64,000 nt of DNA from the NCBI GenBank assembly GCA_916613615.1, contig OU744725.1:73576280-73640279 (forward strand), written 5' to 3'. The translations under genes and the position numbers were made by a program. Each line of letters begins with the position of its first letter. Position 1 is the first letter of the stretch. Source of the DNA: Steromphala cineraria. Taxonomy: Eukaryota > Mollusca > Gastropoda > Trochida > Trochidae. This document shows, piece after piece, positions 1-64,000 of the stretch. A model generated the notes under the pieces. The model did no database searches. It was not told where the DNA came from and worked only from the letters and a program-made list of their open reading frames with translations.

Positions 1-141
1 TTGAAGAATAGGAATAATTTACAAACAGAAAAGGGCATTCATCTATATTTTACAATAATCCAAATATTTCCAAACAATTTGGATGACATGGTGTCGAATG
101 AACAAATCATGTTTGAGAGTTTGTATAAACAAATTATATCT

Positions 142-361
142 TTAAAGGGTCAGTAGCACCAATCATGCATAGTTAGAGAAGAAATTATAAAGATTCACAT
201 TGATTGCCATTTTTGTGTGAACACATTCATTTTGTCTAAGAAAAATGTATCACATGGCTGAACTTTACATCATTCATTTATTACTGCTTTTTTTATTTGA
301 AATACAATGCCTATCAATTAAAACCATTTGTTTTCATTTTCCTGACAACGTGCTACTGACC
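142..361. repeat. Short TTAA-associated MITE-like element, copy 1
   Basis: The element begins with TTAA followed by AGGGTCAGTAGCAC and ends with the inverted counterpart GTGCTACTGACC, giving a roughly 215-bp element with no coding capacity. The same ends occur at 33414-34205 (inverted orientation inside) and at 5165-5181. The interior (for example 'gattcacat...gccatttttgtgtgaac') matches 4960-5090. The right end lacks an obvious TTAA, so it may be eroded. It lies in the intron just upstream of the exon at 390. A piggyBac-like origin is an inference from the TTAA flank only. Confidence 0.55.
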
Positions 362-389
362 ACAATATTTCCACCTTTCCATTTTGCAG

Positions 390-488
390 ATGGCAGTCTA
401 CCCTGGACAGACGGGCTGATAGACAGATCTGCTGCTGACCTGGTGCTGTATAGGGTGAAACATGGGGACACGACGACCATTGTACTAG
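390..488 (+). CDS. Internal exon (33 codons) of an unrecognised protein-coding gene
   Basis: A 99-bp open segment is bounded by a pyrimidine-rich acceptor (ccacctttccattttgcag) and a good donor (CTAG|gtaaaa). Both borders are phase 1, so the exon is symmetric. The translation runs from about GSLPWTDGL to HGDTTTIVLG and looks like real protein, with balanced composition and no low complexity. I do not recognise the family. The acceptors at 3078 and 8893 are in the same phase, so this exon can join either of them in frame. The upstream part of the gene lies outside the window. The codons open upstream of the acceptor are intron. Confidence 0.5.
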
Positions 489-3077
489 GTAAAATACGTA
501 ACTGGTGTTTTGAAGGCTGATTCCCTGCCACACTAAGACACAAGTGGGAAACGTTTTGTGTAAGATACTTAATTCATGATTTGTTTAAGCACCAGTATAA
601 TTGGGTACCTGGTTTGGGATTGATGACAATGTGACAGGAAACTACAGATAACTACAAAGCACTTTAAGTGGCTGCTTGGCTCAGTGTGGTGTATCTTAAT
701 AGAAGGTCGACATAACAGACCGAGAAAGTATACCTTCAGTGTCTCGTGTTATTTAAAAGTGGTATGACTATGATCTGATAAATGAGAATTCTGAAAACCA
801 AAACTGTTGGTAATTGATTTTCATCGTGATTGCAAGTTATAGGACTTCATGCCTGTGATATGGATGGTAAAGGAGTTTATAAGTCGACATTTTAGATATG
901 ATTTATGAAAAATTAGCAAACGCTAAAAAAAACTTAACCTATGAAAAATTTTAGTCTTTTTTTTAGGAGTTCAATCATTCAATTACCTTATTTGGAATTT
1001 TAAGAACAATAGTATTTACAACTGTCTGAAATAAAAGAAAATATCATATAATAAGGATTTATCAAAATATTGATTACCTCAAACTTTACTTCAAACTCTC
1101 AACTATATTTCAAATTATGTAAGTCTGAGTTTAGTTAAGCATTCAACATAACAGCATTATGAGCTGGTCATAAGTTTATTCACACAAAGACGTGCGGTGA
1201 AGATCTTCAATTTACAAAAACTCACAGTAAGCTCTGTTTAGCACCATGAAATAATACTGATGTACAGAATAATAATGATATGTGAAAACACTGAAACTTC
1301 AATGAAATATAAGGCTGATATAGCCAAGAATAACAACACTGATAGTGATGGGAGCGTACGTAAAAGATGTAAGGCTTTTGTCAATGTTGGGGAGACCAGG
1401 GTAAAGCGTGCCGTCGGGGCAAAGTGACTAAGCGTTATTTTCCCTTAACGATCGACTTATGGCGTGGTTTGTCAGTGCTTTCCACCGGGGATCTAAACTG
1501 TTTCTTTGCCCCGAGTGATCTAAAATGTTTCTTTATAGTAAACACATTTTAGTGCCCAAGTTATCAATTAAATTATCAAGAATATCGTTAAATAGAATTG
1601 TAATTTGTATCCTTTACTTTTCCTGTATTTGATTAAAAATGAAGTTTAAAATTCCATCAAAGGAAGTTTTTGGATAAGAAGTTCGAAAATATCGGTCCAT
1701 GACATTTAAAAACATTTTTGTCCTTGTGCAAAAAATACCTTTAGCATAACAATGGCTGTACGAGGCAAAACAACGCGGGAAAAGTAAGAATATGAGAAAT
1801 ATCAAGGATGTAGTCTAAATAACACTTAAACCTGATACTGATAGAAATGTCCTTTTCATGTTACAATTATATATTTATACATTTGAGATAAAATACATAC
1901 TTTATGGAGGTGTGTTTATCCTTTTTATTGCGGACGGCGCCGCTTGACAGACATTCCAAATTTCAAGAATTTGAATTCTGGGGAAAAGCAAAGGGAAGTT
2001 AGTATAAATTCCAAAAGGAAGCAGCTATAAATGGGTTTTGGAGACCTCAAAATACAATACACATGACATGACAATGAGCTTAAATGATTTCTAAATATCA
2101 AATTAGAATACAAGATGATTTGTCTAATTGTTCTTTGTTTATTATCCCCCGCCACGAAGTGGAAGCTAGGGGATATAAGTTTGAGCTCCGTCCGTGTGTC
2201 CGTCCGTCCGTCCGTCCGAGTTAAAGGGGACAGCTTTTCTCAGAAACTATTTAAGATCGGCTTACCAAATTTACTGTGTGTCTTGAGTGTATCAATGCCT
2301 TGAAGGAGTTCGAAAATCAAATCCGCGAAATTATTGTGTTATTGCCCATTTTCCGTGTTTTTGGACTCTGTTCGAGGGTGTCATCAAAGGTGACAACTTT
2401 TCTCAGAAACTATTTAAGATAGGCCGCACCAAACTTGCTGAGTGTCTTCATTGTGTCAATACCTTGATGATTTTATTTTTTGCGGAGTTATTGCCTGTGT
2501 TTGGTGTTTTGGACTCTGTTCGAGGATGTCAAAAACTATTTAAGATAGAATAACAACATTTGCACTGTGTCTTTAGGGTATTAATACATCGATGGAGTTT
2601 AAAAAATGAGGTAAATGCAATTACTTATTACAGAGTTACATCCCATTTAGGAAAATATTGGGAGCTTTGATGAAAACTTATTTGGCGGGGGATGTTGATG
2701 ACCATGTCTTCTTGTTTAAACAATATGGGGAATCAGTTAGATGAAAAAAATGATAGATAAAGAGTCTGATTGATTTTGAAAATTTGACAAACATCAATTA
2801 CTATACTAAAATTCAATCTACATGAAGAGAATTATTGGAACTTTAAACTTTGATTATTTATTAATATCTATATAATGATGATAACACTATAGTGTTCTAA
2901 TAAAATTCACTCATTGCCCAATGCAATGTTGACAAATCTAAACATTATGATAAACGTTTTGAGACATCAAACTTATTCAACATATCTGGTTATAAATAAT
3001 GTTTCAATATGAACACAAGTAATATTAGGTTTTAAGTTAGTTTATTTTCTTTCGTATAAATCCCCGTAAGTCAGCAG
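489..3077. other. Intron-like noncoding stretch
   Basis: AT-rich sequence with no coding signal in any frame. It holds the ATCCCCCGCCA-bounded repeat listed separately, and around 1388-1525 a G-rich motif (ggggagaccagggtaaagcg, then ccccgagtgatc) that resembles the motif near 25417, so it may be a relic of the same dispersed family. Nothing else was supported. Confidence 0.5.
2144..2693 (+). repeat. Dispersed element with ATCCCCCGCCA / TGGCGGGGGAT ends, copy 1
   Basis: The ends are exact inverted repeats of 11 bp. The left end forms a small hairpin (ATCCCCCGCCACGAAGTGG ... ggggatat), followed by a CCGT microsatellite (about 2190-2216) and three imperfect tandem units starting near 2223, 2386 and 2530, each carrying 'cagaaactatttaagat' or close variants. 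A second copy with the same ends in the opposite orientation is at 34725-35776. No open reading frame of note. I recall such elements from mollusc genomes, but this was not checked. Confidence 0.6.
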
Positions 3078-3190
3078 AAGAACCGTTGATGATCACCCTG
3101 CTACAGATACGACAGAAGACCATAGGAGGATATCAGGGAATAGGTTGTAGCATAAGCGGAGACATATACGCTGATGTGGCAGGATGGTAG
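3078..3190 (+). CDS. Probable exon ending in an in-frame stop (alternative terminal exon?)
   Basis: After the acceptor 'gtcagcag' the frame that continues the exon at 390-488 (G + AA = Glu) stays open for about 36 codons. It includes EPLMITLLQIRQ and YQGIGCSISGDIYADVAGW, then stops at TAG (3188-3190). The composition is protein-like and matches no family I recognise. A possible donor, GGATG|gtagat at 3187, is in phase 2 and would not fit the next exon's phase. The segment is therefore either a terminal exon of one isoform, or it uses the weak upstream phase-1 donor G|gttgta. Exon status rests only on frame and acceptor. Confidence 0.35.
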
Positions 3191-3360
3191 ATGATGGGCA
3201 GATGGTGTTCAATTTAGCTTACAATTCTCATTAGTGATCCAAACGTTGATTTGTGTCATATTTTATTTTGTTTTAGTGCATGCAGTTTAATTGAATTAAC
3301 AGTAGTTAATTAGTAAATATTACACACTAGGAAGGGTTTACTGTTAATACTTGAATATAG

Positions 3361-3481
3361 CCTGCCTTGAATAAACGCCGGGGTTACGCCACGTTGAAAT
3401 AAATAATCACCTGCCTTGAATAAACGCCAGGGTTAAGCCATGTTGAAATAAATAATCGCCTGCGTTCAATAATCACCGGGT
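3361..3481. repeat. Tandem repeat, about 49-bp unit, 2.5 copies
   Basis: Units start at 3361 and 3410 with cctgccttgaataaacgcc and carry 'gaaataaataatc' at the end. A third, degenerate partial unit starts near 3459 (cctgcgttcaataatcaccg). Confidence 0.8.
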
Positions 3482-6430
3482 TTGAAGACAATTATTGAAA
3501 TTTTAAAAATACTTTGATAAATGTTTATAAAGTGAAATGGGGCCCGGCTATATGTGTCTTGTTCAATGGCTGCGTATTGAATAGGAAACCTTTGTCTAAG
3601 TCTAGGTCATCATTCAGCAATATTCACGCCATGAAATAAAAAGGGTATAAATATTAATTTAATTAAGGTACCACCATCACTTTGATATTGCCTGGACAAT
3701 ATTTGAATCTAGAATAAGTGTAGCATATATGCATTAATTCGGAGTACGTGCAAGATGGAAAGAGCATTTTTCCTCATCTTTTTTAAAGATCATAGCGTTT
3801 TATACAATACTGAGTAAACGAGTCCAAACCAAGCCAACACCATACTACGTGACAATTGCATGATATTTTGAGTTCAAAAACTTTTAGTAAACATCTGTAA
3901 TAGCTGTTTAATTGTTCATAGCACTAGTCAAGTACAACACGAAAACGAAGCGGGTGGTCTCATTATATTCAAGGGATTGCCACAGTTGGCCTGGTATTTG
4001 TGTGTCTGCGTATATATATATACATTTAAAACAAAGTTACGTAAACGTTAATATAGTTTTGTTTTCGTACTTCGCTGGTGAAAGTCTCCAATAGTTGACT
4101 AATTTACGGAAGGTCTCCAATAGTTTGTTGGACCGATGCCAAGAATGTTGCCGTCGAAATCAATGCGCTCGAACGCAACTACCCGAATCCCGAGAAAAGT
4201 GCTGAAATCCAAAAGTGAGTGCAAAACTAATGGCGACTTGGACGTAACCGGCCAACAAGCATCGCAAAAGTTTATTAAAGTTTAAAGGGATATGTGCGAG
4301 GTTATCTAACAAAAACGAAAATAAGGCATTTTAAACGCAAGAAAATGGAAATACACCGCATGTTATGTGAAAAAATAAAAAATCCTATCTAAAACAGTGT
4401 TTAGAATGTACAATGCATATTACAATATTTAATAAGTTAAACAGACATAAAAGTTCATGGATGTTTATTGAAACAAAGGACTAAAAACATCATCTTTATA
4501 AAAAGAAGAATATATAGTTATTGTTGGACATATGTCCTGATTATTGGATAAATGTTTTTCTCCTCATATTAAATGCTTATGTAATGATACCGTTAAGTTG
4601 ATATACGATTATACTATTTATACCTAATAACGAGATTATATGATATATACTAAATTTGTTTTTGTTATTATCTCTATCGAATGAATTTTTAATCACCAAA
4701 GTCACGGAATGAATTTTTAATCACCAAATTCAAATGTCTCTTAATGTCTTAACTAAATGCTAGGTATTCAATTATTACTGAGTAAGTACTACATATGAAT
4801 TCATATGTCATTTCTAATTATCTTTTAATACATAAGCACTTTTTTTGATGATTTTTATTTTTATTTTTACACGGATAATTGTAAGTTAATGTTAAATTTA
4901 TTATTTTGACAGTGTCAAAAATCTCATTACACAAGCCAATCATCCATAGTCAGAGGACAAAGTATGAAGATTCACATGAAATCCATTGGCGGCCATTTAG
5001 TGTGAACACCTTTAATTCAGTTTGTGTAAGAAAATGACTCGCATGACTAAACTTTACGTGATGTATTTGAATTATTACTGCTCCATTTAGTTTAAATACA
5101 TTGTCTTTCAATTGGAACCAAAATTTTTTTTTTATGTTCCTGACATCACCTTTTATTCCCCCTAAAAACGTGCTACTGCCCATTTAAATTAAGATTTTTC
5201 TCTTAATCATGAATGATAATTCAAAAATAGGATATGGTACACGCTATTTGCTTCGTATTTGTAATTACGATTGAGGGTGTTCTTGTTTCTTTTTATTTAA
5301 GCGTACTACTTCCAATTAAGGAATTATATACCTATGTCCATTTCCCCAATAGGATTATCCTTTCTTAGTTCTGATGTTTATTATTCACACACACAAAAAG
5401 AAATATTGCTCTATTTATTGCAAACAAATGACATAATAAAACTTTTAAAATAAAAAAAAATTATCAAATGAAATCAAATAATATACGTTAAATGTAAAAT
5501 GTGTAAAATGCATTATAGATTCGACGAAGTAAATTAATGTAAATCATAATGAATTAATATGTACTTACTTTAACTAGACAAACCTATTCTGTACGGATGT
5601 TTACTTGATAGGGGAGTGTTTGAAACTAACAGTCAAGAAGATCATGAAATACATTATAGAACATAAGTCGCAATTAGTTTTGCACATGAAAAGTTGGGTT
5701 GTGGCAATAATTTTTGCAGCAGGAACTCGTTTACTTAAACTTTGTTTTAAGTAGGAGAAAGTCCTCAAACTGGCCATTAGTTTTGCACGTGGGCATGTTT
5801 TCGACCTAACGGCCTCAAACATGCTCCACGTGCAAAACTAATGGCCAGTTTTCGAACATTCTCCTACACGTACAATGTCTACTGGGTTTCTGAAAGTGTC
5901 TGGGTAGTGGCTGTCCCGTAATGAAGTATAATCATGGTAGAGGAGTTTTACAGCAGTAGATTTGATATATATATTGACTGCAGGCACTGTTACTTGACCG
6001 ACGCCATCTTTGTTAAATTTACGATTTAAAAAATATCAAGTTGCATCACCTCCTTTGCTGTCATAATTTTTGACGGATTTTTTTTAACGATTTTTTATGT
6101 GCTGCGATCTTTAAGTGAAAGGCAAATGAACAAAATGATCAATTTACCAAGTTTCGAACGATACGAACGTTGAGTGAAACAGGGCCCAGGGTTTTGGTAG
6201 TTCGTCGAATACATACATGTAGATTGTAAATATAAATGTTTTATGTTTGCAGTACAATCTGTTCTAAATATGTTCAACATGTATTTATCACATAGCTCGC
6301 TAAACAAAGATAAAACCATATATCAAACATAAATCTCTTAAAAAGTAATACATGTATATGTCTATGAAATTATGAAATATATGAATTACTATTATAAGAT
6401 ATTATTAATTTGTTTGACGAAAGCCAATCA
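3482..6430. other. Noncoding AT-rich stretch with repeats
   Basis: No coding exon was recognised. A 27-bp direct duplication (gaatgaatttttaatcacca) lies at about 4680-4730. The region 4900-5181 is a diverged member of the 142-361 / 33414-34205 family, sharing 'gacagtgtcaaaaatctcat', 'acaagccaatcatcc' and the end cgtgctactgccc. The hairpin at 5751-5867 is listed separately. Confidence 0.5.
5751..5867. repeat. Foldback (hairpin) with about 50-bp arms
   Basis: The left arm 5751-5800 (gtaggagaaag ... ggccattagttttgcacgtg ... gcatgttt) is the imperfect reverse complement of 5817-5867 (aaacatgc ... cacgtgcaaaactaatggcc ... ctcctac), with a 16-nt loop. The core 'tgcaaaactaatggc' also occurs alone near 4220, so it may be a dispersed foldback family. 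Confidence 0.8.
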
Positions 6431-8880
6431 GTTTTACAATTTACCTTTTTTGTAAAATTTAGCGGATATTTTATCACCAAACTATTTGAAACATGTTTTA
6501 GATGTCAGTTGTGCCTATTTCGGCAACCTATTTCGGCCTAAGAGTAATTGAAGGGTCCGGATGACGGGGTATCTAAAACATCAATAAAATGCCACATTTT
6601 ACTTGAAAATGATTGAAATGAAGATATTCTCACAGCTAAAATGATTTATTATAAATCAACCATTTCCTTGAAGCCTTGAGTTTGGTTGCAGAACGTACAA
6701 TCACAATGAAATCGAGTGGTTTTCGAGTTTGGTTGCAGTCCCTATAGGCAACTGCAACCAAATTATTTTCTAGCAATTATCCATCATTTTTCGTGTCTTG
6801 ACAAACACTAATTTGGTTGCAGAGATTTTAGTTGCTTGTTAATTAGCAAAGAGGCAAGTTTGGTTGCAGGAGTTTTATAATTTACCTTATTTTACGTGAA
6901 AACAAAAACAAATCAGGATTTTCATTTTGACAGATTCCCTCTCGCACTGTGAGTGACGTAATGCCATGCGGTATGTAACGTGTCCTACAATTGGTTGATT
7001 CAATCTCAAACATTTCCAACAATATTTCAAATTTCCTAATTTTTGATTTATAATTGATTTTGTTCTGTTTTTGGATAGAAACCATTTGTTAAACTTACTC
7101 AATGATGTTTATTTTCTATCAAAATCATTTTGCAATTAAAGGGATTCCTGACAGCCAATGAGAATCGTTTTGAGATATGACAACAATTCGAATTCGCTAT
7201 GGGAGCACGTTGAAACACAGAAATGAAATTTAGGGATCAATTTGGTCAAATAATGTCAAAAGTACCTACCATGACATGCTTTATGATAGAAACTGTTAAA
7301 GTAATCAAGGTCAGTGAAATATTTCTATCCATAATGTCAGAAACACTTTCAAAACATGATGTGACATGATCGAAAACCGGACTCGATAGCGATCGGTAAG
7401 TGGCTTATGTGTCATTGAAATGTAAATAAAAAGCCAGGTAAGTGATCAACAGTTGTCAAATCATCATATATTCCATCTGCAACCAAATTTCTCTTCTGTT
7501 TGATAAAAACATGTATTTTCTTGGAAAAATAATTTGGTTGCAGGTGCCTATAGGGGACTGCAACCAAACTCGAAAATTATGTGATTTCATTGTGAATAAT
7601 CTTTCTGCAACCAAATTCAATGGTGTCATTCCATATATCATGGTATAGATAATTATCTCAGCTTTCAGAATATTCCAAATTGAGTCTTTTTCAAGAGCTA
7701 GGTTGCAGTTAACAGTCCTTTTTGACACCCCGTCACACGGACCCTTCAATTACTCTTAGGCCCCTATTTCAACAGTTATTGCTGTTTTTTGCCGAATGCG
7801 ATTGAGAAAGCAGCAGAATTATTGGTCAGTTTGTCAACCATCATAGTTTTTATTTATTTTGCTACTTTTAAAATATATAGTCACCAAAGTATGCAAATCT
7901 GTAAAATAGACATTTCAAGTTGCCATTTGTATATATTCCGGCAACACAATTTTAATAACATATTACGCCGATAATTGATCTTATTTACAAACCGGGACTC
8001 ACAGCTCTGAGAAAGCAGCTGAATCATCATTCATTTGTCAGCGATCAAACTTAAAATTTATTTGTGCAAGTATTGAATATTTTGTCATCAAAGTATTTGA
8101 AACTGTAAACAAAATATTTCAAGATGCCATTTGTATGTATTTTCACCAATGTTTTATACAAATAATTCGTATTTCGCAGACCGTGACTCCATCTTGAGAA
8201 AAAAACTGATTATGTAAATTCGAGTGGCAAACAAAATTAAATTTTTGTGTGCAATTATCTAATATTTTTACATAATTGTATTTAAAATATCTAAATATAG
8301 ATTTTAAGATGCCATTTGTACAGTTTTTATAAGAACAATTTGTTCTATGCTTAACGCAATTGGATCCATTTTGAGACCGACTCTCGGCAAAATCAGCTGT
8401 AGATCTAATATTGTGTTTTGCCGGATAAAACAAAAATTTTATTTTTTGTTCCAATGATCGATAATTTTGTCATAGAAATATTCAAAATACTGAAATAAAC
8501 ATTTCAAGATATTATTTGTATATGTTTGGATAACAAAATTTGTTTAGTCACAGGATAATCAACTCTAAAATATCAGACAGTTTTTTTGTTTGAGCGGTTG
8601 AACTAATTTTCAAAATATAGATATAATTATCAATTATTTTATCATAAAACTACTTAAAATATAAAAATAAACATTTTGATATGCCATTTGTTTATGTTTT
8701 GGTGAACATTTTCTTTTATTTGATGAACTCTGAAATTAGCCATTTTGTTTTTACTTTGCGCGGTTGAACAAAGTTTTAAAAAATCTTGGCAATTACAAAT
8801 AAAAATATCATCAAAATGTTTGAAATATCAACATAAAGATTTTAAGATGCTATTTGTATATGTTTAAATAACAACAAACA
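6430..8880. repeat. Old, diverged tandem array of about 170-205-bp units, split by a transposon
   Basis: A recurring motif (close to tttcaagatgccatttgtat, often followed by a run such as 'gttttggcaac' and preceded by 'tatttgaaa') is seen near 6490, 7911, 8117, 8302, 8501, 8675 and 8841. The units are strongly diverged. The run is interrupted at 6535-7762 by the foldback transposon and ends right at the acceptor of the SPRY-like exon at 8893. No coding capacity. Confidence 0.6.
6535..7762. mobile_element. Foldback DNA transposon, non-autonomous, 1,228 bp, 8-bp target duplication
   Basis: The ends are inverted repeats starting GGCCTAAGAGTAATTGAAGG and finishing with the complement (…CTCTTAGGCC), about 36 bp nearly identical. 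The flanks carry the 8-bp direct repeat CCTATTTC at 6527-6534 and 7763-7770. Inside, the arms contain further inverted blocks built on the motif TTTGGTTGCAG and its complement CTGCAACCAAA (around 6671, 6725, 6750, 6812, 6858 on the left and 7480, 7542, 7557, 7604 and 7692 on the right). It has no transposase. An 8-bp target duplication fits hAT-like or related superfamilies, but the family is not resolved. Confidence 0.85.
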
Positions 8881-8892
8881 TGTTTATTCCAG

Positions 8893-9593
8893 GCCGGGCG
8901 ATGATTCTCAACTCACAGAAAGTACACAGCGAGCTACAAGTGGAAGATTTTGGACGGGGACTGAACAACATGGCGCGGAGTGGAGAGAGAAACACTCCGG
9001 GTCAGTTCAAGGGGTTCTATGGGACTTGTAGCAGTCCGCTCCCCCTCCCTCGCTCCCCCTCCCCCCTCACGTCTCCCTCCTACTGGGAGACTCAATCTAA
9101 ACTGAGGTGGGGGCAGAGAGTCGGGTTCCCCCTGCTGGAGATGGGGGTGAAGGAGGGAGAGAGCAACATGGACGGGTTGGGCTGTGTTTCTGATCTCCCC
9201 GGCGGGGTCGGCGTGTCTGTGAGGGGCAGGTGTCCCCTTCACCCCGGCCGTCTCTGTATCTGGGCGATGAGGAGAGATCAGGAGAAGGAGAGGTGGGGGG
9301 GACATCAGGTTGGTAAGTGTGTCACTATCCCCCGCCCCACATCTGGTGAAGATCTCACATTCACCTTCGGGTTGGTGCTGGATGTGGGGAGGGGGAGGGT
9401 CGCGTTCCTAGACATGGGGAGGGAGAAACTCTTGTGTAAATTAGACCTGAAGTTCACCCAGCGGGTTTTCCCCATGTTTTACGTTGCTCCATACAACAAC
9501 CGCTGGGCTACAAGAATGAGACTGGTCAGCGGGCGCGAGATCTCCGTCACTGGCCAGAAAATACAACTCATTCAGCAGGCCTTGTCAGATTGA
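8893..9593 (+). CDS. Terminal exon of a host gene with a SPRY-like C-terminus
   Basis: The open segment of about 233 codons begins at an acceptor (tttattccag|GCCGGGCG) in phase 1 and ends at TGA 9591-9593. The N-terminal part is polar, with a proline/serine run (PLPLPRSPSPLTSPS) and a glycine-rich patch. The last about 100 residues show alternating hydrophobic strands (GLVLDVGRGRVAFLDMG, RVFPMFYVAPYNN, MRLVSGREI) that resemble the second half of a B30.2/SPRY beta-sandwich. That assignment is by pattern only, and the family of the whole protein is unknown. Base composition is much more GC-rich than the flanks, as expected of a real coding exon. The phase matches the donor at 488, so it is probably the 3' end of the gene that includes the exon at 390-488. 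An AATAAA is present at 9804-9809. Confidence 0.7.
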
Positions 9594-9790
9594 ATCTAGT
9601 TAGTTTATCTTGTTTTTATATGTTGTGAATTTGTAAATAATAATAAGTTAGAGTTATATCAAAATTAGAATGTTATTAAACAGACTTTGTTAATGTCGTT
9701 AGTTTGTGACCTCAGTTAGAATATGGAATGATGATTGTGTAAAAAAGTAAGAGATACGTGCATGAAAATACACTAATTGTATTTCTTAGG

Positions 9791-10215
9791 ACCTAACATG
9801 AAAAATAAATATACATTTGAACCCCTTTTAAATACTTTTGGAAGATAAAAACCCAATTTTAATCATAACGAATGTCCGTCAGTAACCGCGACTTGTTGAG
9901 TGAAGAGGCCTTCAAATGTTCATTCTCATCTCTGTAAAAAACGAACGATTTGTTGAAAAATTGTCTAATATCTGTTTTATAGTGTTGTCACTGTATTCAT
10001 TATAACATAATATGAAAAACAAATATACATTTGAACCCCTTTTAATTACATTTGGAAGATAAAAACCCAATTTCAATCACTACGAAAGTCCGTCAGACAC
10101 CGCGGCTTGTTGAGTGGAGCGGCCTGTAGCAAACAAACAAAAATGGTCCAATATCTGATTCAAAGTGTTGTTGTTGTATTTATTAAAAACATAATGTGAA
10201 AAACTAGACCATATT
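9791..10215. repeat. Imperfect tandem repeat, about 213-bp period, 2+ copies
   Basis: 9791-9912 and 10004-10125 share 'atatacatttgaacccctt', 'agataaaaacccaattt' and 'cttgttgagtg' in the same order. A third, degenerate start (aacataatgtgaaaaac) is near 10189. It lies just 3' of the SPRY-like exon. Confidence 0.75.
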
Positions 10216-11031
10216 TGCAGACTTTTAAGCATTGTTTAACAATTTATTCATGTTCTTGTAATTTGGTTGTGGCTGACATGACTTAAAACCTATTAATTGT
10301 CGTGGAAATATAAAAAAAACAAATTCAGGCATGAAATTATAAACAAGTTTAATAAACATCATCTATGAACATGCATTGTTAATGAAACGTTTATAAAAAA
10401 CAATGGTGTTATCGTTTGGAAAAGAGACACGCATATGAATTTAGCAAAAAAAAAAAAATTCTTTATTATTTCAGTAACGATTCATGTACAGGCTATTGAG
10501 AATCCCTACAAAATCGAAAAACATGTCAGTACACGACTTGAATAATGTTTTTTTTTTATTTTACCCATCAATGTCAATTTTTCTACCTAACATTTATATA
10601 CAACTGTTTTTCAGCCCTAATGCATTTTCAGAGGATGATATTATAAAACACATCAGGCAAGTAAATTTATGCATTATACGCGTATGGCAGGATTTCCCGC
10701 TTGTTCTACAGCGGATTGTGACGTAATGTTGCTCGTGCCTATCAGCTGCGTATGATGTCATTATATTCAAAGAAGGCTAATCTTCGGGTGAATCTTCGTG
10801 TTTTCAAGCGCCAAAATATCCGTGTAATAGGCCTATTGCTCAGGGAGTGCGTCATGTCTTAACTTTATCAAAACCAGTTAGTACGCATATTCACACACGC
10901 ATACATTCACACACATTCAAACGCGCACGCATCAACACACTCGCATGAATATCATTATAAAAGCAAAATTTAAAATAAGCATAGAATACAAAGCGACTAT
11001 ATAGTCAGTTGATATATTTCGTCTTCTAAAC
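10216..11031. other. Noncoding stretch left of the retrovirus
   Basis: AT-rich. Nothing supported except a CA-rich low-complexity run around 10890-10945 (cacacgc / acattcacacac). Confidence 0.5.
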
Positions 11032-11035
11032 ATAT
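11032..11035. repeat. Target-site duplication (ATAT), left
   Basis: ATAT directly precedes the left LTR and is repeated at 24063-24066 after the right LTR. Both flanks are AT-rich, so the match is suggestive rather than decisive. Confidence 0.6.
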
Positions 11036-13244
11036 TAAAACAGAGGAGATTAAGCCTACTGTTTTGCCTAGAACTTGGTCGTGGGGGAATAGCTCGGGAT
11101 CTACACACCTTCAAAAACAAGCAGAGAAGATTCTTTCAGGCAGGGAACAAGACTGTTTATTCTTAAGAAAGTAATGCATCAGACAAGAAGTAAATCAATC
11201 AGACACAATAAGCCATCAAATGATAAATGAATTCATATGTAAGTTACAGTTATTGAATATAAATACAATGATACCTGAGTTAGAGAATAGATAAGTATGA
11301 TCAACATCATTGATGATGTAACAGTATAATATGAGAGTAATGGTAATTGATAATCAATAAGTATAATAAACTTAATTGTATATAACAGTATAATGCAATA
11401 GCTATTAATGAACAAAGGATGGGAGCATCTCAACAACTTCTAAATGCAGCTCACTGTGTAATAATTATGTGACAAACCGGAGCTTAACAATTTACTTAAT
11501 ACAAATGAACATTCCATTCATCTAGACAATACAAATGCATATATCGTCTTAACTTCCATATCTGTATGCCATTAATAAACATTCATAATACACCGAACCC
11601 TTAAAAAAAATACTTGCTTGAATAGTGATCCTCTTAAAACACGTGTGCAATATTAGAAGTATTATGGTAAAGTAAATAAAACGATAATTACATCTAAAGC
11701 CTTAAACAAATAATAAATATAAAACATGTCCTACTAAAATAATGTAATGATTCTTTACAATTTAATACTATTGAAAATATTAGATATATTACGGTATGGA
11801 AGGCTTTGTTTAACACTTGAACAAGGGACAACATGAATACAAATTATTGCTAGTATAATGGAGGACCTATTATAATTTTAAGTGTGAATCATTTTAGAGT
11901 TATCACGGTACGCAAGGTACAATGATAATTACATTTAAAGAACTTAAACAAAGGTTAACTCTATTGCCTGTTCTTGCTCGATTAATGGATAGAATCTTAT
12001 TTCTAGTTTATCACAGTGAAATATTAGACTTACTACGGTACAGGAAGTTCTATGATAATCCTATCTTTCAACACGATAATTTATCCAAAGTGTAACAGTG
12101 ACATTCTAACGTTTACAGAAACCTATACATGATGAACTCTGTTAATATGTGTACAGACTACCTATATTGCAGACATAATGGAATATAACAAGCGCTGTTT
12201 AATTATTTTATAGAAAGATGGATATTTATAATTGCCTGTATCTTTTGAACTATTCTAATACTTTCTACATCGCCGTGGCATCATAATAATTTGTGTACAT
12301 TCATAATAAGACATTGCCCGAATGTGCACGTTTAGCTAGGAAGATAACATTATAGTTTTGTACCCTGGAACATATGCGCTTACAGACAGGATACCTTGAA
12401 CGTAAATATATATATGAGCTTCCCGCGCTACGTGCATATTACATACACAGACATGTTACATACAATAACATGATACACAACAAAGATATGAATATGAACA
12501 TTTAAACTCTTGAACAACATTCAACACGTTGTACATTTATGTGCTTTAGCATCAAAGACACCCGACCAAGAATAAAATATACATTTTAACATAACTCTCT
12601 TCCTAAATATTTCTACATTTGAAGCAACTGTATAAACACTATTTATTAATTAAAACCATCCAATGCCTTTAAATTGCCTTACTGAATTCTTAACTAAAAA
12701 TAACATAGGTTCATTATTAAAGGCAGAAGAGTTTTAACGAGTTTCAACACAAAATAGCAAAGTGAAGTGACTTACCTTCAAAAACAAGCAGAGAAGATTC
12801 TTTCAGGCAGGGAACAAGACTGATGTTTAGAACATTTACTCGCCCCTTTATAGCCCTCATTCTCTTTGTGAATTTGAAAATATGTCACTTCTATCTACCC
12901 CTTGATAATGGATAATCTTCATTATGATTATGTTAAGTAACATTTGCTGACATCGGCCAGCGTTAAGCTCCATTGACTGTTGAAGTAAAACGCTCTTGTT
13001 GTTAAAGTGATAAGCTGTTGTTTGTCTAACTGGTCCCTCCGACAGGTTAGTTAATTCTTATCGCCTAAAAGCTGGACTTAGCGCATCGTGTCAACCTTTA
13101 TCGGAGAGAGATAACTGATAATATGCAAGCTGACTTTACACATTAAGACTTCATGGGTGAAATACTTTTAATTATAACTTTGTAATGTATAACGAAAATT
13201 ATGAAAATATTGAACTAAAATATAGCAATTTTGGCACTGTTATA
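11036..13244 (-). repeat. 3' LTR (2,209 bp)
   Basis: It matches 21853-24062 over its full length. In element orientation it starts TATAACAGTGCC and ends CTGTTTTA, not the usual TG...CA. The outer AT at 11034-11035 is also shared, so the border is uncertain by 2 nt. It carries the same internal 49-bp duplication as the other LTR (11107-11155 and 12774-12822), a TATA box at 12845-12853 and AATAAA at 11161-11156. No clear polypurine tract abuts it; a purine run lies about 35-50 nt further inside the element. Confidence 0.93.
11156..11161 (-). terminator. Poly(A) signal AATAAA in the 3' LTR
   Basis: On the minus strand AATAAA is followed with no gap by the second 49-bp copy (CAGTCTTGTTCCC...). 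Cleavage 10-30 nt downstream would fall inside that copy, making it the 3' R sequence. Confidence 0.6.
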
Positions 13245-13426
13245 GTATCCCTGGGCGTCGTGGAGCTTTTGACCTCAAAAGCCCTTTTTTGTTGTTGTAT
13301 AAGGTCACATATAAACATATACATAAGTAGTTTGATACATGAAAAAAAAACATCATACAAAATTCACACAAACAAATTACATGACAACAAATGGATGTAC
13401 TGTTCAGCTAGCCCACATACTTAAAT
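13245..13426. other. Untranslated region between env and the 3' LTR
   Basis: This 182-bp stretch contains no gene. In element orientation it includes AAAAAAGGG near 13287-13279, the best polypurine candidate, but it does not touch the LTR border. Confidence 0.4.
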
Positions 13427-13815
13427 TTATTTCAACATAACTGAAGGATCTAAAATTTGATATCGACCACCATGTACCATAAGAATATAGGCAGCGAAAG
13501 GTTGATTAAACATTTTATGTAGCTTCCGTGCTGCAAAGAAGGAAATACGGACACTATGAGGAACAGTGAGTGAGGTTTTGGTGAGAAGATTGGTGACTGT
13601 GAAGTGAGGCCAGTCGACAGTGAGAGTGGGAAAGAAATACCCTGAAATGCGGAGGTGTTCCACGGTGAAAGGAGGTTGAATATCCCAAAAGGAAGGACAC
13701 AGGCTGAGGGACAGAACGGGAATAGTTACACATTCTGGGCCAGTGGTTAGTTCTAAAACAAGACCATTGTGAGTTTGAGGATGACGTTGATAGAACGAGA
13801 AGAATAGAGGCGACA
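13427..13815 (-). CDS. Env C-terminal segment in a shifted frame
   Basis: A second frame stays open from about 13815 to the stop at 13427-13429 and overlaps the last part of the main env frame. Its translation (about 125 residues) looks protein-like, with hydrophobic and aromatic patterning (LELTTGPECVTIPVLSL, FTVEHLRISGYFFPTLTVDW). Over the same bases the main env frame becomes serine/histidine-rich and irregular after its second hydrophobic segment. This suggests that the cytoplasmic or C-terminal domain was originally continuous with env and that a one-base frameshift near 13800 separates them. A sequencing or assembly indel is equally possible. Function of this tail unknown. Confidence 0.55.
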
Positions 13816-15866
13816 GCAAGGGTGATGACTCCTAGGAGAATTGAGACATGGTAGTCCGCAAGATCCGAAACAACAAAGCCAGGACTGGGGGTAGTTTGTG
13901 CATTATAATTGAGAGTAGGTGGTTGAACTGCTTTTACTGGAGCGACCCGAGTTATCAATAGTAAGGCTGCAGAGAGTGTGCGAATTTTGTAAAACATCCA
14001 AATACACAAAATGATAGAGAGAATGGAAGTGCCTGACGCTGTGATGGCAATTATGGCATTAGTATCAGGCCAAGAACTTGGCAAGTTGATGCGCCCATCA
14101 AGCAAAGGTTCTGTCATTGACTGAAAGATTGTTTGAGTTTTCTTAGCACTTTCTGCAACCCGCTGTAGACTAAGGTGAGACTTTTGATCATTGGCCAAAA
14201 CATTAGAAATTTCGTGTGAAAAGATATTAAATTTTGGAATAGAGAAATTAACCATTTTTCTAAAGGTGGTATCGCCAGCAATACTAGAAAGAGTTGAGTC
14301 ATCAAAGAAGTGTTGGAGAAGAGCCAGATTGACAGGATGAAGTTGTGTGACCTGATGTTGAGATGAACTACATGAACCAAAAGGTGCAGGATAAAAGAAA
14401 TCTGCAGTTGAGAAAGTACAGTAGCAAGGTGTAGTAATAACACAAAAATTACAACCATTAATCACACGATGTGTTGTAGGGCAGTTGAGAGTAAGAAATG
14501 GGACTTTATAAACCAGAATATTAGAAGAGTCAATTGGGATAAGTTGAGGTGGCTGAGCTTTAGTAATATAACGGAAATTACAGAGTGATTTTATGAGATG
14601 TTTACTATTTTGAAAGAGGGCAAGGATACATGATGGTTTGGTTGAGGTTTGAAGGGTTATTCCGAAGGGACAGTGTATGACGAAATCATCACCTTTGCAG
14701 GATTCTACAGTAGAACTATCAAGGCTAATGTGATGTTTAGAGTCAGGTGAAAGGGCAAAATAAGATGGAGTTTCTAAAAGTTGGGTGGAGTGGGTGGAGG
14801 TGCTGTTCACAGGCACTGGGGCAGAGATAACTTTATACACTTGAAAAGGTTTAGCCAAAGATGATAATGGAAATTTAACGGATACATACACGTGGTCCTT
14901 CGTACGAGTAAAGATAAATTTTGCATAAGAGTAATAGAATGTTGGATTTGTTTGGAGCAATTGGAAATTCGGGTACTTATCAGATAAAAGTGATGCCAAA
15001 TGATGGATAGTTTGTTCCAAAATGTGAGGTGCAATGAGCAGGGGAGACAACTTATTCTTAGCCAAATCTAAAATGCCTAATTTCAGTTCCTCAAGCTGAT
15101 GCTCCACGGTATTTGCCTTTTGAATTTGATCAATGAGAAGGGAGGTAAGGGAGGTAAAGGTGGATTGAAGATTTCTAGCATTATTCTCTATTGCCTTGGC
15201 TGTGAACGTTATTGCATCATGATTGGCTTTGACGCCCTTCAAAGCATTCTGAAATCGTGTGTCGACTACTTTCATGAAGGAGGAAAGATGGGCTGAATGT
15301 TGCTGTAGTACATTGGATAGGTTAATGTCATGTTTGGTCAAGGCATTTATATGTTTGGCAAGCAGGTTGACGTCGTCAATTGTGGCAGTGCCAAACAGAG
15401 TTTTTGATAGGGAACCGACAAAACTAAGAACTGCTCGTTTTGAACGGCTAGATGAGGGAATACTAGATTCCGGAATTAACTTAATGATTTGTTGCCTGGT
15501 ATTATTCATTTCAGCAACACATTTGGTTTTGATGACATTAAGATGCATTTGCATTTGATGTAAAAGAGCGCATGTACCCTTGCTTTGATGACATCCGCTC
15601 ATGGTAGGAATACTTGGCACGGAGGGTAGCTTGATTTCGTACGTGTGTGTCCAATATTCCGTGGAGAAATGGGCTTGGAAGGTTGGCTGAAATACTACTC
15701 CATAGTTGAGTCTCTGCACTGGACTGGAGCCGAGGATAGGATGGGCGAGCAGAGTCATAAGCCACAGGGTAATCAAGCTCCAGGATGAACCTTTGATGAA
15801 ATGAGAAAAGAAGCCAGAGTTGACCTGGTTGAATGCTGTGGCCACAACATAAAAACAACCTAGCAC
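13554..15866 (-). CDS. env: Envelope glycoprotein, baculovirus F / errantivirus type (frame broken near its end)
   Basis: The open frame is 770 codons. A hydrophobic stretch at about residues 30-45 (LITLWLMTLLAHPILG) could be a signal peptide, which would be left after an upstream start. A furin-type site RSKR is near residue 143 and is followed at once by a hydrophobic, glycine-containing segment (AVLSFVGSLSKTLFG), the arrangement of the fusion peptide in baculovirus F proteins and insect errantivirus Env. A long heptad-rich helix region follows (about 160-270), then a cysteine-rich domain and a membrane-spanning segment near residue 620 (ITASGTSILSIILCIWMFY), with a second hydrophobic segment near 680. 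The expected role is membrane fusion as a class I-like trimer. In the genome it would be translated from a spliced mRNA. The final about 90 codons look frameshifted (see 13427-13815). Confidence 0.8.
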   Translation of the reverse strand: MLGCFYVVATAFNQVNSGFFSHFIKGSSWSLITLWLMTLLAHPILGSSPVQRLNYGVVFQPTFQAHFSTEYWTHTYEIKLPSVPSIPTMSGCHQSKGTCALLHQMQMHLNVIKTKCVAEMNNTRQQIIKLIPESSIPSSSRSKRAVLSFVGSLSKTLFGTATIDDVNLLAKHINALTKHDINLSNVLQQHSAHLSSFMKVVDTRFQNALKGVKANHDAITFTAKAIENNARNLQSTFTSLTSLLIDQIQKANTVEHQLEELKLGILDLAKNKLSPLLIAPHILEQTIHHLASLLSDKYPNFQLLQTNPTFYYSYAKFIFTRTKDHVYVSVKFPLSSLAKPFQVYKVISAPVPVNSTSTHSTQLLETPSYFALSPDSKHHISLDSSTVESCKGDDFVIHCPFGITLQTSTKPSCILALFQNSKHLIKSLCNFRYITKAQPPQLIPIDSSNILVYKVPFLTLNCPTTHRVINGCNFCVITTPCYCTFSTADFFYPAPFGSCSSSQHQVTQLHPVNLALLQHFFDDSTLSSIAGDTTFRKMVNFSIPKFNIFSHEISNVLANDQKSHLSLQRVAESAKKTQTIFQSMTEPLLDGRINLPSSWPDTNAIIAITASGTSILSIILCIWMFYKIRTLSAALLLITRVAPVKAVQPPTLNYNAQTTPSPGFVVSDLADYHVSILLGVITLAVASILLVLSTSSSNSQWSCFRTNHWPRMCNYSRSVPQPVSFLLGYSTSFHRGTPPHFRVFLSHSHCRLASLHSHQSSHQNLTHCSS

Positions 15867-15933
15867 TTATAAGACACAGAAAATTGGTTACTGCAAAAAA
15901 GGGGGTGGTCACTCATAATAATGGCAACTTAAC

Positions 15934-16509
15934 TCACATCATAAATGTCATAGAGATAGCTGGATGACCCTTTGCAAATGCTCTACCGAAAAAACTTGCG
16001 TCCAAGTTTGGGCGCCTACCTGACCTAGTCCGAGACTTATGGAAATGATCAATCAGTGAAGGATCAAGATTGGAAGCAGGCTCCCAAGTAGTTTGTGAAT
16101 AGCCTAACCATTTGATTTGGTACATTTTAGTACCATTTGCCCGTTTACATCGAAGTATTTGTTCAACAGGATAGGTTTGATCATTGTGTGATGTGTCATC
16201 CTGTTGCTGAGAAGAAGATGGTATAGAGCCTGAATCAGCGATGTGTGGCTCTGGAGGTACCATCTGTGTGTTTGGTTGACTGGATTCGTCAGCAGAAGTG
16301 CTGGAAGGTGTGGCCTGTTGTGTGGCAAGAGTTGTGTTATTGTCACCAGCAGAAGTGCTAGGATTAGCAGGCTGAATTTCAGGAGTAGGAGTGTAATCTG
16401 GAAGTCTGTCATTTGGCGTACGGGCCGTGTGAGACTTGAGGCGATTGGCGTGAATGAGTGCTTTGTGCGTTTTGTGTGTTTCAGCATGTTGCAGTTTGAA
16501 AGTGTGGTT
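15934..16509 (-). CDS. Integrase tail with chromodomain, in a shifted frame
   Basis: The frame continues the integrase C-terminus (LQHAETHKTHKALIHANRLK) through a proline/serine/threonine-rich linker to a recognisable chromodomain at about 16180-16035: YPVEQILRCKRANG, then YQIKWLGYSQTTWEPASNL, then LIDHFHK. The aromatic cage positions (Y near the start, W in IKWLGY, W in TTWEP) are present. In chromoviruses this module directs integration to modified histones. It sits one base out of frame with the integrase. The switch must occur near 16505-16515, either by frameshifting or because a base was lost. The stop codon overlaps positions 15934-15936, close to the start of env at 15866. Confidence 0.75.
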   Translation of the reverse strand, partial: NHTFKLQHAETHKTHKALIHANRLKSHTARTPNDRLPDYTPTPEIQPANPSTSAGDNNTTLATQQATPSSTSADESSQPNTQMVPPEPHIADSGSIPSSSQQQDDTSHNDQTYPVEQILRCKRANGTKMYQIKWLGYSQTTWEPASNLDPSLIDHFHKSRTRSGRRPNLDASFFGRAFAKGHPAISMTFMM

Positions 16510-19500
16510 AGTTCAAGTATTGTGTAGGGACCTAACCATTTGACTGAGAGTTTGGGAGATCTACCAGGAAGGACATGAGAATTTTGCATAAGAACTAGAT
16601 CACCTACTGCAAACTGTGGATCTTTAGCCTTAAGGTCAGTGCGCTCTTTGTTTATTTCTTGGGAGATTTGCATGTTGTCCTTAGCTATTGATTTAGCCAC
16701 TTTGAGGTTGTTGAGAAGTGTTTTAAGATGAAGTTCTGCTGTTTTGCCTATTGTAGGTTTGGGAAGAAGGGTAACATCAATAGGTAGTTGCATCTCTTTG
16801 CCAAAAACAAGGTAGAATGGTGTGTACCCAGTGGAGGCACATGGTGCACTTCGCATTGACATCATTACACATGGAATAAGGTCAGCCCAATTAGATTGGT
16901 CAGAGTCACAATAAGCTCTGAGTGCCTGTTCAATAGTCCTGTTGCGCCTTTCACACATGCCATTCGTTTCAGGGTGGTATGAAGATGTCAAGTGGTGCTT
17001 AATGTTCATCAATTCACACAGGGCATTGACAAGTTTGGAGGTGAATTGCCTTCCTCTATCCGAAAGAAGAGTTTTTGGAGCACCATAGCGAGTTATCACC
17101 TGATTGAAAAGAATGTTAGCTACCTCAGTGGCCTCCTGTGTCTTCATTGCAAAGCCTTCGGTCCAACGAGAGAATGAATCGACCACGAGCAGAACATATT
17201 TGAAGCCTTCTTTTGTTTCAGGAAGAGGACCAAGAATGTCAATGTGGAGACGAGAAAATGTATCTTCAATGGGCATTGGGACCATAGGTGCGTGTTTGCC
17301 ATGAGACTGGGATTTGATTTTCTGACAGACTTCACATGACTTGATGTAATTATCAACGTCTTGGTACAAGCCTGGCCAGTGATACTTAGTGAGTAATGAT
17401 TGGAATGTAGAATCTCTTCCAAGATGGGCACCCCCTACCTTAGAATCATGATAAGCAAATAGGAGATCCTTGCGCCTGATGAGAGGTACAACTAGCTGAG
17501 TGACCTGTGGAGGTCTTGTGGCCTTAGCACCCCTGTGTTTTGCTTGAAAGATATGATATAGAATACCATCCCTAATGACATATTCCTGGGAACGACCTAC
17601 AAGACCTTTGATTTGAGCATCATTGTAGTTTGTAGGGATTTCACCTTTAGAGATATAATCTATTATGGACCTAAGATCTGGAGAATTGTACTGTTGTGTA
17701 ACCAACTGATTGTCAGCTATCTGTACGGAAGAAACCATGACTGATGGACCAGATGGAGGCGGGTCGTTTGTGTAAAACAAGTCAACTGCGATAGGGGCTG
17801 GAAGATCTGGTTCCACCTTGGAGGATGAGGATGAAGTGTTCGTTGAGCTGTTTGCGATAGAAGAGAGAGTGTTGGATGTGTCATGGTGTGAGGTGTTAGA
17901 CCTATTGTAAGACACATCAGGTGAAGAAGAAGGAACGAAGGGAGCTGCAGAAACAACCAAGACAGGTGTGTCTTTGGAGGTAGATGCTACCACTTGTGCA
18001 TATGTTCTTTTGGACGGCAGAGGAGGTGATGGTATGTCATCTGTAACAGGAACAGTGCTAGGCTCAGGATATTTAGTTCTAGAAAGTGCATCCGCATTTG
18101 TGTTTGTTTTTCCTGGCCTGTGTACAATCTCAAAATCATAATCTTGCAGCATAATGGACCATCGCCCAAGACGACCTGATACTTCCTTAATGTTTTTCAA
18201 CCAAGTAAGAGCCTTATGATCTATAAAGACTTTGAATTTGTTTCCGGCCAAATATACTCTAAATGTTTTGACTCCCTCAACTACTGCCAAACATTCTAGC
18301 TGCGTTACTCCCCAATTTTTCTCAGAAGTATGAAGTGATCTTCCTCCATAACAAATGACATGTTCCTTACCATCATCACCATGTTGCCCAAGTATGTAAC
18401 CTAAAGATGTGTTTGAAGCATCTGTTGTGAGAATGAAAGGTTTTGTAGGATCAGGATATGCAAGGATTGGAGAAGATGTCAGTTTTTGCTTTAAGAGAGT
18501 AAAGGCTTGTTGACATTTGTCAGACCAAGAAAATTTGACATCTTTCTTCAGAGTATCATACAGAGGGGATGCTATACCTGAGAAGTTGGGAACAAATTTC
18601 CTGTAGTAACTACAAAGGCCAAGAAAATGGCGAACATCGTGGACGTTCTGGGGTTGGGGAATTTGAACTACAGCTTGAATTTTGGACTGATCAACCTCAA
18701 TGCCATTTTTAGAGAAAATGTGACCTAAATATTGGACTTGTTTTGCTGCAAATTTGCATTTGCTAGGTTTTAGAGTTAAGCCAGCTTGTTTTAATTTTTG
18801 GAAAACGCATTTAAGATGGTTTAAATGTTCTGAAAAGGTTTTTGAGTAGACAATGATGTCATCTACATAAATGAGAATGTATTTCCAGTTCATCTCTTTT
18901 AGAGCTTCCGAAATTGTGCTTTGAAATGCCATTGGTGCATTTTTTAAACCAAAAGGAAGACGATTCCATTCAAAAATTCCATCGGGAGTGATGAAAGCAG
19001 ACTTATGTTTTGTTTCTGGATGCAGTGGAATTTGCCAGAAACCGCTAGCACAGTCTAGAACACTGAAAATTTTTGCATGACTTTCCCCAACTGCATCAAT
19101 GACATCTTCAAATCTAATGAGGGGAAAAAATATTGGCTTGGTTACATCATTGAGGCGTCTGTAATCTACCGCGAAACGATAAGTGTTGTCCCGTTTTTTG
19201 ACCATGACAACTGGTGAATGCCATGCAGAGGAACTGGCTTGAATAATTTTTGCATCTAACATTTCTGAAATTTGTTTGGAACACTCTTTTCTAATCTCAG
19301 CACTTTGTCTGTAAAATGGACGTCGAATGGGCCTAGCATCACCTGTTTCTATTTTATGAGAATGAAGATGAGTAACACCAAGTTCGGACCAGTTAGTAGC
19401 AAAGGCAGAATGTTGTGAATGAAGAAAGGACAGAAGTTCTTGTTTTTGAGAAGCAGATAGGTCGGAATCCGAAAGGTCAAAGGATAGGTCTGTGGGATGA

Positions 19501-19781
19501 GATTGCTTGTGATGTGTTGGTGTTTTGAATAAAGTTGTGTGAGTGTTAGTGTTATGCCTATTTTGTGAGATGGAGGAAGCATTGATGTTAGATGGCCGTG
19601 GGTGAGGTTGAGAAAGGTGTGGTTTGGTTTCAGGGTCTGGTGAATCTGGTAGCACTTCTATACTTGAGGTGTTGACCTCGGAGGCAACAGCTAGCACTCT
19701 TTTGGTATTGAGATAAATAGGTGATTTGGTTGGGTTGAGGAGGCGCATGTAAACAGGGTTTTTGGATTTGTAACTAAGCAT
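16510..19781 (-). CDS. pol: Reverse transcriptase - RNase H - integrase polyprotein
   Basis: About 1,090 codons of good frame (the frame stays open to 16104 but is out of phase beyond about 16510). The RT domain shows LDCASGFWQIPLHP, RLPFGLKNAP and the catalytic box YVDDIIVYS near residue 305. RNase H begins near FILTTDASNTSLGYILGQ. The integrase has an H-H-C-C zinc finger (HDSKVGGAHLGRD ... CEVC) and the acidic triad: D in LHIDILGP (about 848), D in LSDRGRQF (908) and E in CERRNR (944), so DD35E. All catalytic residues seen are intact. A serine/threonine-rich spacer lies between RNase H and integrase. The frame is -1 relative to protease. The first codons overlap the end of the protease frame, so the true product is presumably made by frameshifting. 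Confidence 0.93.
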
Positions 19782-20377
19782 CTACCACCTTGCAACTTAA
19801 GTCTAGAAAGCTCAGAAATTGGTTCAAGAAGGAGAATAGCACCCTGTCTATACCGAGATAGTTTAACTGGAATGTCTACTTGACATGATGGAGGAATGGT
19901 AACAGGCTTCCTGGCCCTAGCATAACCTGCGCTTGATTCAACAAGTGGAACAGAAACGAGCCCTTCCTGAATTGAGAAGGATCTGTCAGCTAGTGAGATT
20001 GTGGCTTTATAATCTGTCAAGAAGTCCATACCCAAGATGAGAGAATGATGCAGAGATTTGAAGACATAAAAAGATTGTGGAAAGAGGAGATTGCCTATAC
20101 AAACATCAAGAGAAATAGCACCTAGCACTTTATGGATCTCACCCCCTACACCTACGATTTCATGAAGGTCAGATTCATGTAAATTGTCTTCAGTGTAGCC
20201 TACTTTTCTAAGGTAGCTCATGCTGACACAAGACACTGAGGCTCCTGTATCAGCAAGGGCGGCTGTCTTCACTTGCTTTACCTTAATGAGAACAGTGTTC
20301 TTTACTAAGGGAGCCACAAGTGAGACCAAGGGTTTGTCGTGCCTGACCCCAGATGTCTGAGAGTCAGGCCCGAGTCC
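19691..20377 (-). CDS. pro: Retroviral aspartic protease, read through from gag
   Basis: The segment is in the same frame as gag, starting right after gag's UAG, with no stop until 19691. The active-site motif is ALADTGASVS, followed by the flap and hydrophobic core typical of retropepsins (SLILGMDFL as the ILG-type motif). The first methionine is at 20329, but the codons between UAG and this Met are open, which fits readthrough rather than a new start. The role would be to cut the polyproteins, with the active enzyme a homodimer. Near 19780 the sensible protein frame moves to -1 (pol). The overlap 19781-19691 has no classical X-XXY-YYZ heptamer that I can find, only an A-rich stretch (ATCCAAAAACCC). 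Confidence 0.88.
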   Translation of the reverse strand, partial: GLGPDSQTSGVRHDKPLVSLVAPLVKNTVLIKVKQVKTAALADTGASVSCVSMSYLRKVGYTEDNLHESDLHEIVGVGGEIHKVLGAISLDVCIGNLLFPQSFYVFKSLHHSLILGMDFLTDYKATISLADRSFSIQEGLVSVPLVESSAGYARARKPVTIPPSCQVDIPVKLSRYRQGAILLLEPISELSRLKLQGGRCLVTNPKTLFTCASSTQPNHLFISIPKEC

Positions 20378-20380
20378 CTA
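20341..20380 (-). promoter_or_regulatory. Stop-codon readthrough element: UAG-G, 8-nt spacer, stem-loop
   Basis: On the minus strand, gag ends CGA-TAG (20380-20378), followed by G. After an 8-nt spacer (GGACTCGG) comes GCCTGAC (20369-20363), perfectly complementary to GTCAGGC (20347-20341). The 15-nt loop holds a nested 4-bp hairpin (CAGA-CA-TCTG, 20359-20350). The UAG-G and an 8-nt spacer before a structure are the layout known for murine leukaemia virus gag-pol readthrough. The frame continues open into protease. Structure and function are inferred from sequence. Confidence 0.65.
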
Positions 20381-21832
20381 TCGGGTACCATATGCATTCT
20401 GTGAATGATAGGCTTTATAGCAGACACTGTAGTGGTGGCCTATTTTCTGACAGTATGAACATTGTGTATGCAAGTGTGGGCAAAATAAGCGATCTGAACA
20501 GCACACACCACAGCCGCGGCATCTGTCCTTGAGATGTGGTGGGACTGGCAACTGTTGTCTGTATTGACCCTGTGGTGGTCCAGGAGGCAGCTGAGTCTGA
20601 GGTGAAGGCTGGAAATGTTGAGGTGGAGGCGGAGGTGGAGGCTGGGAATGTTGAGGTGGAGGCTGGAAGTGTTGAGGTGGAGGCTGGAAGTGTTGAGGTG
20701 GCGGCTGGAAGTGTTGAGGTGGAGGCTGGAAGTGTTGAGGTGGAGGCTGGAAGTGTTGAGGTGGCGGCTGGAAATGTTGAGGTGAAGCAGCATTCTGGTG
20801 TCTCCGAGGGGGACGTTGTTGTTTCTGCTGCGGTGGGGCAGCAGCTTGGACAGCTGTCTTTTCGGTTTTGGTTAGCAGCGTGGCCACCAGCTCTGACAGA
20901 TGGTCGACCTTTGATGCAATGGTCGCTGCATTGGTACTGGCACCCGTCTGTGATTTCTCTGCCAGCTCAGCATGATGTCGCACTTGTTCCAATGTGGCTG
21001 GCTCTTTGTTGATCACCCACTGGCGCAGGTGAGGCTTCAGGCCGTTGACAGCGATGGCGACAATCACGCTTACTGGCAGTTGGTGGCTGCGAGTAGCATG
21101 CTGGAGTCTTGTGATGTACCTAGAGATAGTTTCGTCCGACTCCTGCGACATTTGCAGCAAATTGACATCAAAGGTATTAGTGTTTTCAAACCTGGAGTGG
21201 AAGGCTGTTTTGATGAGGTCCAGGTTCTGCTTCGTAGGCTCTGGCAGATCCTGAAACCACAGTTTTGCCGACTCCTCCAGGTAGAATGGCAACAGAAGAC
21301 ACTGTCTGGCGGTATTGTAGTTGAGGAGTCCTACAAAATTTTGAAACTCCTGCCACCAGGAAACAGCATCCTCCTGTCCTGTGAATGGACGAAGCTTGAT
21401 CTGTGGCATCGCCATATCCAGTAAATGGTCAGCTGTCTGGATGGGCAGGGCAGGTGGGACAGCTGTAGATGATGTTGATGTTGAAGCAGTTGTTGATGTT
21501 GATGTTGATGCTGTTGTCGTTGATGTCGATGCTGTTGAAGCAGTTGTTGATGTTGATGCTGTTGCAGCTGATGCCGTTGATGTCGATGCTGTTGAAGCAG
21601 TTGTTGATGTTGATGCTGTTGCAGCTGATGCCGTTGATGTCGATGCTGTTGAAGCAGTTGTTGATGTCGTAGTTGACGCTGTTGAAGATGGTGATACTGG
21701 AGCTGTTGGTATTGTCAGGGTTGGCGTTCCTGGCAACGTTGAGACTTGTTCCCCAATCAAACTGGTCAGCAGCGACCTTGGATCATGCCCTCGGAGTCTC
21801 TGCTTGTAGTTGGTAGGTGTGGCACCGGTCAT
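20378..21832 (-). CDS. gag: Gag polyprotein (capsid and zinc knuckle)
   Basis: This frame has 484 codons. The ATG lies 18 nt after the primer-binding site start, so the leader between LTR and gag is minimal. Domains: a low-complexity Ser/Thr/Ala run (about residues 45-125) encoded by a GTTGAT-type microsatellite; a capsid domain (about 145-310; PFTGQEDAVSWWQEFQNF, LWFQDLPEPTKQNL) typical of Ty3/gypsy Gag; a block of about eight QHFQPPP repeats (about 350-405); and a CCHC knuckle near the end (CSYCQKIGHHYSVC, spacing CX2CX4HX4C), with an additional Cys-rich run just before it. The role is particle assembly and RNA packaging. It ends at UAG in the readthrough context. Confidence 0.92.
   Translation of the reverse strand: MTGATPTNYKQRLRGHDPRSLLTSLIGEQVSTLPGTPTLTIPTAPVSPSSTASTTTSTTASTASTSTASAATASTSTTASTASTSTASAATASTSTTASTASTSTTTASTSTSTTASTSTSSTAVPPALPIQTADHLLDMAMPQIKLRPFTGQEDAVSWWQEFQNFVGLLNYNTARQCLLLPFYLEESAKLWFQDLPEPTKQNLDLIKTAFHSRFENTNTFDVNLLQMSQESDETISRYITRLQHATRSHQLPVSVIVAIAVNGLKPHLRQWVINKEPATLEQVRHHAELAEKSQTGASTNAATIASKVDHLSELVATLLTKTEKTAVQAAAPPQQKQQRPPRRHQNAASPQHFQPPPQHFQPPPQHFQPPPQHFQPPPQHFQPPPQHFQPPPQHSQPPPPPPPQHFQPSPQTQLPPGPPQGQYRQQLPVPPHLKDRCRGCGVCCSDRLFCPHLHTQCSYCQKIGHHYSVCYKAYHSQNAYGTR
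20611..20785. repeat. Minisatellite inside gag (QHFQPPP units, 24 bp and 21 bp)
   Basis: Tandem copies of 'gttgaggtggaggctggaa' and variants give seven or eight in-frame peptide repeats on the minus strand. Unit length keeps the frame, so copy number can vary without breaking gag. Confidence 0.85.
21466..21680. repeat. Trinucleotide-type microsatellite/minisatellite inside gag N-terminus
   Basis: The plus strand reads gttgatgttgatgctg-type repeats arranged in longer duplicated blocks (gatgtcgatgctgttgaagc appears repeatedly). On the coding strand it yields the Ser/Thr/Ala-rich run of Gag. Confidence 0.85.
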
Positions 21833-21835
21833 CTA

Positions 21836-21850
21836 GGATCACTCTCACCA
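21836..21850 (-). promoter_or_regulatory. Primer-binding site (TGGTGAGAGTGATCC)
   Basis: It starts with TGG 2 nt after the LTR end (or 0 nt if the shared AT belongs to the LTR), complementary to a tRNA 3' end finishing CCA. I could not assign the tRNA. Confidence 0.65.
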
Positions 21851-21923
21851 ATTAAAACAGAGGAGATTAAGCCTACTGTTTCGCCTAGAACTTGGTCGTG
21901 GGGGAATAGCTCGGGATCTACAC

Positions 21924-21972
21924 ACCTTCAAAAACAAGCAGAGAAGATTCTTTCAGGCAGGGAACAAGACTG
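21924..21972 (-). repeat. 49-bp LTR duplication, copy 2 (3' R / splice acceptor)
   Basis: Identical to 23592-23640 over 49 bp. On the minus strand it follows AATAAA directly and ends in a pyrimidine-rich CTTCTCTGCTTGTTTTTGAA(G), then GTGTGTAG, so its own 3' end is a plausible splice acceptor. The same pair exists in the other LTR. Confidence 0.9.
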
Positions 21973-23593
21973 TTTATTCTTAAGAAAGTAATGCATCAGA
22001 CAAGAAGTAAATCAATCAGACACAATAAGCCATCAAATGATAAATGAATTCATATGTAAGTTACAGTTATTGAATATAAATACAATGATACCTGAGTTAG
22101 AGAATAGATAAGTATGATCAACATCATTGATGATGTAACAGTATAATATGAGAGTAATGGTAATTGATAATCAATAAGTATAATAAACTTAATTGTATAT
22201 AACAGTATAATGCAATAGCTATTAATGAACAAAGGATGGGAGCATCTCAACAACTTCTAAATGCAGCTCACTGTGTAATAATTATGTGACAAACCGGAGC
22301 TTAACAATTTACTTAATACAAATGAACATTCCATTCATCTAGACAATACAAATGCATATATCGTCTTAACTTCCATATCTGTATGCCATTAATAAACATT
22401 CATAATACACCGAACCCTTAAATAAAAATACTTGCTTGAATAGTGATCCTCTTAAAACACGTGTGCAATATTAGAAGTATTATGGTAAAGTAAATAAAAC
22501 GATAATTACATCTAAAGCCTTAAACAAATAATAAATATAAAACATGTCCTACTAAAATAATGTAATGATTCTTTACAATTTAATACTATTGAAAATATTA
22601 GATATATTACGGTATGGAAGGCTTTGTTTAACACTTGAACAAGGGACAACATGAATACAAATTATTGCTAGAATAATGGAGGACCTATTATAATTTTAAG
22701 TGTGAATCATTTTAGAGTTATCACGGTACGCAAGGTACAATGATAATTACATTTAAAGAACTTAAACAAAGGTTAACTCTATTGCCTGTTCTTGCTCGAT
22801 TAATGGATAGAATCTTATTTCTAGTTTATCACAGTGAAATATTAGACTTACTACGGTACAGGAAGTTCTATGATAATCCTATCTTTCAACACGATAATTT
22901 ATCCAAAGTGTAACAGTGACATTCTAACGTTTACAGAAACCTATACATGATGAACTCTGTTAATATGTGTACAGACTACCTATATTGCAGACATAATGGA
23001 ATATAACAAGCGCTGTTTAATTATTTTATAGAAAGATGGATATTTATAATTGCCTGTATCTTTTGAACTATTCTAATACTTTCTACATCGCCGTGGCATC
23101 ATAATAATTTGTGTACATTCATAATAAGACATTGCCCGAATGTGCACGTTTAGCTAGGAAGATAACATTATAGTTTTGTACCCTGGAACATATGCGCTTA
23201 CAGACAGGATACCTTGAACGTAAATATATATATGAGCTTCCCGCGCTACGTGCATATTACATACACAGACATGTTACATACAATAACATGATACACAACA
23301 AAGATATGAATATGAACATTTAAACTCTTGAACAACATTCAACACGTTGTACATTTATGTGCTTTAGCATCCACGACACCCGACCAAGAATAAAATATAC
23401 ATTTTAACATAACTCTCTTCCTAAATATTTCTACATTTGAAGCAACTGTATAAACACTATTTATTAATTAAAACCATCCAATGCCTTTAAATTGCCTTAC
23501 TGAATTCTTAACTAAAAATAACATAGGTTCATTATTAAAGGCAGAAGAGTTTAAACGAGTTTCAACACAAAATAGCAAAGTGAAGTGACTTAC
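21926..23593 (-). other. Putative 1,668-nt intron inside the LTR
   Basis: Donor GAAG|GTAAGT (exon ends at 23594) and acceptor TTTTTGAAG|GTGTG (exon resumes at 21925). Removal would join the 46-nt first exon to U5 and make the 5' end of the RNA identical to the copy-2/U5 end of the LTR. The poly(A) signal at 21978-21973 lies inside this intron. Inferred from sequence only. Confidence 0.5.
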
Positions 23594-23640
23594 CTTCAAA
23601 AACAAGCAGAGAAGATTCTTTCAGGCAGGGAACAAGACTG
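23592..23640 (-). repeat. 49-bp LTR duplication, copy 1 (putative first exon)
   Basis: On the minus strand it begins 1 nt before the predicted start site and ends 2 nt past the exon/GT border of a consensus donor. It equals 21924-21972 exactly. Confidence 0.9.
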
Positions 23641-23671
23641 ATGTTTAGAACATTTACTCGCCCCTTTATAG
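23636..23671 (-). promoter_or_regulatory. LTR core promoter: TATA box and initiator
   Basis: The minus strand reads CTATAAAGG at 23671-23663 and TCAGTC (arthropod/metazoan-type initiator) at 23641-23636. The A of the initiator is about 31 nt downstream of the TATA box, the standard distance. The same pair is in the 3' LTR (12853-12845 and 12823-12818). Confidence 0.7.
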
Positions 23672-24062
23672 CCCTCATTCTCTTTGTGAATTTGAAAATA
23701 TGTCACTTCTATCTACCCCTTGATAATGGATAATCTTCATTATGATTATGTTAAGTAACATTTGCTGACATCGGCCAGCGTTAAGCTCCATTGACTGTTG
23801 AAGTAAAACGCTCTTGTTGTTAAAGTGATAAGCTGTTGTTTGTCCAACTGGTCCCTCCGACAGGTTAGTTAATTCTTATCGCCTAAAAGCTGGACTTAGC
23901 GCATCGTGTCAACCTTTATCGGAGAGAGATAACTGATAATATGCAAGCTGACTTTACACATTAAGACTTCATGGGTGAAATACTTTTAATTATAACTTTG
24001 TAATGTATAACAAAAATTATGAAAATATTGAACTAAAATATAGCAATTTTGGCACTGTTATA

Positions 24063-24066
24063 ATAT
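24063..24066. repeat. Target-site duplication (ATAT), right
   Basis: Matches 11032-11035 across the 13-kb element. Confidence 0.6.
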
Positions 24067-24149
24067 TATAGGCCTAGCTAGGGCGGCTAGGGAAAGTTTT
24101 ACATGTTTCTCGTTAATTTTAAGAAATATCATTTTCTCCAATGACGACA

Positions 24150-24760
24150 TATATTGGAAATGGGGATGAGCACTGGATATATCCTATAGGCCTACATGCT
24201 ACCTTCAACCAAATTTCATACACTTATCAACCATGATTCCTAGATGTGCCTTTTGAGGGTTAAACCAACAAAATTTAATGTTTTTTTTATTTTTGTGGTT
24301 TTCATGGAAACATTACTAAACAGTGATACATGACAAAGTTTTTCCTACGGAGCATAGCTCCTATATAGGCCTATGCTAGCTTCACCAAATTTCATACACT
24401 GACGAAGTTATCAACAATGGATGTGCTTTATGATGATTAGATGATTTTATTTTTTGCGGTTTCCATAGAAACAAAATTGACCAAGAAAGTGATTCTATGA
24501 TGAATTACTTAGTGAAAAATACATCTCAGCTCCACAAAACGTGTCAATTATCATCCCTTTATATGCTTTTTGAGGGTAAAACCAATACGCTGATTTTCTT
24601 TTCTGTGCTTTCCGTTGGAAAACATGACTTGCAAACTGACTCAACAAAAATAATTTGGTCCTCAGCAAATCTTCATGATAATGCCTCAGATTTTTATGAC
24701 TTACACAATGACTTTTCTTTTAAACTGTATTCTAAACTATCAAAAGACTTTACCAAAATT
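24150..24760. repeat. Diverged tandem repeat, about 170-bp units
   Basis: 'accaaatttcatacact', 'tttttgagggtaaaacc' and 'tgcggtttccatagaaac' or close variants recur in the same order near 24208-24310, 24383-24480 and 24525-24625. No coding support. Confidence 0.6.
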
Positions 24761-26633
24761 TTATGAATTTTACTATTCGAAATTCTTTGAACAAAGTGGG
24801 GAGCGGGTATGTGACCTCTGCTGTCTTCTTCACTTGTCTAAAATCAGCAATGTTTAAATAGTGTAAATAAATAAGAATTTACAAATATTGAGTTACACAC
24901 ATATTATAATGTTTAGCCGTTTTTAGTATAATATATTTTCTATATTTTTTCATTTTGTTCACAAACATTTTCATTATTGATTGCAAATTAATTGTAAACA
25001 ATTACAAGAATCATATTGCATCCATAGAAGCTATAACGTGAGTAAATTAGTCCTCGTTTGCCTTGAAACAGCCAATTTGAGCTTGGAACTAAATTGGGAG
25101 TATGTGTTATTTGACTAAGTGTCTTAATAACCAGTATTTAAGAACTGGTGTGTTGGGTTTTTATATGGTACTCTTAAATCAGAACACTATCGAAAATGTT
25201 GAATCCTAATTGTACCTAATCCAGCCAGGCAAACCAGGAAGTTTTGTGTTTATTTATTCAATAATATTTTACAGCGAATTCCGCGTTGCGTCTCGAGATG
25301 ACAGTAGCCAATGGTAACTAATACAAACCAGGGATGATTAAAGTGTACAAAAGAGATACCGAAACAAAACTTTTATTATGTGTTGTTAATACTGTCTGTT
25401 TTAATCAGATAGGGGAGACCGGGGCATGTTCGTCTTTTCTCTGATATTTTTGTTCGGTGGGCACTAATACTTAAACTCAATTTCTTAGAGACAACATAAC
25501 TTTACTCCCAAACTGACTTTAAAATGGCGACAGTCAAACATATTTTGTTTGAGAAGAAAACCCGTTTTTCAACTAGCTGAGTAATTTATTCCACTTCAGT
25601 TTACTTTGTTGTTGACTGTGTTTAGGAATATGTTCTCAAGTGAGCATAAACCAACATGCCAAGACGTATGTGTAACCATGGACATTATATATTAACATAA
25701 CTGTATATAGAGTCCCTAACAACTTATTTTGGTATGAGGGGTGTGTATTTTCGCAGCATAGAAAAAAGAACAAACGTGGTTTGTGGGGTATGTTTGGTCA
25801 TATACAGGCGGGGAACATGTGGCCGTGAGGACGAGTCACAACAATTTGAAGGTCCTCCTAGCTCGAAACCATTCTTCTAAAGGTCCTCCTCCTCAAAAGG
25901 ACCGTCTTGTAGGTCCTTGGAGAGTAGTAAAGTAAATGTGGTATTTTACTGTCCCAAATATCGAAAACAATGCAAAACATCTTATTTCTCTTTAATTGTT
26001 GTAGGCTGAACATGTTCTGATTGATCCTAACGTTGGCCGAACCTGCTTCCTGAGGGAAACCGAACCTGCCCCGATGCGGGGTATGTTCGGTTTTTCAAAT
26101 CGTCGTCATAAAAGCTTAGTTATTGGCAAACTAGTTACGTTAGGCACTTTCAACAATTATTGCAATTAAGTTAGATATGTCTCAATATATGTACATATTG
26201 CAAAACAACACCAACTCATTATCACTATTTTTGTGGAAATAATACGTACCGGCCCTTGTCTCCCTGCATGAGATATCGTACCTTTGAGCGAAATAAGCCA
26301 CCGTTTGTATTCAGGATAATTCTTAAGACATTATTTCCGTGCACCATAAAATGTGTTATCATACTGTAACGATCTGTGGAATGGCAACATCAAACAGCAC
26401 ACTTTGAATCGAGAACATGTTTTGTTGATTAGAAATATATAATGATCTTTGTATTACTTTTGTTTTGCGTGTGAAAATTGTTTGCATATGTTGTATATTT
26501 TTCCTGTTCCTGTTTCTGTTTTTTTATACTAAAAATATGAATTTTAGTGCGTTTGCGTCTAAAGATAATAATATTTTATCTAAATAAATCTAAAGTGCGG
26601 CACATTATTTTTCATGAGCTAGCATCATTAATT
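24761..26633. other. Noncoding stretch with a G-rich dispersed-repeat motif
   Basis: No exon recognised. At 25417-26100 motifs such as ggggagaccggggcatgttcg (first 20 bases) and cggggtatgttcggttttt occur, with an internal variant at 25786, suggesting an old transposon with related ends in direct or inverted order. Boundaries are unclear. Confidence 0.4.
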
Positions 26634-26635
26634 AA

Positions 26636-26873
26636 AGGGTGAGTCCTATCGGGGTATTTTTTGTGGAAACTAAATTAAAGAGTACTAGTACTTCCCTGTT
26701 TTATACTTATACAGGATTATTACATGATTATTTCACACTTAGTTTCATATATGTAAGTGAGGGTTACATCTTAGTGGTTCAAGAGGGAACAATTTGACAT
26801 TAAATAAAATGCATCACTGCATCCTCTTGAATTTCGTTTCTACAAAATAAAAAAAACCCCGATAGGACTGTCC
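26636..26873. repeat. MITE with AAAGGG...CCCTTT inverted ends
   Basis: The left end AAAGGGTGAGTCCTATCGGG and the right-end complement (cccgataggactgtcccttt read in reverse) form about 25-bp inverted repeats, with further pairing over gtttc/gaaac. The left flank is TTAA. About 240 bp, noncoding. Confidence 0.75.
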
Positions 26874-27342
26874 CTTTGACTAGGATGCTAAGATATATTG
26901 TTGTATCTGTTCTTTGTATTTTAACATGTTATAAGAAGGTTTACCAATGATGAGAAGAAACAGTTTGGTTTCACGCACTTGTAAACATATGCCGTTCTAT
27001 CTCACTTAGAATACAGCTTAGACTCTTACAAAACTCCTACTAATTAAGATGTAAGCATTAATTACAGAATGTATCGGCGAAGGTTGCGCCTCACTTAAAT
27101 ATTTTATGAATATCTTTGACCATCCCATTTCATCCACTGTTTTTTAACAATGTTTTATATCTATTTGCATGTATATTTGATAATATGTTTTGATTTATGG
27201 AACATTGTACGGTGTGTCATAGGCATATTATGGCCGGGTGCTTTATATCTAACATGAAATGATTTTATGTCTGCAAGTTTTTCATATTCTAAAAACGTAT
27301 TACTTGTAACAGGACGTGACACCGAAATAAAATAATTTTCAT

Positions 27343-27377
27343 CATCATCTTCTTCTTCTCCTTCTTCTTCTTCTTAA
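27343..27377. repeat. CTT/CTTCTC microsatellite
   Basis: A run of cttcttcttctcc-type triplets. Confidence 0.85.
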
Positions 27378-27629
27378 TCTATGTACTTGCAACGCCGGCG
27401 AGGAACGAGGGACCTAGTTTTCAGCTGCGTCCGTACGTCCCGGTTCTCATGAGCTGATGAACTCCAAGTCTTCAAACGTGGTCACAGATAGTCTATCAGC
27501 CAGACCCTTAAATAAAATGAAAGCCTAAGCAAGTCTATGATGAGACTTGAGAGCTCAATTTTAGGAGAAATTGCAGTCTCCCTTTTTCCCAATTTCAGAT
27601 TTATTGAAAACAATTCATTTAAGAGTCTA

Positions 27630-28254
27630 AAGGCCTCCCCACACCAACACAGCGCGCAAGCAGCGCAGCGCAGCGCGCCCGCAGCAAAAAAATTGCTCAT
27701 GTTGATTTATGATTGATAACCCACACGAACGCAGCGCGCCGACAGCGCGCCAGCACCAACATTTCTGAATCGCAAAAAAAGTGATTTTTGCTGCGTGGCG
27801 CTTCGACGCGTCGGGGAATCCCCTACTTCTGACTACGATAATATCCTGAGATTATTCTCCATATTCTTGTCTTTACTGCAGAATAGTATGCATCAAAGAA
27901 GTTGGCGTTGTTGTTAAGTCTTCAGTAGACGTACATCAATGTTTTCTTTTCCCGACCCTAATATTAATTTGACAGTCGTTCTCTGGTCACTCATTCATAC
28001 GCGAGGAAGATTGTAATGTTTTTGGATTCGAACTGGACCTTTCATGTACGGGTCGATTTCGCCCAAAAGCTTAGCATGTCTACTCCGCAGTAAGGACAGA
28101 AATCGTATAATAACAATAGGTCTTCAAGACAAACCTAACAAGACATCATTGGTCACTTGTTCCATATATTATTTCGCTGCATCGACGCGCATTGACGCTA
28201 CGCGCTGCGCTCCTGACGCGCTGCCGACGCGCTGTGTTGGTGTGGGGAGGCCTT
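27630..28254. mobile_element. MITE with 26-bp inverted ends and TA flanks
   Basis: The left end AAGGCCTCCCCACACCAACA(CAGCGCG) and the right end (CGCGCTG)TGTTGGTGTGGGGAGGCCTT are perfect inverted repeats flanked by TA. The subterminal parts are rich in GCGC (cagcgcgc, gacgcgctg) and inverted relative to each other. The middle is noncoding. TA target use fits Tc1/mariner-type mobilisation, or the TA may be part of a longer palindromic end. Confidence 0.8.
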
Positions 28255-29502
28255 TATTGTTGCTTGGTGCCCCAAAGGGCACCAAGTATTATGATTTGAT
28301 TCTCCTAAAACTTTTCTGAATTCTCTCTATATTACTCTTGATATTTTCAAAGGGAAGCCGCGCAAATCACATGTGTTGTATCCAAATCAAAAGACCAATG
28401 AATAGAGCTGTAGCAAAAAATGCATTACGTCGCCATGTGGGTAATACAAAATATTTGGCACATTAAACTGTGGAATATGATTTCGCTTTAAATGTCATGT
28501 TAAAAGAAAAACAATATTTTCTATTAAAGACGCTGATAAATGTTAACAGACTCAATCAAAAACATCTTCATTTGATGAAGAGTCTGCATTTGTTCCAGAT
28601 AAGAGCATTATTTCGCATTCAATAATCGCAGAATCCACTTTTTTATAACCCACGCGATTTAATTTCACGCTGGTCTCGCCTGGCGATTTAAAAGTAATGT
28701 TTGTGTAAGAACGATGGTGACATCGAAAAAAGACTTATGTTTACTAATAGGTTGATCACTTACGACCACGTGACAAGTCATACACAATGCGCTCGCGGGT
28801 CAAGGCGAATTGACCACCGTTAATGAGACCGTTACGTAATTGATTTAGCGGGTAGCAAGGTCACGTGGTGAAGACTGGGCACTGGCCCAGCGAGATGCGG
28901 TCGTAGTTTTGACAGGGGAATCCCCTTCATGACCGATTTTTTTCAGGGAAAAAAGCTTCGTGGAGGTTTTTAAATTTTCATTTAATATTGTGAATATATA
29001 TTATATAGTTTGATGTAATATTTACAAAGTATCTACTCAGTTTATTTATACAAGACATAACATCGATCGTATTTATACATTGGATGTACAATTATTCTCC
29101 TTTGAATTTGTATACTATCATTTACAATGATAATTTATTGCTTATATGAACTTATTTCACAATTTGTCACTCTATACGAAACACTGTTTTTCATTACGAA
29201 CCTGTAAAAATCCCATCTACGAATAAACCTACACAAAGGTATGGTTGCTTCTCTTTCATCTTATCATATTTTTTTTACGAAATATTGAATGAGGGGGGGG
29301 GGGTATTTCCTTAACTCGTATTGAACACGATAAAAACATACCTGCTAGAAGCATCCATGTATATGATCCACTGTATTTGTTAACATCATACATGATCCAT
29401 CAAGGTTTAACATATAGTGATGAAGGGGAGTCCTATGAAATAAATTTACAATCTTTTTCTGCTTTTCATTGGTCGGATTATATTCTTCAATATCATTGGT
29501 TA
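28255..29502. other. Noncoding stretch
   Basis: No gene seen. Around 28740-28905 the motif cacaatgcgctcgcgggt occurs and is found inverted near 30870-30895, suggesting a pair of related repeat relics. A G homopolymer (9-10 nt) lies near 29293. Confidence 0.45.
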
Positions 29503-29652
29503 ACATTTTGTCTGCAGAAAGGTGCCAGGACAATTGGCGGTCCCTGCCATGTACGAATACGTTAGTCACTAGTCTAGACATTCGGTCTGCAGTAAGATAC
29601 CAAGACAGTCGGCGGTCACTGTTATGTACAAATTCGTTGGTCACTAGGCCAG
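29503..29652. repeat. Tandem duplication, 75-bp unit
   Basis: Units start at 29503 and 29578, each with 'gtctgcag', 'cggcggtc/ttggcggtc' and 'gtcactag'. A third, partial unit starts at 29653. Confidence 0.8.
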
Positions 29653-30097
29653 ACAATCTGTCGCCTATTGTGATGACAAGTTAGTTAGTGCCCGGACAGT
29701 TATGTCACTGTTTACGTCATACGACTAGACATTTCGCACTTTCATTGCTATAGATACACAACGTATAAAATGACAGGTGTCCGGTCGTCATAAAAGAAAA
29801 TTACAGAGATAGATAAGGTGGTACTAACGAGATGTATATTTTATCAATGTATTGGGTGTGATTACAGTGATTACAAATATCAGCGATGTATTTTATTATC
29901 CTCACAATTAAACAAGTAAAAATAGTCCTGTTTATTTCACTGCCTGAAATCCAAGGAGACATTACTGTTTATGATACCTGTTAAAGAAAGATGATAAATA
30001 TTTGATCTATTTGAAACATTTAGACAAAGATTAAATCTTAACTCAATTTAACAACAGCAACGCACATTCATAAAAAAAATCTTTATGAAAGGTTATA

Positions 30098-30475
30098 TTC
30101 GATTCAATTCAATTAAATTCTTTATTCCAACAAACCACCATTGGTGGTACAGGAACATTACAAATAAAGATATAACAACAACAAAAATATATACAGTGAT
30201 CACTTGGAGTTATATACTTATCTTTCTATAGTTTTATTAATTGTTCTAATGAGACGTGACAGATCCTTTAAAACCGAGTGATTATTTGCTGTAAGCAAAA
30301 GTTTGAATTTTACAAGAGTTGGCCATTTTCTGTAATATGCCGGAATGTAACGTGATCTATGGTCATCAAAAAATGGACACTTTAATAAGTAGTGATACTC
30401 ATCGGCGATCGCTGGTGAGTTACAAAGGAAAAAAGTCCTACTTGTAAAACCCAAAGATTTTGATTAAAAAGTTCA
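30098..30475 (-). mobile_element. 5'-truncated LINE: C-terminus of reverse transcriptase and 3' tail
   Basis: On the minus strand about 78 codons (30454-30218) resemble the C-terminal tail of a LINE ORF2: CNSPAIADEYHYLLKCPFFD (Cys-His-Cys pattern), then YIPAYYRKWPTLVKF. The frame is closed by a stop just upstream. A short 3' UTR contains aataaa and ends in an (AATTG)n-like tail (30098-30115). The RT core is missing, so this is a dead fragment, probably of the CR1/Jockey/I side of non-LTR elements. Confidence 0.7.
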
Positions 30476-31035
30476 TTTACATGTACTTTGTATATGATTC
30501 AACATACATTTATGATATCGTGATATATGTGACATTTCTGAATCACATTAATATTTGGCATGTGATATTGAACTCAAAAATTTGTCTATTACCTCATGAT
30601 AAACTCACGAAGATATATTAGTGAATATTTTAATTTTTGGTACGTAATAAGTTTGCAGATGTTACTGGGTATGCCTAGTATTGAAGTTTGATTGGACATA
30701 AGGATGATTTTATTCGGCCATATTGTTTGGACTTATAAACAATCTCGTATCCGGTTGAGTACCGCGCGAGTAGGGCGCTGCGCAAAACAAACATCGCTGA
30801 GTAGTGGTCACGCTGATTGAGATTTCCGACCTCGTTACGCTTGGCTAATTAAGCTTTTCCAACAAATAATTAATTAACCCGCGAGCGCATTGTGCCCCTT
30901 TAAGATACTTCAATAAACATATTACTGAGTTGACCTCCAGATTATTTCCATTGCAAACATTACCCCCACCCCTTCTATCCCCCCTTTCCCTCCTCCCCTT
31001 TTTTCTCCTGTCCTTCCATTGCAAACCTCTCTTCT
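30476..31035. other. Noncoding stretch
   Basis: Nothing supported apart from pyrimidine-rich sequence (ccccacccc / tcctcccc) from about 30960 leading into the C tract. Confidence 0.5.
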
Positions 31036-31039
31036 ATCG

Positions 31040-31073
<34 letters not shown>
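31040..31073. repeat. Poly-C tract (about 33-34 nt)
   Basis: An uninterrupted C run after 'ttctatcg'. The length may be affected by sequencing error. Confidence 0.9.
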
Positions 31074-31870
31074 AGCCCCTCTCCTGCAACTCTTTTCTAA
31101 AGAGTATCTGTATTGCATATTGAAATGAGGGGAGGACACTCACTATATGGAATAACAGTAACTTACATAAGAGGATAAGTTACATAAGCTACATGCAGGT
31201 GCAAGAGGTCATCATATCTAGTAATTAGCATAAACCCCCATTTTGCTAGCCTATTCTGACCAATCAGATTGCACTAACATATGTCAAGATTTAAGATATT
31301 CAGAAATCTTCAGTTAGAATTACATGAGACATTGACCTGGACAGTTTACTTTGGCAATAGGACCCATCACTAGCTGAATTTGTGATTTGTGTCAGAGAGA
31401 TATATTCCAAATGTTTATGTGCATCATCATTTTAGTTCTTTGGAAGTTGAGAGTGTGACTAAATGAATACTCCTAAACCAATCAAGATATCATAATGAAA
31501 TTAATACAGATGCCCACATAAAAGTAGCATTTTGAAGATTAAAAAGTCCAAGATGGTCACCAATTTAGCCATAGATATACAAAAAAGTTATACAAAAACC
31601 TACTGCTTGTTAACAAATCATGATTATATCATTCTTGTAATAATGTATTAATCTAGTGGTTTCCAACAGAAGAATAGCATTTTAAAAGATAAAAAAATCA
31701 TGATGGCAGCCATAGTCAATTATCATATAAAAGATGGTTACACAATTAAACCATATTACCACATCATTCATTTTAAGGTGAGCTTCTGTACCCTCGATTC
31801 TTTTATTTTATTAAATAATGTCATGATTATGACCTGAATGTCTAGGAATTATATGTTTATGTCGTAAACA
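31074..31870. other. Noncoding stretch
   Basis: No coding or structural signal recognised. Contains two loosely similar segments with 'gaagattaaaaagtccaagatgg' (first part) near 31535 and 31690, likely an old short duplication. Confidence 0.4.
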
Positions 31871-31879
31871 TTAAAATGG

Positions 31880-33250
31880 AATACTAAACGCAACATCATG
31901 TGAATGATCGCCAAAATACAGTGATTTCGATACAAAATCATGACAAGTGCGTGCTGAAAAAGTTGTCAGCATGTTGCACGTGCATCACATGGGGTATTAC
32001 ACTTCCCAGTGGTGAGTATAAAAGGTAAGCAGTCCGACATTGAAACACTTGCAATCAACCCCGGAAACTGAAAGTCAAAATGCCGAGGTTTGATCTTGCA
32101 GCCCGGAACAGAGCCATCGGACGTCTAGAGGCCGGAGAGTCCCAGTCAGCGGTTGCCCGACACCTGAATGTTCACCAGAGCACGATTTCCCGACTGTGGC
32201 ATCGTTTCCAGACATTCAACTCTACAATAGATCGACCGAGAAGTGGCCGTCCAAGGGCGACAACTCCCGCACAAGACCGCTACATCCGGGTTACCCATCT
32301 AAGGCACAGAACCACCAGCGCCGCCTACACAGCAAACAACGTCCCTGGTCTTCGACGGCTATCAGCACAAACCGTCAGAAATCGTCTACAGCAGCACGGA
32401 ATACGACCCATGAGACCCTACGTTGGACCGTTTTTGAGACGCCATCATCAGATGTGGAACCTTGTCAACTGGAGACGAATATGGTTTAGTGACGAATCCC
32501 GGTTCTTGTTGTACCATAGTGATAAAAGAGCTCGAGTTTACAGACGTCGAGGGGAACGTTTCAGACAGAACTGTGTTGTTTAGGTGGATCGATTTGGTGG
32601 AGGAGGTATCATGATGTGGGAAGCAATATCAGTGGACGGTAGAACAGACCTGGTGCACGTACAAGGTAATCTGACTGCTGTGCGTTATAGAGATGAGATT
32701 CTTCAACGTCACCTTCTTCCCGTCATCAACGTTCAGAGACATCTCTTTCAGCATGACAACGCTAGACCACACACAGCTCATGTCATCAGGCAATTCCTAG
32801 CCAACAACAATGTGAATGTGCTGCCATGGCCCTCCAAATCCCCAGATTTAAATCCTATTGAGCATCTTTGGGATAATCTTGATCGAAGTGTACGACGGCG
32901 ACAGCCACAACCGCAGACTCATCAACAACTGTGCCAGGCCTTGCAGGAAGAGTTGAGAAGAATTCCCCAGCGTCAAATCAGGACATTGATAGCGTCCATG
33001 CCAAGACGATGCCGATCTGTGATTCATGCCAATGGTGGTCATACCAGATACTGACTTTTGCATTGTGCTGTCACTGACGTTGACGTTTTTCTTGACATTT
33101 AACGAGTGGGATACATAGAGGAGACATTCCCTCGTTAATTGTATGAAAATTATACAGATACGACTATGATATTTGCTATTATCACCTCTTGTCAGTAAAG
33201 ATTTTTTGTAGTAATTTTCTGTTATGCGTTTCCTTTTTTGCCGAGTATAG
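31880..33250 (+). mobile_element. Tc1-type DNA transposon, inactive
   Basis: A transposase gene is flanked by short noncoding ends. The right end (about 33210-33245) in reverse complement reads TATACTCGGCAAAAAAGGAA then ACGCA. The left end retains only a weak match (tactaaacgcaac near 31880). Exact borders and the TA duplication could not be fixed. Confidence 0.75.
32080..33054 (+). pseudogene. Tc1-like transposase with one in-frame stop and an internal deletion
   Basis: One continuous frame of 325 codons is interrupted only by TAG at 32581-32583, where Tc1 transposases usually have glutamate before 'VDRFGGGGIMMW' (one-base change from GAG likely). The N-terminus carries a helix-turn-helix pair (LEAGESQSAVARHLNVHQS, SRLWHRFQTFNST) and the GRPR-like hook (RSGRPRATT). 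Catalytic residues seen: D in FSDESRF, D in QHDNARPHTA, and E in NPIEHLWD, with 34 residues between the last two (DD34E). The linker between FLRR and WNLVNW seems 12-15 residues shorter than usual, suggesting a small in-frame deletion. It could still supply partial protein through readthrough, but is most likely dead. Confidence 0.85.
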
Positions 33251-33413
33251 TTTGTGAAAATTACTTTCCAACTTTAAACGTATGATGTACTATACTCACT
33301 CGCAACACGGTGTCTGCAGTTCTTATCTTATGATAAAATGGGCAAACAATCGCAGATCTTCATGCTGTATAAATTACTGTTTCAGTCACCTATCAATGAA
33401 CATTGAATATTAA

Positions 33414-34205
33414 AGGGGCAGTGGCACTTTTTAGGGGGGATATAGAGGATATCTTTTGTTTTGAGTGTGATATCAGTTATCTCTCATCGAGTGAGGGGGT
33501 AAAGCCAGTATTTTCACGAGTGGCGCAGCCACGAGTGAAAATATAGGCTTTACCCCGGCACGAGATGAGAGATAAGTGATATCACACTCAAAACAAAAGA
33601 TATTCTGTTTATTATATGTCTCTGTGGTCGAAAATGTGGTAATATACGTTCAAAAGGGTTTGACTCGAGAGTTTTCTGGCGACGTCATACCATTGTTGAT
33701 CGTAACTTAGCGACGGCGATGACGTCGCGTTGATTGTAGAAGTGACGTCAGACCATTGTTCACATGTCGTCATCCTCTTTGTGATATTTTCACTGACTTG
33801 AAAAAGTGATATCACACTCAGTGGCGAGAACCCTTTTCTAGAACTGAGAAAACTCAGTCTCTCACCGCTTGTCATATAATAAAAAAGGTATTGTCAGGAA
33901 AATGAAAAGCAATTGTTATGATTAGAAGACAATGCAATAAAACTGAAGCAGTAATGAATAAAATATATAATGTTAAGTTCAGCCATGCGATTCCTTTTCT
34001 CACACAAAATGAATTAAAGGTGTCCACACAAAAAATGACAGCAATGGACTTTATGTGAATCTGAATAATTTGTTCTCTGATACTGGATGATTGGTTTGTG
34101 TAATGAGATTTTAGACACTGTCAAAATGATACATTTGGCATTGATGTACAATAATCAGTGAAACATTGAAAATATACACATTTTAAAAATCGTGCTACTG
34201 CCCTT
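33414..34205. mobile_element. TTAA-flanked foldback element, 792 bp, non-autonomous
   Basis: Flanked by TTAA at 33410-33413 and 34206-34209. Ends AGGGGCAGTGGCAC and GTGCTACTGCCCTT are inverted repeats. It contains a large hairpin (about 33450-33602). The right third (34010-34205) is the reverse complement of the 4900-5100 repeat (tggatgattggtttgtg, ttttagacactgtcaaaatg). The TTAA target is the piggyBac signature, but no transposase is present. Confidence 0.75.
33450..33602. repeat. Large near-perfect hairpin, about 70-bp arms
   Basis: The left arm reads atcttttgttttgagtgtga, tatcagttatctctcatcg, gggtaaagcc. The right arm is its complement (ggctttacccc ... gatgagagataa ... tcacactcaaaacaaaagat). 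The centre is cacgagtggcgcagccacga(gtg). Confidence 0.9.
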
Positions 34206-34473
34206 TTAAGGCCTTAAATCATGTTAATACACAAATTTGATTTTAAACTTATCCTTCATGCAAACGTCTGATACAGGATGTTCGTTTTGGATGGATGCAC
34301 CCTATTTGTGTTGAACTGTTGAAATGATTAAGGAATAAGAATCCATGGGGTTATTTGCCTAAAGCCTTTATTGGTATGAAAACTTTTGCTCTCAATATAA
34401 ACTACCTTTGATGATCGAGGCGCTCTAATGCATTCATAATTATGATGGTTAAATGGTTATGTTTTCATACTTA

Positions 34474-34715
34474 CCATTGGGATTCAAAAGGGCAATGCAA
34501 TGTTCAAGCTTGGACTTGGTGTCTCCCAACTCCATCACGACATTGTTGTGTTTTGCACGAAGCTCATCTAATTCCAGAATTGTTGCATTTCCACTTGCCC
34601 ATAACTTAGATAAATCGGCATCTTTTTCTTCAAGCTCTTCGTTGTAACTTTTAGACTGGCTTCAGGTGTCTGTACATCAGAACTGGTGGTAATATCAACA
34701 AGTATTTGTCACAAA
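34474..34715 (-). pseudogene. Decayed paralogue of the coiled-coil first exon at 39266
   Basis: On the minus strand the segment corresponds to two parts of the exon at 39266-39767. One is the start after the signal peptide (gttctgatgtacagacacct versus gtagtgatgatcagacacct). The other is the last third (EELEEKDADLSKLWASGNAT..., DELRAKHNNVV), ending in a good donor AATG|gtaagtatg at 34473. The middle (about 240 bp) is missing and the two parts are out of frame, so I read it as a broken copy. It is cut off upstream by the repeat starting at 34725. An alternative is that only the last third is a used exon of a separate gene. Confidence 0.65.
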
Positions 34716-34724
34716 GGTGACAAG

Positions 34725-35776
34725 ATCCCCCGCCGCAAATTGATGTTAACAAAAAGCATAATGTATACATAGAAACACTTGTCTACACTTGTCATGCTAC
34801 TAGATGTCATTTAGACCATAACAAATCGACTGATCCCTGGGTCTTCCAAATAAGAAGCCTTGTGCAAAAAAGAAGAGAATATAGAGAACAGTTCTTAACA
34901 TATCAGCCTTATAAATGCATGTTGCCTTCCCTATTAGATGCTTTGAAGTTATGAAGAGAATCTAGGGATCGGTTCTAGAGATAAGCCTTAAATGCAGATG
35001 TCAATGTTTAAATTTCATAGCCTCGTTGTGACCTTGAAAATAATGTGAAGGGGCCTAGCGCCTTCACAATAAGATGCTATTTTTAAATTATGAAGAGAAT
35101 CCAGTAAGTGGTTCTTGAAATATCCAGCTGTCATTCCGGACTGGACCCGGCACCTTCCCAATAAGATGCTTTGTGTAAATTATGAAGAGAATCCAGTGAA
35201 TGGTTCTTGACAAGCCTAAAATGCAGGTTTCAATGCTGAAATTTTCAAAGCCTTGCTGTGACCTTGAAAATAATGTGAAGGTCACCAAAATCGACTGGAC
35301 CCGGCACCTTCCCAAAAAAATGCTTTGTGTAAATTATGAAGAGAATCCAGTGAATGATTCTTGAGATATCCCACTGACAAGCCTAAAATGCAGGTTTCAA
35401 TGCTGAAATTTTCAAAGCCTCGCTGCGACCTTGAAAATAATGTGAAAGTCACCAAAATCAACTGGGCCCGGCGCTTTCCCAGTCAGTTGCTTGGTGTAAG
35501 TTATGAAGAGAATCCAGTGAATGATTCTTGAGATATCCCGCTGACAAGGGTAAAATTTCAAAGTTTTGTTGTGACCTTGAAATAAAGGTCAAGGTCATGA
35601 AACTCTCTAGGGACCTTGCTCTCATGGTGATGAAGCTATATACAAAAAAAGAATCCGGTCAATAGTTTTTGAGTTATATACAATTTCATTCGTAAGGACG
35701 TACAACTCGTGTACGGAAGGACGGACGCTGCCCAATACTATATCCCCCGCTTTGCGCTAAACGCGTGGCGGGGGAT
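34725..35776 (-). repeat. Dispersed element with ATCCCCCGCC / TGGCGGGGGAT ends, copy 2
   Basis: Same ends as the element at 2144-2693, here reversed, with a terminal hairpin at 35741-35778 (tatcccccgc ... gcgggggata). The interior is a run of about five degenerate tandem units of 90-170 bp marked by 'ttatgaagagaatccagtga' and 'gtgaccttgaaaataatgtg' (34949, 35088, 35179, 35335, 35501). Noncoding. Confidence 0.75.
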
Positions 35777-36295
35777 AATAAGCGATACTAAAACTACGAC
35801 AACCAGTACGTGGCAATCCATGTCAGGCATAAGAGTTTGTCTTGTTCTAATCTAGATAAACAGACTTTGAGTCAGGGAAATCAAAAAGCTGTTTGTACGA
35901 AGTCTTGATAAAAGTTATCTCAGTTGATTAGTTTTTAGAGGGACTTTCCGGATTTTTTTATATTTATATAAAGCTCAAATCGCAAATAAAATTTTAATTA
36001 ATTGAACTGACTCTTACTAAAAATATTATAAAAGTTGGAATTAAATAAAGTCCAGTAAACCTTACATTCTCCAAATCATTGAACAATAGAAAAAAGTATT
36101 GAATACAATTGGCTGTGTTCTCCAATTTCGATAGCTTTTATACTGTTTAGTCCAAAAATATTAAAACTATTTTACATAATGCCAACAAATACTACACACC
36201 ATGTAAAACTAGCTCTGACACTAAGCTACGGCTATCAATGTGATCTATACTGACCACTATGCATTTACTGATGTCTCTGTATGTCTTGCCCATGA
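35777..36295. other. Noncoding stretch
   Basis: AT-rich, nothing recognised. Confidence 0.5.
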
Positions 36296-36930
36296 CCCCG
36301 GACTAATCTATCCGAAGCATGCCAACCTTGGATGGATTATCCCCTGTACCCGGTGTGTACATCAAGACTATTCAAGTCTGAGAGGTCTGAGCTTCATCTT
36401 ACTTGATCTCCCCGAGTCAACAACATTATGTGTCCGTCTACTCGGTCTGAGCTGCATCTCATTTGATGACCCGGGTTAACCACATAACATACCAGTCAAC
36501 TCATCCACCCCTCCTCAAGACTTTAGGATATCCTAACTTCCTCCAACTTCATAAACCTCCTTTATTTATTCCTAGTAATAGTTCTAGCCTTTTTGCCATA
36601 GTGCCTTTTTAGCCCTTATCTTCATTATCGCTAGGTTATGTTATGCTTGATTGAATTTAGCTGGTTTTATCCCTGACCTTCAGACCCTGGACTAATCCAT
36701 CGGAAGCATGCCAACCTTCAGATAGATTATCCTACGTACCCGGTCTGTACATCAAAGCCATTTAAGTCAATGGAGGGCAGGAGCTTCCTCTCGAGTTATA
36801 TGCCCATCTGCTCGGTCTGAGCTTCATCCCATTGGATGACTCGTTGGCTCATCATATAATGTACTCGTCCACTCGTCTGCCACTCCCTCAGACTGGGATT
36901 TCGAAATTCTTCTAAATTTTAGCCCTACCC
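36296..36930. repeat. Tandem duplication, about 390-bp period
   Basis: 36296-36540 and 36683-36910 share 'ggactaatc', 'gaagcatgccaacctt', 'tacccggt', 'gtacatcaa', 'ctcggtctgagc', 'catctcatttgatgac' and 'actcatccaccc'-type blocks in order, with about 70-80 percent identity by eye. Confidence 0.75.
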
Positions 36931-37119
36931 AAATTCTTTACTTATTTTCATCGTTCCTGTCAATTTACTACATTTTAATATCCTTTCCATATCTATTCCT
37001 CCCTAATATATTAATCCACCTAACACTATATAATAAAGTAACACTACAAATCACGTTGGAAAAGAAGAGAAGAGGGTCAGTGCTCACCAACCACCAAGTC
37101 CAAATCCCTCTGTCTTGCT

Positions 37120-37139
37120 GAATCCGGGTCACGGCACCA
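37120..37139 (-). other. tRNA-3'-end-like 20-mer (possible LTR-element primer site)
   Basis: The plus strand reads gaatccgggtcacggcacca, shaped like the TpsiC-acceptor-CCA end of a tRNA; the minus strand reads TGGTGCCGTGACCCGGATTC. This is what a primer-binding site of a minus-strand LTR element would look like, but no LTR pair or gag/pol was found around it. Confidence 0.3.
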
Positions 37140-37254
37140 AAAGGTCCCCTGTTTAGCACAATCATTACCAGGCACGCTTCGTAAGATTCAAAGAGGAGCT
37201 TTGGACTTTCTTGCCAAGACGAAAGATTTTATTCAAAGTAAATATTCTGGTTGT

Positions 37255-38250
37255 CAATCCTCCACATCCACCTTCCCTGGGCCATCTCCCAACTTCAACC
37301 CTCCACATCCGCCTTCCCTCGGCCATCTCCCGACTTCAACCCTCCACATCCGGCTTCCCTCGGCCATCTCCCTACTTCAACCCTCCACATCCGCCTTCCC
37401 TCGGCCATCTCCCAACTTCAACCCTCCACATCCGCCTTCCCTGGGCCATCTCCAAACTTCAACCCTCCACATCCGCCTTCCCTCGGCCATCTCCCGACTT
37501 CAACCCTCCACATCCGCCTTCCCTCGGCCATCTCCCAACTTCAACCCTCCACATCCGCCTTCCCTTGGCCATCTCCCGACTTCAACCCTCCACATCCGCC
37601 ACTTCAACCCTCCACATCCGCCTTCCCTAGGCCATCTCCCGACTTCAACCCTCCACATCCGCCTTCCCTCGGCCATCTCCCGACTTCAACCCTCCACATC
37701 CGCCTTCCCTCGGCCATCTCCCGACTTCAACCCTCCACATCCGCCTTCCCTCGGCCATCTCCCGACTTCAACCCTCCACATCCGCCTTCCCTCGGCCATC
37801 TCCCAACTTCAACCCTCCACATCCGCCTTCCCTCGGCCATCTCCCGACTTCAACCCTCCACATCCGCCACTTCAACCCTCCATATCCGCCTTCCCTAGGC
37901 CATCTCCCGACTTCAACCCTCCACATCCGCCTTCCCTCGGCCATCTCCCGACTTCAACCCTCCACATCCGCCTTCCCTCGGCCATCTCCCGACTTCAACC
38001 CTCCACATCCGCCTTCCCTCGGCCATTTCCCGACTTCAACCCTCCACATCCGCCTTCCCTCGGCCATCCCCCGACTTCAACCCTCCACATCCGCCTTCCC
38101 TCGGCCATCTCCCAACTTCAACCCTCCACATCCGCCTTCCCTCGGCCATCTCCCGACTTCAACCCTCCACATCCGCCTTCCCTCGGCCATCTCCCAACTT
38201 CAACCCTCCACATCCGCCTTCCCTCGGCCATCTCCCAACGTCAACCACCT
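37255..38250. repeat. Minisatellite, 41-bp unit, about 24 copies
   Basis: The unit is cttcaaccctccacatccgc plus cttccctcggccatctcccga, with few variants (tcggc/tgggc, cccga/cccaa). Two copies are shortened to about 18 bp (near 37600 and 37870). Because 41 is not a multiple of 3, every frame is open and each spells the same mixture of peptides, so long open frames across it are not evidence of a gene. Confidence 0.95.
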
Positions 38251-39265
38251 CCTTCACATGTCAGCTAGTGGCTCGCTGTAGCAGGGACTCGATCTGGGTA
38301 GGTCGATCTAGATCTACCCTCTTCTGAGAAGTCCTAGCCTTCAATATCCTGACAGACCCAGTTGCAAACAACGTGTATCGTGACAGCAGCTTAAGGACAA
38401 TTACTTTGCTTTGGTAAATGGGATTTGCAGCCATTACATGATTATGTCACACTAACGAATTTAACCTTTATGTTTCTGCTTTGACGTTGTTGTCTCTTGC
38501 ACACACGGTAGTTGATGTCAGGAGGGCAATACCAGAGTGGACATCCTTCATCCTGACTTGGGGGTACTACACGATATTCATTGGGTATTTCCGATCCAGC
38601 AGTATAGTTGACTGAAGAAGTGTGGTGTCAAATCTGCCCCAAAAGTGTATTATTTTCAGGTGTACAAACGTTGCACAGTATATATATTATAGTATATATA
38701 TTTAAACATATCCTACTCCAGTCGGACATCTTTTAATTTAACGACAAACCGGTTGCCAGTAATGTTTTTCTAATGACAAAATATATTTATTGTCTTTATG
38801 ACCGCCCTGAACCAAAAAGAATTAAGCGCTAAATTAGGTGATTGAATAAAAAAGAACGCCATTGACGCCTAAATTGTATGGCTGTAGCATTTTCATTAAA
38901 AACTGTTGAAAAAAGGGGTAATTAGTTCCTTATTAGACATTACAAAAGATATTTTGTAAATTGTTTGCTGCCTCTGAAATACAAATTAAACCTGTATTAT
39001 CGACTGAAGGACAAGAGTTATTTCTGGTAATTAATCAGAACTGTATACAAATTAGTCGAATATTTTCAAACCACAACATAACAATTAATAATTCTAACGA
39101 ATTAGTCACTTATTCTAAGTAACGAATGATACATACAAATTAAACCAAGTATTACACAACTGATAAAATATTCATGGAATACTTTGGTCTTATCATAAGT
39201 GCGATCGACAGCTGTTGACTTTCTCTTACACGTAACATTGCAGTCAGAATCAAAGGCTTTACAAT
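38251..39265. other. Noncoding stretch and presumed promoter region
   Basis: No coding signal. An AT repeat (tatatatattatagtatatat) lies near 38680. The last about 100 bp probably carry the 5' UTR and promoter of the gene at 39266; no convincing TATA box was located. Confidence 0.4.
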
Positions 39266-39767
39266 ATGGAGCACCACGCATTACTCATCGCTATGTTTAT
39301 GTTGGTTATACTGTATTCAACCAGTAGTGATGATCAGACACCTGATGTCAGCCTGAAGGAACATGTGAAGAAAATAGATGAGATGATAGCCAACATGCAG
39401 TCTCACTATGAAGCTCAAGAACAGAAGAATTCGGCAGTTTTATCTAGCCTACTTTCTCAGCTGACTCAAACCACCGATGAACTCAGAGATCTTAAAGCAA
39501 GTCAGAACGAAACAACTGTGATGCTCGTAGGACGTGATGCGGAGTTGTCTCAGCTATGGACAAGTCACAATGCAACAGTTTCAAAGCTGGAATCAGTTGT
39601 TTTCAGACTTAAAGAAAAAGATGCAGAGTTGTCCGAACTATGGGAAAATCACAATGCAACAGATGTGGAATTAAATGAGCTTCGTGCAAAACACAACAAT
39701 GTTGTGCTGAATTTAGAAGAAACCATGTCCAAGTTTGAAAACTTTCAAATGCATCTAAGCCAAAGTG
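39266..39767 (+). CDS. First coding exon of a secreted coiled-coil protein
   Basis: From ATG at 39266 to a donor AGTG|gtaagc at 39767/39768 (phase 1), 167 codons. Residues about 5-20 (ALLIAMFMLVILYSTS) form a signal peptide. The remainder is strongly helical with heptad spacing of leucines and many Glu/Lys. Two internal repeats, DAELSQLWTSHNAT and DAELSELWENHNAT, each end in an N-glycosylation motif, and another is NETT. Secreted coiled-coil exons of this type precede C1q, fibrinogen-like or lectin domains in molluscan proteins. That is family knowledge, and no such downstream exon is visible before the satellite array. The codons beyond the donor (to 39847) are intron. A broken relative lies at 34474-34715. 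Confidence 0.75.
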
Positions 39768-40189
39768 GTAAGCATAAAATACGTTATTTAAAGCTCTATG
39801 CTAATAGCAAATTAAAGCTATATGTACAATATAATACGATATTTTAACCTGATTGATTCCATACGTTAAGATAATAGGACCGAGTCGTTTTTAAATGTTT
39901 AACATTGTTTTTTAAAATCTCTTGCCACAAGAAACGAACTAAAGTTTTGTATATGGACTATGATGTCTCTTGAAATTATCGTCACATGTATGGCGGACAA
40001 TAATGTAATCGCAATATTTGTCTGGAATATCCTGAAACACAAAATATTATTCTAAAACTAATAACAAATAGTCAAGTATAACTTATATACGTCTCAAAAC
40101 TAAAAGGATCTTTACTGCAATTTGACTTCATACACCAAGATTAAAAATATGTTTACGAAGCTGATAAACAGGTTACTCCGATTGCAACC

Positions 40190-40560
40190 AAAAATCAATT
40201 GAACATAAGTCCAAGGTCACCATGATCAAGTGGTGTCTGTTTCATATCTTGTAGGTTTAAATTTGAAAACGTTAAGTGCAACAGTAAATGCCCTAAAAAG
40301 AGTACTAAAAGTGGTTAAAGTGCCGCAAGGACCTTCAAATAAGGTCATGGTTAACAAAGCCAAAAGGTGTCTGCATAATCCCGTCATGTAAGCTGACGCC
40401 AAATTTGAATGAAATGGTTCATGGGCATAGCGTTAACATGAGCTGTAAAAGCGGTAGAAGTGCCGTAGTGACCTTGAAAATAAGGTCAAGGTCACTTTTA
40501 TCGACTGGTGTCTGTGTATTCCCGTCATGTAAACTGACACCAAATTTGAAGACTAGATCA
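40190..40560. repeat. Dispersed repeat with tandem 'accttgaaaataaggtcaag' units
   Basis: Three units (near 40200, 40330 and 40475) share 'aaggtca', 'ggtgtctg', 'cccgtcatgtaa', 'ctgacaccaaatttgaa'. Related in style to the interior of 34725-35776. Confidence 0.65.
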
Positions 40561-40586
40561 TAGTCAGTCGATTTCCCAATCCAAAC

Positions 40587-40717
40587 TAATATAAGGGTAA
40601 CACTATTTTTTAGGACATTATCATTTGCACGAGGCCGAGGTCTTTAATTAACTGCCCGACTAAGGCGGGCTTATGCCAATGATAATGCCCTGTAAAACAG
40701 CGTTACTGTTATTATAG
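40587..40717. repeat. Foldback MITE, about 130 bp
   Basis: The arms 'taacactattttttaggaca' then 'ttatcatttgca' and their complement 'tgccaatgataa' then 'tgccctgtaaaacagcgtta' pair over about 40 bp around a short GC-rich loop (cgaggccgag ... ccgactaaggcggg). Confidence 0.75.
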
Positions 40718-41589
40718 CTAAAATAGATTTTTCCGTACCCTGCAACTTTCGATATTGATGCAGTGACTTGTTAATGAGCCAACCAAACACAAAAAAACTA
40801 TGATATTCTATGGACAAATTATCTTTGACAAAAAAAATGGCTACGCAAGTTTTTCATTGAAACCAAGTGGATGCAACTAACAATAATAGTCCTTTTGAAT
40901 ATGTTTAAATCCCAAATATTTCAATTCCGCTGTATTGCCATATATTATTTAGGATGATATATACTGAAACTTTGTGGCCTTTAGAAAAAAAACTAATTGA
41001 ATTTGTTCAAAATATTCGAGTCGATACGCTTACACGGTCACCATATTTGTAATGATTTCAAAATTGAATTCTAATGTGACGTCACTTGGCTACGAAGTGA
41101 TATTGGCCCACTGTCACTGAGGGTTTAGCGGGCCATTATTATTTACAGCGACCCGCTCTTTCATGATAACAAGAGGGCATTTTCCATCCATTTTAGCTAT
41201 TAAAAAAGCCTATAGTACAGAACACCGAAGATGTGTAATTTGAGTGTTTGAACATGAGACTTTATCTGCCTTTGATACGTGTGAATAATACTGTTTCGGT
41301 CGGTTTCATTCAAATCGATTGACAGTGTTTTGGCACTGCTATGTCATACATACATGTATGGCTAAAGAACCATACAGTTTTGTTATTTCTTATGTTAATG
41401 TCAATACACTGTATCATTCATATTGTAATGTCCCTTAATGTCGTTCAAAATGTTAAGACACAATATTCAAAACTAAATCCGACCTTGACCCCTTGAAATT
41501 TGCATCATTATCCATATATGACCTTTAGCCATGCCAAACAGATACCGAAAATATCCGTCGGTTTTTTTATGCTGAGAACACAATCCATT

Positions 41590-42000
41590 GTACACTCAAC
41601 AGCAAAAGAAACGCAATTTGAAATCTAATCATTATATAAAAACTTAGTAAACACCTCAGGCTAAATAAACCAAAAAAATATTGTTATTTAGACATCAGCG
41701 AAGGAAAATGTTCGACTAACATCATCACATGTGACGTCACACCAAGGGAAAACACAGCAGGGGTGGTTTCAAGTCAGCATATTGCGTGTCAGATGTGTGC
41801 TCACACATGCGCTTTGAAAGACTCTGCACGACTAAAATGTTGTGGGATAGTCCCCAAATGTTGTTAACGACTTCGTTTCACAAATGTTCGATGGGACTCA
41901 TGTACAGCAAATGTTCACCTCAGGGGAGTCAAATGTTGTTCGTACAATTGTTCGATGGGACTCATGTAAAGGGAATTTTCACCTCAGAGTAGTCAAATGT
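41590..42000 (+). other. Possible Tc1 terminal repeat relic and a 62-bp duplication
   Basis: 'acactcaacagcaaaagaaa' then 'cgcaa' at 41592-41616 resembles the end of the Tc1 element at 33210-33245 (reverse complement). Downstream, 41885-41940 and 41948-42000 repeat 'tgttcgatgggactcatgta' and 'tttcacctcag'. No transposase is recognisable. Confidence 0.35.
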
Positions 42001-44059
42001 CCTCCTGCCCATCAGCAAAGGGGATATTGAACCTTGATCAACAGCGACATTATGCCACTGTCTGGTGACATTATTGGTCCTGTAATTGTCCATTTCTGTC
42101 TGTCAAGTACGTGGGGGCCTTATCATCGAAATGACATCAGCAGCTGATATTGTAGGGAACAAGACAACTTGACCATTGATTTGAAGTCTGTTTGTCACAA
42201 TCGTTCTCTTATCAGTGTAAAATGCCGTTCGGAATCTGTATTTTTTTCAGGTGTGAAAAGCGGAAATTTTCCCCTGCAAAATGATGACACAGGTGGTGTA
42301 CCAAATCGAGGACGATCTTTGAATGTTCCAGCTGACCGGCATCGATTTTTTGTCAAGAATCGGTGGACAGATTCACATGGAAATGTTTGAAACTCGCAAA
42401 ATCCCAACAACCCTGGAGTTCCATTCCCATGACCTTACTCTTCTTTTCAGTTTGACAAGCGCAGTGTATCAACAATTTGACTGACCTTCAAAATTGTGTG
42501 TGCTTGTAAAGGACTTGTGTGGTGTGAATGAACATGCACTTTACGATCAATGCAAGTCATGCTCACTGTTTTCATTACCATGTGTATGTCTGCTCAAAAT
42601 GGTCTAGTGCTGCCATTCGAACCAACCCTCACTATGGTGTTCCACAGCAATATCTTGGAGGGGGACATTATGACTGTCTGTCTCTTGAAGTCTGGCATGG
42701 TCTTCACTAACCACTACCTGCGTGACCGTCCATGGAAGATCTTGTGGGCGTAGCCAATCAAGGGCGGCAGGTATTTGCACAGCAGTGCACCAAGAGGGTT
42801 TCGCAGTTCACCCTTAGTCACCTTTGCCTATTGGTTGTTTCTTGATAGCTGAATGAACTTTGAATCGCATTTTAAAAAAAAATTATCGCACAGTAGAGGA
42901 ACTTTCCTTGGTTCATGATTTGGGAGTTGTTGTTCCTCATGTACGCTTACACCTGCTGTTGTTTTCGGATGAAATGGTATTGTTAAGCACTACCATTTAA
43001 GGTTTATGGGATGGTTTGGAAACGATGTAGAGCTATTGTTCAAAATGGGAATTAACTGTAAATACTGAAGTGATAGTGCCATATGCTCTGTAGATCATCA
43101 CACAGGGGCATGTACAGCTTAAATACAGCGTTAGAAAGACATACATACTCATAGACCCTACCCTAATACTATATATAAGTAAAGGGATGTAACGGAATGA
43201 TCGGACAACACTCAAACAAAGTCAAATTAGAAATCAAAAAATATTTTTTTGGAAAACATCAAGACAACCAATCGAAACCAAAATGATTTCCCTACAAAAC
43301 AAGCTATCGACTGTTTAAATCGGTTTATTATTACAAAAGTTACAGGCGACGACATCCCTAAAATCGCTACCTCCAGATTTTTATGCCAAAATCCCCACTC
43401 GCGAAAAACAACCAAAACTTACCTTTTAAGGACGTTAATTAATTTACGAAAAAACGACAACACCTTGTACATAATAACCAAGTGTGGGGAAGAAATAGCC
43501 TAACCAGGCCAGAAACTCCCCCCTTGTACATCATAACCAAGTGTGGGGAAGAAATAGCCTAACCAAGCCAGAATATCCCCCCTTGTACATCATAACCAAG
43601 GGTGGGGAAGAAATAGCCTAACCAGGCCAGAATCTCCCCCCTTGTACATCATAACCAAGTGTGTGGAAGAAATAGCCTAACCAGGCCAGAATCTCCCCCT
43701 TGTACATCATAACCAAGTGTGGGGAAGAAATAGCCTAACCAGACAAGAATCTCCCCCTTGTACATCATAACCAAGTGTGGGGAAAAATAGCCTAACCAGG
43801 CCAGAATAACCCCCCTTGTACATCATAACCAAGTGTGGGGAAGAAATAGCCTAGCTAGGCCAGAATCTCCCCTTTGTACATCATAACCAAGTGTGGGGAA
43901 GAAATAGCCTAGCTAGGCCAGAATCTCCCCTTTGTACATCATAACCAAAGGTGGGGAAGAAATAGCCTAACCAGGCCAGAATCTCCCCTTTGTACATCAT
44001 AACCAAGTGTGGGGAAGAAATAGCCTAGCTAGGCCAGAATCTCCCCTTTGTACATCATA

Positions 44060-44131
44060 AGATGTCCTGCATATCATTCAATAAATTCCATTCATGCTAT
44101 GAAATAACAAGCCATACAATATCTTGCATAT
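44060..44131. repeat. Spacer element in the satellite, representative of 8 copies
   Basis: A 72-76-bp sequence unlike the monomer (agatgtcctgcatatcattc ... ttccattcatgctatgaaat ... gccatacaatatcttgcata) sits between monomers. Further copies start at about 44641, 45861, 47664, 50862, 52256, 55951 and 57754. They are always entered after 'ttgtacatcata' and left through 'tgaaatagcc', so each replaces the middle of a monomer. Confidence 0.95.
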
Positions 44132-47100
44132 GAAATAGCCTAACCAGGCCAGAAACTCCCACTTGTACATCATAACCAAGTGTGGGGAAGAAATAGCCTA
44201 ACCAGACAAGAATCTCCCCCTTGTACATCATAACCAAGTGTGGGGAAGAAATAGCCTAACCAGGCCAGAATCTCCCCCTTGTACATCATAACCAAAGGTG
44301 GGGAAGAAATAGCCTAACCAGGCCAGAATCTCCCCCTTGTACATCATAACCAAGTGTGGGGAAGAAATAGCCTAACCAGGCCAGAATATCCCCCTTGTAC
44401 ATCATAACCAAGTGTGGGGAAGAAATAGCCTAACCAGGCCAGAATATCCCCCCTTGTACATCATAACCAAAGGTGGGGAAGAATTAGCCTAACCAGGCCA
44501 GAATCTCCCCCTTGTACATCATAACCAAGTGTGGGGAAGAAATAGCCTAGCTAGGCCAGAATCTCCCCTTTGTACATCATAACCAAGTGTGGGGAAGAAA
44601 TAGCCAAGCCAGGCCAGAATATCCCCCCTTGTACATCATAAGATGTCCTGCATATCATTCAATAAATTCCATTCATGCTATGAAATAACAAGCCATACAA
44701 TATCTTGCATATGAAATAGCCTAACCAGGCCAGAATCTCCCTCCATGTACATCATAACAAAGGATGGGGAAGAAATAGCCTAACCAGGCTAGAATCTCCC
44801 TCCATGTACATCATAACCAAGGGTGGGGAAGAAATAGCCTAACCAGGCCAGGCACTCTCCCTTGTACATCATAACCAAGTGTGGGAAGAAATAGCCTAGC
44901 TAGGCCAGAATCCCCCCCTTGTACATCATAACTAAGTGTGGGGAAGAAATAGCCTAACCAGGCCAGAATCTCCCCCTTTCTACATCATAACCAAGTGTGG
45001 GGAAGAAATAGTCTAACCAGGCCAGAATCTCCCCCTTGTACATCATAACCAAGTGTGGGGAAGAAATAGCCTAACCAGACAAGAATCTCCCCCCTTGTAC
45101 ATCATAACCAAGTGTGGGGAAGAAATAGCCTAACCAGGCCAGAATCTCCCCCTTGTACATCATTACCAAGTGTGGGGAAGAAATAGCCTAACCAGGCCAG
45201 AATCTCCCCCTTGTACATCATAACCAAGTGTGGGGAAGAAATAGCCTAACCAGGCCAGAATCTCCCCCTTGTACATCATTACCAAGTGTGGGGAAGAAAT
45301 AGCCTAACCAGGCCAGAATCTCCCACTTGTACATCATAACCAAGTGTGGGGAAGAAATAGCCTAACCAGGCCAGAATCTCCCCCTTGTACATCATAACCA
45401 AGGGTGGGGAAGAAATAGCCTAACCAGGCCAGAATCTCCCACTTGTACATCATAACCAAGTGTGGGGAAGAAATAGCCCAACCAGACAAGAATGTCCCCC
45501 TTGTACATCATAACCAAGTGTGGGGAAGAAATAGCCTAACCAGACAAGAATCTCCCCCTTGTACATCATAACCAAGTGTGGGGAAGAAATAGCCTAACCA
45601 GGCCAGAATCTCCCCCTTGTACATCATAACCAATGTGGGGAAGAAATAGCCTAACCAGACAAGAATCTCCCCCTTGTACATCATAACCAAGTGTGGGGAA
45701 GAAATAGCCTAACCAGGCCAGAATAACCCCCCTTGTACATCATAACCAAAGGTGGGGAAGAAATAGGCTAACCAGGCCAGAATCTCCCCCTTGTACATCA
45801 TAACCAAGTGTGGGGAAGAAATAGCCTAGCTAGGCCAGAATCTCCCCCTTGTACATCATAAGATGTCCTGCATATCATGCAATACAATTCCATTCATGCT
45901 ATGAAATAACAAGCCATACAATATCTTGCATATGAAATAGCCTAACCAAGCCAGAAACTCCCCCTTGTACATCATAACCAAGTGTGGGGAAGAAATAGCC
46001 TAACCAGACAAGAATCTCCCTCCATGTACATCATAACCAAGGGTGGGGAAGAAATAGCCTAACCAGGCCAGGCACTCTCCCTTGTACATCATAACCAAGT
46101 GTGGGAAGAAATAGCCTAGCTAGGCCAGAATCTCCCCCTTGTACATCATAACAAAGTGTGGGGAAGAAATAGCCTAACCAGGCCAGAATCTCCCCCCTTC
46201 TACATCATAACCAAGTGTGGGGAAGAAATAGTCTAACCAGGCCAGAATCTCCCCCTTGTACATCATAACCAAGTGTGGGGAAGAAATAGCCTAACCAGAC
46301 AAGAATCTCCCCCTTGTTCATCATAACCAAGTGTGGGGAAGAAATAGCCTAACCAGGCCAGAATCTCCCCCTTGTACATCATAACCAAGGGTGGGGAAGA
46401 AATAGCCTAACCAGGCCAGAATCTCCCCCCTTGTACATCATAACCAAGGATGGGGAAGAAATAGCCCAACCAGGCCAGAATCTCCCCTTTGTACATCATA
46501 ACCAAGTGTGGGGAAGAAATAACCTAACCAGACAAGAATCTCCCCCTTGTACATCATAACCAAGTGTGGGGAAGAAATAGCCTAACCAGGCCAGAATCTC
46601 CCACTTGTACATCATAACCAAGGGTGGGGAAGAAATAGCCTAACCAGGCCAGAATCTCCCCCCTTGTACATCATAACCAAGGATGGGGAAAAAATAGCCC
46701 AACCAGGCCAGAATCTCCCCTTTGTACATCATTACCAAGTGTGGGGAAGAAATAACCTAACCAGACAAGAATCTCCCCCTTGTACATCATAACCAAATGT
46801 GGGGAAGACATAGGCGAACCAGACAAGAATCTCCCCCTTGTACATCATAACCAAGTGTGGGGAAAAAATAGCCTAACCAGGCCAGAATTCCCCCCTTGTA
46901 CATCATAACAAAGTGTGGGGAAGAAATAGCCTAACCATGCCAGAATCTCCCCCCTTCTACATCATAACCAAGTATGGGGAAGAAATAGTCTAACCAGGCC
47001 AGAATCTCCCCCTTGTACATCATAACCAAGTGTGGGGAAGAAATAGCCTAACCAGACAAGAATCTCCCCCTTGTACATCATAACCAAGTGTGGGGAAGAA

Positions 47101-50100
47101 ATAGCCTAACCAGGCCAGAATCTCCCCCTTGTACATCATAACCAAGGGTGGGGAAGAAATAGCCTAACCAGGCCAGAATCTCCCACTTGTACATCATAAC
47201 CAAGTGTGGGGAAGAAATAGCCTAACCAGACAAGAATCTCCCCCTTGTACATCATAACCAAGTGTGGGGAAGAAATAGCCTAACCAGACAAGAATCTCCC
47301 CCTTGTACATCATAACCAAGTGTGGGGAAGAAATAGCCTAACCAGGCCAGAATCTCCCCCTTGTACATCATAACCAATGTGGGGAAGAAATAGCCTAACC
47401 AGACAAGAATCTCCCCCCTTGTACATCATAACCAAGTGTGGGGAAGAAATAGCCTAACCAGGCCAGAATAACCCCCCTTGTACATCATAACCAAAGGTGG
47501 GGAAGAAATAGGCTAACCAGGCCAGAATCTCCCCCTTGTACATCATAACCAAGTGTGGGGAAGAAATAGCCTAGCTAGGCCAGAATCTCCCCTTTGTACA
47601 TCATAACCAAGTGTGGGGAAGAAATAGCCAAGCCAGGCCAGAATATCCCCCCTTGTACATCATAAGATGTCCTGCATATCATTCAATACAATTCCATTCA
47701 TGCTATGAAATAACAAGGCATACAATATCTTGCATATGAAATAGCCTAACCAGGCCAGAAACTCCCCCTCGTACATCATAACCAAGTGTGGGGAAGAAAT
47801 AGCCTAACCAGACAAGAATCTCCCTCCATGTACATCATAACCAAGGGTGGGGAAGAAATAGCCTAACCAGGCCAGGCACTCTCCCTTGTACATCATAACC
47901 AAGTGTGGGAAGAAATAGCCTAGCTAGGCCAGAATCTCCCCCTTGTACATCATAACAAAGTGTGGGGAAGAAATAGCCTAACCAGGCCAGAATCTCCCCC
48001 CTTGTACATCATAACCAAGTGTGGGGAAGAAATAGTCTAACCAGGCCAGAATCTCCCCCTTGTACATCATAACCAAGTGTGGGGAAGAAATAGCCTAACC
48101 AGACAAGAATCTCCCCCTTGTTCATCATAACCAAGTGTAGGGAAGAAATAGCCTAACCAGGCCAGAATCTCCCCCTTGTACATCATAACCAAGGGTGGGG
48201 AAGAAATAGCCTAACCAGGCCAGAATCTCCCCCCTTGTACATCATAACCAAGGATGGGGAAGAAATAGCCCAACCAGGCCAGAATCTCCCCTTTGTACAT
48301 CATAACCAAGTGTGGGGAAGAAATAACCTAACCAGACAAGAATCTCCCCCTTGTACATCATAACCAAGTGTGGGGAAGAAATAGCCTATCCAGGCCAGAA
48401 TCTCCCACTTGTACATCATAACCAAGGGTGGGGAAGAAATAGCCTAACCAGGCCAGAATCTCCCCCCTTGTACATCATAACCAAGGATGGGGAAAAAATA
48501 GCCCAACCAGGCCAGAATCTCCCCTTTGTACATCATTACCAAGTGTGGGGAAGAAATAACCTAACCAGACAAGAATCTCCCCCTTGTACATCATAACCAA
48601 ATGTGGGGAAGACATAGGCGAACCAGACAAGAATCTCCCCCTTGTACATCATAACCAAGTGTGGGGAAAAAATAGCCTAACCAGGCCAGAATTCCCCCCT
48701 TGTACATCATAACCAAGTGTGGGGAAGAAATAGCCTAACCATGCCAGAATCTCCCCCCTTCTACATCATAACCAAGTATGGGGAAGAAATAGTCTAACCA
48801 GGCCAGAATCTCCCCCTTGTACATCATAACCAAGTGTGGGGAAGAAATAGCCTAACCAGGCAAGAATCTCCCCCTTGTACATCATAACCAAGTGTGGGGA
48901 AGAAATAGCCTAACCAGGCCAGAATCTCCCCCTTGTACATCATAACCAAGGGTGGGGAAGAAATAGCCTAACCAGGCCAGAATCTCCCACTTGTACATCA
49001 TAACCAAGTGTGGGGAAGAAATAGCCTAACCAGACAAGAATCTCCCCCTTGTACATCATAACCAAGTGTGGGGAAGAAATAGCCTAACCAGACAAGAATC
49101 TCCCCCTTGTACATCATAACCAAGTGTGGGGAAGAAATAGCCTAACCAGGCCAGAATCTCCCCCTTGTACATCATAATCAATGTGGGGAAGAAATAGCCT
49201 AACCAGACAAGAATCTCCCCCTTGTACATCATAACCAAGTGTGGGGAAGAAATAGCCTAACCAGGCCAGAATAACCCCCCTTGTACATCATAACCAAAGG
49301 TGGGGAAGAAATAGGCTAACCAGGCCAGAATCTCCCCCTTGTACATCATAACCAAGTGTGGGGAAGAAATAGCCTAACCAGGCCAGGCACTCTCCCTTGT
49401 ACATCATAACCAAGTGTGGGAAGAAATAGCCTAGCTAGGCCAGAATCTCCCCCTTGTACATCATAACAAAGTGTGGGGAAGAAATAGCCTAACCAGGCCA
49501 GAATCTCCCCCCTTCTACATCATAACCAAGTGTGGGGAAGAAATAGTCTAACCAGGCCAGAATCTCCCCCTTGTACATCATAACCAAGGGTGGGGAAGAA
49601 ATAGCCTAACCAGACAAGAATCTCCCCCTTGTTCATCATAACCAAGTGTAGGGAAGAAATAGCCTAACCAGGCCAGAATCTCCCCCTTGTACATCATAAC
49701 CAAGGGTGGGGAAGAAATAGCCTAACCAGGCCAGAATCTCCCCCCTTGTACATCATAACCAAGGATGGGGAAGAAATAGCCCAACCAGGCCAGAATCTCC
49801 CCTTTGTACATCATAACCAAGTGTGGGGAAGAAATAACCTAACCAGACAAGAATCTCCCCCTTGTACATCATAACCAAGTGTGGGGAAGAAATAGCCTAT
49901 CCAGGCCAGAATCTCCCACTTGTACATCATAACCAAGGGTGGGGAAGAAATAGCCTAACCAGGCCAGAATCTCCCCCCTTGTACATCATAACCAAGGATG
50001 GGGAAAAAATAGCCCAACCAGGCCAGAATCTCCCCTTTGTACATCATTACCAAGTGTGGGGAAGAAATAACCTAACCAGACAAGAATCTCCCCCTTGTAC

Positions 50101-53100
50101 ATCATAACCAAATGTGGGGAAGACATAGGCGAACCAGACAAGAATCTCCCCCTTGTACATCATAACCAAGTGTGGGGAAAAAATAGCCTAACCAGGCCAG
50201 AATTCCCCCCTTGTACATCATAACCAAGTGTGGGGAAGAAATAGCCTAACCATGCCAGAATCTCCCCCCTTCTACATCATAACCAAGTATGGGGAAGAAA
50301 TAGTCTAACCAGGCCAGAATCTCCCCCTTGTACATAATAACCAAGTGTGGGGAAGAAATAGCCTAACCAGGCAAGAATCTCCCCCTTGTACATCATAACC
50401 AAGTGTGGGGAAGAAATAGCCTAACCAGGCCAGAATCTCCCCCTTGTACATCATAACCAAGGGTGGGGAAGAAATAGCCTAACCAGGCCAGAATCTCCCA
50501 CTTGTACATCATAACCAAGTGTGGGGAAGAAAAAGCCTAACCAGACAAGAATCTCCCCCTTGTACATCATAACCAAGTGTGGGGAAGAAATAGCCTAACC
50601 AGACAAGAATCTCCCCCTTGTACATCATAACCAAGTGTGGGGAAGAAATAGCCTAACCAGGCCAGAATCTCCCCCTTGTACATCATAACCAATGTGGGGA
50701 AGAAATAGCCTAACCAGACAAGAATCTCCCCCTTGTACATCATAACCAAGTGTGGGGAAGAAATAGCCTAACCAGGCCAGAATCTCCCTTTTGTACATCA
50801 TAACCAAGTGTGGGGAAGAAATAGCCAAGCCAGGCCAGAATATCCCCCCTTGTACATCATAAGATGTCCTGCATATCATTCAATACAATTCCATTCATGC
50901 TATGAAATAACAAGCCATACAATATCTTGCATATGAAATAGCCTAACCAGGCCAGAATCTCCCACTTGTACATCATAACCAAGGGTGGGGAAGAAATAGC
51001 CTAACCAGGCCAGAATCTCCCCCCTTCTACATCATAACCAAGGGTGGGGAAGAAATAGCCTAACCAGGCCAGAATCTCCCCCTTATACATTATATCCAAG
51101 GGTGGGGAAGAAATAGCCTAACCAGGCCAGAATCTCCCCCTTATACATCATAACCAAGGATGGGGAAGAAATAACCTAACCAGGCCAGAATCTCCCCTTT
51201 GTACATCATAACCAAGTGTGGGGAAGAAATAACCTAACCAGACAAGAATCTCCCCCTTGTACATCATAACCAAGTGTGGGGAAGAAATAGCCTATCCAGG
51301 CCAGAATCTCCCACTTGTACATCATAACCAAGGGTGGGGAAGAAATAGCCTAACCAGGCCAGAATCTCCCCCCTTGTACATCATAACCAAGGATGGGGAA
51401 AAAATAGCCCAACCAGGCCAGAATCTCCCCTTTGTACATCATTACCAAGTGTGGGGAAGAAATAACCTAACCAGACAAGAATCTCCCCCTTGTACATCAT
51501 AACCAAATGTGGGGAAGACATAGGCGAACCAGACAAGAATCTCCCCCTTGTACATCATAACCAAGTGTGGGGAAAAAATAGCCTAACCAGGCCAGAATTC
51601 CCCCCTTGTACATCATAACCAAGTGTGGGGAAGAAATAGCCTAACCATGCCAGAATCTCCCCCCTTCTACATCATAACCAAGTATGGGGAAGAAATAGTC
51701 TAACCAGGCCAGAATCTCCCCCTTGTACATAATAACCAAGTGTGGGGAAGAAATAGCCTAACCAGGCAAGAATCTCCCCCTTGTACATCATAACCAAGTG
51801 TGGGGAAGAAATAGCCTAACCAGGCCAGAATCTCCCCCTTGTACATCATAACCAAGGGTGGGGAAGAAATAGCCTAACCAGGCCAGAATCTCCCACTTGT
51901 ACATCATAACCAAGTGTGGGGAAGAAAAAGCCTAACCAGACAAGAATCTCCCCCTTGTACATCATAACCAAGTGTGGGGAAGAAATAGTCTAACCAGACA
52001 AGAATCTCCCCCTTGTACATCATAACCAAGTGTGGGGAAGAAATAGCCTAACCAGGCCAGAATCTCCCCCTTGTACATCATAACCAATGTGGGGAAGAAA
52101 TAGCCTAACCAGACAAGAATCTCCCCCTTGTACATCATAACCAAGTGTGGGGAAGAAATAGCCTAACCAGGCCAGAATCTCCCTTTTGTACATCATAACC
52201 AAGTGTGGGGAAGAAATAGCCAAGCCAGGCCAGAATATCCCCCCTTGTACATCATAAGATGTCCTGCATATCATTCAATACAATTCCATTCATGCTATGA
52301 AATAACAAGCCATACAATATCTTGCATATGAAATAGCCTAACCAGGCCAGAATCTCCCACTTGTACATCATAACCAAGGGTGGGGAAGAAATAGCCTAAC
52401 CAGGCCAGAATCTCCCCCCTTCTACATCATAACCAAGGGTGGGGAAGAAATAGCCTAACCAGGCCAGAATCTCCCCCTTATACATTATATCCAAGGGTGG
52501 GGAAGAAATAGCCTAACCAGGCCAGAATCTCCCCCTTATACATCATAACCAAGGATGGGGAAGAAATAGCCCAACCAGGCCAGAATCTCCCCCTTGTACA
52601 TCCTAACCAAGGATGAGGAAGAAATAACCTAACCAGACAAGAATCTCCCCCTTGTACATCATAACCAAGTGTGGGGAAGAAATAACCTAACCAGACAAGA
52701 ATCTCCCCCTTGTACATCATAACCAAGGGTGGGGAAGAAATAGCCTAACCAGGCCAGAATCTCCCCCTTGGACATCATAACCAAGTGTGGGGAAGAAATA
52801 GCCTAACCAGGCCAGAATCTCCCCCTTGTACATCATAACCAAGGGTGGGGAAGAAATAGCCCAACCAGGCCAGAATCTCCCCCTTGTACATCATAACCCA
52901 AGTGTGGGGAAGAAATAGCCCAACCAGGCCAGAATCTCCCCCTTGTACATCATAACCAAGGGTGGGGAAGAAATAGCCTAACCAGGCCAGAATCTCCCCC
53001 CTTGTACATCATAACCAAGGATGGGGAAGAAATAGCCCAACCAGGCCAGAATCTCCCCTTTGTACATCATAACCAAGTGTGGGGAAGAAATAACCTAACC

Positions 53101-54573
53101 AGACAAGAATCTCCCCCTTATACATCATAACCAAGGATGGGGAAGAAATAGCCCAACCAGGCCAGAATCTCCCCTTTGTACATCATAACCAAGTGTGGGG
53201 AAGAAATAACCTAACCAGACAAGAATCTCCCCCTTGTACATCATAACCAAGTGTGGGGAAGAAATAGCCGAACCAGACAAGAATCTCCCCCTTGTACATC
53301 ATAACCAAGTGTGGGGAAGAAATAGCCGAACCAGACAAGAATCTCCCCCTTGTACATCATAACCAAGTGTGGGGAAGAAATAGCCTATCCAGGCCAGAAT
53401 CCCCCCCCCCCCCCCTTGTACATCATAACCAAGTTTTGGGAAGAAATAGCCAAGCCAGGCCAGAATATGCCACCTTGTACATCATAACCAAGTGTGGGTA
53501 AGAAATAGCCTAACCAGGCCAGAATCTCCCCCTTGTACATCATAACCAAGTGTGGGGAAGAAATAGCCAAGCCAGGCCAGAATCTTCCCCTTGTACATCA
53601 TAACCAAGTGTGGGGAAGAAATAGCTTAACCAGGCCAGAATCGCCCTTCATGTACATCATAACCAAGTGTGGGGTAGAAATAGCCTAACCAGGCCAGAAT
53701 CTCCCCCTTGTACATCATAACCAAGTGTGGGGAAGAAATAGCCTAACCAGACAAGAAACTCCCTCCATGTACATCATAAGAAATGGTGGGGAAGAAATAG
53801 CCTAGCCAGGCCAGAATATCCCCCCTTGTACATCATAACCAAGTGTGGGGAAGAAATAGCCTAGCTAGGCCAGAATATCCCCCTTGTAAACATAACCAAG
53901 GCTGGGGAAGAAATAGCCTAGCTAGCCCAGAATCTCCCCTTTGCACATCATAACCAAGTGTGGGGAAGAAATAGCCAAGCCAGGCCAGAATCTCCCCCCT
54001 TTTACATCATAACCAAGTGTGGGGAAGAAATAGTCTAACCAGGCCAGAATCCCCCCCTTGTACATCATAACCAAGTGTGGGGAAGAAATAGCCTAACCAG
54101 ACAAGAATCTCCCCCTTGTACATCATAACCAAGTGTGGGGAAGAAATAGCCTAGCTAGCTCAGAATCTCCCACTTGTACATCATAACCAAGTGTGGGGAA
54201 GAAATAGCCTAGCTAGCTCAGAATCTCCCACTTGTACATCATAACCAAGGGTGGGGAAGAAATAGCCTAACCAGGCCAGAATCTCCCCCCTTGTACATCA
54301 TAACCAAGGATGGGGAAGAAATAGCCTAACCAGGCCAGAATCTCCCCCTTATACATCATAACCAAGGATGGGGAAGAAATAGCCCAACCAGGCCAGAATC
54401 TCCCCTTTGTACATCATAACCAAGTGTGGGGAAGAAATAACCTAACCAGACAAGAATCTCCCCCTTGTACATCATAACCAAGTGTGGGGAAGAAATAGCC
54501 AAGCCAGACAAGAATCTCCCCCTTGTACATCATAACCAAGTGTGGGGAAGAAATAGCCTATCCAGGCCAGAAT

Positions 54574-54601
54574 CCCCCCCCCCCCCCCCCCCCCCCCCCC
54601 C
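54574..54601. repeat. Expanded poly-C within a monomer (28 nt), one of four
   Basis: The monomer's C run (normally 4-7) is expanded here, and also at 53401-53415, 59310-59322 and 59957-59973. Confidence 0.9.
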
Positions 54602-57600
54602 TTGTACATCATAACCAAGTGTGGGGAAGAAATAGCCAAGCCAGGCCAGAATATGCCCCCTTGTACATCATAACCAAGTGTGGGGAAGAAATAGCCTAAC
54701 CAGGCCAGAATCTCCCCCTTGTACATCATAACCAAGTGTGGGGAAGAAATAGCCAAGCCAGGCCAGAATCTTCCCCTTGTACATCATAACCAAGTGTGGG
54801 GAAGAAATAGCCTAACCAGACAAGAAACTCCCTCCATGTACATCATAAGAAATGGTGGGGAAGAAATAGCCTAGCCAGGCCAGAATATCCCCCCTTGTAC
54901 ATCATAACCAAGTGTGGGGAAGAAATAGCCTAGCTAGGCCAGAATATCCTCCGTGTAAACATAACCAAGGCTGGGGAAGAAATAGCCTAGCTAGCCCAGA
55001 ATCTCCCCTTTGCACATCATAACCAAGTGTGGGGAAGAAATAGCCAAGCCAGGCCAGAATCTCCCCCCTTTTACATCATAACCAAGTGTGGGGAAGAAAT
55101 AGTCTAACCAGGCCAGAATCCCCTCCTTGTACATCATAACCAAGTGTGGGGAAGAAATAGCCTAACCAGACAAGAATCTCCCCCTTGTACATCATAACCA
55201 AGTGTGGGGAAGAAATAGCCTAGCTAGCTCAGAATCTCCCACTTGTACATCATAACCAAGTGTGGGGAAGAAATAGCCTAGCTAGCTCAGAATCTCCCAC
55301 TTGTACATCATAACCAAGTGTGGGGAAGAAATAGCCTAACCAGGCCAGAATCTCCCACTTGTACATCATAACCAAGTGTGGGGAAGAAATAGCCTAACCA
55401 GGCCAGAATCTCCCCCTTGTACATCATAACCATTGGTGGGGAAGAAATAGCCTAACCAGGCCAGAATCTCCCACTTGTACATCATAACCAAGTGTGGGGA
55501 AGAAATAGCCCAACCAGACAAGAATCTCCCCCTTGTACATCATAACCAAGTGTGGGGAAGAAATAGCCTAACCAGACAAGAATCTCCCCCTTGTACATCA
55601 TAACCAAGTGTGGGGAAGAAATAGCCTAACCAGGCCAGAATCTCCCCCTTGTACATCATAACCAATGTGGGGAAGAAATAGCCTAACCAGACAAGAATCT
55701 CCCCCTTGTACATCATAACCAAGTGTGGGGAAGAAATAGCCTAACCAGGCCAGAATAACCCCCCTTGTACATCATAACCAAAGGTGGGGAAGAAATAGGC
55801 TAACCAGGCCAGAATCTCCCCCTTGTACATCATAACCAAGTGTGGGGAAGAAATAGCCTAGCTAGGCCAGAATCTCCCCTTTGTACATCATAACCAAGTG
55901 TGGGGAAGAAATAGCCAAGCCAGGCCAGAATATCCCCCCTTGTACATCATAAGATGTCCTGCATATCATTCAATACAATTCCATTCATGCTATGAAATAA
56001 CAAGCCATACAATATCTTGCATATGAAATAGCCTAACCAGGCCAGAAACTCCCCCTTGTACATCATAACCAAGTGTGGGGAAAAAATAGCCTAACCAGAC
56101 AAGAATCTCCCTCCATGTACATCATAACCAAGGGTGGGGAAGAAAAAACCTAACCAGGCCAGGCACTCTCCCTTGTACATCATAACCAAGTGTGGGAAGA
56201 AATAGCCTAGCTAGGCCAGAATCTCCCCCTTGTACATCATAACAAAGTGTGGGGAAGAAATAGCCTAACCAGGCCAGAATCTCCCCCCTTCTACATCATA
56301 ACCAAGTGTGGGGAAGAAATAGTCTAACCAGGCCAGAATCTCCCCCTTGTACATCATAACCAAGTGTGGGGAAGAAATAGCCTAACCAGACAAGAATCTC
56401 CCCCTTGTTCATCATAACCAAGTGTTGGGAAGAAATAGCCTAACCAGGCCAGAATCTCCCCCTTGTACATCATAACCAAGGGTGGGGAAGAAATAGCCTA
56501 ACCAGGCCAGAATCTCCCCCCTTGTACATCATAACCAAGGATGGGGAAGAAATAGCCCAACCAGGCCAGAATCTCCCCTTTGTACATCATAACCAAGTGT
56601 GGGGAAGAAATAACCTAACCAGACAAGAATCTCCCCCTTGTACATCATAACCAAGTGTGGGGAAGAAATAGCCTAACCAGGCCAGAATCTCCCACTTGTA
56701 CATCATAACCAAGGGTGGGGAAGAAATAGCCTAACCAGGCCAGAATCTCCCCCCTTGTACATCATAACCAAGGATGGGGAAAAAATAGCCCAACCAGGCC
56801 AGAATCTCCCCTTTGTACATCATAACCAAGTGTGGGGAAGAAATAACCTAACCAGACAAGAATCTCCCCCTTGTACATCATAACCAAGTGTGGGGAAGAC
56901 ATAGGCGAACCAGACAAGAATCTCCCCCTTGTACATCATAACCAAGTGTGGGGAAAAAATAGCCTAACCAGGCCAGAATTCCCCCCTTGTACATCATAAC
57001 CAAGTGTGGGGAAGAAATAGCCTAACCATGCCAGAATCTCCCCCCTTCTACATCATAACCAAGTATGGGGAAGAAATAGTCTAACCAGGCCAGAATCTCC
57101 CCCTTGTACATCATAACCAAGTGTGGGGAAGAAATAGCCTAACCAGGCAAGAATCTCCCCCTTGTACATCATAACCAAGTGTGGGGAAGAAATAGCCTAA
57201 CCAGGCCAGAATCTCCCCCTTGTACATCATAACCAAGGGTGGGGAAGAAATAGCCTAACCAGGCCAGAATCTCCCACTTGTACATCATAACCAAGTGTGG
57301 GGAAGAAATAGCCTAACCAGACAAGAATCTCCCCCTTGTACATCATAACCAAGTGTGGGGAAGAAATAGCCTAACCAGACAAGAATCTCCCCCTTGTACA
57401 TCATAACCAAGTGTGGGGAAGAAATAGCCTAACCAGGCCAGAATCTCCCCCTTGTACATCATAACCTATGTGGGGAAGAAATAGCCTAACCAGACAAGAA
57501 TCTCCCCCTTGTACATCATAACCAAGTGTGGGGAAGAAATAGCCTAACCAGGCCAGAATAACCCCACTTGTACATCATAACCAAAGGTGGGGAAGAAATA

Positions 57601-60600
57601 GCCTAACCAGGCCAGAATCTCCCCCTTGTACATCATAACCAAGTGTGGGGAAGAAATAGCCTAGCTAGGCCAGAATCTCCCCTTTGTACATCATAACCAA
57701 GTGTGGGGAAGAAATAGCCAAGCCAGGCCAGAATATCCCCCCTTGTACATCATAAGATGTCCTGCATATCAGTCAATACAATTCCATTCATGCTATGAAA
57801 TAACAAGCCATACAATATCTTGCATATGAAATAGCCTAACCAGGCCAGAATCTCCCACTTGTACATCATAACCAAGGGTGGGGAAGAAATAGCCTAACCA
57901 GGCCAGAATCTCCCCCCTTCTACATCATAACCAAGGGTGGGGAAGAAATAGCCTAACCAGGCCAGAATCTCCCCCTTATACATTATATCCAAGGGTGGGG
58001 AAGAAATAGCCTAACCAGGCCAGAATCTCCCCCTTATACATCATAACCAAGGATGGGGAAGAAATAGCCCAACCAGGCCAGAATCTCCCCCTTGTACATC
58101 ATAACCAAGGGTGGGGAAGAAATAACCTAACCAGACAAGAATCTCCCCCTTGTACATCATAACCAAGTGTGGGGAAGAAATAACCTAACCAGACAAGAAT
58201 CTCCCCCTTGTACATCATAACCAAGGGTGGGGAAGAAATAGCCTAACCAGGCCAGAATCTCCCCCTTGTACATCATAACCAAGTGTGGGGAAGAAATAGC
58301 CTAACCAGGCCAGAATCTCCCCCTTGTACATCATAACCAAGGGTGGGGAAGAAATAGCCCAACCAGGCCAGAATCTCCCCCTTGTACATCATAACCAAGG
58401 GTGGGGAAGAAATAGCCTAACCAGGCCAGAATCTCCCCCCTTGTACATCATAACCAAGGATGGGGAAGAAATAGCCTAACCAGGCCAGAATCTCCCCCTT
58501 ATACATCATAACCAAGGATGGGGAAGAAATAGCCCAACCAGGCCAGAATCTCCCCTTTGTACATCATAACCAAGTGTGGGGAAGAAATAACCTAACCAGA
58601 CAAGAATCTCCCCCTTGTACATCATAACCAAGTGTGGGGAAGAAATAGCCGAACCAGACAAGAATCTCCCCCTTGTACATCATAACCAAGGGTGGGGAAG
58701 AAATAGCCTAACCAGGCCAGAATCTCCCCCTTGTACATCATAACCAAGTGTGGGGAAGAAATAGCCAAGCCAGGCCAGAATCTTCCCCTTGTACATCATA
58801 ACCAAGTGTGGGGAAGAAATAGTCTAACCAGACAAGAATCGCCCTTCATGTACATCATAACCAAGTGTGGGGTAGAAATAGCCTTACCAGGCCAGAATCT
58901 CCCCCTTGTACATCATAACCAAGTGTGGGGAAGAAATAGCCTAACCAGGCCAGAATCTCCCCCTTGTACATCATAACCAAGTGTGGGGAAGAAATAGCCT
59001 AACCAGACAAGAAACTCCCTCCATGTACATCATAAGAAATGGTGGGGAAGAAATAGCCTAGCCAGGCCAGAATATCCCCCCCTTGTACATCATAAGCAAG
59101 TGTGGGGAAGAAATAGCCTAGCTAGGCCAGAATATCCCCCTTGTAAACATAACCAAGGCTGGGGAAGAAATAGCCTAGCTAGCCCAGAATCTCCCCTTTG
59201 CACATCATAACCAAGTGTGGGGAAGAAATAGCCAAGCCAGGCCAGAATCTCCCCCCTTTTACATCATAACCAAGTGTGGGGAAGAAATAGTCTAACCAGC
59301 CCCTAATCCCCCCCCCCCCCCCTTGTACATCATAACCAAGTGTGGGGAAGAAATAGCCTAACCAGACAAGAATCTCCCCCTTGTACATCATAACCAAGTG
59401 TGGGGAAGAAATAGCCTAGCTAGCTCAGAATCTCCCACTTGTACATCATAACCAAGTGTGGGGAAGAAATAGCCTAGCTAGCTCAGAATCTCCCACTTGT
59501 ACATCATAACCAAGGGTGGGGAAGAAATAGCCCAACCAGGCCAGAATCTCCCCCTTGTACATCATAACCAAGGGTGGGGAAGAAATAGCCTAACCAGGCC
59601 AGAATCTCCCCCCTTGTACATCATAACCAAGGATGGGGAAGAAATAGCCTAACCAGGCCAGAATCTCCCCCTTATACATCATAACCAAGTGTGGGGAAGA
59701 AATAGCCTAACCAGGCCAGAATCTCCCCCTTGTACATCATAACAAAGTGTGGGGAAGAAATAGCCAAGCCATGCCAGAATCTTCCCATTGTACATCATAA
59801 CCAAGTGTGGGGAAGAAATAGCCTAACCAGGCCAGAATCGCCCTTCATGTACATCATAACCAAGTGTGGGGTAGAAATAGCCGAACCAGACAAGAATCTC
59901 CCCCTTGTACATCATAACCAAGTGTTGGGAAGAAATAATCCAGGCCAGAATCCCCCGCCCCCCCCCCCCCCCCTTGTACATCATAACCAAGTGTGGGGAA
60001 GAAATAGCCAAGCCAGGCCAGAATATGCCCCCTTGTACATCATAACCAAGTGTGGGGTAGAAATAGCCTTACCAGGCCAGAATCTCCCCCTTGTACATCA
60101 TAACCAAGTGTGGGGAAGAAATAGCCTAGCCAGGCCAGAATCTCCCCCTTGTACATCATAACCAAGTGTGGGGAAGAAATAGCCTAACCAGACAAGAAAC
60201 TCCCTCCATGTACATCATAAGAAATGGTGGGGAAGAAATAGCCTAGCCAGGCCAGAATATCCCCCCTTGTACATCATAACCAAGTTTTGGGAAGAAATAG
60301 CCTAGCTAGGCCAGAATATCCCCCTTGTAAACATAACCAAGGCTGGGGAAGAAATAGCCTAGCTAGCCCAGAATCTCCCCTTTGCACATCATAACCAAGT
60401 GTGGGGAAGAAATAGCCAAGCCAGGCCAGAATCTCCCCCCTTTTACATCATAACCAAGTGTGGGGAAGAAATAGTCTAACCAGGCCAGAATCCCCCCCTT
60501 GTACATCATAACCAAGTGTGGGGAAGAAATAGCCTAACCAGACAAGAATCTCCCCGTTGTACATCATAACCAAGTGTGGGGAAGAAATAGCCTAGCTAGC

Positions 60601-60710
60601 TCAGAATCTCCCACTTGTACATCATAACCAAGTGTGGGGAAGAAATAGTCTAGCTAGCTCAGAATCTCCCACTTGTACATCATAACCAAGTGTGGGGAAG
60701 AAATAGACTA

Positions 60711-61978
60711 CCGTCGGCTTAGCTTCGATATTAATTTCATTATCCATTTAGGGGCCCGCAGTGGTTGAGCTGTGCCCTTAACCTGTATACAAGTGTATAA
60801 ATATGACTGATAGCTTGATAAATTTCAACGCAAATAATTTGTGAGTGGTAAGGAATAATATTGACATTGACGCTATTAGTATTTTTTCCATGTTATGTTT
60901 TCATTCTGAGATGTGAGTGAAGCGCGATCGTCAAGACACAATCAAAACTACAAGTTTAATTACATCGACAAGAATTATTCAAGTCTGAGCTTTTTACAGT
61001 TACATTAATATATAGAAACAGCATATGAAATTTAACCTAAATATCATTAGTATTTCAAGAGAGAAATATAAACTTCATACAAAGGCTGTTATCATAAGAG
61101 TCGGACACCAAAAATAAGCCTTTGTCAGTCATGACGAATGCCTGAAAGTTTCTCGCCGTGATGTTCAAGATAAATATTTCACTTCCAATCAACCAAATGA
61201 AATAAAAGATTTAGTTTTTTCCCCACAACAATTCTACTTAAAATAGTTTTGTATACCATTTAATTATGTCGGTTTCAAAGTTTACGTTTATAAGAGTTAA
61301 GACAAAATAAATATTATTTGTAGCACAGTTTGGACGAGTCCACCATTATAAGGGCACGGGGTGATGGATATCACGATAGGAAGATAGAATTTATACTTCA
61401 TGATAACCTAAAGAAAAATGTATTTGTTTTGCTGATACATAATTCCTTATATATTTGATTATCTTTCTCTCATTGAATGTTTTGTTAATGTGGGATTATT
61501 AGGTCAAGTGTTTAGAAGTTCATCATTGCAACCCCTGTAAAATAATGGTTTGGTCATTTGTAAACAAATATGGCGGGAAGTTAAGCAACCACGTGAGTGA
61601 TTATCCACAGATGTGACAGATGTTACGATAATTTGTGAAGCATATTTCTTATATATGCTGCTGATTTTAATTGAGAATTGCTATGAAACCGAGTCACTCA
61701 TGAAATAAAGTAGATATTTGATCTTGATTGAACAATAAAAGATCGATACATTTCATGATTATTTTCTTTTCAGTGACAATTTTTTCTTGATTTGTAAGTT
61801 GTATGGCTGAAATAGAATATATATACTGATAATTTAACGACTGTGGTCGATTTATTGAAACGTGAAAATGACCATTTGGGGCATGGTTGAAATGTTAGGG
61901 GTGATTTGAACTTTTTAACCTCAGATTAACGTACGTGGTCGAATTATCAGAGATGTCGAATTAATAGAGAAATTACGG
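60711..61978. other. Noncoding stretch
   Basis: AT-rich, no exon or structural element recognised. Confidence 0.5.
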
Positions 61979-62125
61979 TAGCTAGACCAGCATCTCCCTC
62001 TTGTTCTGGTGGGGAAGGTTTGGCCTAGGACAGTCTTTCCCCGGGGAACATTTAGCCTTTGGGGGGGAAAATTTGGCCTAGGCCAAACCTTCCCCGGGGA
62101 AAGTTTTGCCAGGGGGAAAGTTTGG
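61979..62125. repeat. Isolated satellite-like monomer fused to a G/C-rich palindrome
   Basis: 'gctagaccagcatctccctc' then 'ttgttctggtggggaaggtt' follows the monomer's order (agctaggccagaatctcccccttgt first 20, then ggtggggaag). It runs into an inverted repeat: ggggaaggtttggcctagg (62011-62029) and cctaggccaaaccttcccc (62077-62095), perfect over 19 bp, with ccccgggga nearby. Confidence 0.7.
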
Positions 62126-63808
62126 CCCGTTACAGGGCTTTCCTCTCATTCACAGTCTGAAGGCACCCCAATTGCCCGCATGTTCTGGCGTAAGCTCATT
62201 CTACTCAATCACAATTACAACTTTCGATATCAGAGCTAGGGGCATGTGAAATCCATTTTATACATGATTGTCACCATGTTGGTTTTCGAAAAGGGACGAT
62301 GTGATTGGTCCGCTTGTGACTAGGTTTTGTCTGCACTAGCTTGGATGCTTTCAGACCGAGATGAAAGCCTTGATAGATATTTTTTTATTTTGTTCTCCTC
62401 GAAACCTGGAAAACCGGTGATCTGGAGCAGCGACACTGTTACGCCCCTTACCAACTCTTTCAACAATAGCCAATGAAATCGCCGTTTACAACCGGGACAA
62501 ATTCAAAATACTAACAGACGATATTTTTGAAAACTATCCGAGTGAAATTTGATATCAAACTTCAGTCCTCATAGTTGTTTTCATGTTTTCTATGAGCACC
62601 GAAAATGAAGAGAAAATAAACGTTAATGTATCGAATAAGAATTCATTACAACACGATATAAAACGTTTTTATAACATATTCATTTGAAAGATAACAAAAA
62701 TATGTTATTTATTATAGCAGTCATGTTTTTTCTATATACACATTTTATTCCTTGTTCACGATATGTTTTTAACCATGTAACAATCCATATCAAATAAACA
62801 CTAAAGTTAAAATACTGTCAATGCAAGAAAGTTGAAACCTAAGGTCGGTGCATTATAAGCTTGATTTGAAATACGTTTCGGCATGGAATTTTAATAAAAA
62901 GATAGGCGGTCATTCTGCTATGTATTGATTTTATACACTTACATCCCACTTAGACCTCGTCATCCATGGCAACCATTCATAAAAGTCTCCTGTTCATTAT
63001 CGATATCGGGAACTCTTAGGCCAAAGAGTCCCGCCATCTGATGCAAGAACACTTTTGTAAACCTTTCCCACAGAAGGTTTAAAACAATCAATCAACAACA
63101 TAGACATAGTAGTGCACTGAAAGTATCAACAATCAAATAAAACAAGCTGGAAAACAATCATAATACTTACACATTTAGCGTGAATAAAAATATTAAAATC
63201 ACCTAATAACACTATAACTTTTGTTTGCACTAGATAAAAACGATACCAAGAAATAAACATCATATGATTTGTGTTGCAGCAAAACTTTTGTTTTTTTAGG
63301 AAAATAAGTCTAGAAATATCCAAAATAATTTGATAATGATACATAATTAATTTATTTCATAGATATATTATTTTGGGCCAAATTTGTTATGGAAATGGTT
63401 AAAGTACCTTTTTATTAGAAATCCAAGAGAAACGTTTCATAAGTAGAAACCACTGTCAAAATTTATCTGTCTGTGATGACTCTAATAACGCGTCATCTAC
63501 CTTCAAAATCGAAACAGAAATGGACAACCTGTGAAACTTTGTCTTGAAACAGGCTCATATTCATGGAGTGCACGAAGCCTGCAAGTCCAAAACATTTACT
63601 TTGTGCCTTTCGCTTTGACACGCAAGAAGCACGTGGCTCGCGCTTTGACAAGCAAGACGCTTTGACGTGCTCGTACACCATTCATAGTACTACAAACTTC
63701 ATTCATAAAACAGTGAAGGGGCCCTTGGAAGGTTATCGAAAATTGAAATTTTATTAAAAACTATTAATTTTGTGGTTGATTGTACTCGGAATAAGTGAGA
63801 TGTAAGTC
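62126..63808. other. Noncoding stretch
   Basis: No gene recognised. Around 63008-63052 'ggaactcttaggccaaagagtcccgccatctgatgcaag' (in part) resembles the loop of the hairpin at 63810-63898, possibly a related foldback relic. Confidence 0.4.
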
Positions 63809-63809
63809 A

Positions 63810-63898
63810 GTTACTAGCATAGTAAATTGTATGTACTGGCCTCTCGGACAAAGTGTCCCTGCCATTATCCGATGCATACAATTTACTATGCTAGTAAC
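63810..63898. repeat. Perfect 24-bp inverted repeat with 41-nt loop
   Basis: gttactagcatagtaaattg(tatg) at 63810-63833 is the exact reverse complement of 63875-63898. The loop contains a smaller inverted pair (cggac aaa gtcc). Confidence 0.9.
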
Positions 63899-64000
63899 TA
63901 TTACTTATCCAATACTTGAAATCATGTATTTAAAAAAAACATGTCCTCATTTAGTCAGTGCCATGGAAGTGTATCGCTGAACGATTACCCGACAGCTCAT

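What the first reader, a model, noticed from the sequence alone, without database searches (positions are those of the whole stretch)
21853..24062. LTR carries an intron whose removal recreates the R sequence: a 'spliced-R' retroviral replication scheme
Each LTR has an exact 49-bp duplication. Copy 1 starts at the predicted transcription start (initiator about 31 nt after a TATA box) and ends at a consensus donor (GAAG|GTAAGT). Copy 2 lies 1.67 kb downstream, directly after AATAAA, and ends in a pyrimidine-rich splice acceptor (TTTTTGAAG|G). The duplication borders coincide, within 1-2 nt, with transcription start and splice site. If the RNA is spliced between them, its 5' end becomes identical to the copy-2/U5 end of the LTR, so first-strand transfer would pair exon-1 cDNA with copy 2 at the RNA 3' end. 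The full LTR, including its promoter and intron, would be restored from the 3' LTR at each cycle. The same splice also removes the promoter-proximal poly(A) signal, solving a general problem of retroviruses. The conventional alternative is a 1.7-kb unspliced R, which leaves the duplication unexplained.
Basis: partly seen in the sequence, partly recalled or inferred. Interest (0 to 1): 0.93.

Follow-up and report, generated by a model that had tools for sequence, protein, structure and literature searches.

The report
Retroelement rebuilds its repeat by splicing
A retrovirus-like element in what looks like an abalone genome carries an intron inside its long terminal repeat, and splicing appears to recreate the short repeat that the element needs to copy its ends; several sister families with different sequences share the same design.

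Summary
Copy 1 starts 30 nt after TATAAA and ends at GAAG|GTAAGT; copy 2 abuts AATAAA and ends at an AG acceptor. The host genome was searchable. Three further env-bearing Ty3/gypsy families, whose LTRs do not match the window's by BLAST, repeat the design with their own R: TATA at -30/-31, R, GTRAGT, 0.6-1.4 kb, AATAAA, R, AG, U5. A fifth shows it by match coordinates. Copies 1 and 2 vary together: 20 mismatches in 31 LTRs against 39.2 on exchange, a signal carried mainly by one family. The duplication runs from the predicted cap site to the splice site, which reverse transcription of a spliced RNA explains and its rivals do not. The intron holds 24-47 ATGs, the spliced leader 0-1. Intronless LTRs with the spliced junction are frequent, in two elements only as the 5' LTR; direct-repeat deletion could also make these. 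A more distant family lacks the design. No RNA data were available.

The parts
21853..24062 (-). 5' LTR (2210 bp)
   Evidence: pairs with 13244-11036; ATAT flanks both ends
11036..13244 (-). 3' LTR (2209 bp), carrying the same intron and both R copies
23641..24062 (-). U3 with promoter
   Evidence: LTR start to start of copy 1
23665..23670 (-). TATAAA, starting 30 nt upstream of the repeat
23594..23640 (-). R copy 1 = exon 1 (47 nt); predicted start at A, 23639
   Evidence: same spacing in three more families
23588..23593 (-). Splice donor GTAAGT
   Evidence: GTAAGT follows copy 1 in 18 of 18 F0 copy-1 sites found (intronless LTRs not counted)
21926..23593 (-). LTR intron (1668 nt, 45 ATGs, 39% T)
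21973..21978 (-). Poly(A) signal AATAAA abutting copy 2
21926..21972 (-). R copy 2: 3' end of the intron (pyrimidine tract and AG acceptor); in the 3' LTR its counterpart is the predicted poly(A) region
21853..21925 (-). U5, exon 2 start
21840..21850 (-). Putative primer binding site TGGTGAGAGTG, 2 nt after the LTR
   Evidence: sequence; which tRNA was not tested
20378..21832 (-). gag; its ATG is the first ATG of the spliced leader (140 nt)
   Evidence: PF03732; leader
19694..20377 (-). protease, same frame as gag after one TAG
   Evidence: PF13975/PF08284; stop
16107..19781 (-). pol: RT, RNase H, integrase
   Evidence: PF00078, PF17917, PF17921, PF00665
15937..16512 (-). chromodomain reading frame
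   Evidence: PF00385
13557..15866 (-). env-like, baculovirus F type; C-terminal tail out of frame in this copy
   Evidence: PF12259; alignment
12776..12822 (-). R copy 1 of the 3' LTR
11109..11155 (-). R copy 2 of the 3' LTR

Best explanation
A Ty3/gypsy (Metaviridae) element with gag, pol, chromodomain and an F-type env whose LTR is U3 - R(copy 1) - intron - R(copy 2) - U5. Transcription starts at copy 1. In the 5' LTR the intron, which carries the poly(A) signal and copy 2, is spliced out, so the RNA begins R-U5. At the 3' end, polyadenylation just after AATAAA keeps U3-copy 1-intron-copy 2, so the RNA ends in R. Strong-stop cDNA (U5-R) copied from the spliced 5' end transfers to copy 2 and restores the whole LTR, intron included; copy 2 is thereby rewritten from copy 1 each cycle. 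Transfer to copy 1, or a jump between the copies, gives intronless LTRs. Shown by sequence: architecture, precise borders, presence in four families, joint variation of the copies, intronless LTRs. Inferred: cap site, splicing, poly(A) site, use of spliced RNA as template, origin of intronless LTRs.
For: (1) Exact anatomy in both LTRs. (2) Families F1 (env 64-71% identical to the window's), F3 (56%) and F4 (35-36%) share the architecture with their own R (45, 39 and 28 nt). Between the four families' LTRs BLAST finds nothing at E 0.01 except 30 nt between F1 and F3 at E 0.009, and no R-to-R alignment exceeds shuffles by more than about 2.2 s.d.. The repeat starts 30-31 nt after TATA, in three of four families exactly at the A of the initiator; GTRAGT follows the exon; AATAAA ends between one base inside copy 2 and three bases before it (rough chance estimates 5e-11 for donors and 1e-8 for poly(A) signals). 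(3) A fifth family (F5): an intronless-LTR query splits in other loci into 1-160 and 121-231, i.e. a 40-nt R from A to TAG appears twice. (4) Joint variation: over all 31 two-copy LTRs read, 20 mismatches between copies against a mean of 39.2 when copies are exchanged within families, reached in 0 of 50,000 exchanges; F4 alone 5 against 20.8, P 4e-5 (a first run on 18 chosen LTRs gave P 5e-5). (5) Spliced leader 127-183 nt with 0-1 upstream ATG in 6 elements of 4 families; introns 24-47 ATGs. (6) F1: 9 intron-bearing LTR matches and 9 separate copy-2 matches on the same contigs; 12 further LTR matches stop exactly at the end of the repeat.
Against: No RNA data. The joint-variation signal comes from F4; F1 (P 0.20) and F3 (P 0.17) have too few variants, and F0, the window's own family, shows none (14 mismatches against 13.8, P 1.0) because its older copies carry private changes. 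Some of the 31 LTRs are the two ends of one element and so not independent. Intronless LTRs could also come from deletion between direct repeats, so they do not prove splicing. The 3' LTR carries the same donor and acceptor, and what keeps it unspliced is unknown. F0's acceptor is AAG, a weaker type than the CAG or TAG of the other families. F1 keeps one upstream ATG. The fifth family's intron-bearing loci were located, not read. A family with env 27% lacks the design, and the 3' piece L066 (env 56%) showed no R copies.
Confidence: 0.86

Rival explanations
1. Conventional long R: the RNA runs from copy 1 through the 1.7 kb to copy 2 unspliced, and strand transfer uses that long R; the duplication is a passive relic.
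For: Needs no splicing before packaging; TATA and AATAAA positions fit; in F0 the copies show no joint variation.
Against: Does not rewrite copy 2 from copy 1, so joint variation in F4 and the GTRAGT donor at the repeat border in four families stay unexplained; the leader would carry 24-47 more upstream ATGs.
Confidence: 0.05
2. Splicing serves gag translation and 5' poly(A) avoidance only; reverse transcription usually copies unspliced RNA, and spliced templates are an occasional accident that homogenises the copies.
For: Leader ATG counts; a donor in R controls 5' poly(A) in foamy virus (PMC3694450, abstract and background section read).
Against: RNA ends in copy 2 and unspliced cDNA ends in copy 1, so misaligned transfer should sometimes give LTRs with the intron twice; none of the 44 pieces searched held three R copies (the genome-wide pattern search did not complete).
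Confidence: 0.05
3. Copy 2 is the true start site with AATAAA just upstream (as in RSV or MMTV, where the signal lies in U3); copy 1 with its TATA box is a second promoter left by duplication.
For: AATAAA directly before a short R resembles that known class (PMC3694450, background section read).
Against: In the window copy no TATAAA stands about 30 nt before copy 2; the donor at copy 1 would have no role; copies would not be homogenised.
Confidence: 0.03
4. The 1.6 kb is an inserted mobile element and the 49-bp repeat its target-site duplication.
For: Direct repeat flanking an insert.
Against: Different inserts with different repeats (28-49 nt) would have had to hit the predicted cap site in each family, each starting GTRAGT and ending at AATAAA.
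Confidence: 0.01

Closest known systems
Foamy viruses (Spumaretrovirinae), e.g. prototype foamy virus
   Same: Splice donor inside R, upstream of the poly(A) signal; U1 binding at the donor silences 5' LTR polyadenylation (PMC3694450: abstract, section headings and background section read).
   Different: There R is one 193-nt block and suppression is headed as independent of splicing (same source); its acceptors lie outside the LTR and genomic RNA is unspliced (recalled). Here an acceptor and a second R copy lie inside the LTR.
Errantivirus / insect endogenous retroviruses (gypsy, 17.6, 297)
   Same: Ty3/gypsy pol plus baculovirus-F-type env; ATAT target duplication recalled for 297/17.6.
   Different: A chromodomain is present here; no LTR intron or duplicated R is known to me there (recalled, not tested).
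Retroviruses with the poly(A) signal in U3 (RSV, MMTV, HTLV-1)
   Same: AATAAA upstream of R (PMC3694450, background section read); R is short in RSV and MMTV.
   Different: There the signal lies upstream of the start site and is absent from the 5' end of the RNA; here it would be transcribed and removed by splicing.
Penelope-like elements
   Same: Retroelements that keep introns through retrotransposition (recalled; one search gave a search listing only).
   Different: Different RT class; no strand transfer between terminal R repeats (recalled).
OVEX1 (chicken endogenous retrovirus)
   Same: Full-length and singly spliced RNA, direct repeats near both ends (PMC2717909, passages read).
   Different: Its intron runs from the leader (nt 97) to 5766, before ORF3; no intron inside an LTR was described in the passages seen.

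Membership tests
Metaviridae (Ty3/gypsy LTR retroelements) | Domain order protease-RT-RNase H-integrase between two LTRs | tested here: met
Metaviridae (Ty3/gypsy LTR retroelements) | Close pol relatives carry the same domain set | tested here: met
   120 best of 3693 hits listed, most with RT, RNase H and integrase domains; top hit Haliotis rufescens, 61%; no tree was built
Errantivirus | Env of baculovirus F type | tested here: met
   PF12259, E 1.5e-17
Errantivirus | Position inside the errantivirus clade in a pol tree | not tested
   no tree built
Chromoviruses | Chromodomain after integrase | tested here: met
   PF00385 in a frame overlapping the end of pol; whether it groups with chromoviruses was not tested
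Foamy-virus-type R | Splice donor within the terminal repeat upstream of the poly(A) signal | tested here: met
   by sequence only
Foamy-virus-type R | Single uninterrupted R | tested here: not met
   R occurs twice, separated by the intron
Spliced-R elements (as proposed) | Same R at predicted cap site and next to the poly(A) signal, each ending at a splice site | tested here: met
   four families read, a fifth by coordinates
Spliced-R elements (as proposed) | Spliced RNA observed | not testable with these tools
   no transcript data

The most novel reading that the evidence does not exclude
An old lineage of env-bearing Ty3/gypsy elements, probably molluscan, replicates through a spliced R: the terminal redundancy needed for first-strand transfer exists only after the host spliceosome has acted, the intron survives retrotransposition because it is recopied from the 3' LTR, and the same splice removes the 5' poly(A) signal and upstream ATGs, a way of hiding that signal beyond the three retroviral ways listed in PMC3694450 and the U1-based foamy virus way shown there.
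Probability: 0.82. Interest if true: 0.95.

Novelty: new variant of a known kind. Interest (0 to 1): 0.92.

Why it matters
LTR retroelements need a repeat at both RNA ends, must avoid using the 5' copy of their poly(A) signal where it is transcribed, and normally lose introns on reverse transcription. This design would address all three together and make the spliceosome part of building the replication template. It gives a case of an intron kept through retrotransposition, a natural test of splicing versus polyadenylation between near-identical sequences, and a sequence signature that can be searched in other genomes. Repeat annotation could miss it: intronless and intron-bearing LTRs of one family differ several-fold in length (about 0.5 against 1.9 kb in F1).

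Tried and rejected
Scans of IMG/VR found no relative; the scan of prokaryote genomes gave 12 distant contigs, probably contaminants, in which a self-comparison showed no useful LTR; they enter no count. U3 and intron share no convincing similarity in the four families, so origin by tandem U3 duplication is not supported. The idea that C3a's 5' LTR shows untemplated bases at the cap was dropped as evidence: similar letters stand before its copy 2. Insertion with a long target duplication was rejected. L061 (env 27%) has a 789-bp LTR without the design. L062-L064 and L066 showed no direct repeat of 14 nt or more and L065 only repeats spaced about 160 nt, but the LTRs of these pieces were not delimited. 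Literature: the ten searches listed no title or abstract start describing an intron within an LTR that recreates R. Opened: PMC12440569 (first fifth and passages), PMC5542766 and PMC2717909 (passages), PMC3694450 (outline with abstract, background section). PMC4256276 and PMC12786077, hits, were not opened. A genome-wide search for LTRs with the intron twice did not complete (its comparison pattern).

Full report
WHAT IS THERE. The window carries a Ty3/gypsy element on the minus strand between ATAT target duplications: 5' LTR 24062-21853, gag, protease, pol, a chromodomain frame, a baculovirus-F-type env and 3' LTR 13244-11036. The window's own assembly is 1.27 Gb and unnamed, so 'abalone' is an inference. 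The two LTRs differ at 8 sites and one indel.

THE OBSERVATION. In each LTR 49 bp occur twice, exactly. Copy 1 begins 30 nt after the start of TATAAA (31 nt to the A of an ATCAGTC initiator), and its 47th base is followed by GTAAGT. Copy 2 directly follows AATAAA, ends in a pyrimidine-rich tract with AG and runs into U5 (GTGTGTAG). AGGTRAGT occurs once in the LTR region. The shared two bases beyond the splice point (GT) are explained by U5 beginning with GT; in family F3 U5 begins with AT and the repeat ends exactly at the splice point.

RELATIVES IN THE SAME GENOME. Searching the own genome with U3+copy 1 gave 50 matches and with the env protein 63; both are lower bounds, since only the best candidates are scored. 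I read 20 regions of the same family (F0), ten pairs of element-end pieces of other families and seven 3' pieces. F1 (env 64-71%), F3 (56%) and F4 (35-36%) have the same order with their own R: 45 nt ending CCAG, 39 nt ending CTAG, 28 nt ending CTAG. Between LTRs of the four families BLAST gave no match at E 0.01 except 30 nt between F1 and F3 (E 0.009); F3 and F5 share 70 nt of U5. The repeat starts 30-31 nt after TATA in all four; GTAAGT or GTGAGT follows the exon; AATAAA ends between one base inside copy 2 (F1, F3) and three bases before it. An automatic scan for the combination hit 20 of 49 pieces, none on the reverse strand of the same 276,247 bases and none in two control stretches on either strand. 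Pieces that failed the scan include LTRs with point changes inside the repeat: by matching with up to five mismatches, 12 of 22 F0 pieces hold both copies, 6 only a donor-type copy, 1 only an acceptor-type copy, and 3 hold the four intronless LTRs.

A FIFTH FAMILY. C7a and C38a (env 56%) have intronless LTRs in which U3, a TATA box, a 40-nt R ending TAG and U5 are contiguous. Of 27 genome matches to that stretch, 4 are these LTRs, 8 covered U3+R and stopped at position 158-160 (6 of them at 160), 5 began at position 121 and 10 began later; starts of U3+R and R+U5 matches lie about 0.8 and 1.0 kb apart on one strand at C39:20100369/20101128 and C40:60750472/60751483. Positions 121-160 are the 40 nt from the A placed 31 nt after TATA to TAG. 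These intron-bearing loci were located, not read.

JOINT VARIATION. If copy 2 is rewritten from spliced 5' cDNA, changes in R must appear in both copies. F3 C40a has CTTCTTTCTC in both copies and C4a CTTGTTTCTC in both; F4 C3b TTTTCCC and C6b TTTTTCC in both; L067 of F1 ATATTCTG in both. In more diverged F4 members, C7 shares TTTACCC and AAATAG; C39 shares ACCC and AAACAG with one private difference; C6 shares AGTAACG and TTTACCC but differs at two sites. A first test on 18 LTRs that I chose (one per element; 4 of 12 two-copy F0 pieces) gave 13 mismatches against 28.5 on exchange, P 5e-5. On all 31 two-copy LTRs read it is 20 against 39.2, not reached in 50,000 exchanges; by family F4 5 against 20.8 (P 4e-5), F1 0 against 1.6 (P 0.20), F3 1 against 3.0 (P 0.17), F0 14 against 13.8 (P 1.0). 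The signal thus rests on F4; F1 and F3 are consistent but short of variants; F0, the window's family, gives none, its differences being private changes in diverged copies. Some LTRs are the two ends of one element and not independent.

WHY SPLICING. Strong-stop cDNA ends at the cap, and its R part comes from exon 1. [quoted passage not shown] The duplication has these predicted borders in all four families read (in F0 one base earlier at the start). An unspliced 1.7-kb R rewrites nothing between the copies. A target duplication or a passive relic would not recur with different R at the same functional borders. Independent support comes from translation: gag's ATG is the first ATG of the spliced leader in 5 of 6 elements tested (one upstream ATG in the F1 element), whereas the introns hold 24-47 ATGs (gag start taken as the ATG of the longest frame).

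INTRONLESS LTRs. Four F0-type LTRs in three pieces (L034, L039 twice, L040 with one extra T in R) run GAAG|GTGTGTAG directly. In F1, of 32 matches to U3-R-intron start, 9 go on into the intron, 12 stop exactly at the end of the repeat, 9 are copy-2 matches on the same contigs as the intron-bearing LTRs, and 2 are fragments; 4 of the 12 were read and are exact R|U5 junctions. In F3, of 39 matches, 13 go on, 4 stop exactly at the R end (not read), 9 stop inside R, 11 are copy-2 matches and 2 are fragments. C44a, C7a and C38a lack the intron in both LTRs; C3a and C35a lack it only in the 5' LTR, and C35a's two LTRs share a U5 variant (GTGTGAGC) not seen in the other F1 LTRs read, which suggests one reverse transcription. 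My reading: transfer of the R cDNA to copy 1 instead of copy 2 loses the intron from both LTRs, and a jump between the copies while plus-strand strong-stop DNA is made loses it from the 5' LTR only. Deletion between direct repeats would leave the same junction, so these LTRs fit the model without proving it. The intronless LTRs read lack AATAAA next to R; as a 3' LTR they should be a dead end, which would explain why the intron persists.

LIMITS. No transcripts could be examined. What makes the 5' LTR splice and the 3' LTR polyadenylate is not shown; cap-proximal exon definition (recalled), or a structure as reported for foamy virus (PMC3694450), are possibilities. One genome was searched; a family with env 27% identical lacks the arrangement, so it arose within, or was lost from, this wider group.

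COMPARISON. [quoted passage not shown] RSV, MMTV and HTLV-1 keep the signal in U3 (same source). To my knowledge neither has an acceptor or a second R inside the LTR (recalled). Ten searches of open-licence papers listed no description of this design; papers of most subscription journals are not in that library.

VERDICT. Ordinary by protein family, new in how the terminal repeat is made. I file it as a new variant of LTR retroelement, with the replication scheme likely (0.86) but unproved at RNA level.

Noticed in passing
window 43463-60710: A satellite array of about 17 kb with a 58-bp unit, also fitted as 116 and 233 bp.
   Followed up: no
window 37254-38246: A minisatellite of 41-bp units, also fitted with 268- and 309-bp periods.
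   Followed up: no
window 20380-20378: Gag ends in one TAG with protease continuing in the same frame, a candidate for stop readthrough as in murine leukaemia virus (recalled).
   Followed up: partly
window 13831-13427 and 16512-15937: In this copy the C-terminal env tail and the chromodomain lie in other frames than env and pol, so the copy may be defective.
   Followed up: partly
proteins P0121, P0137: Public gene models of Haliotis cracherodii and Pecten maximus join a gag N-terminal part directly to env, which suggests a subgenomic env RNA spliced from within gag.
   Followed up: no
L021-L024 around LTR nt 1442-1565: A segment of about 120-150 bp within the LTR intron is repeated in some copies, so intron length varies among close relatives.
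   Followed up: no
L039: Two intronless LTRs only about 1.4 kb apart on one strand: a possible short internally deleted element.
   Followed up: no
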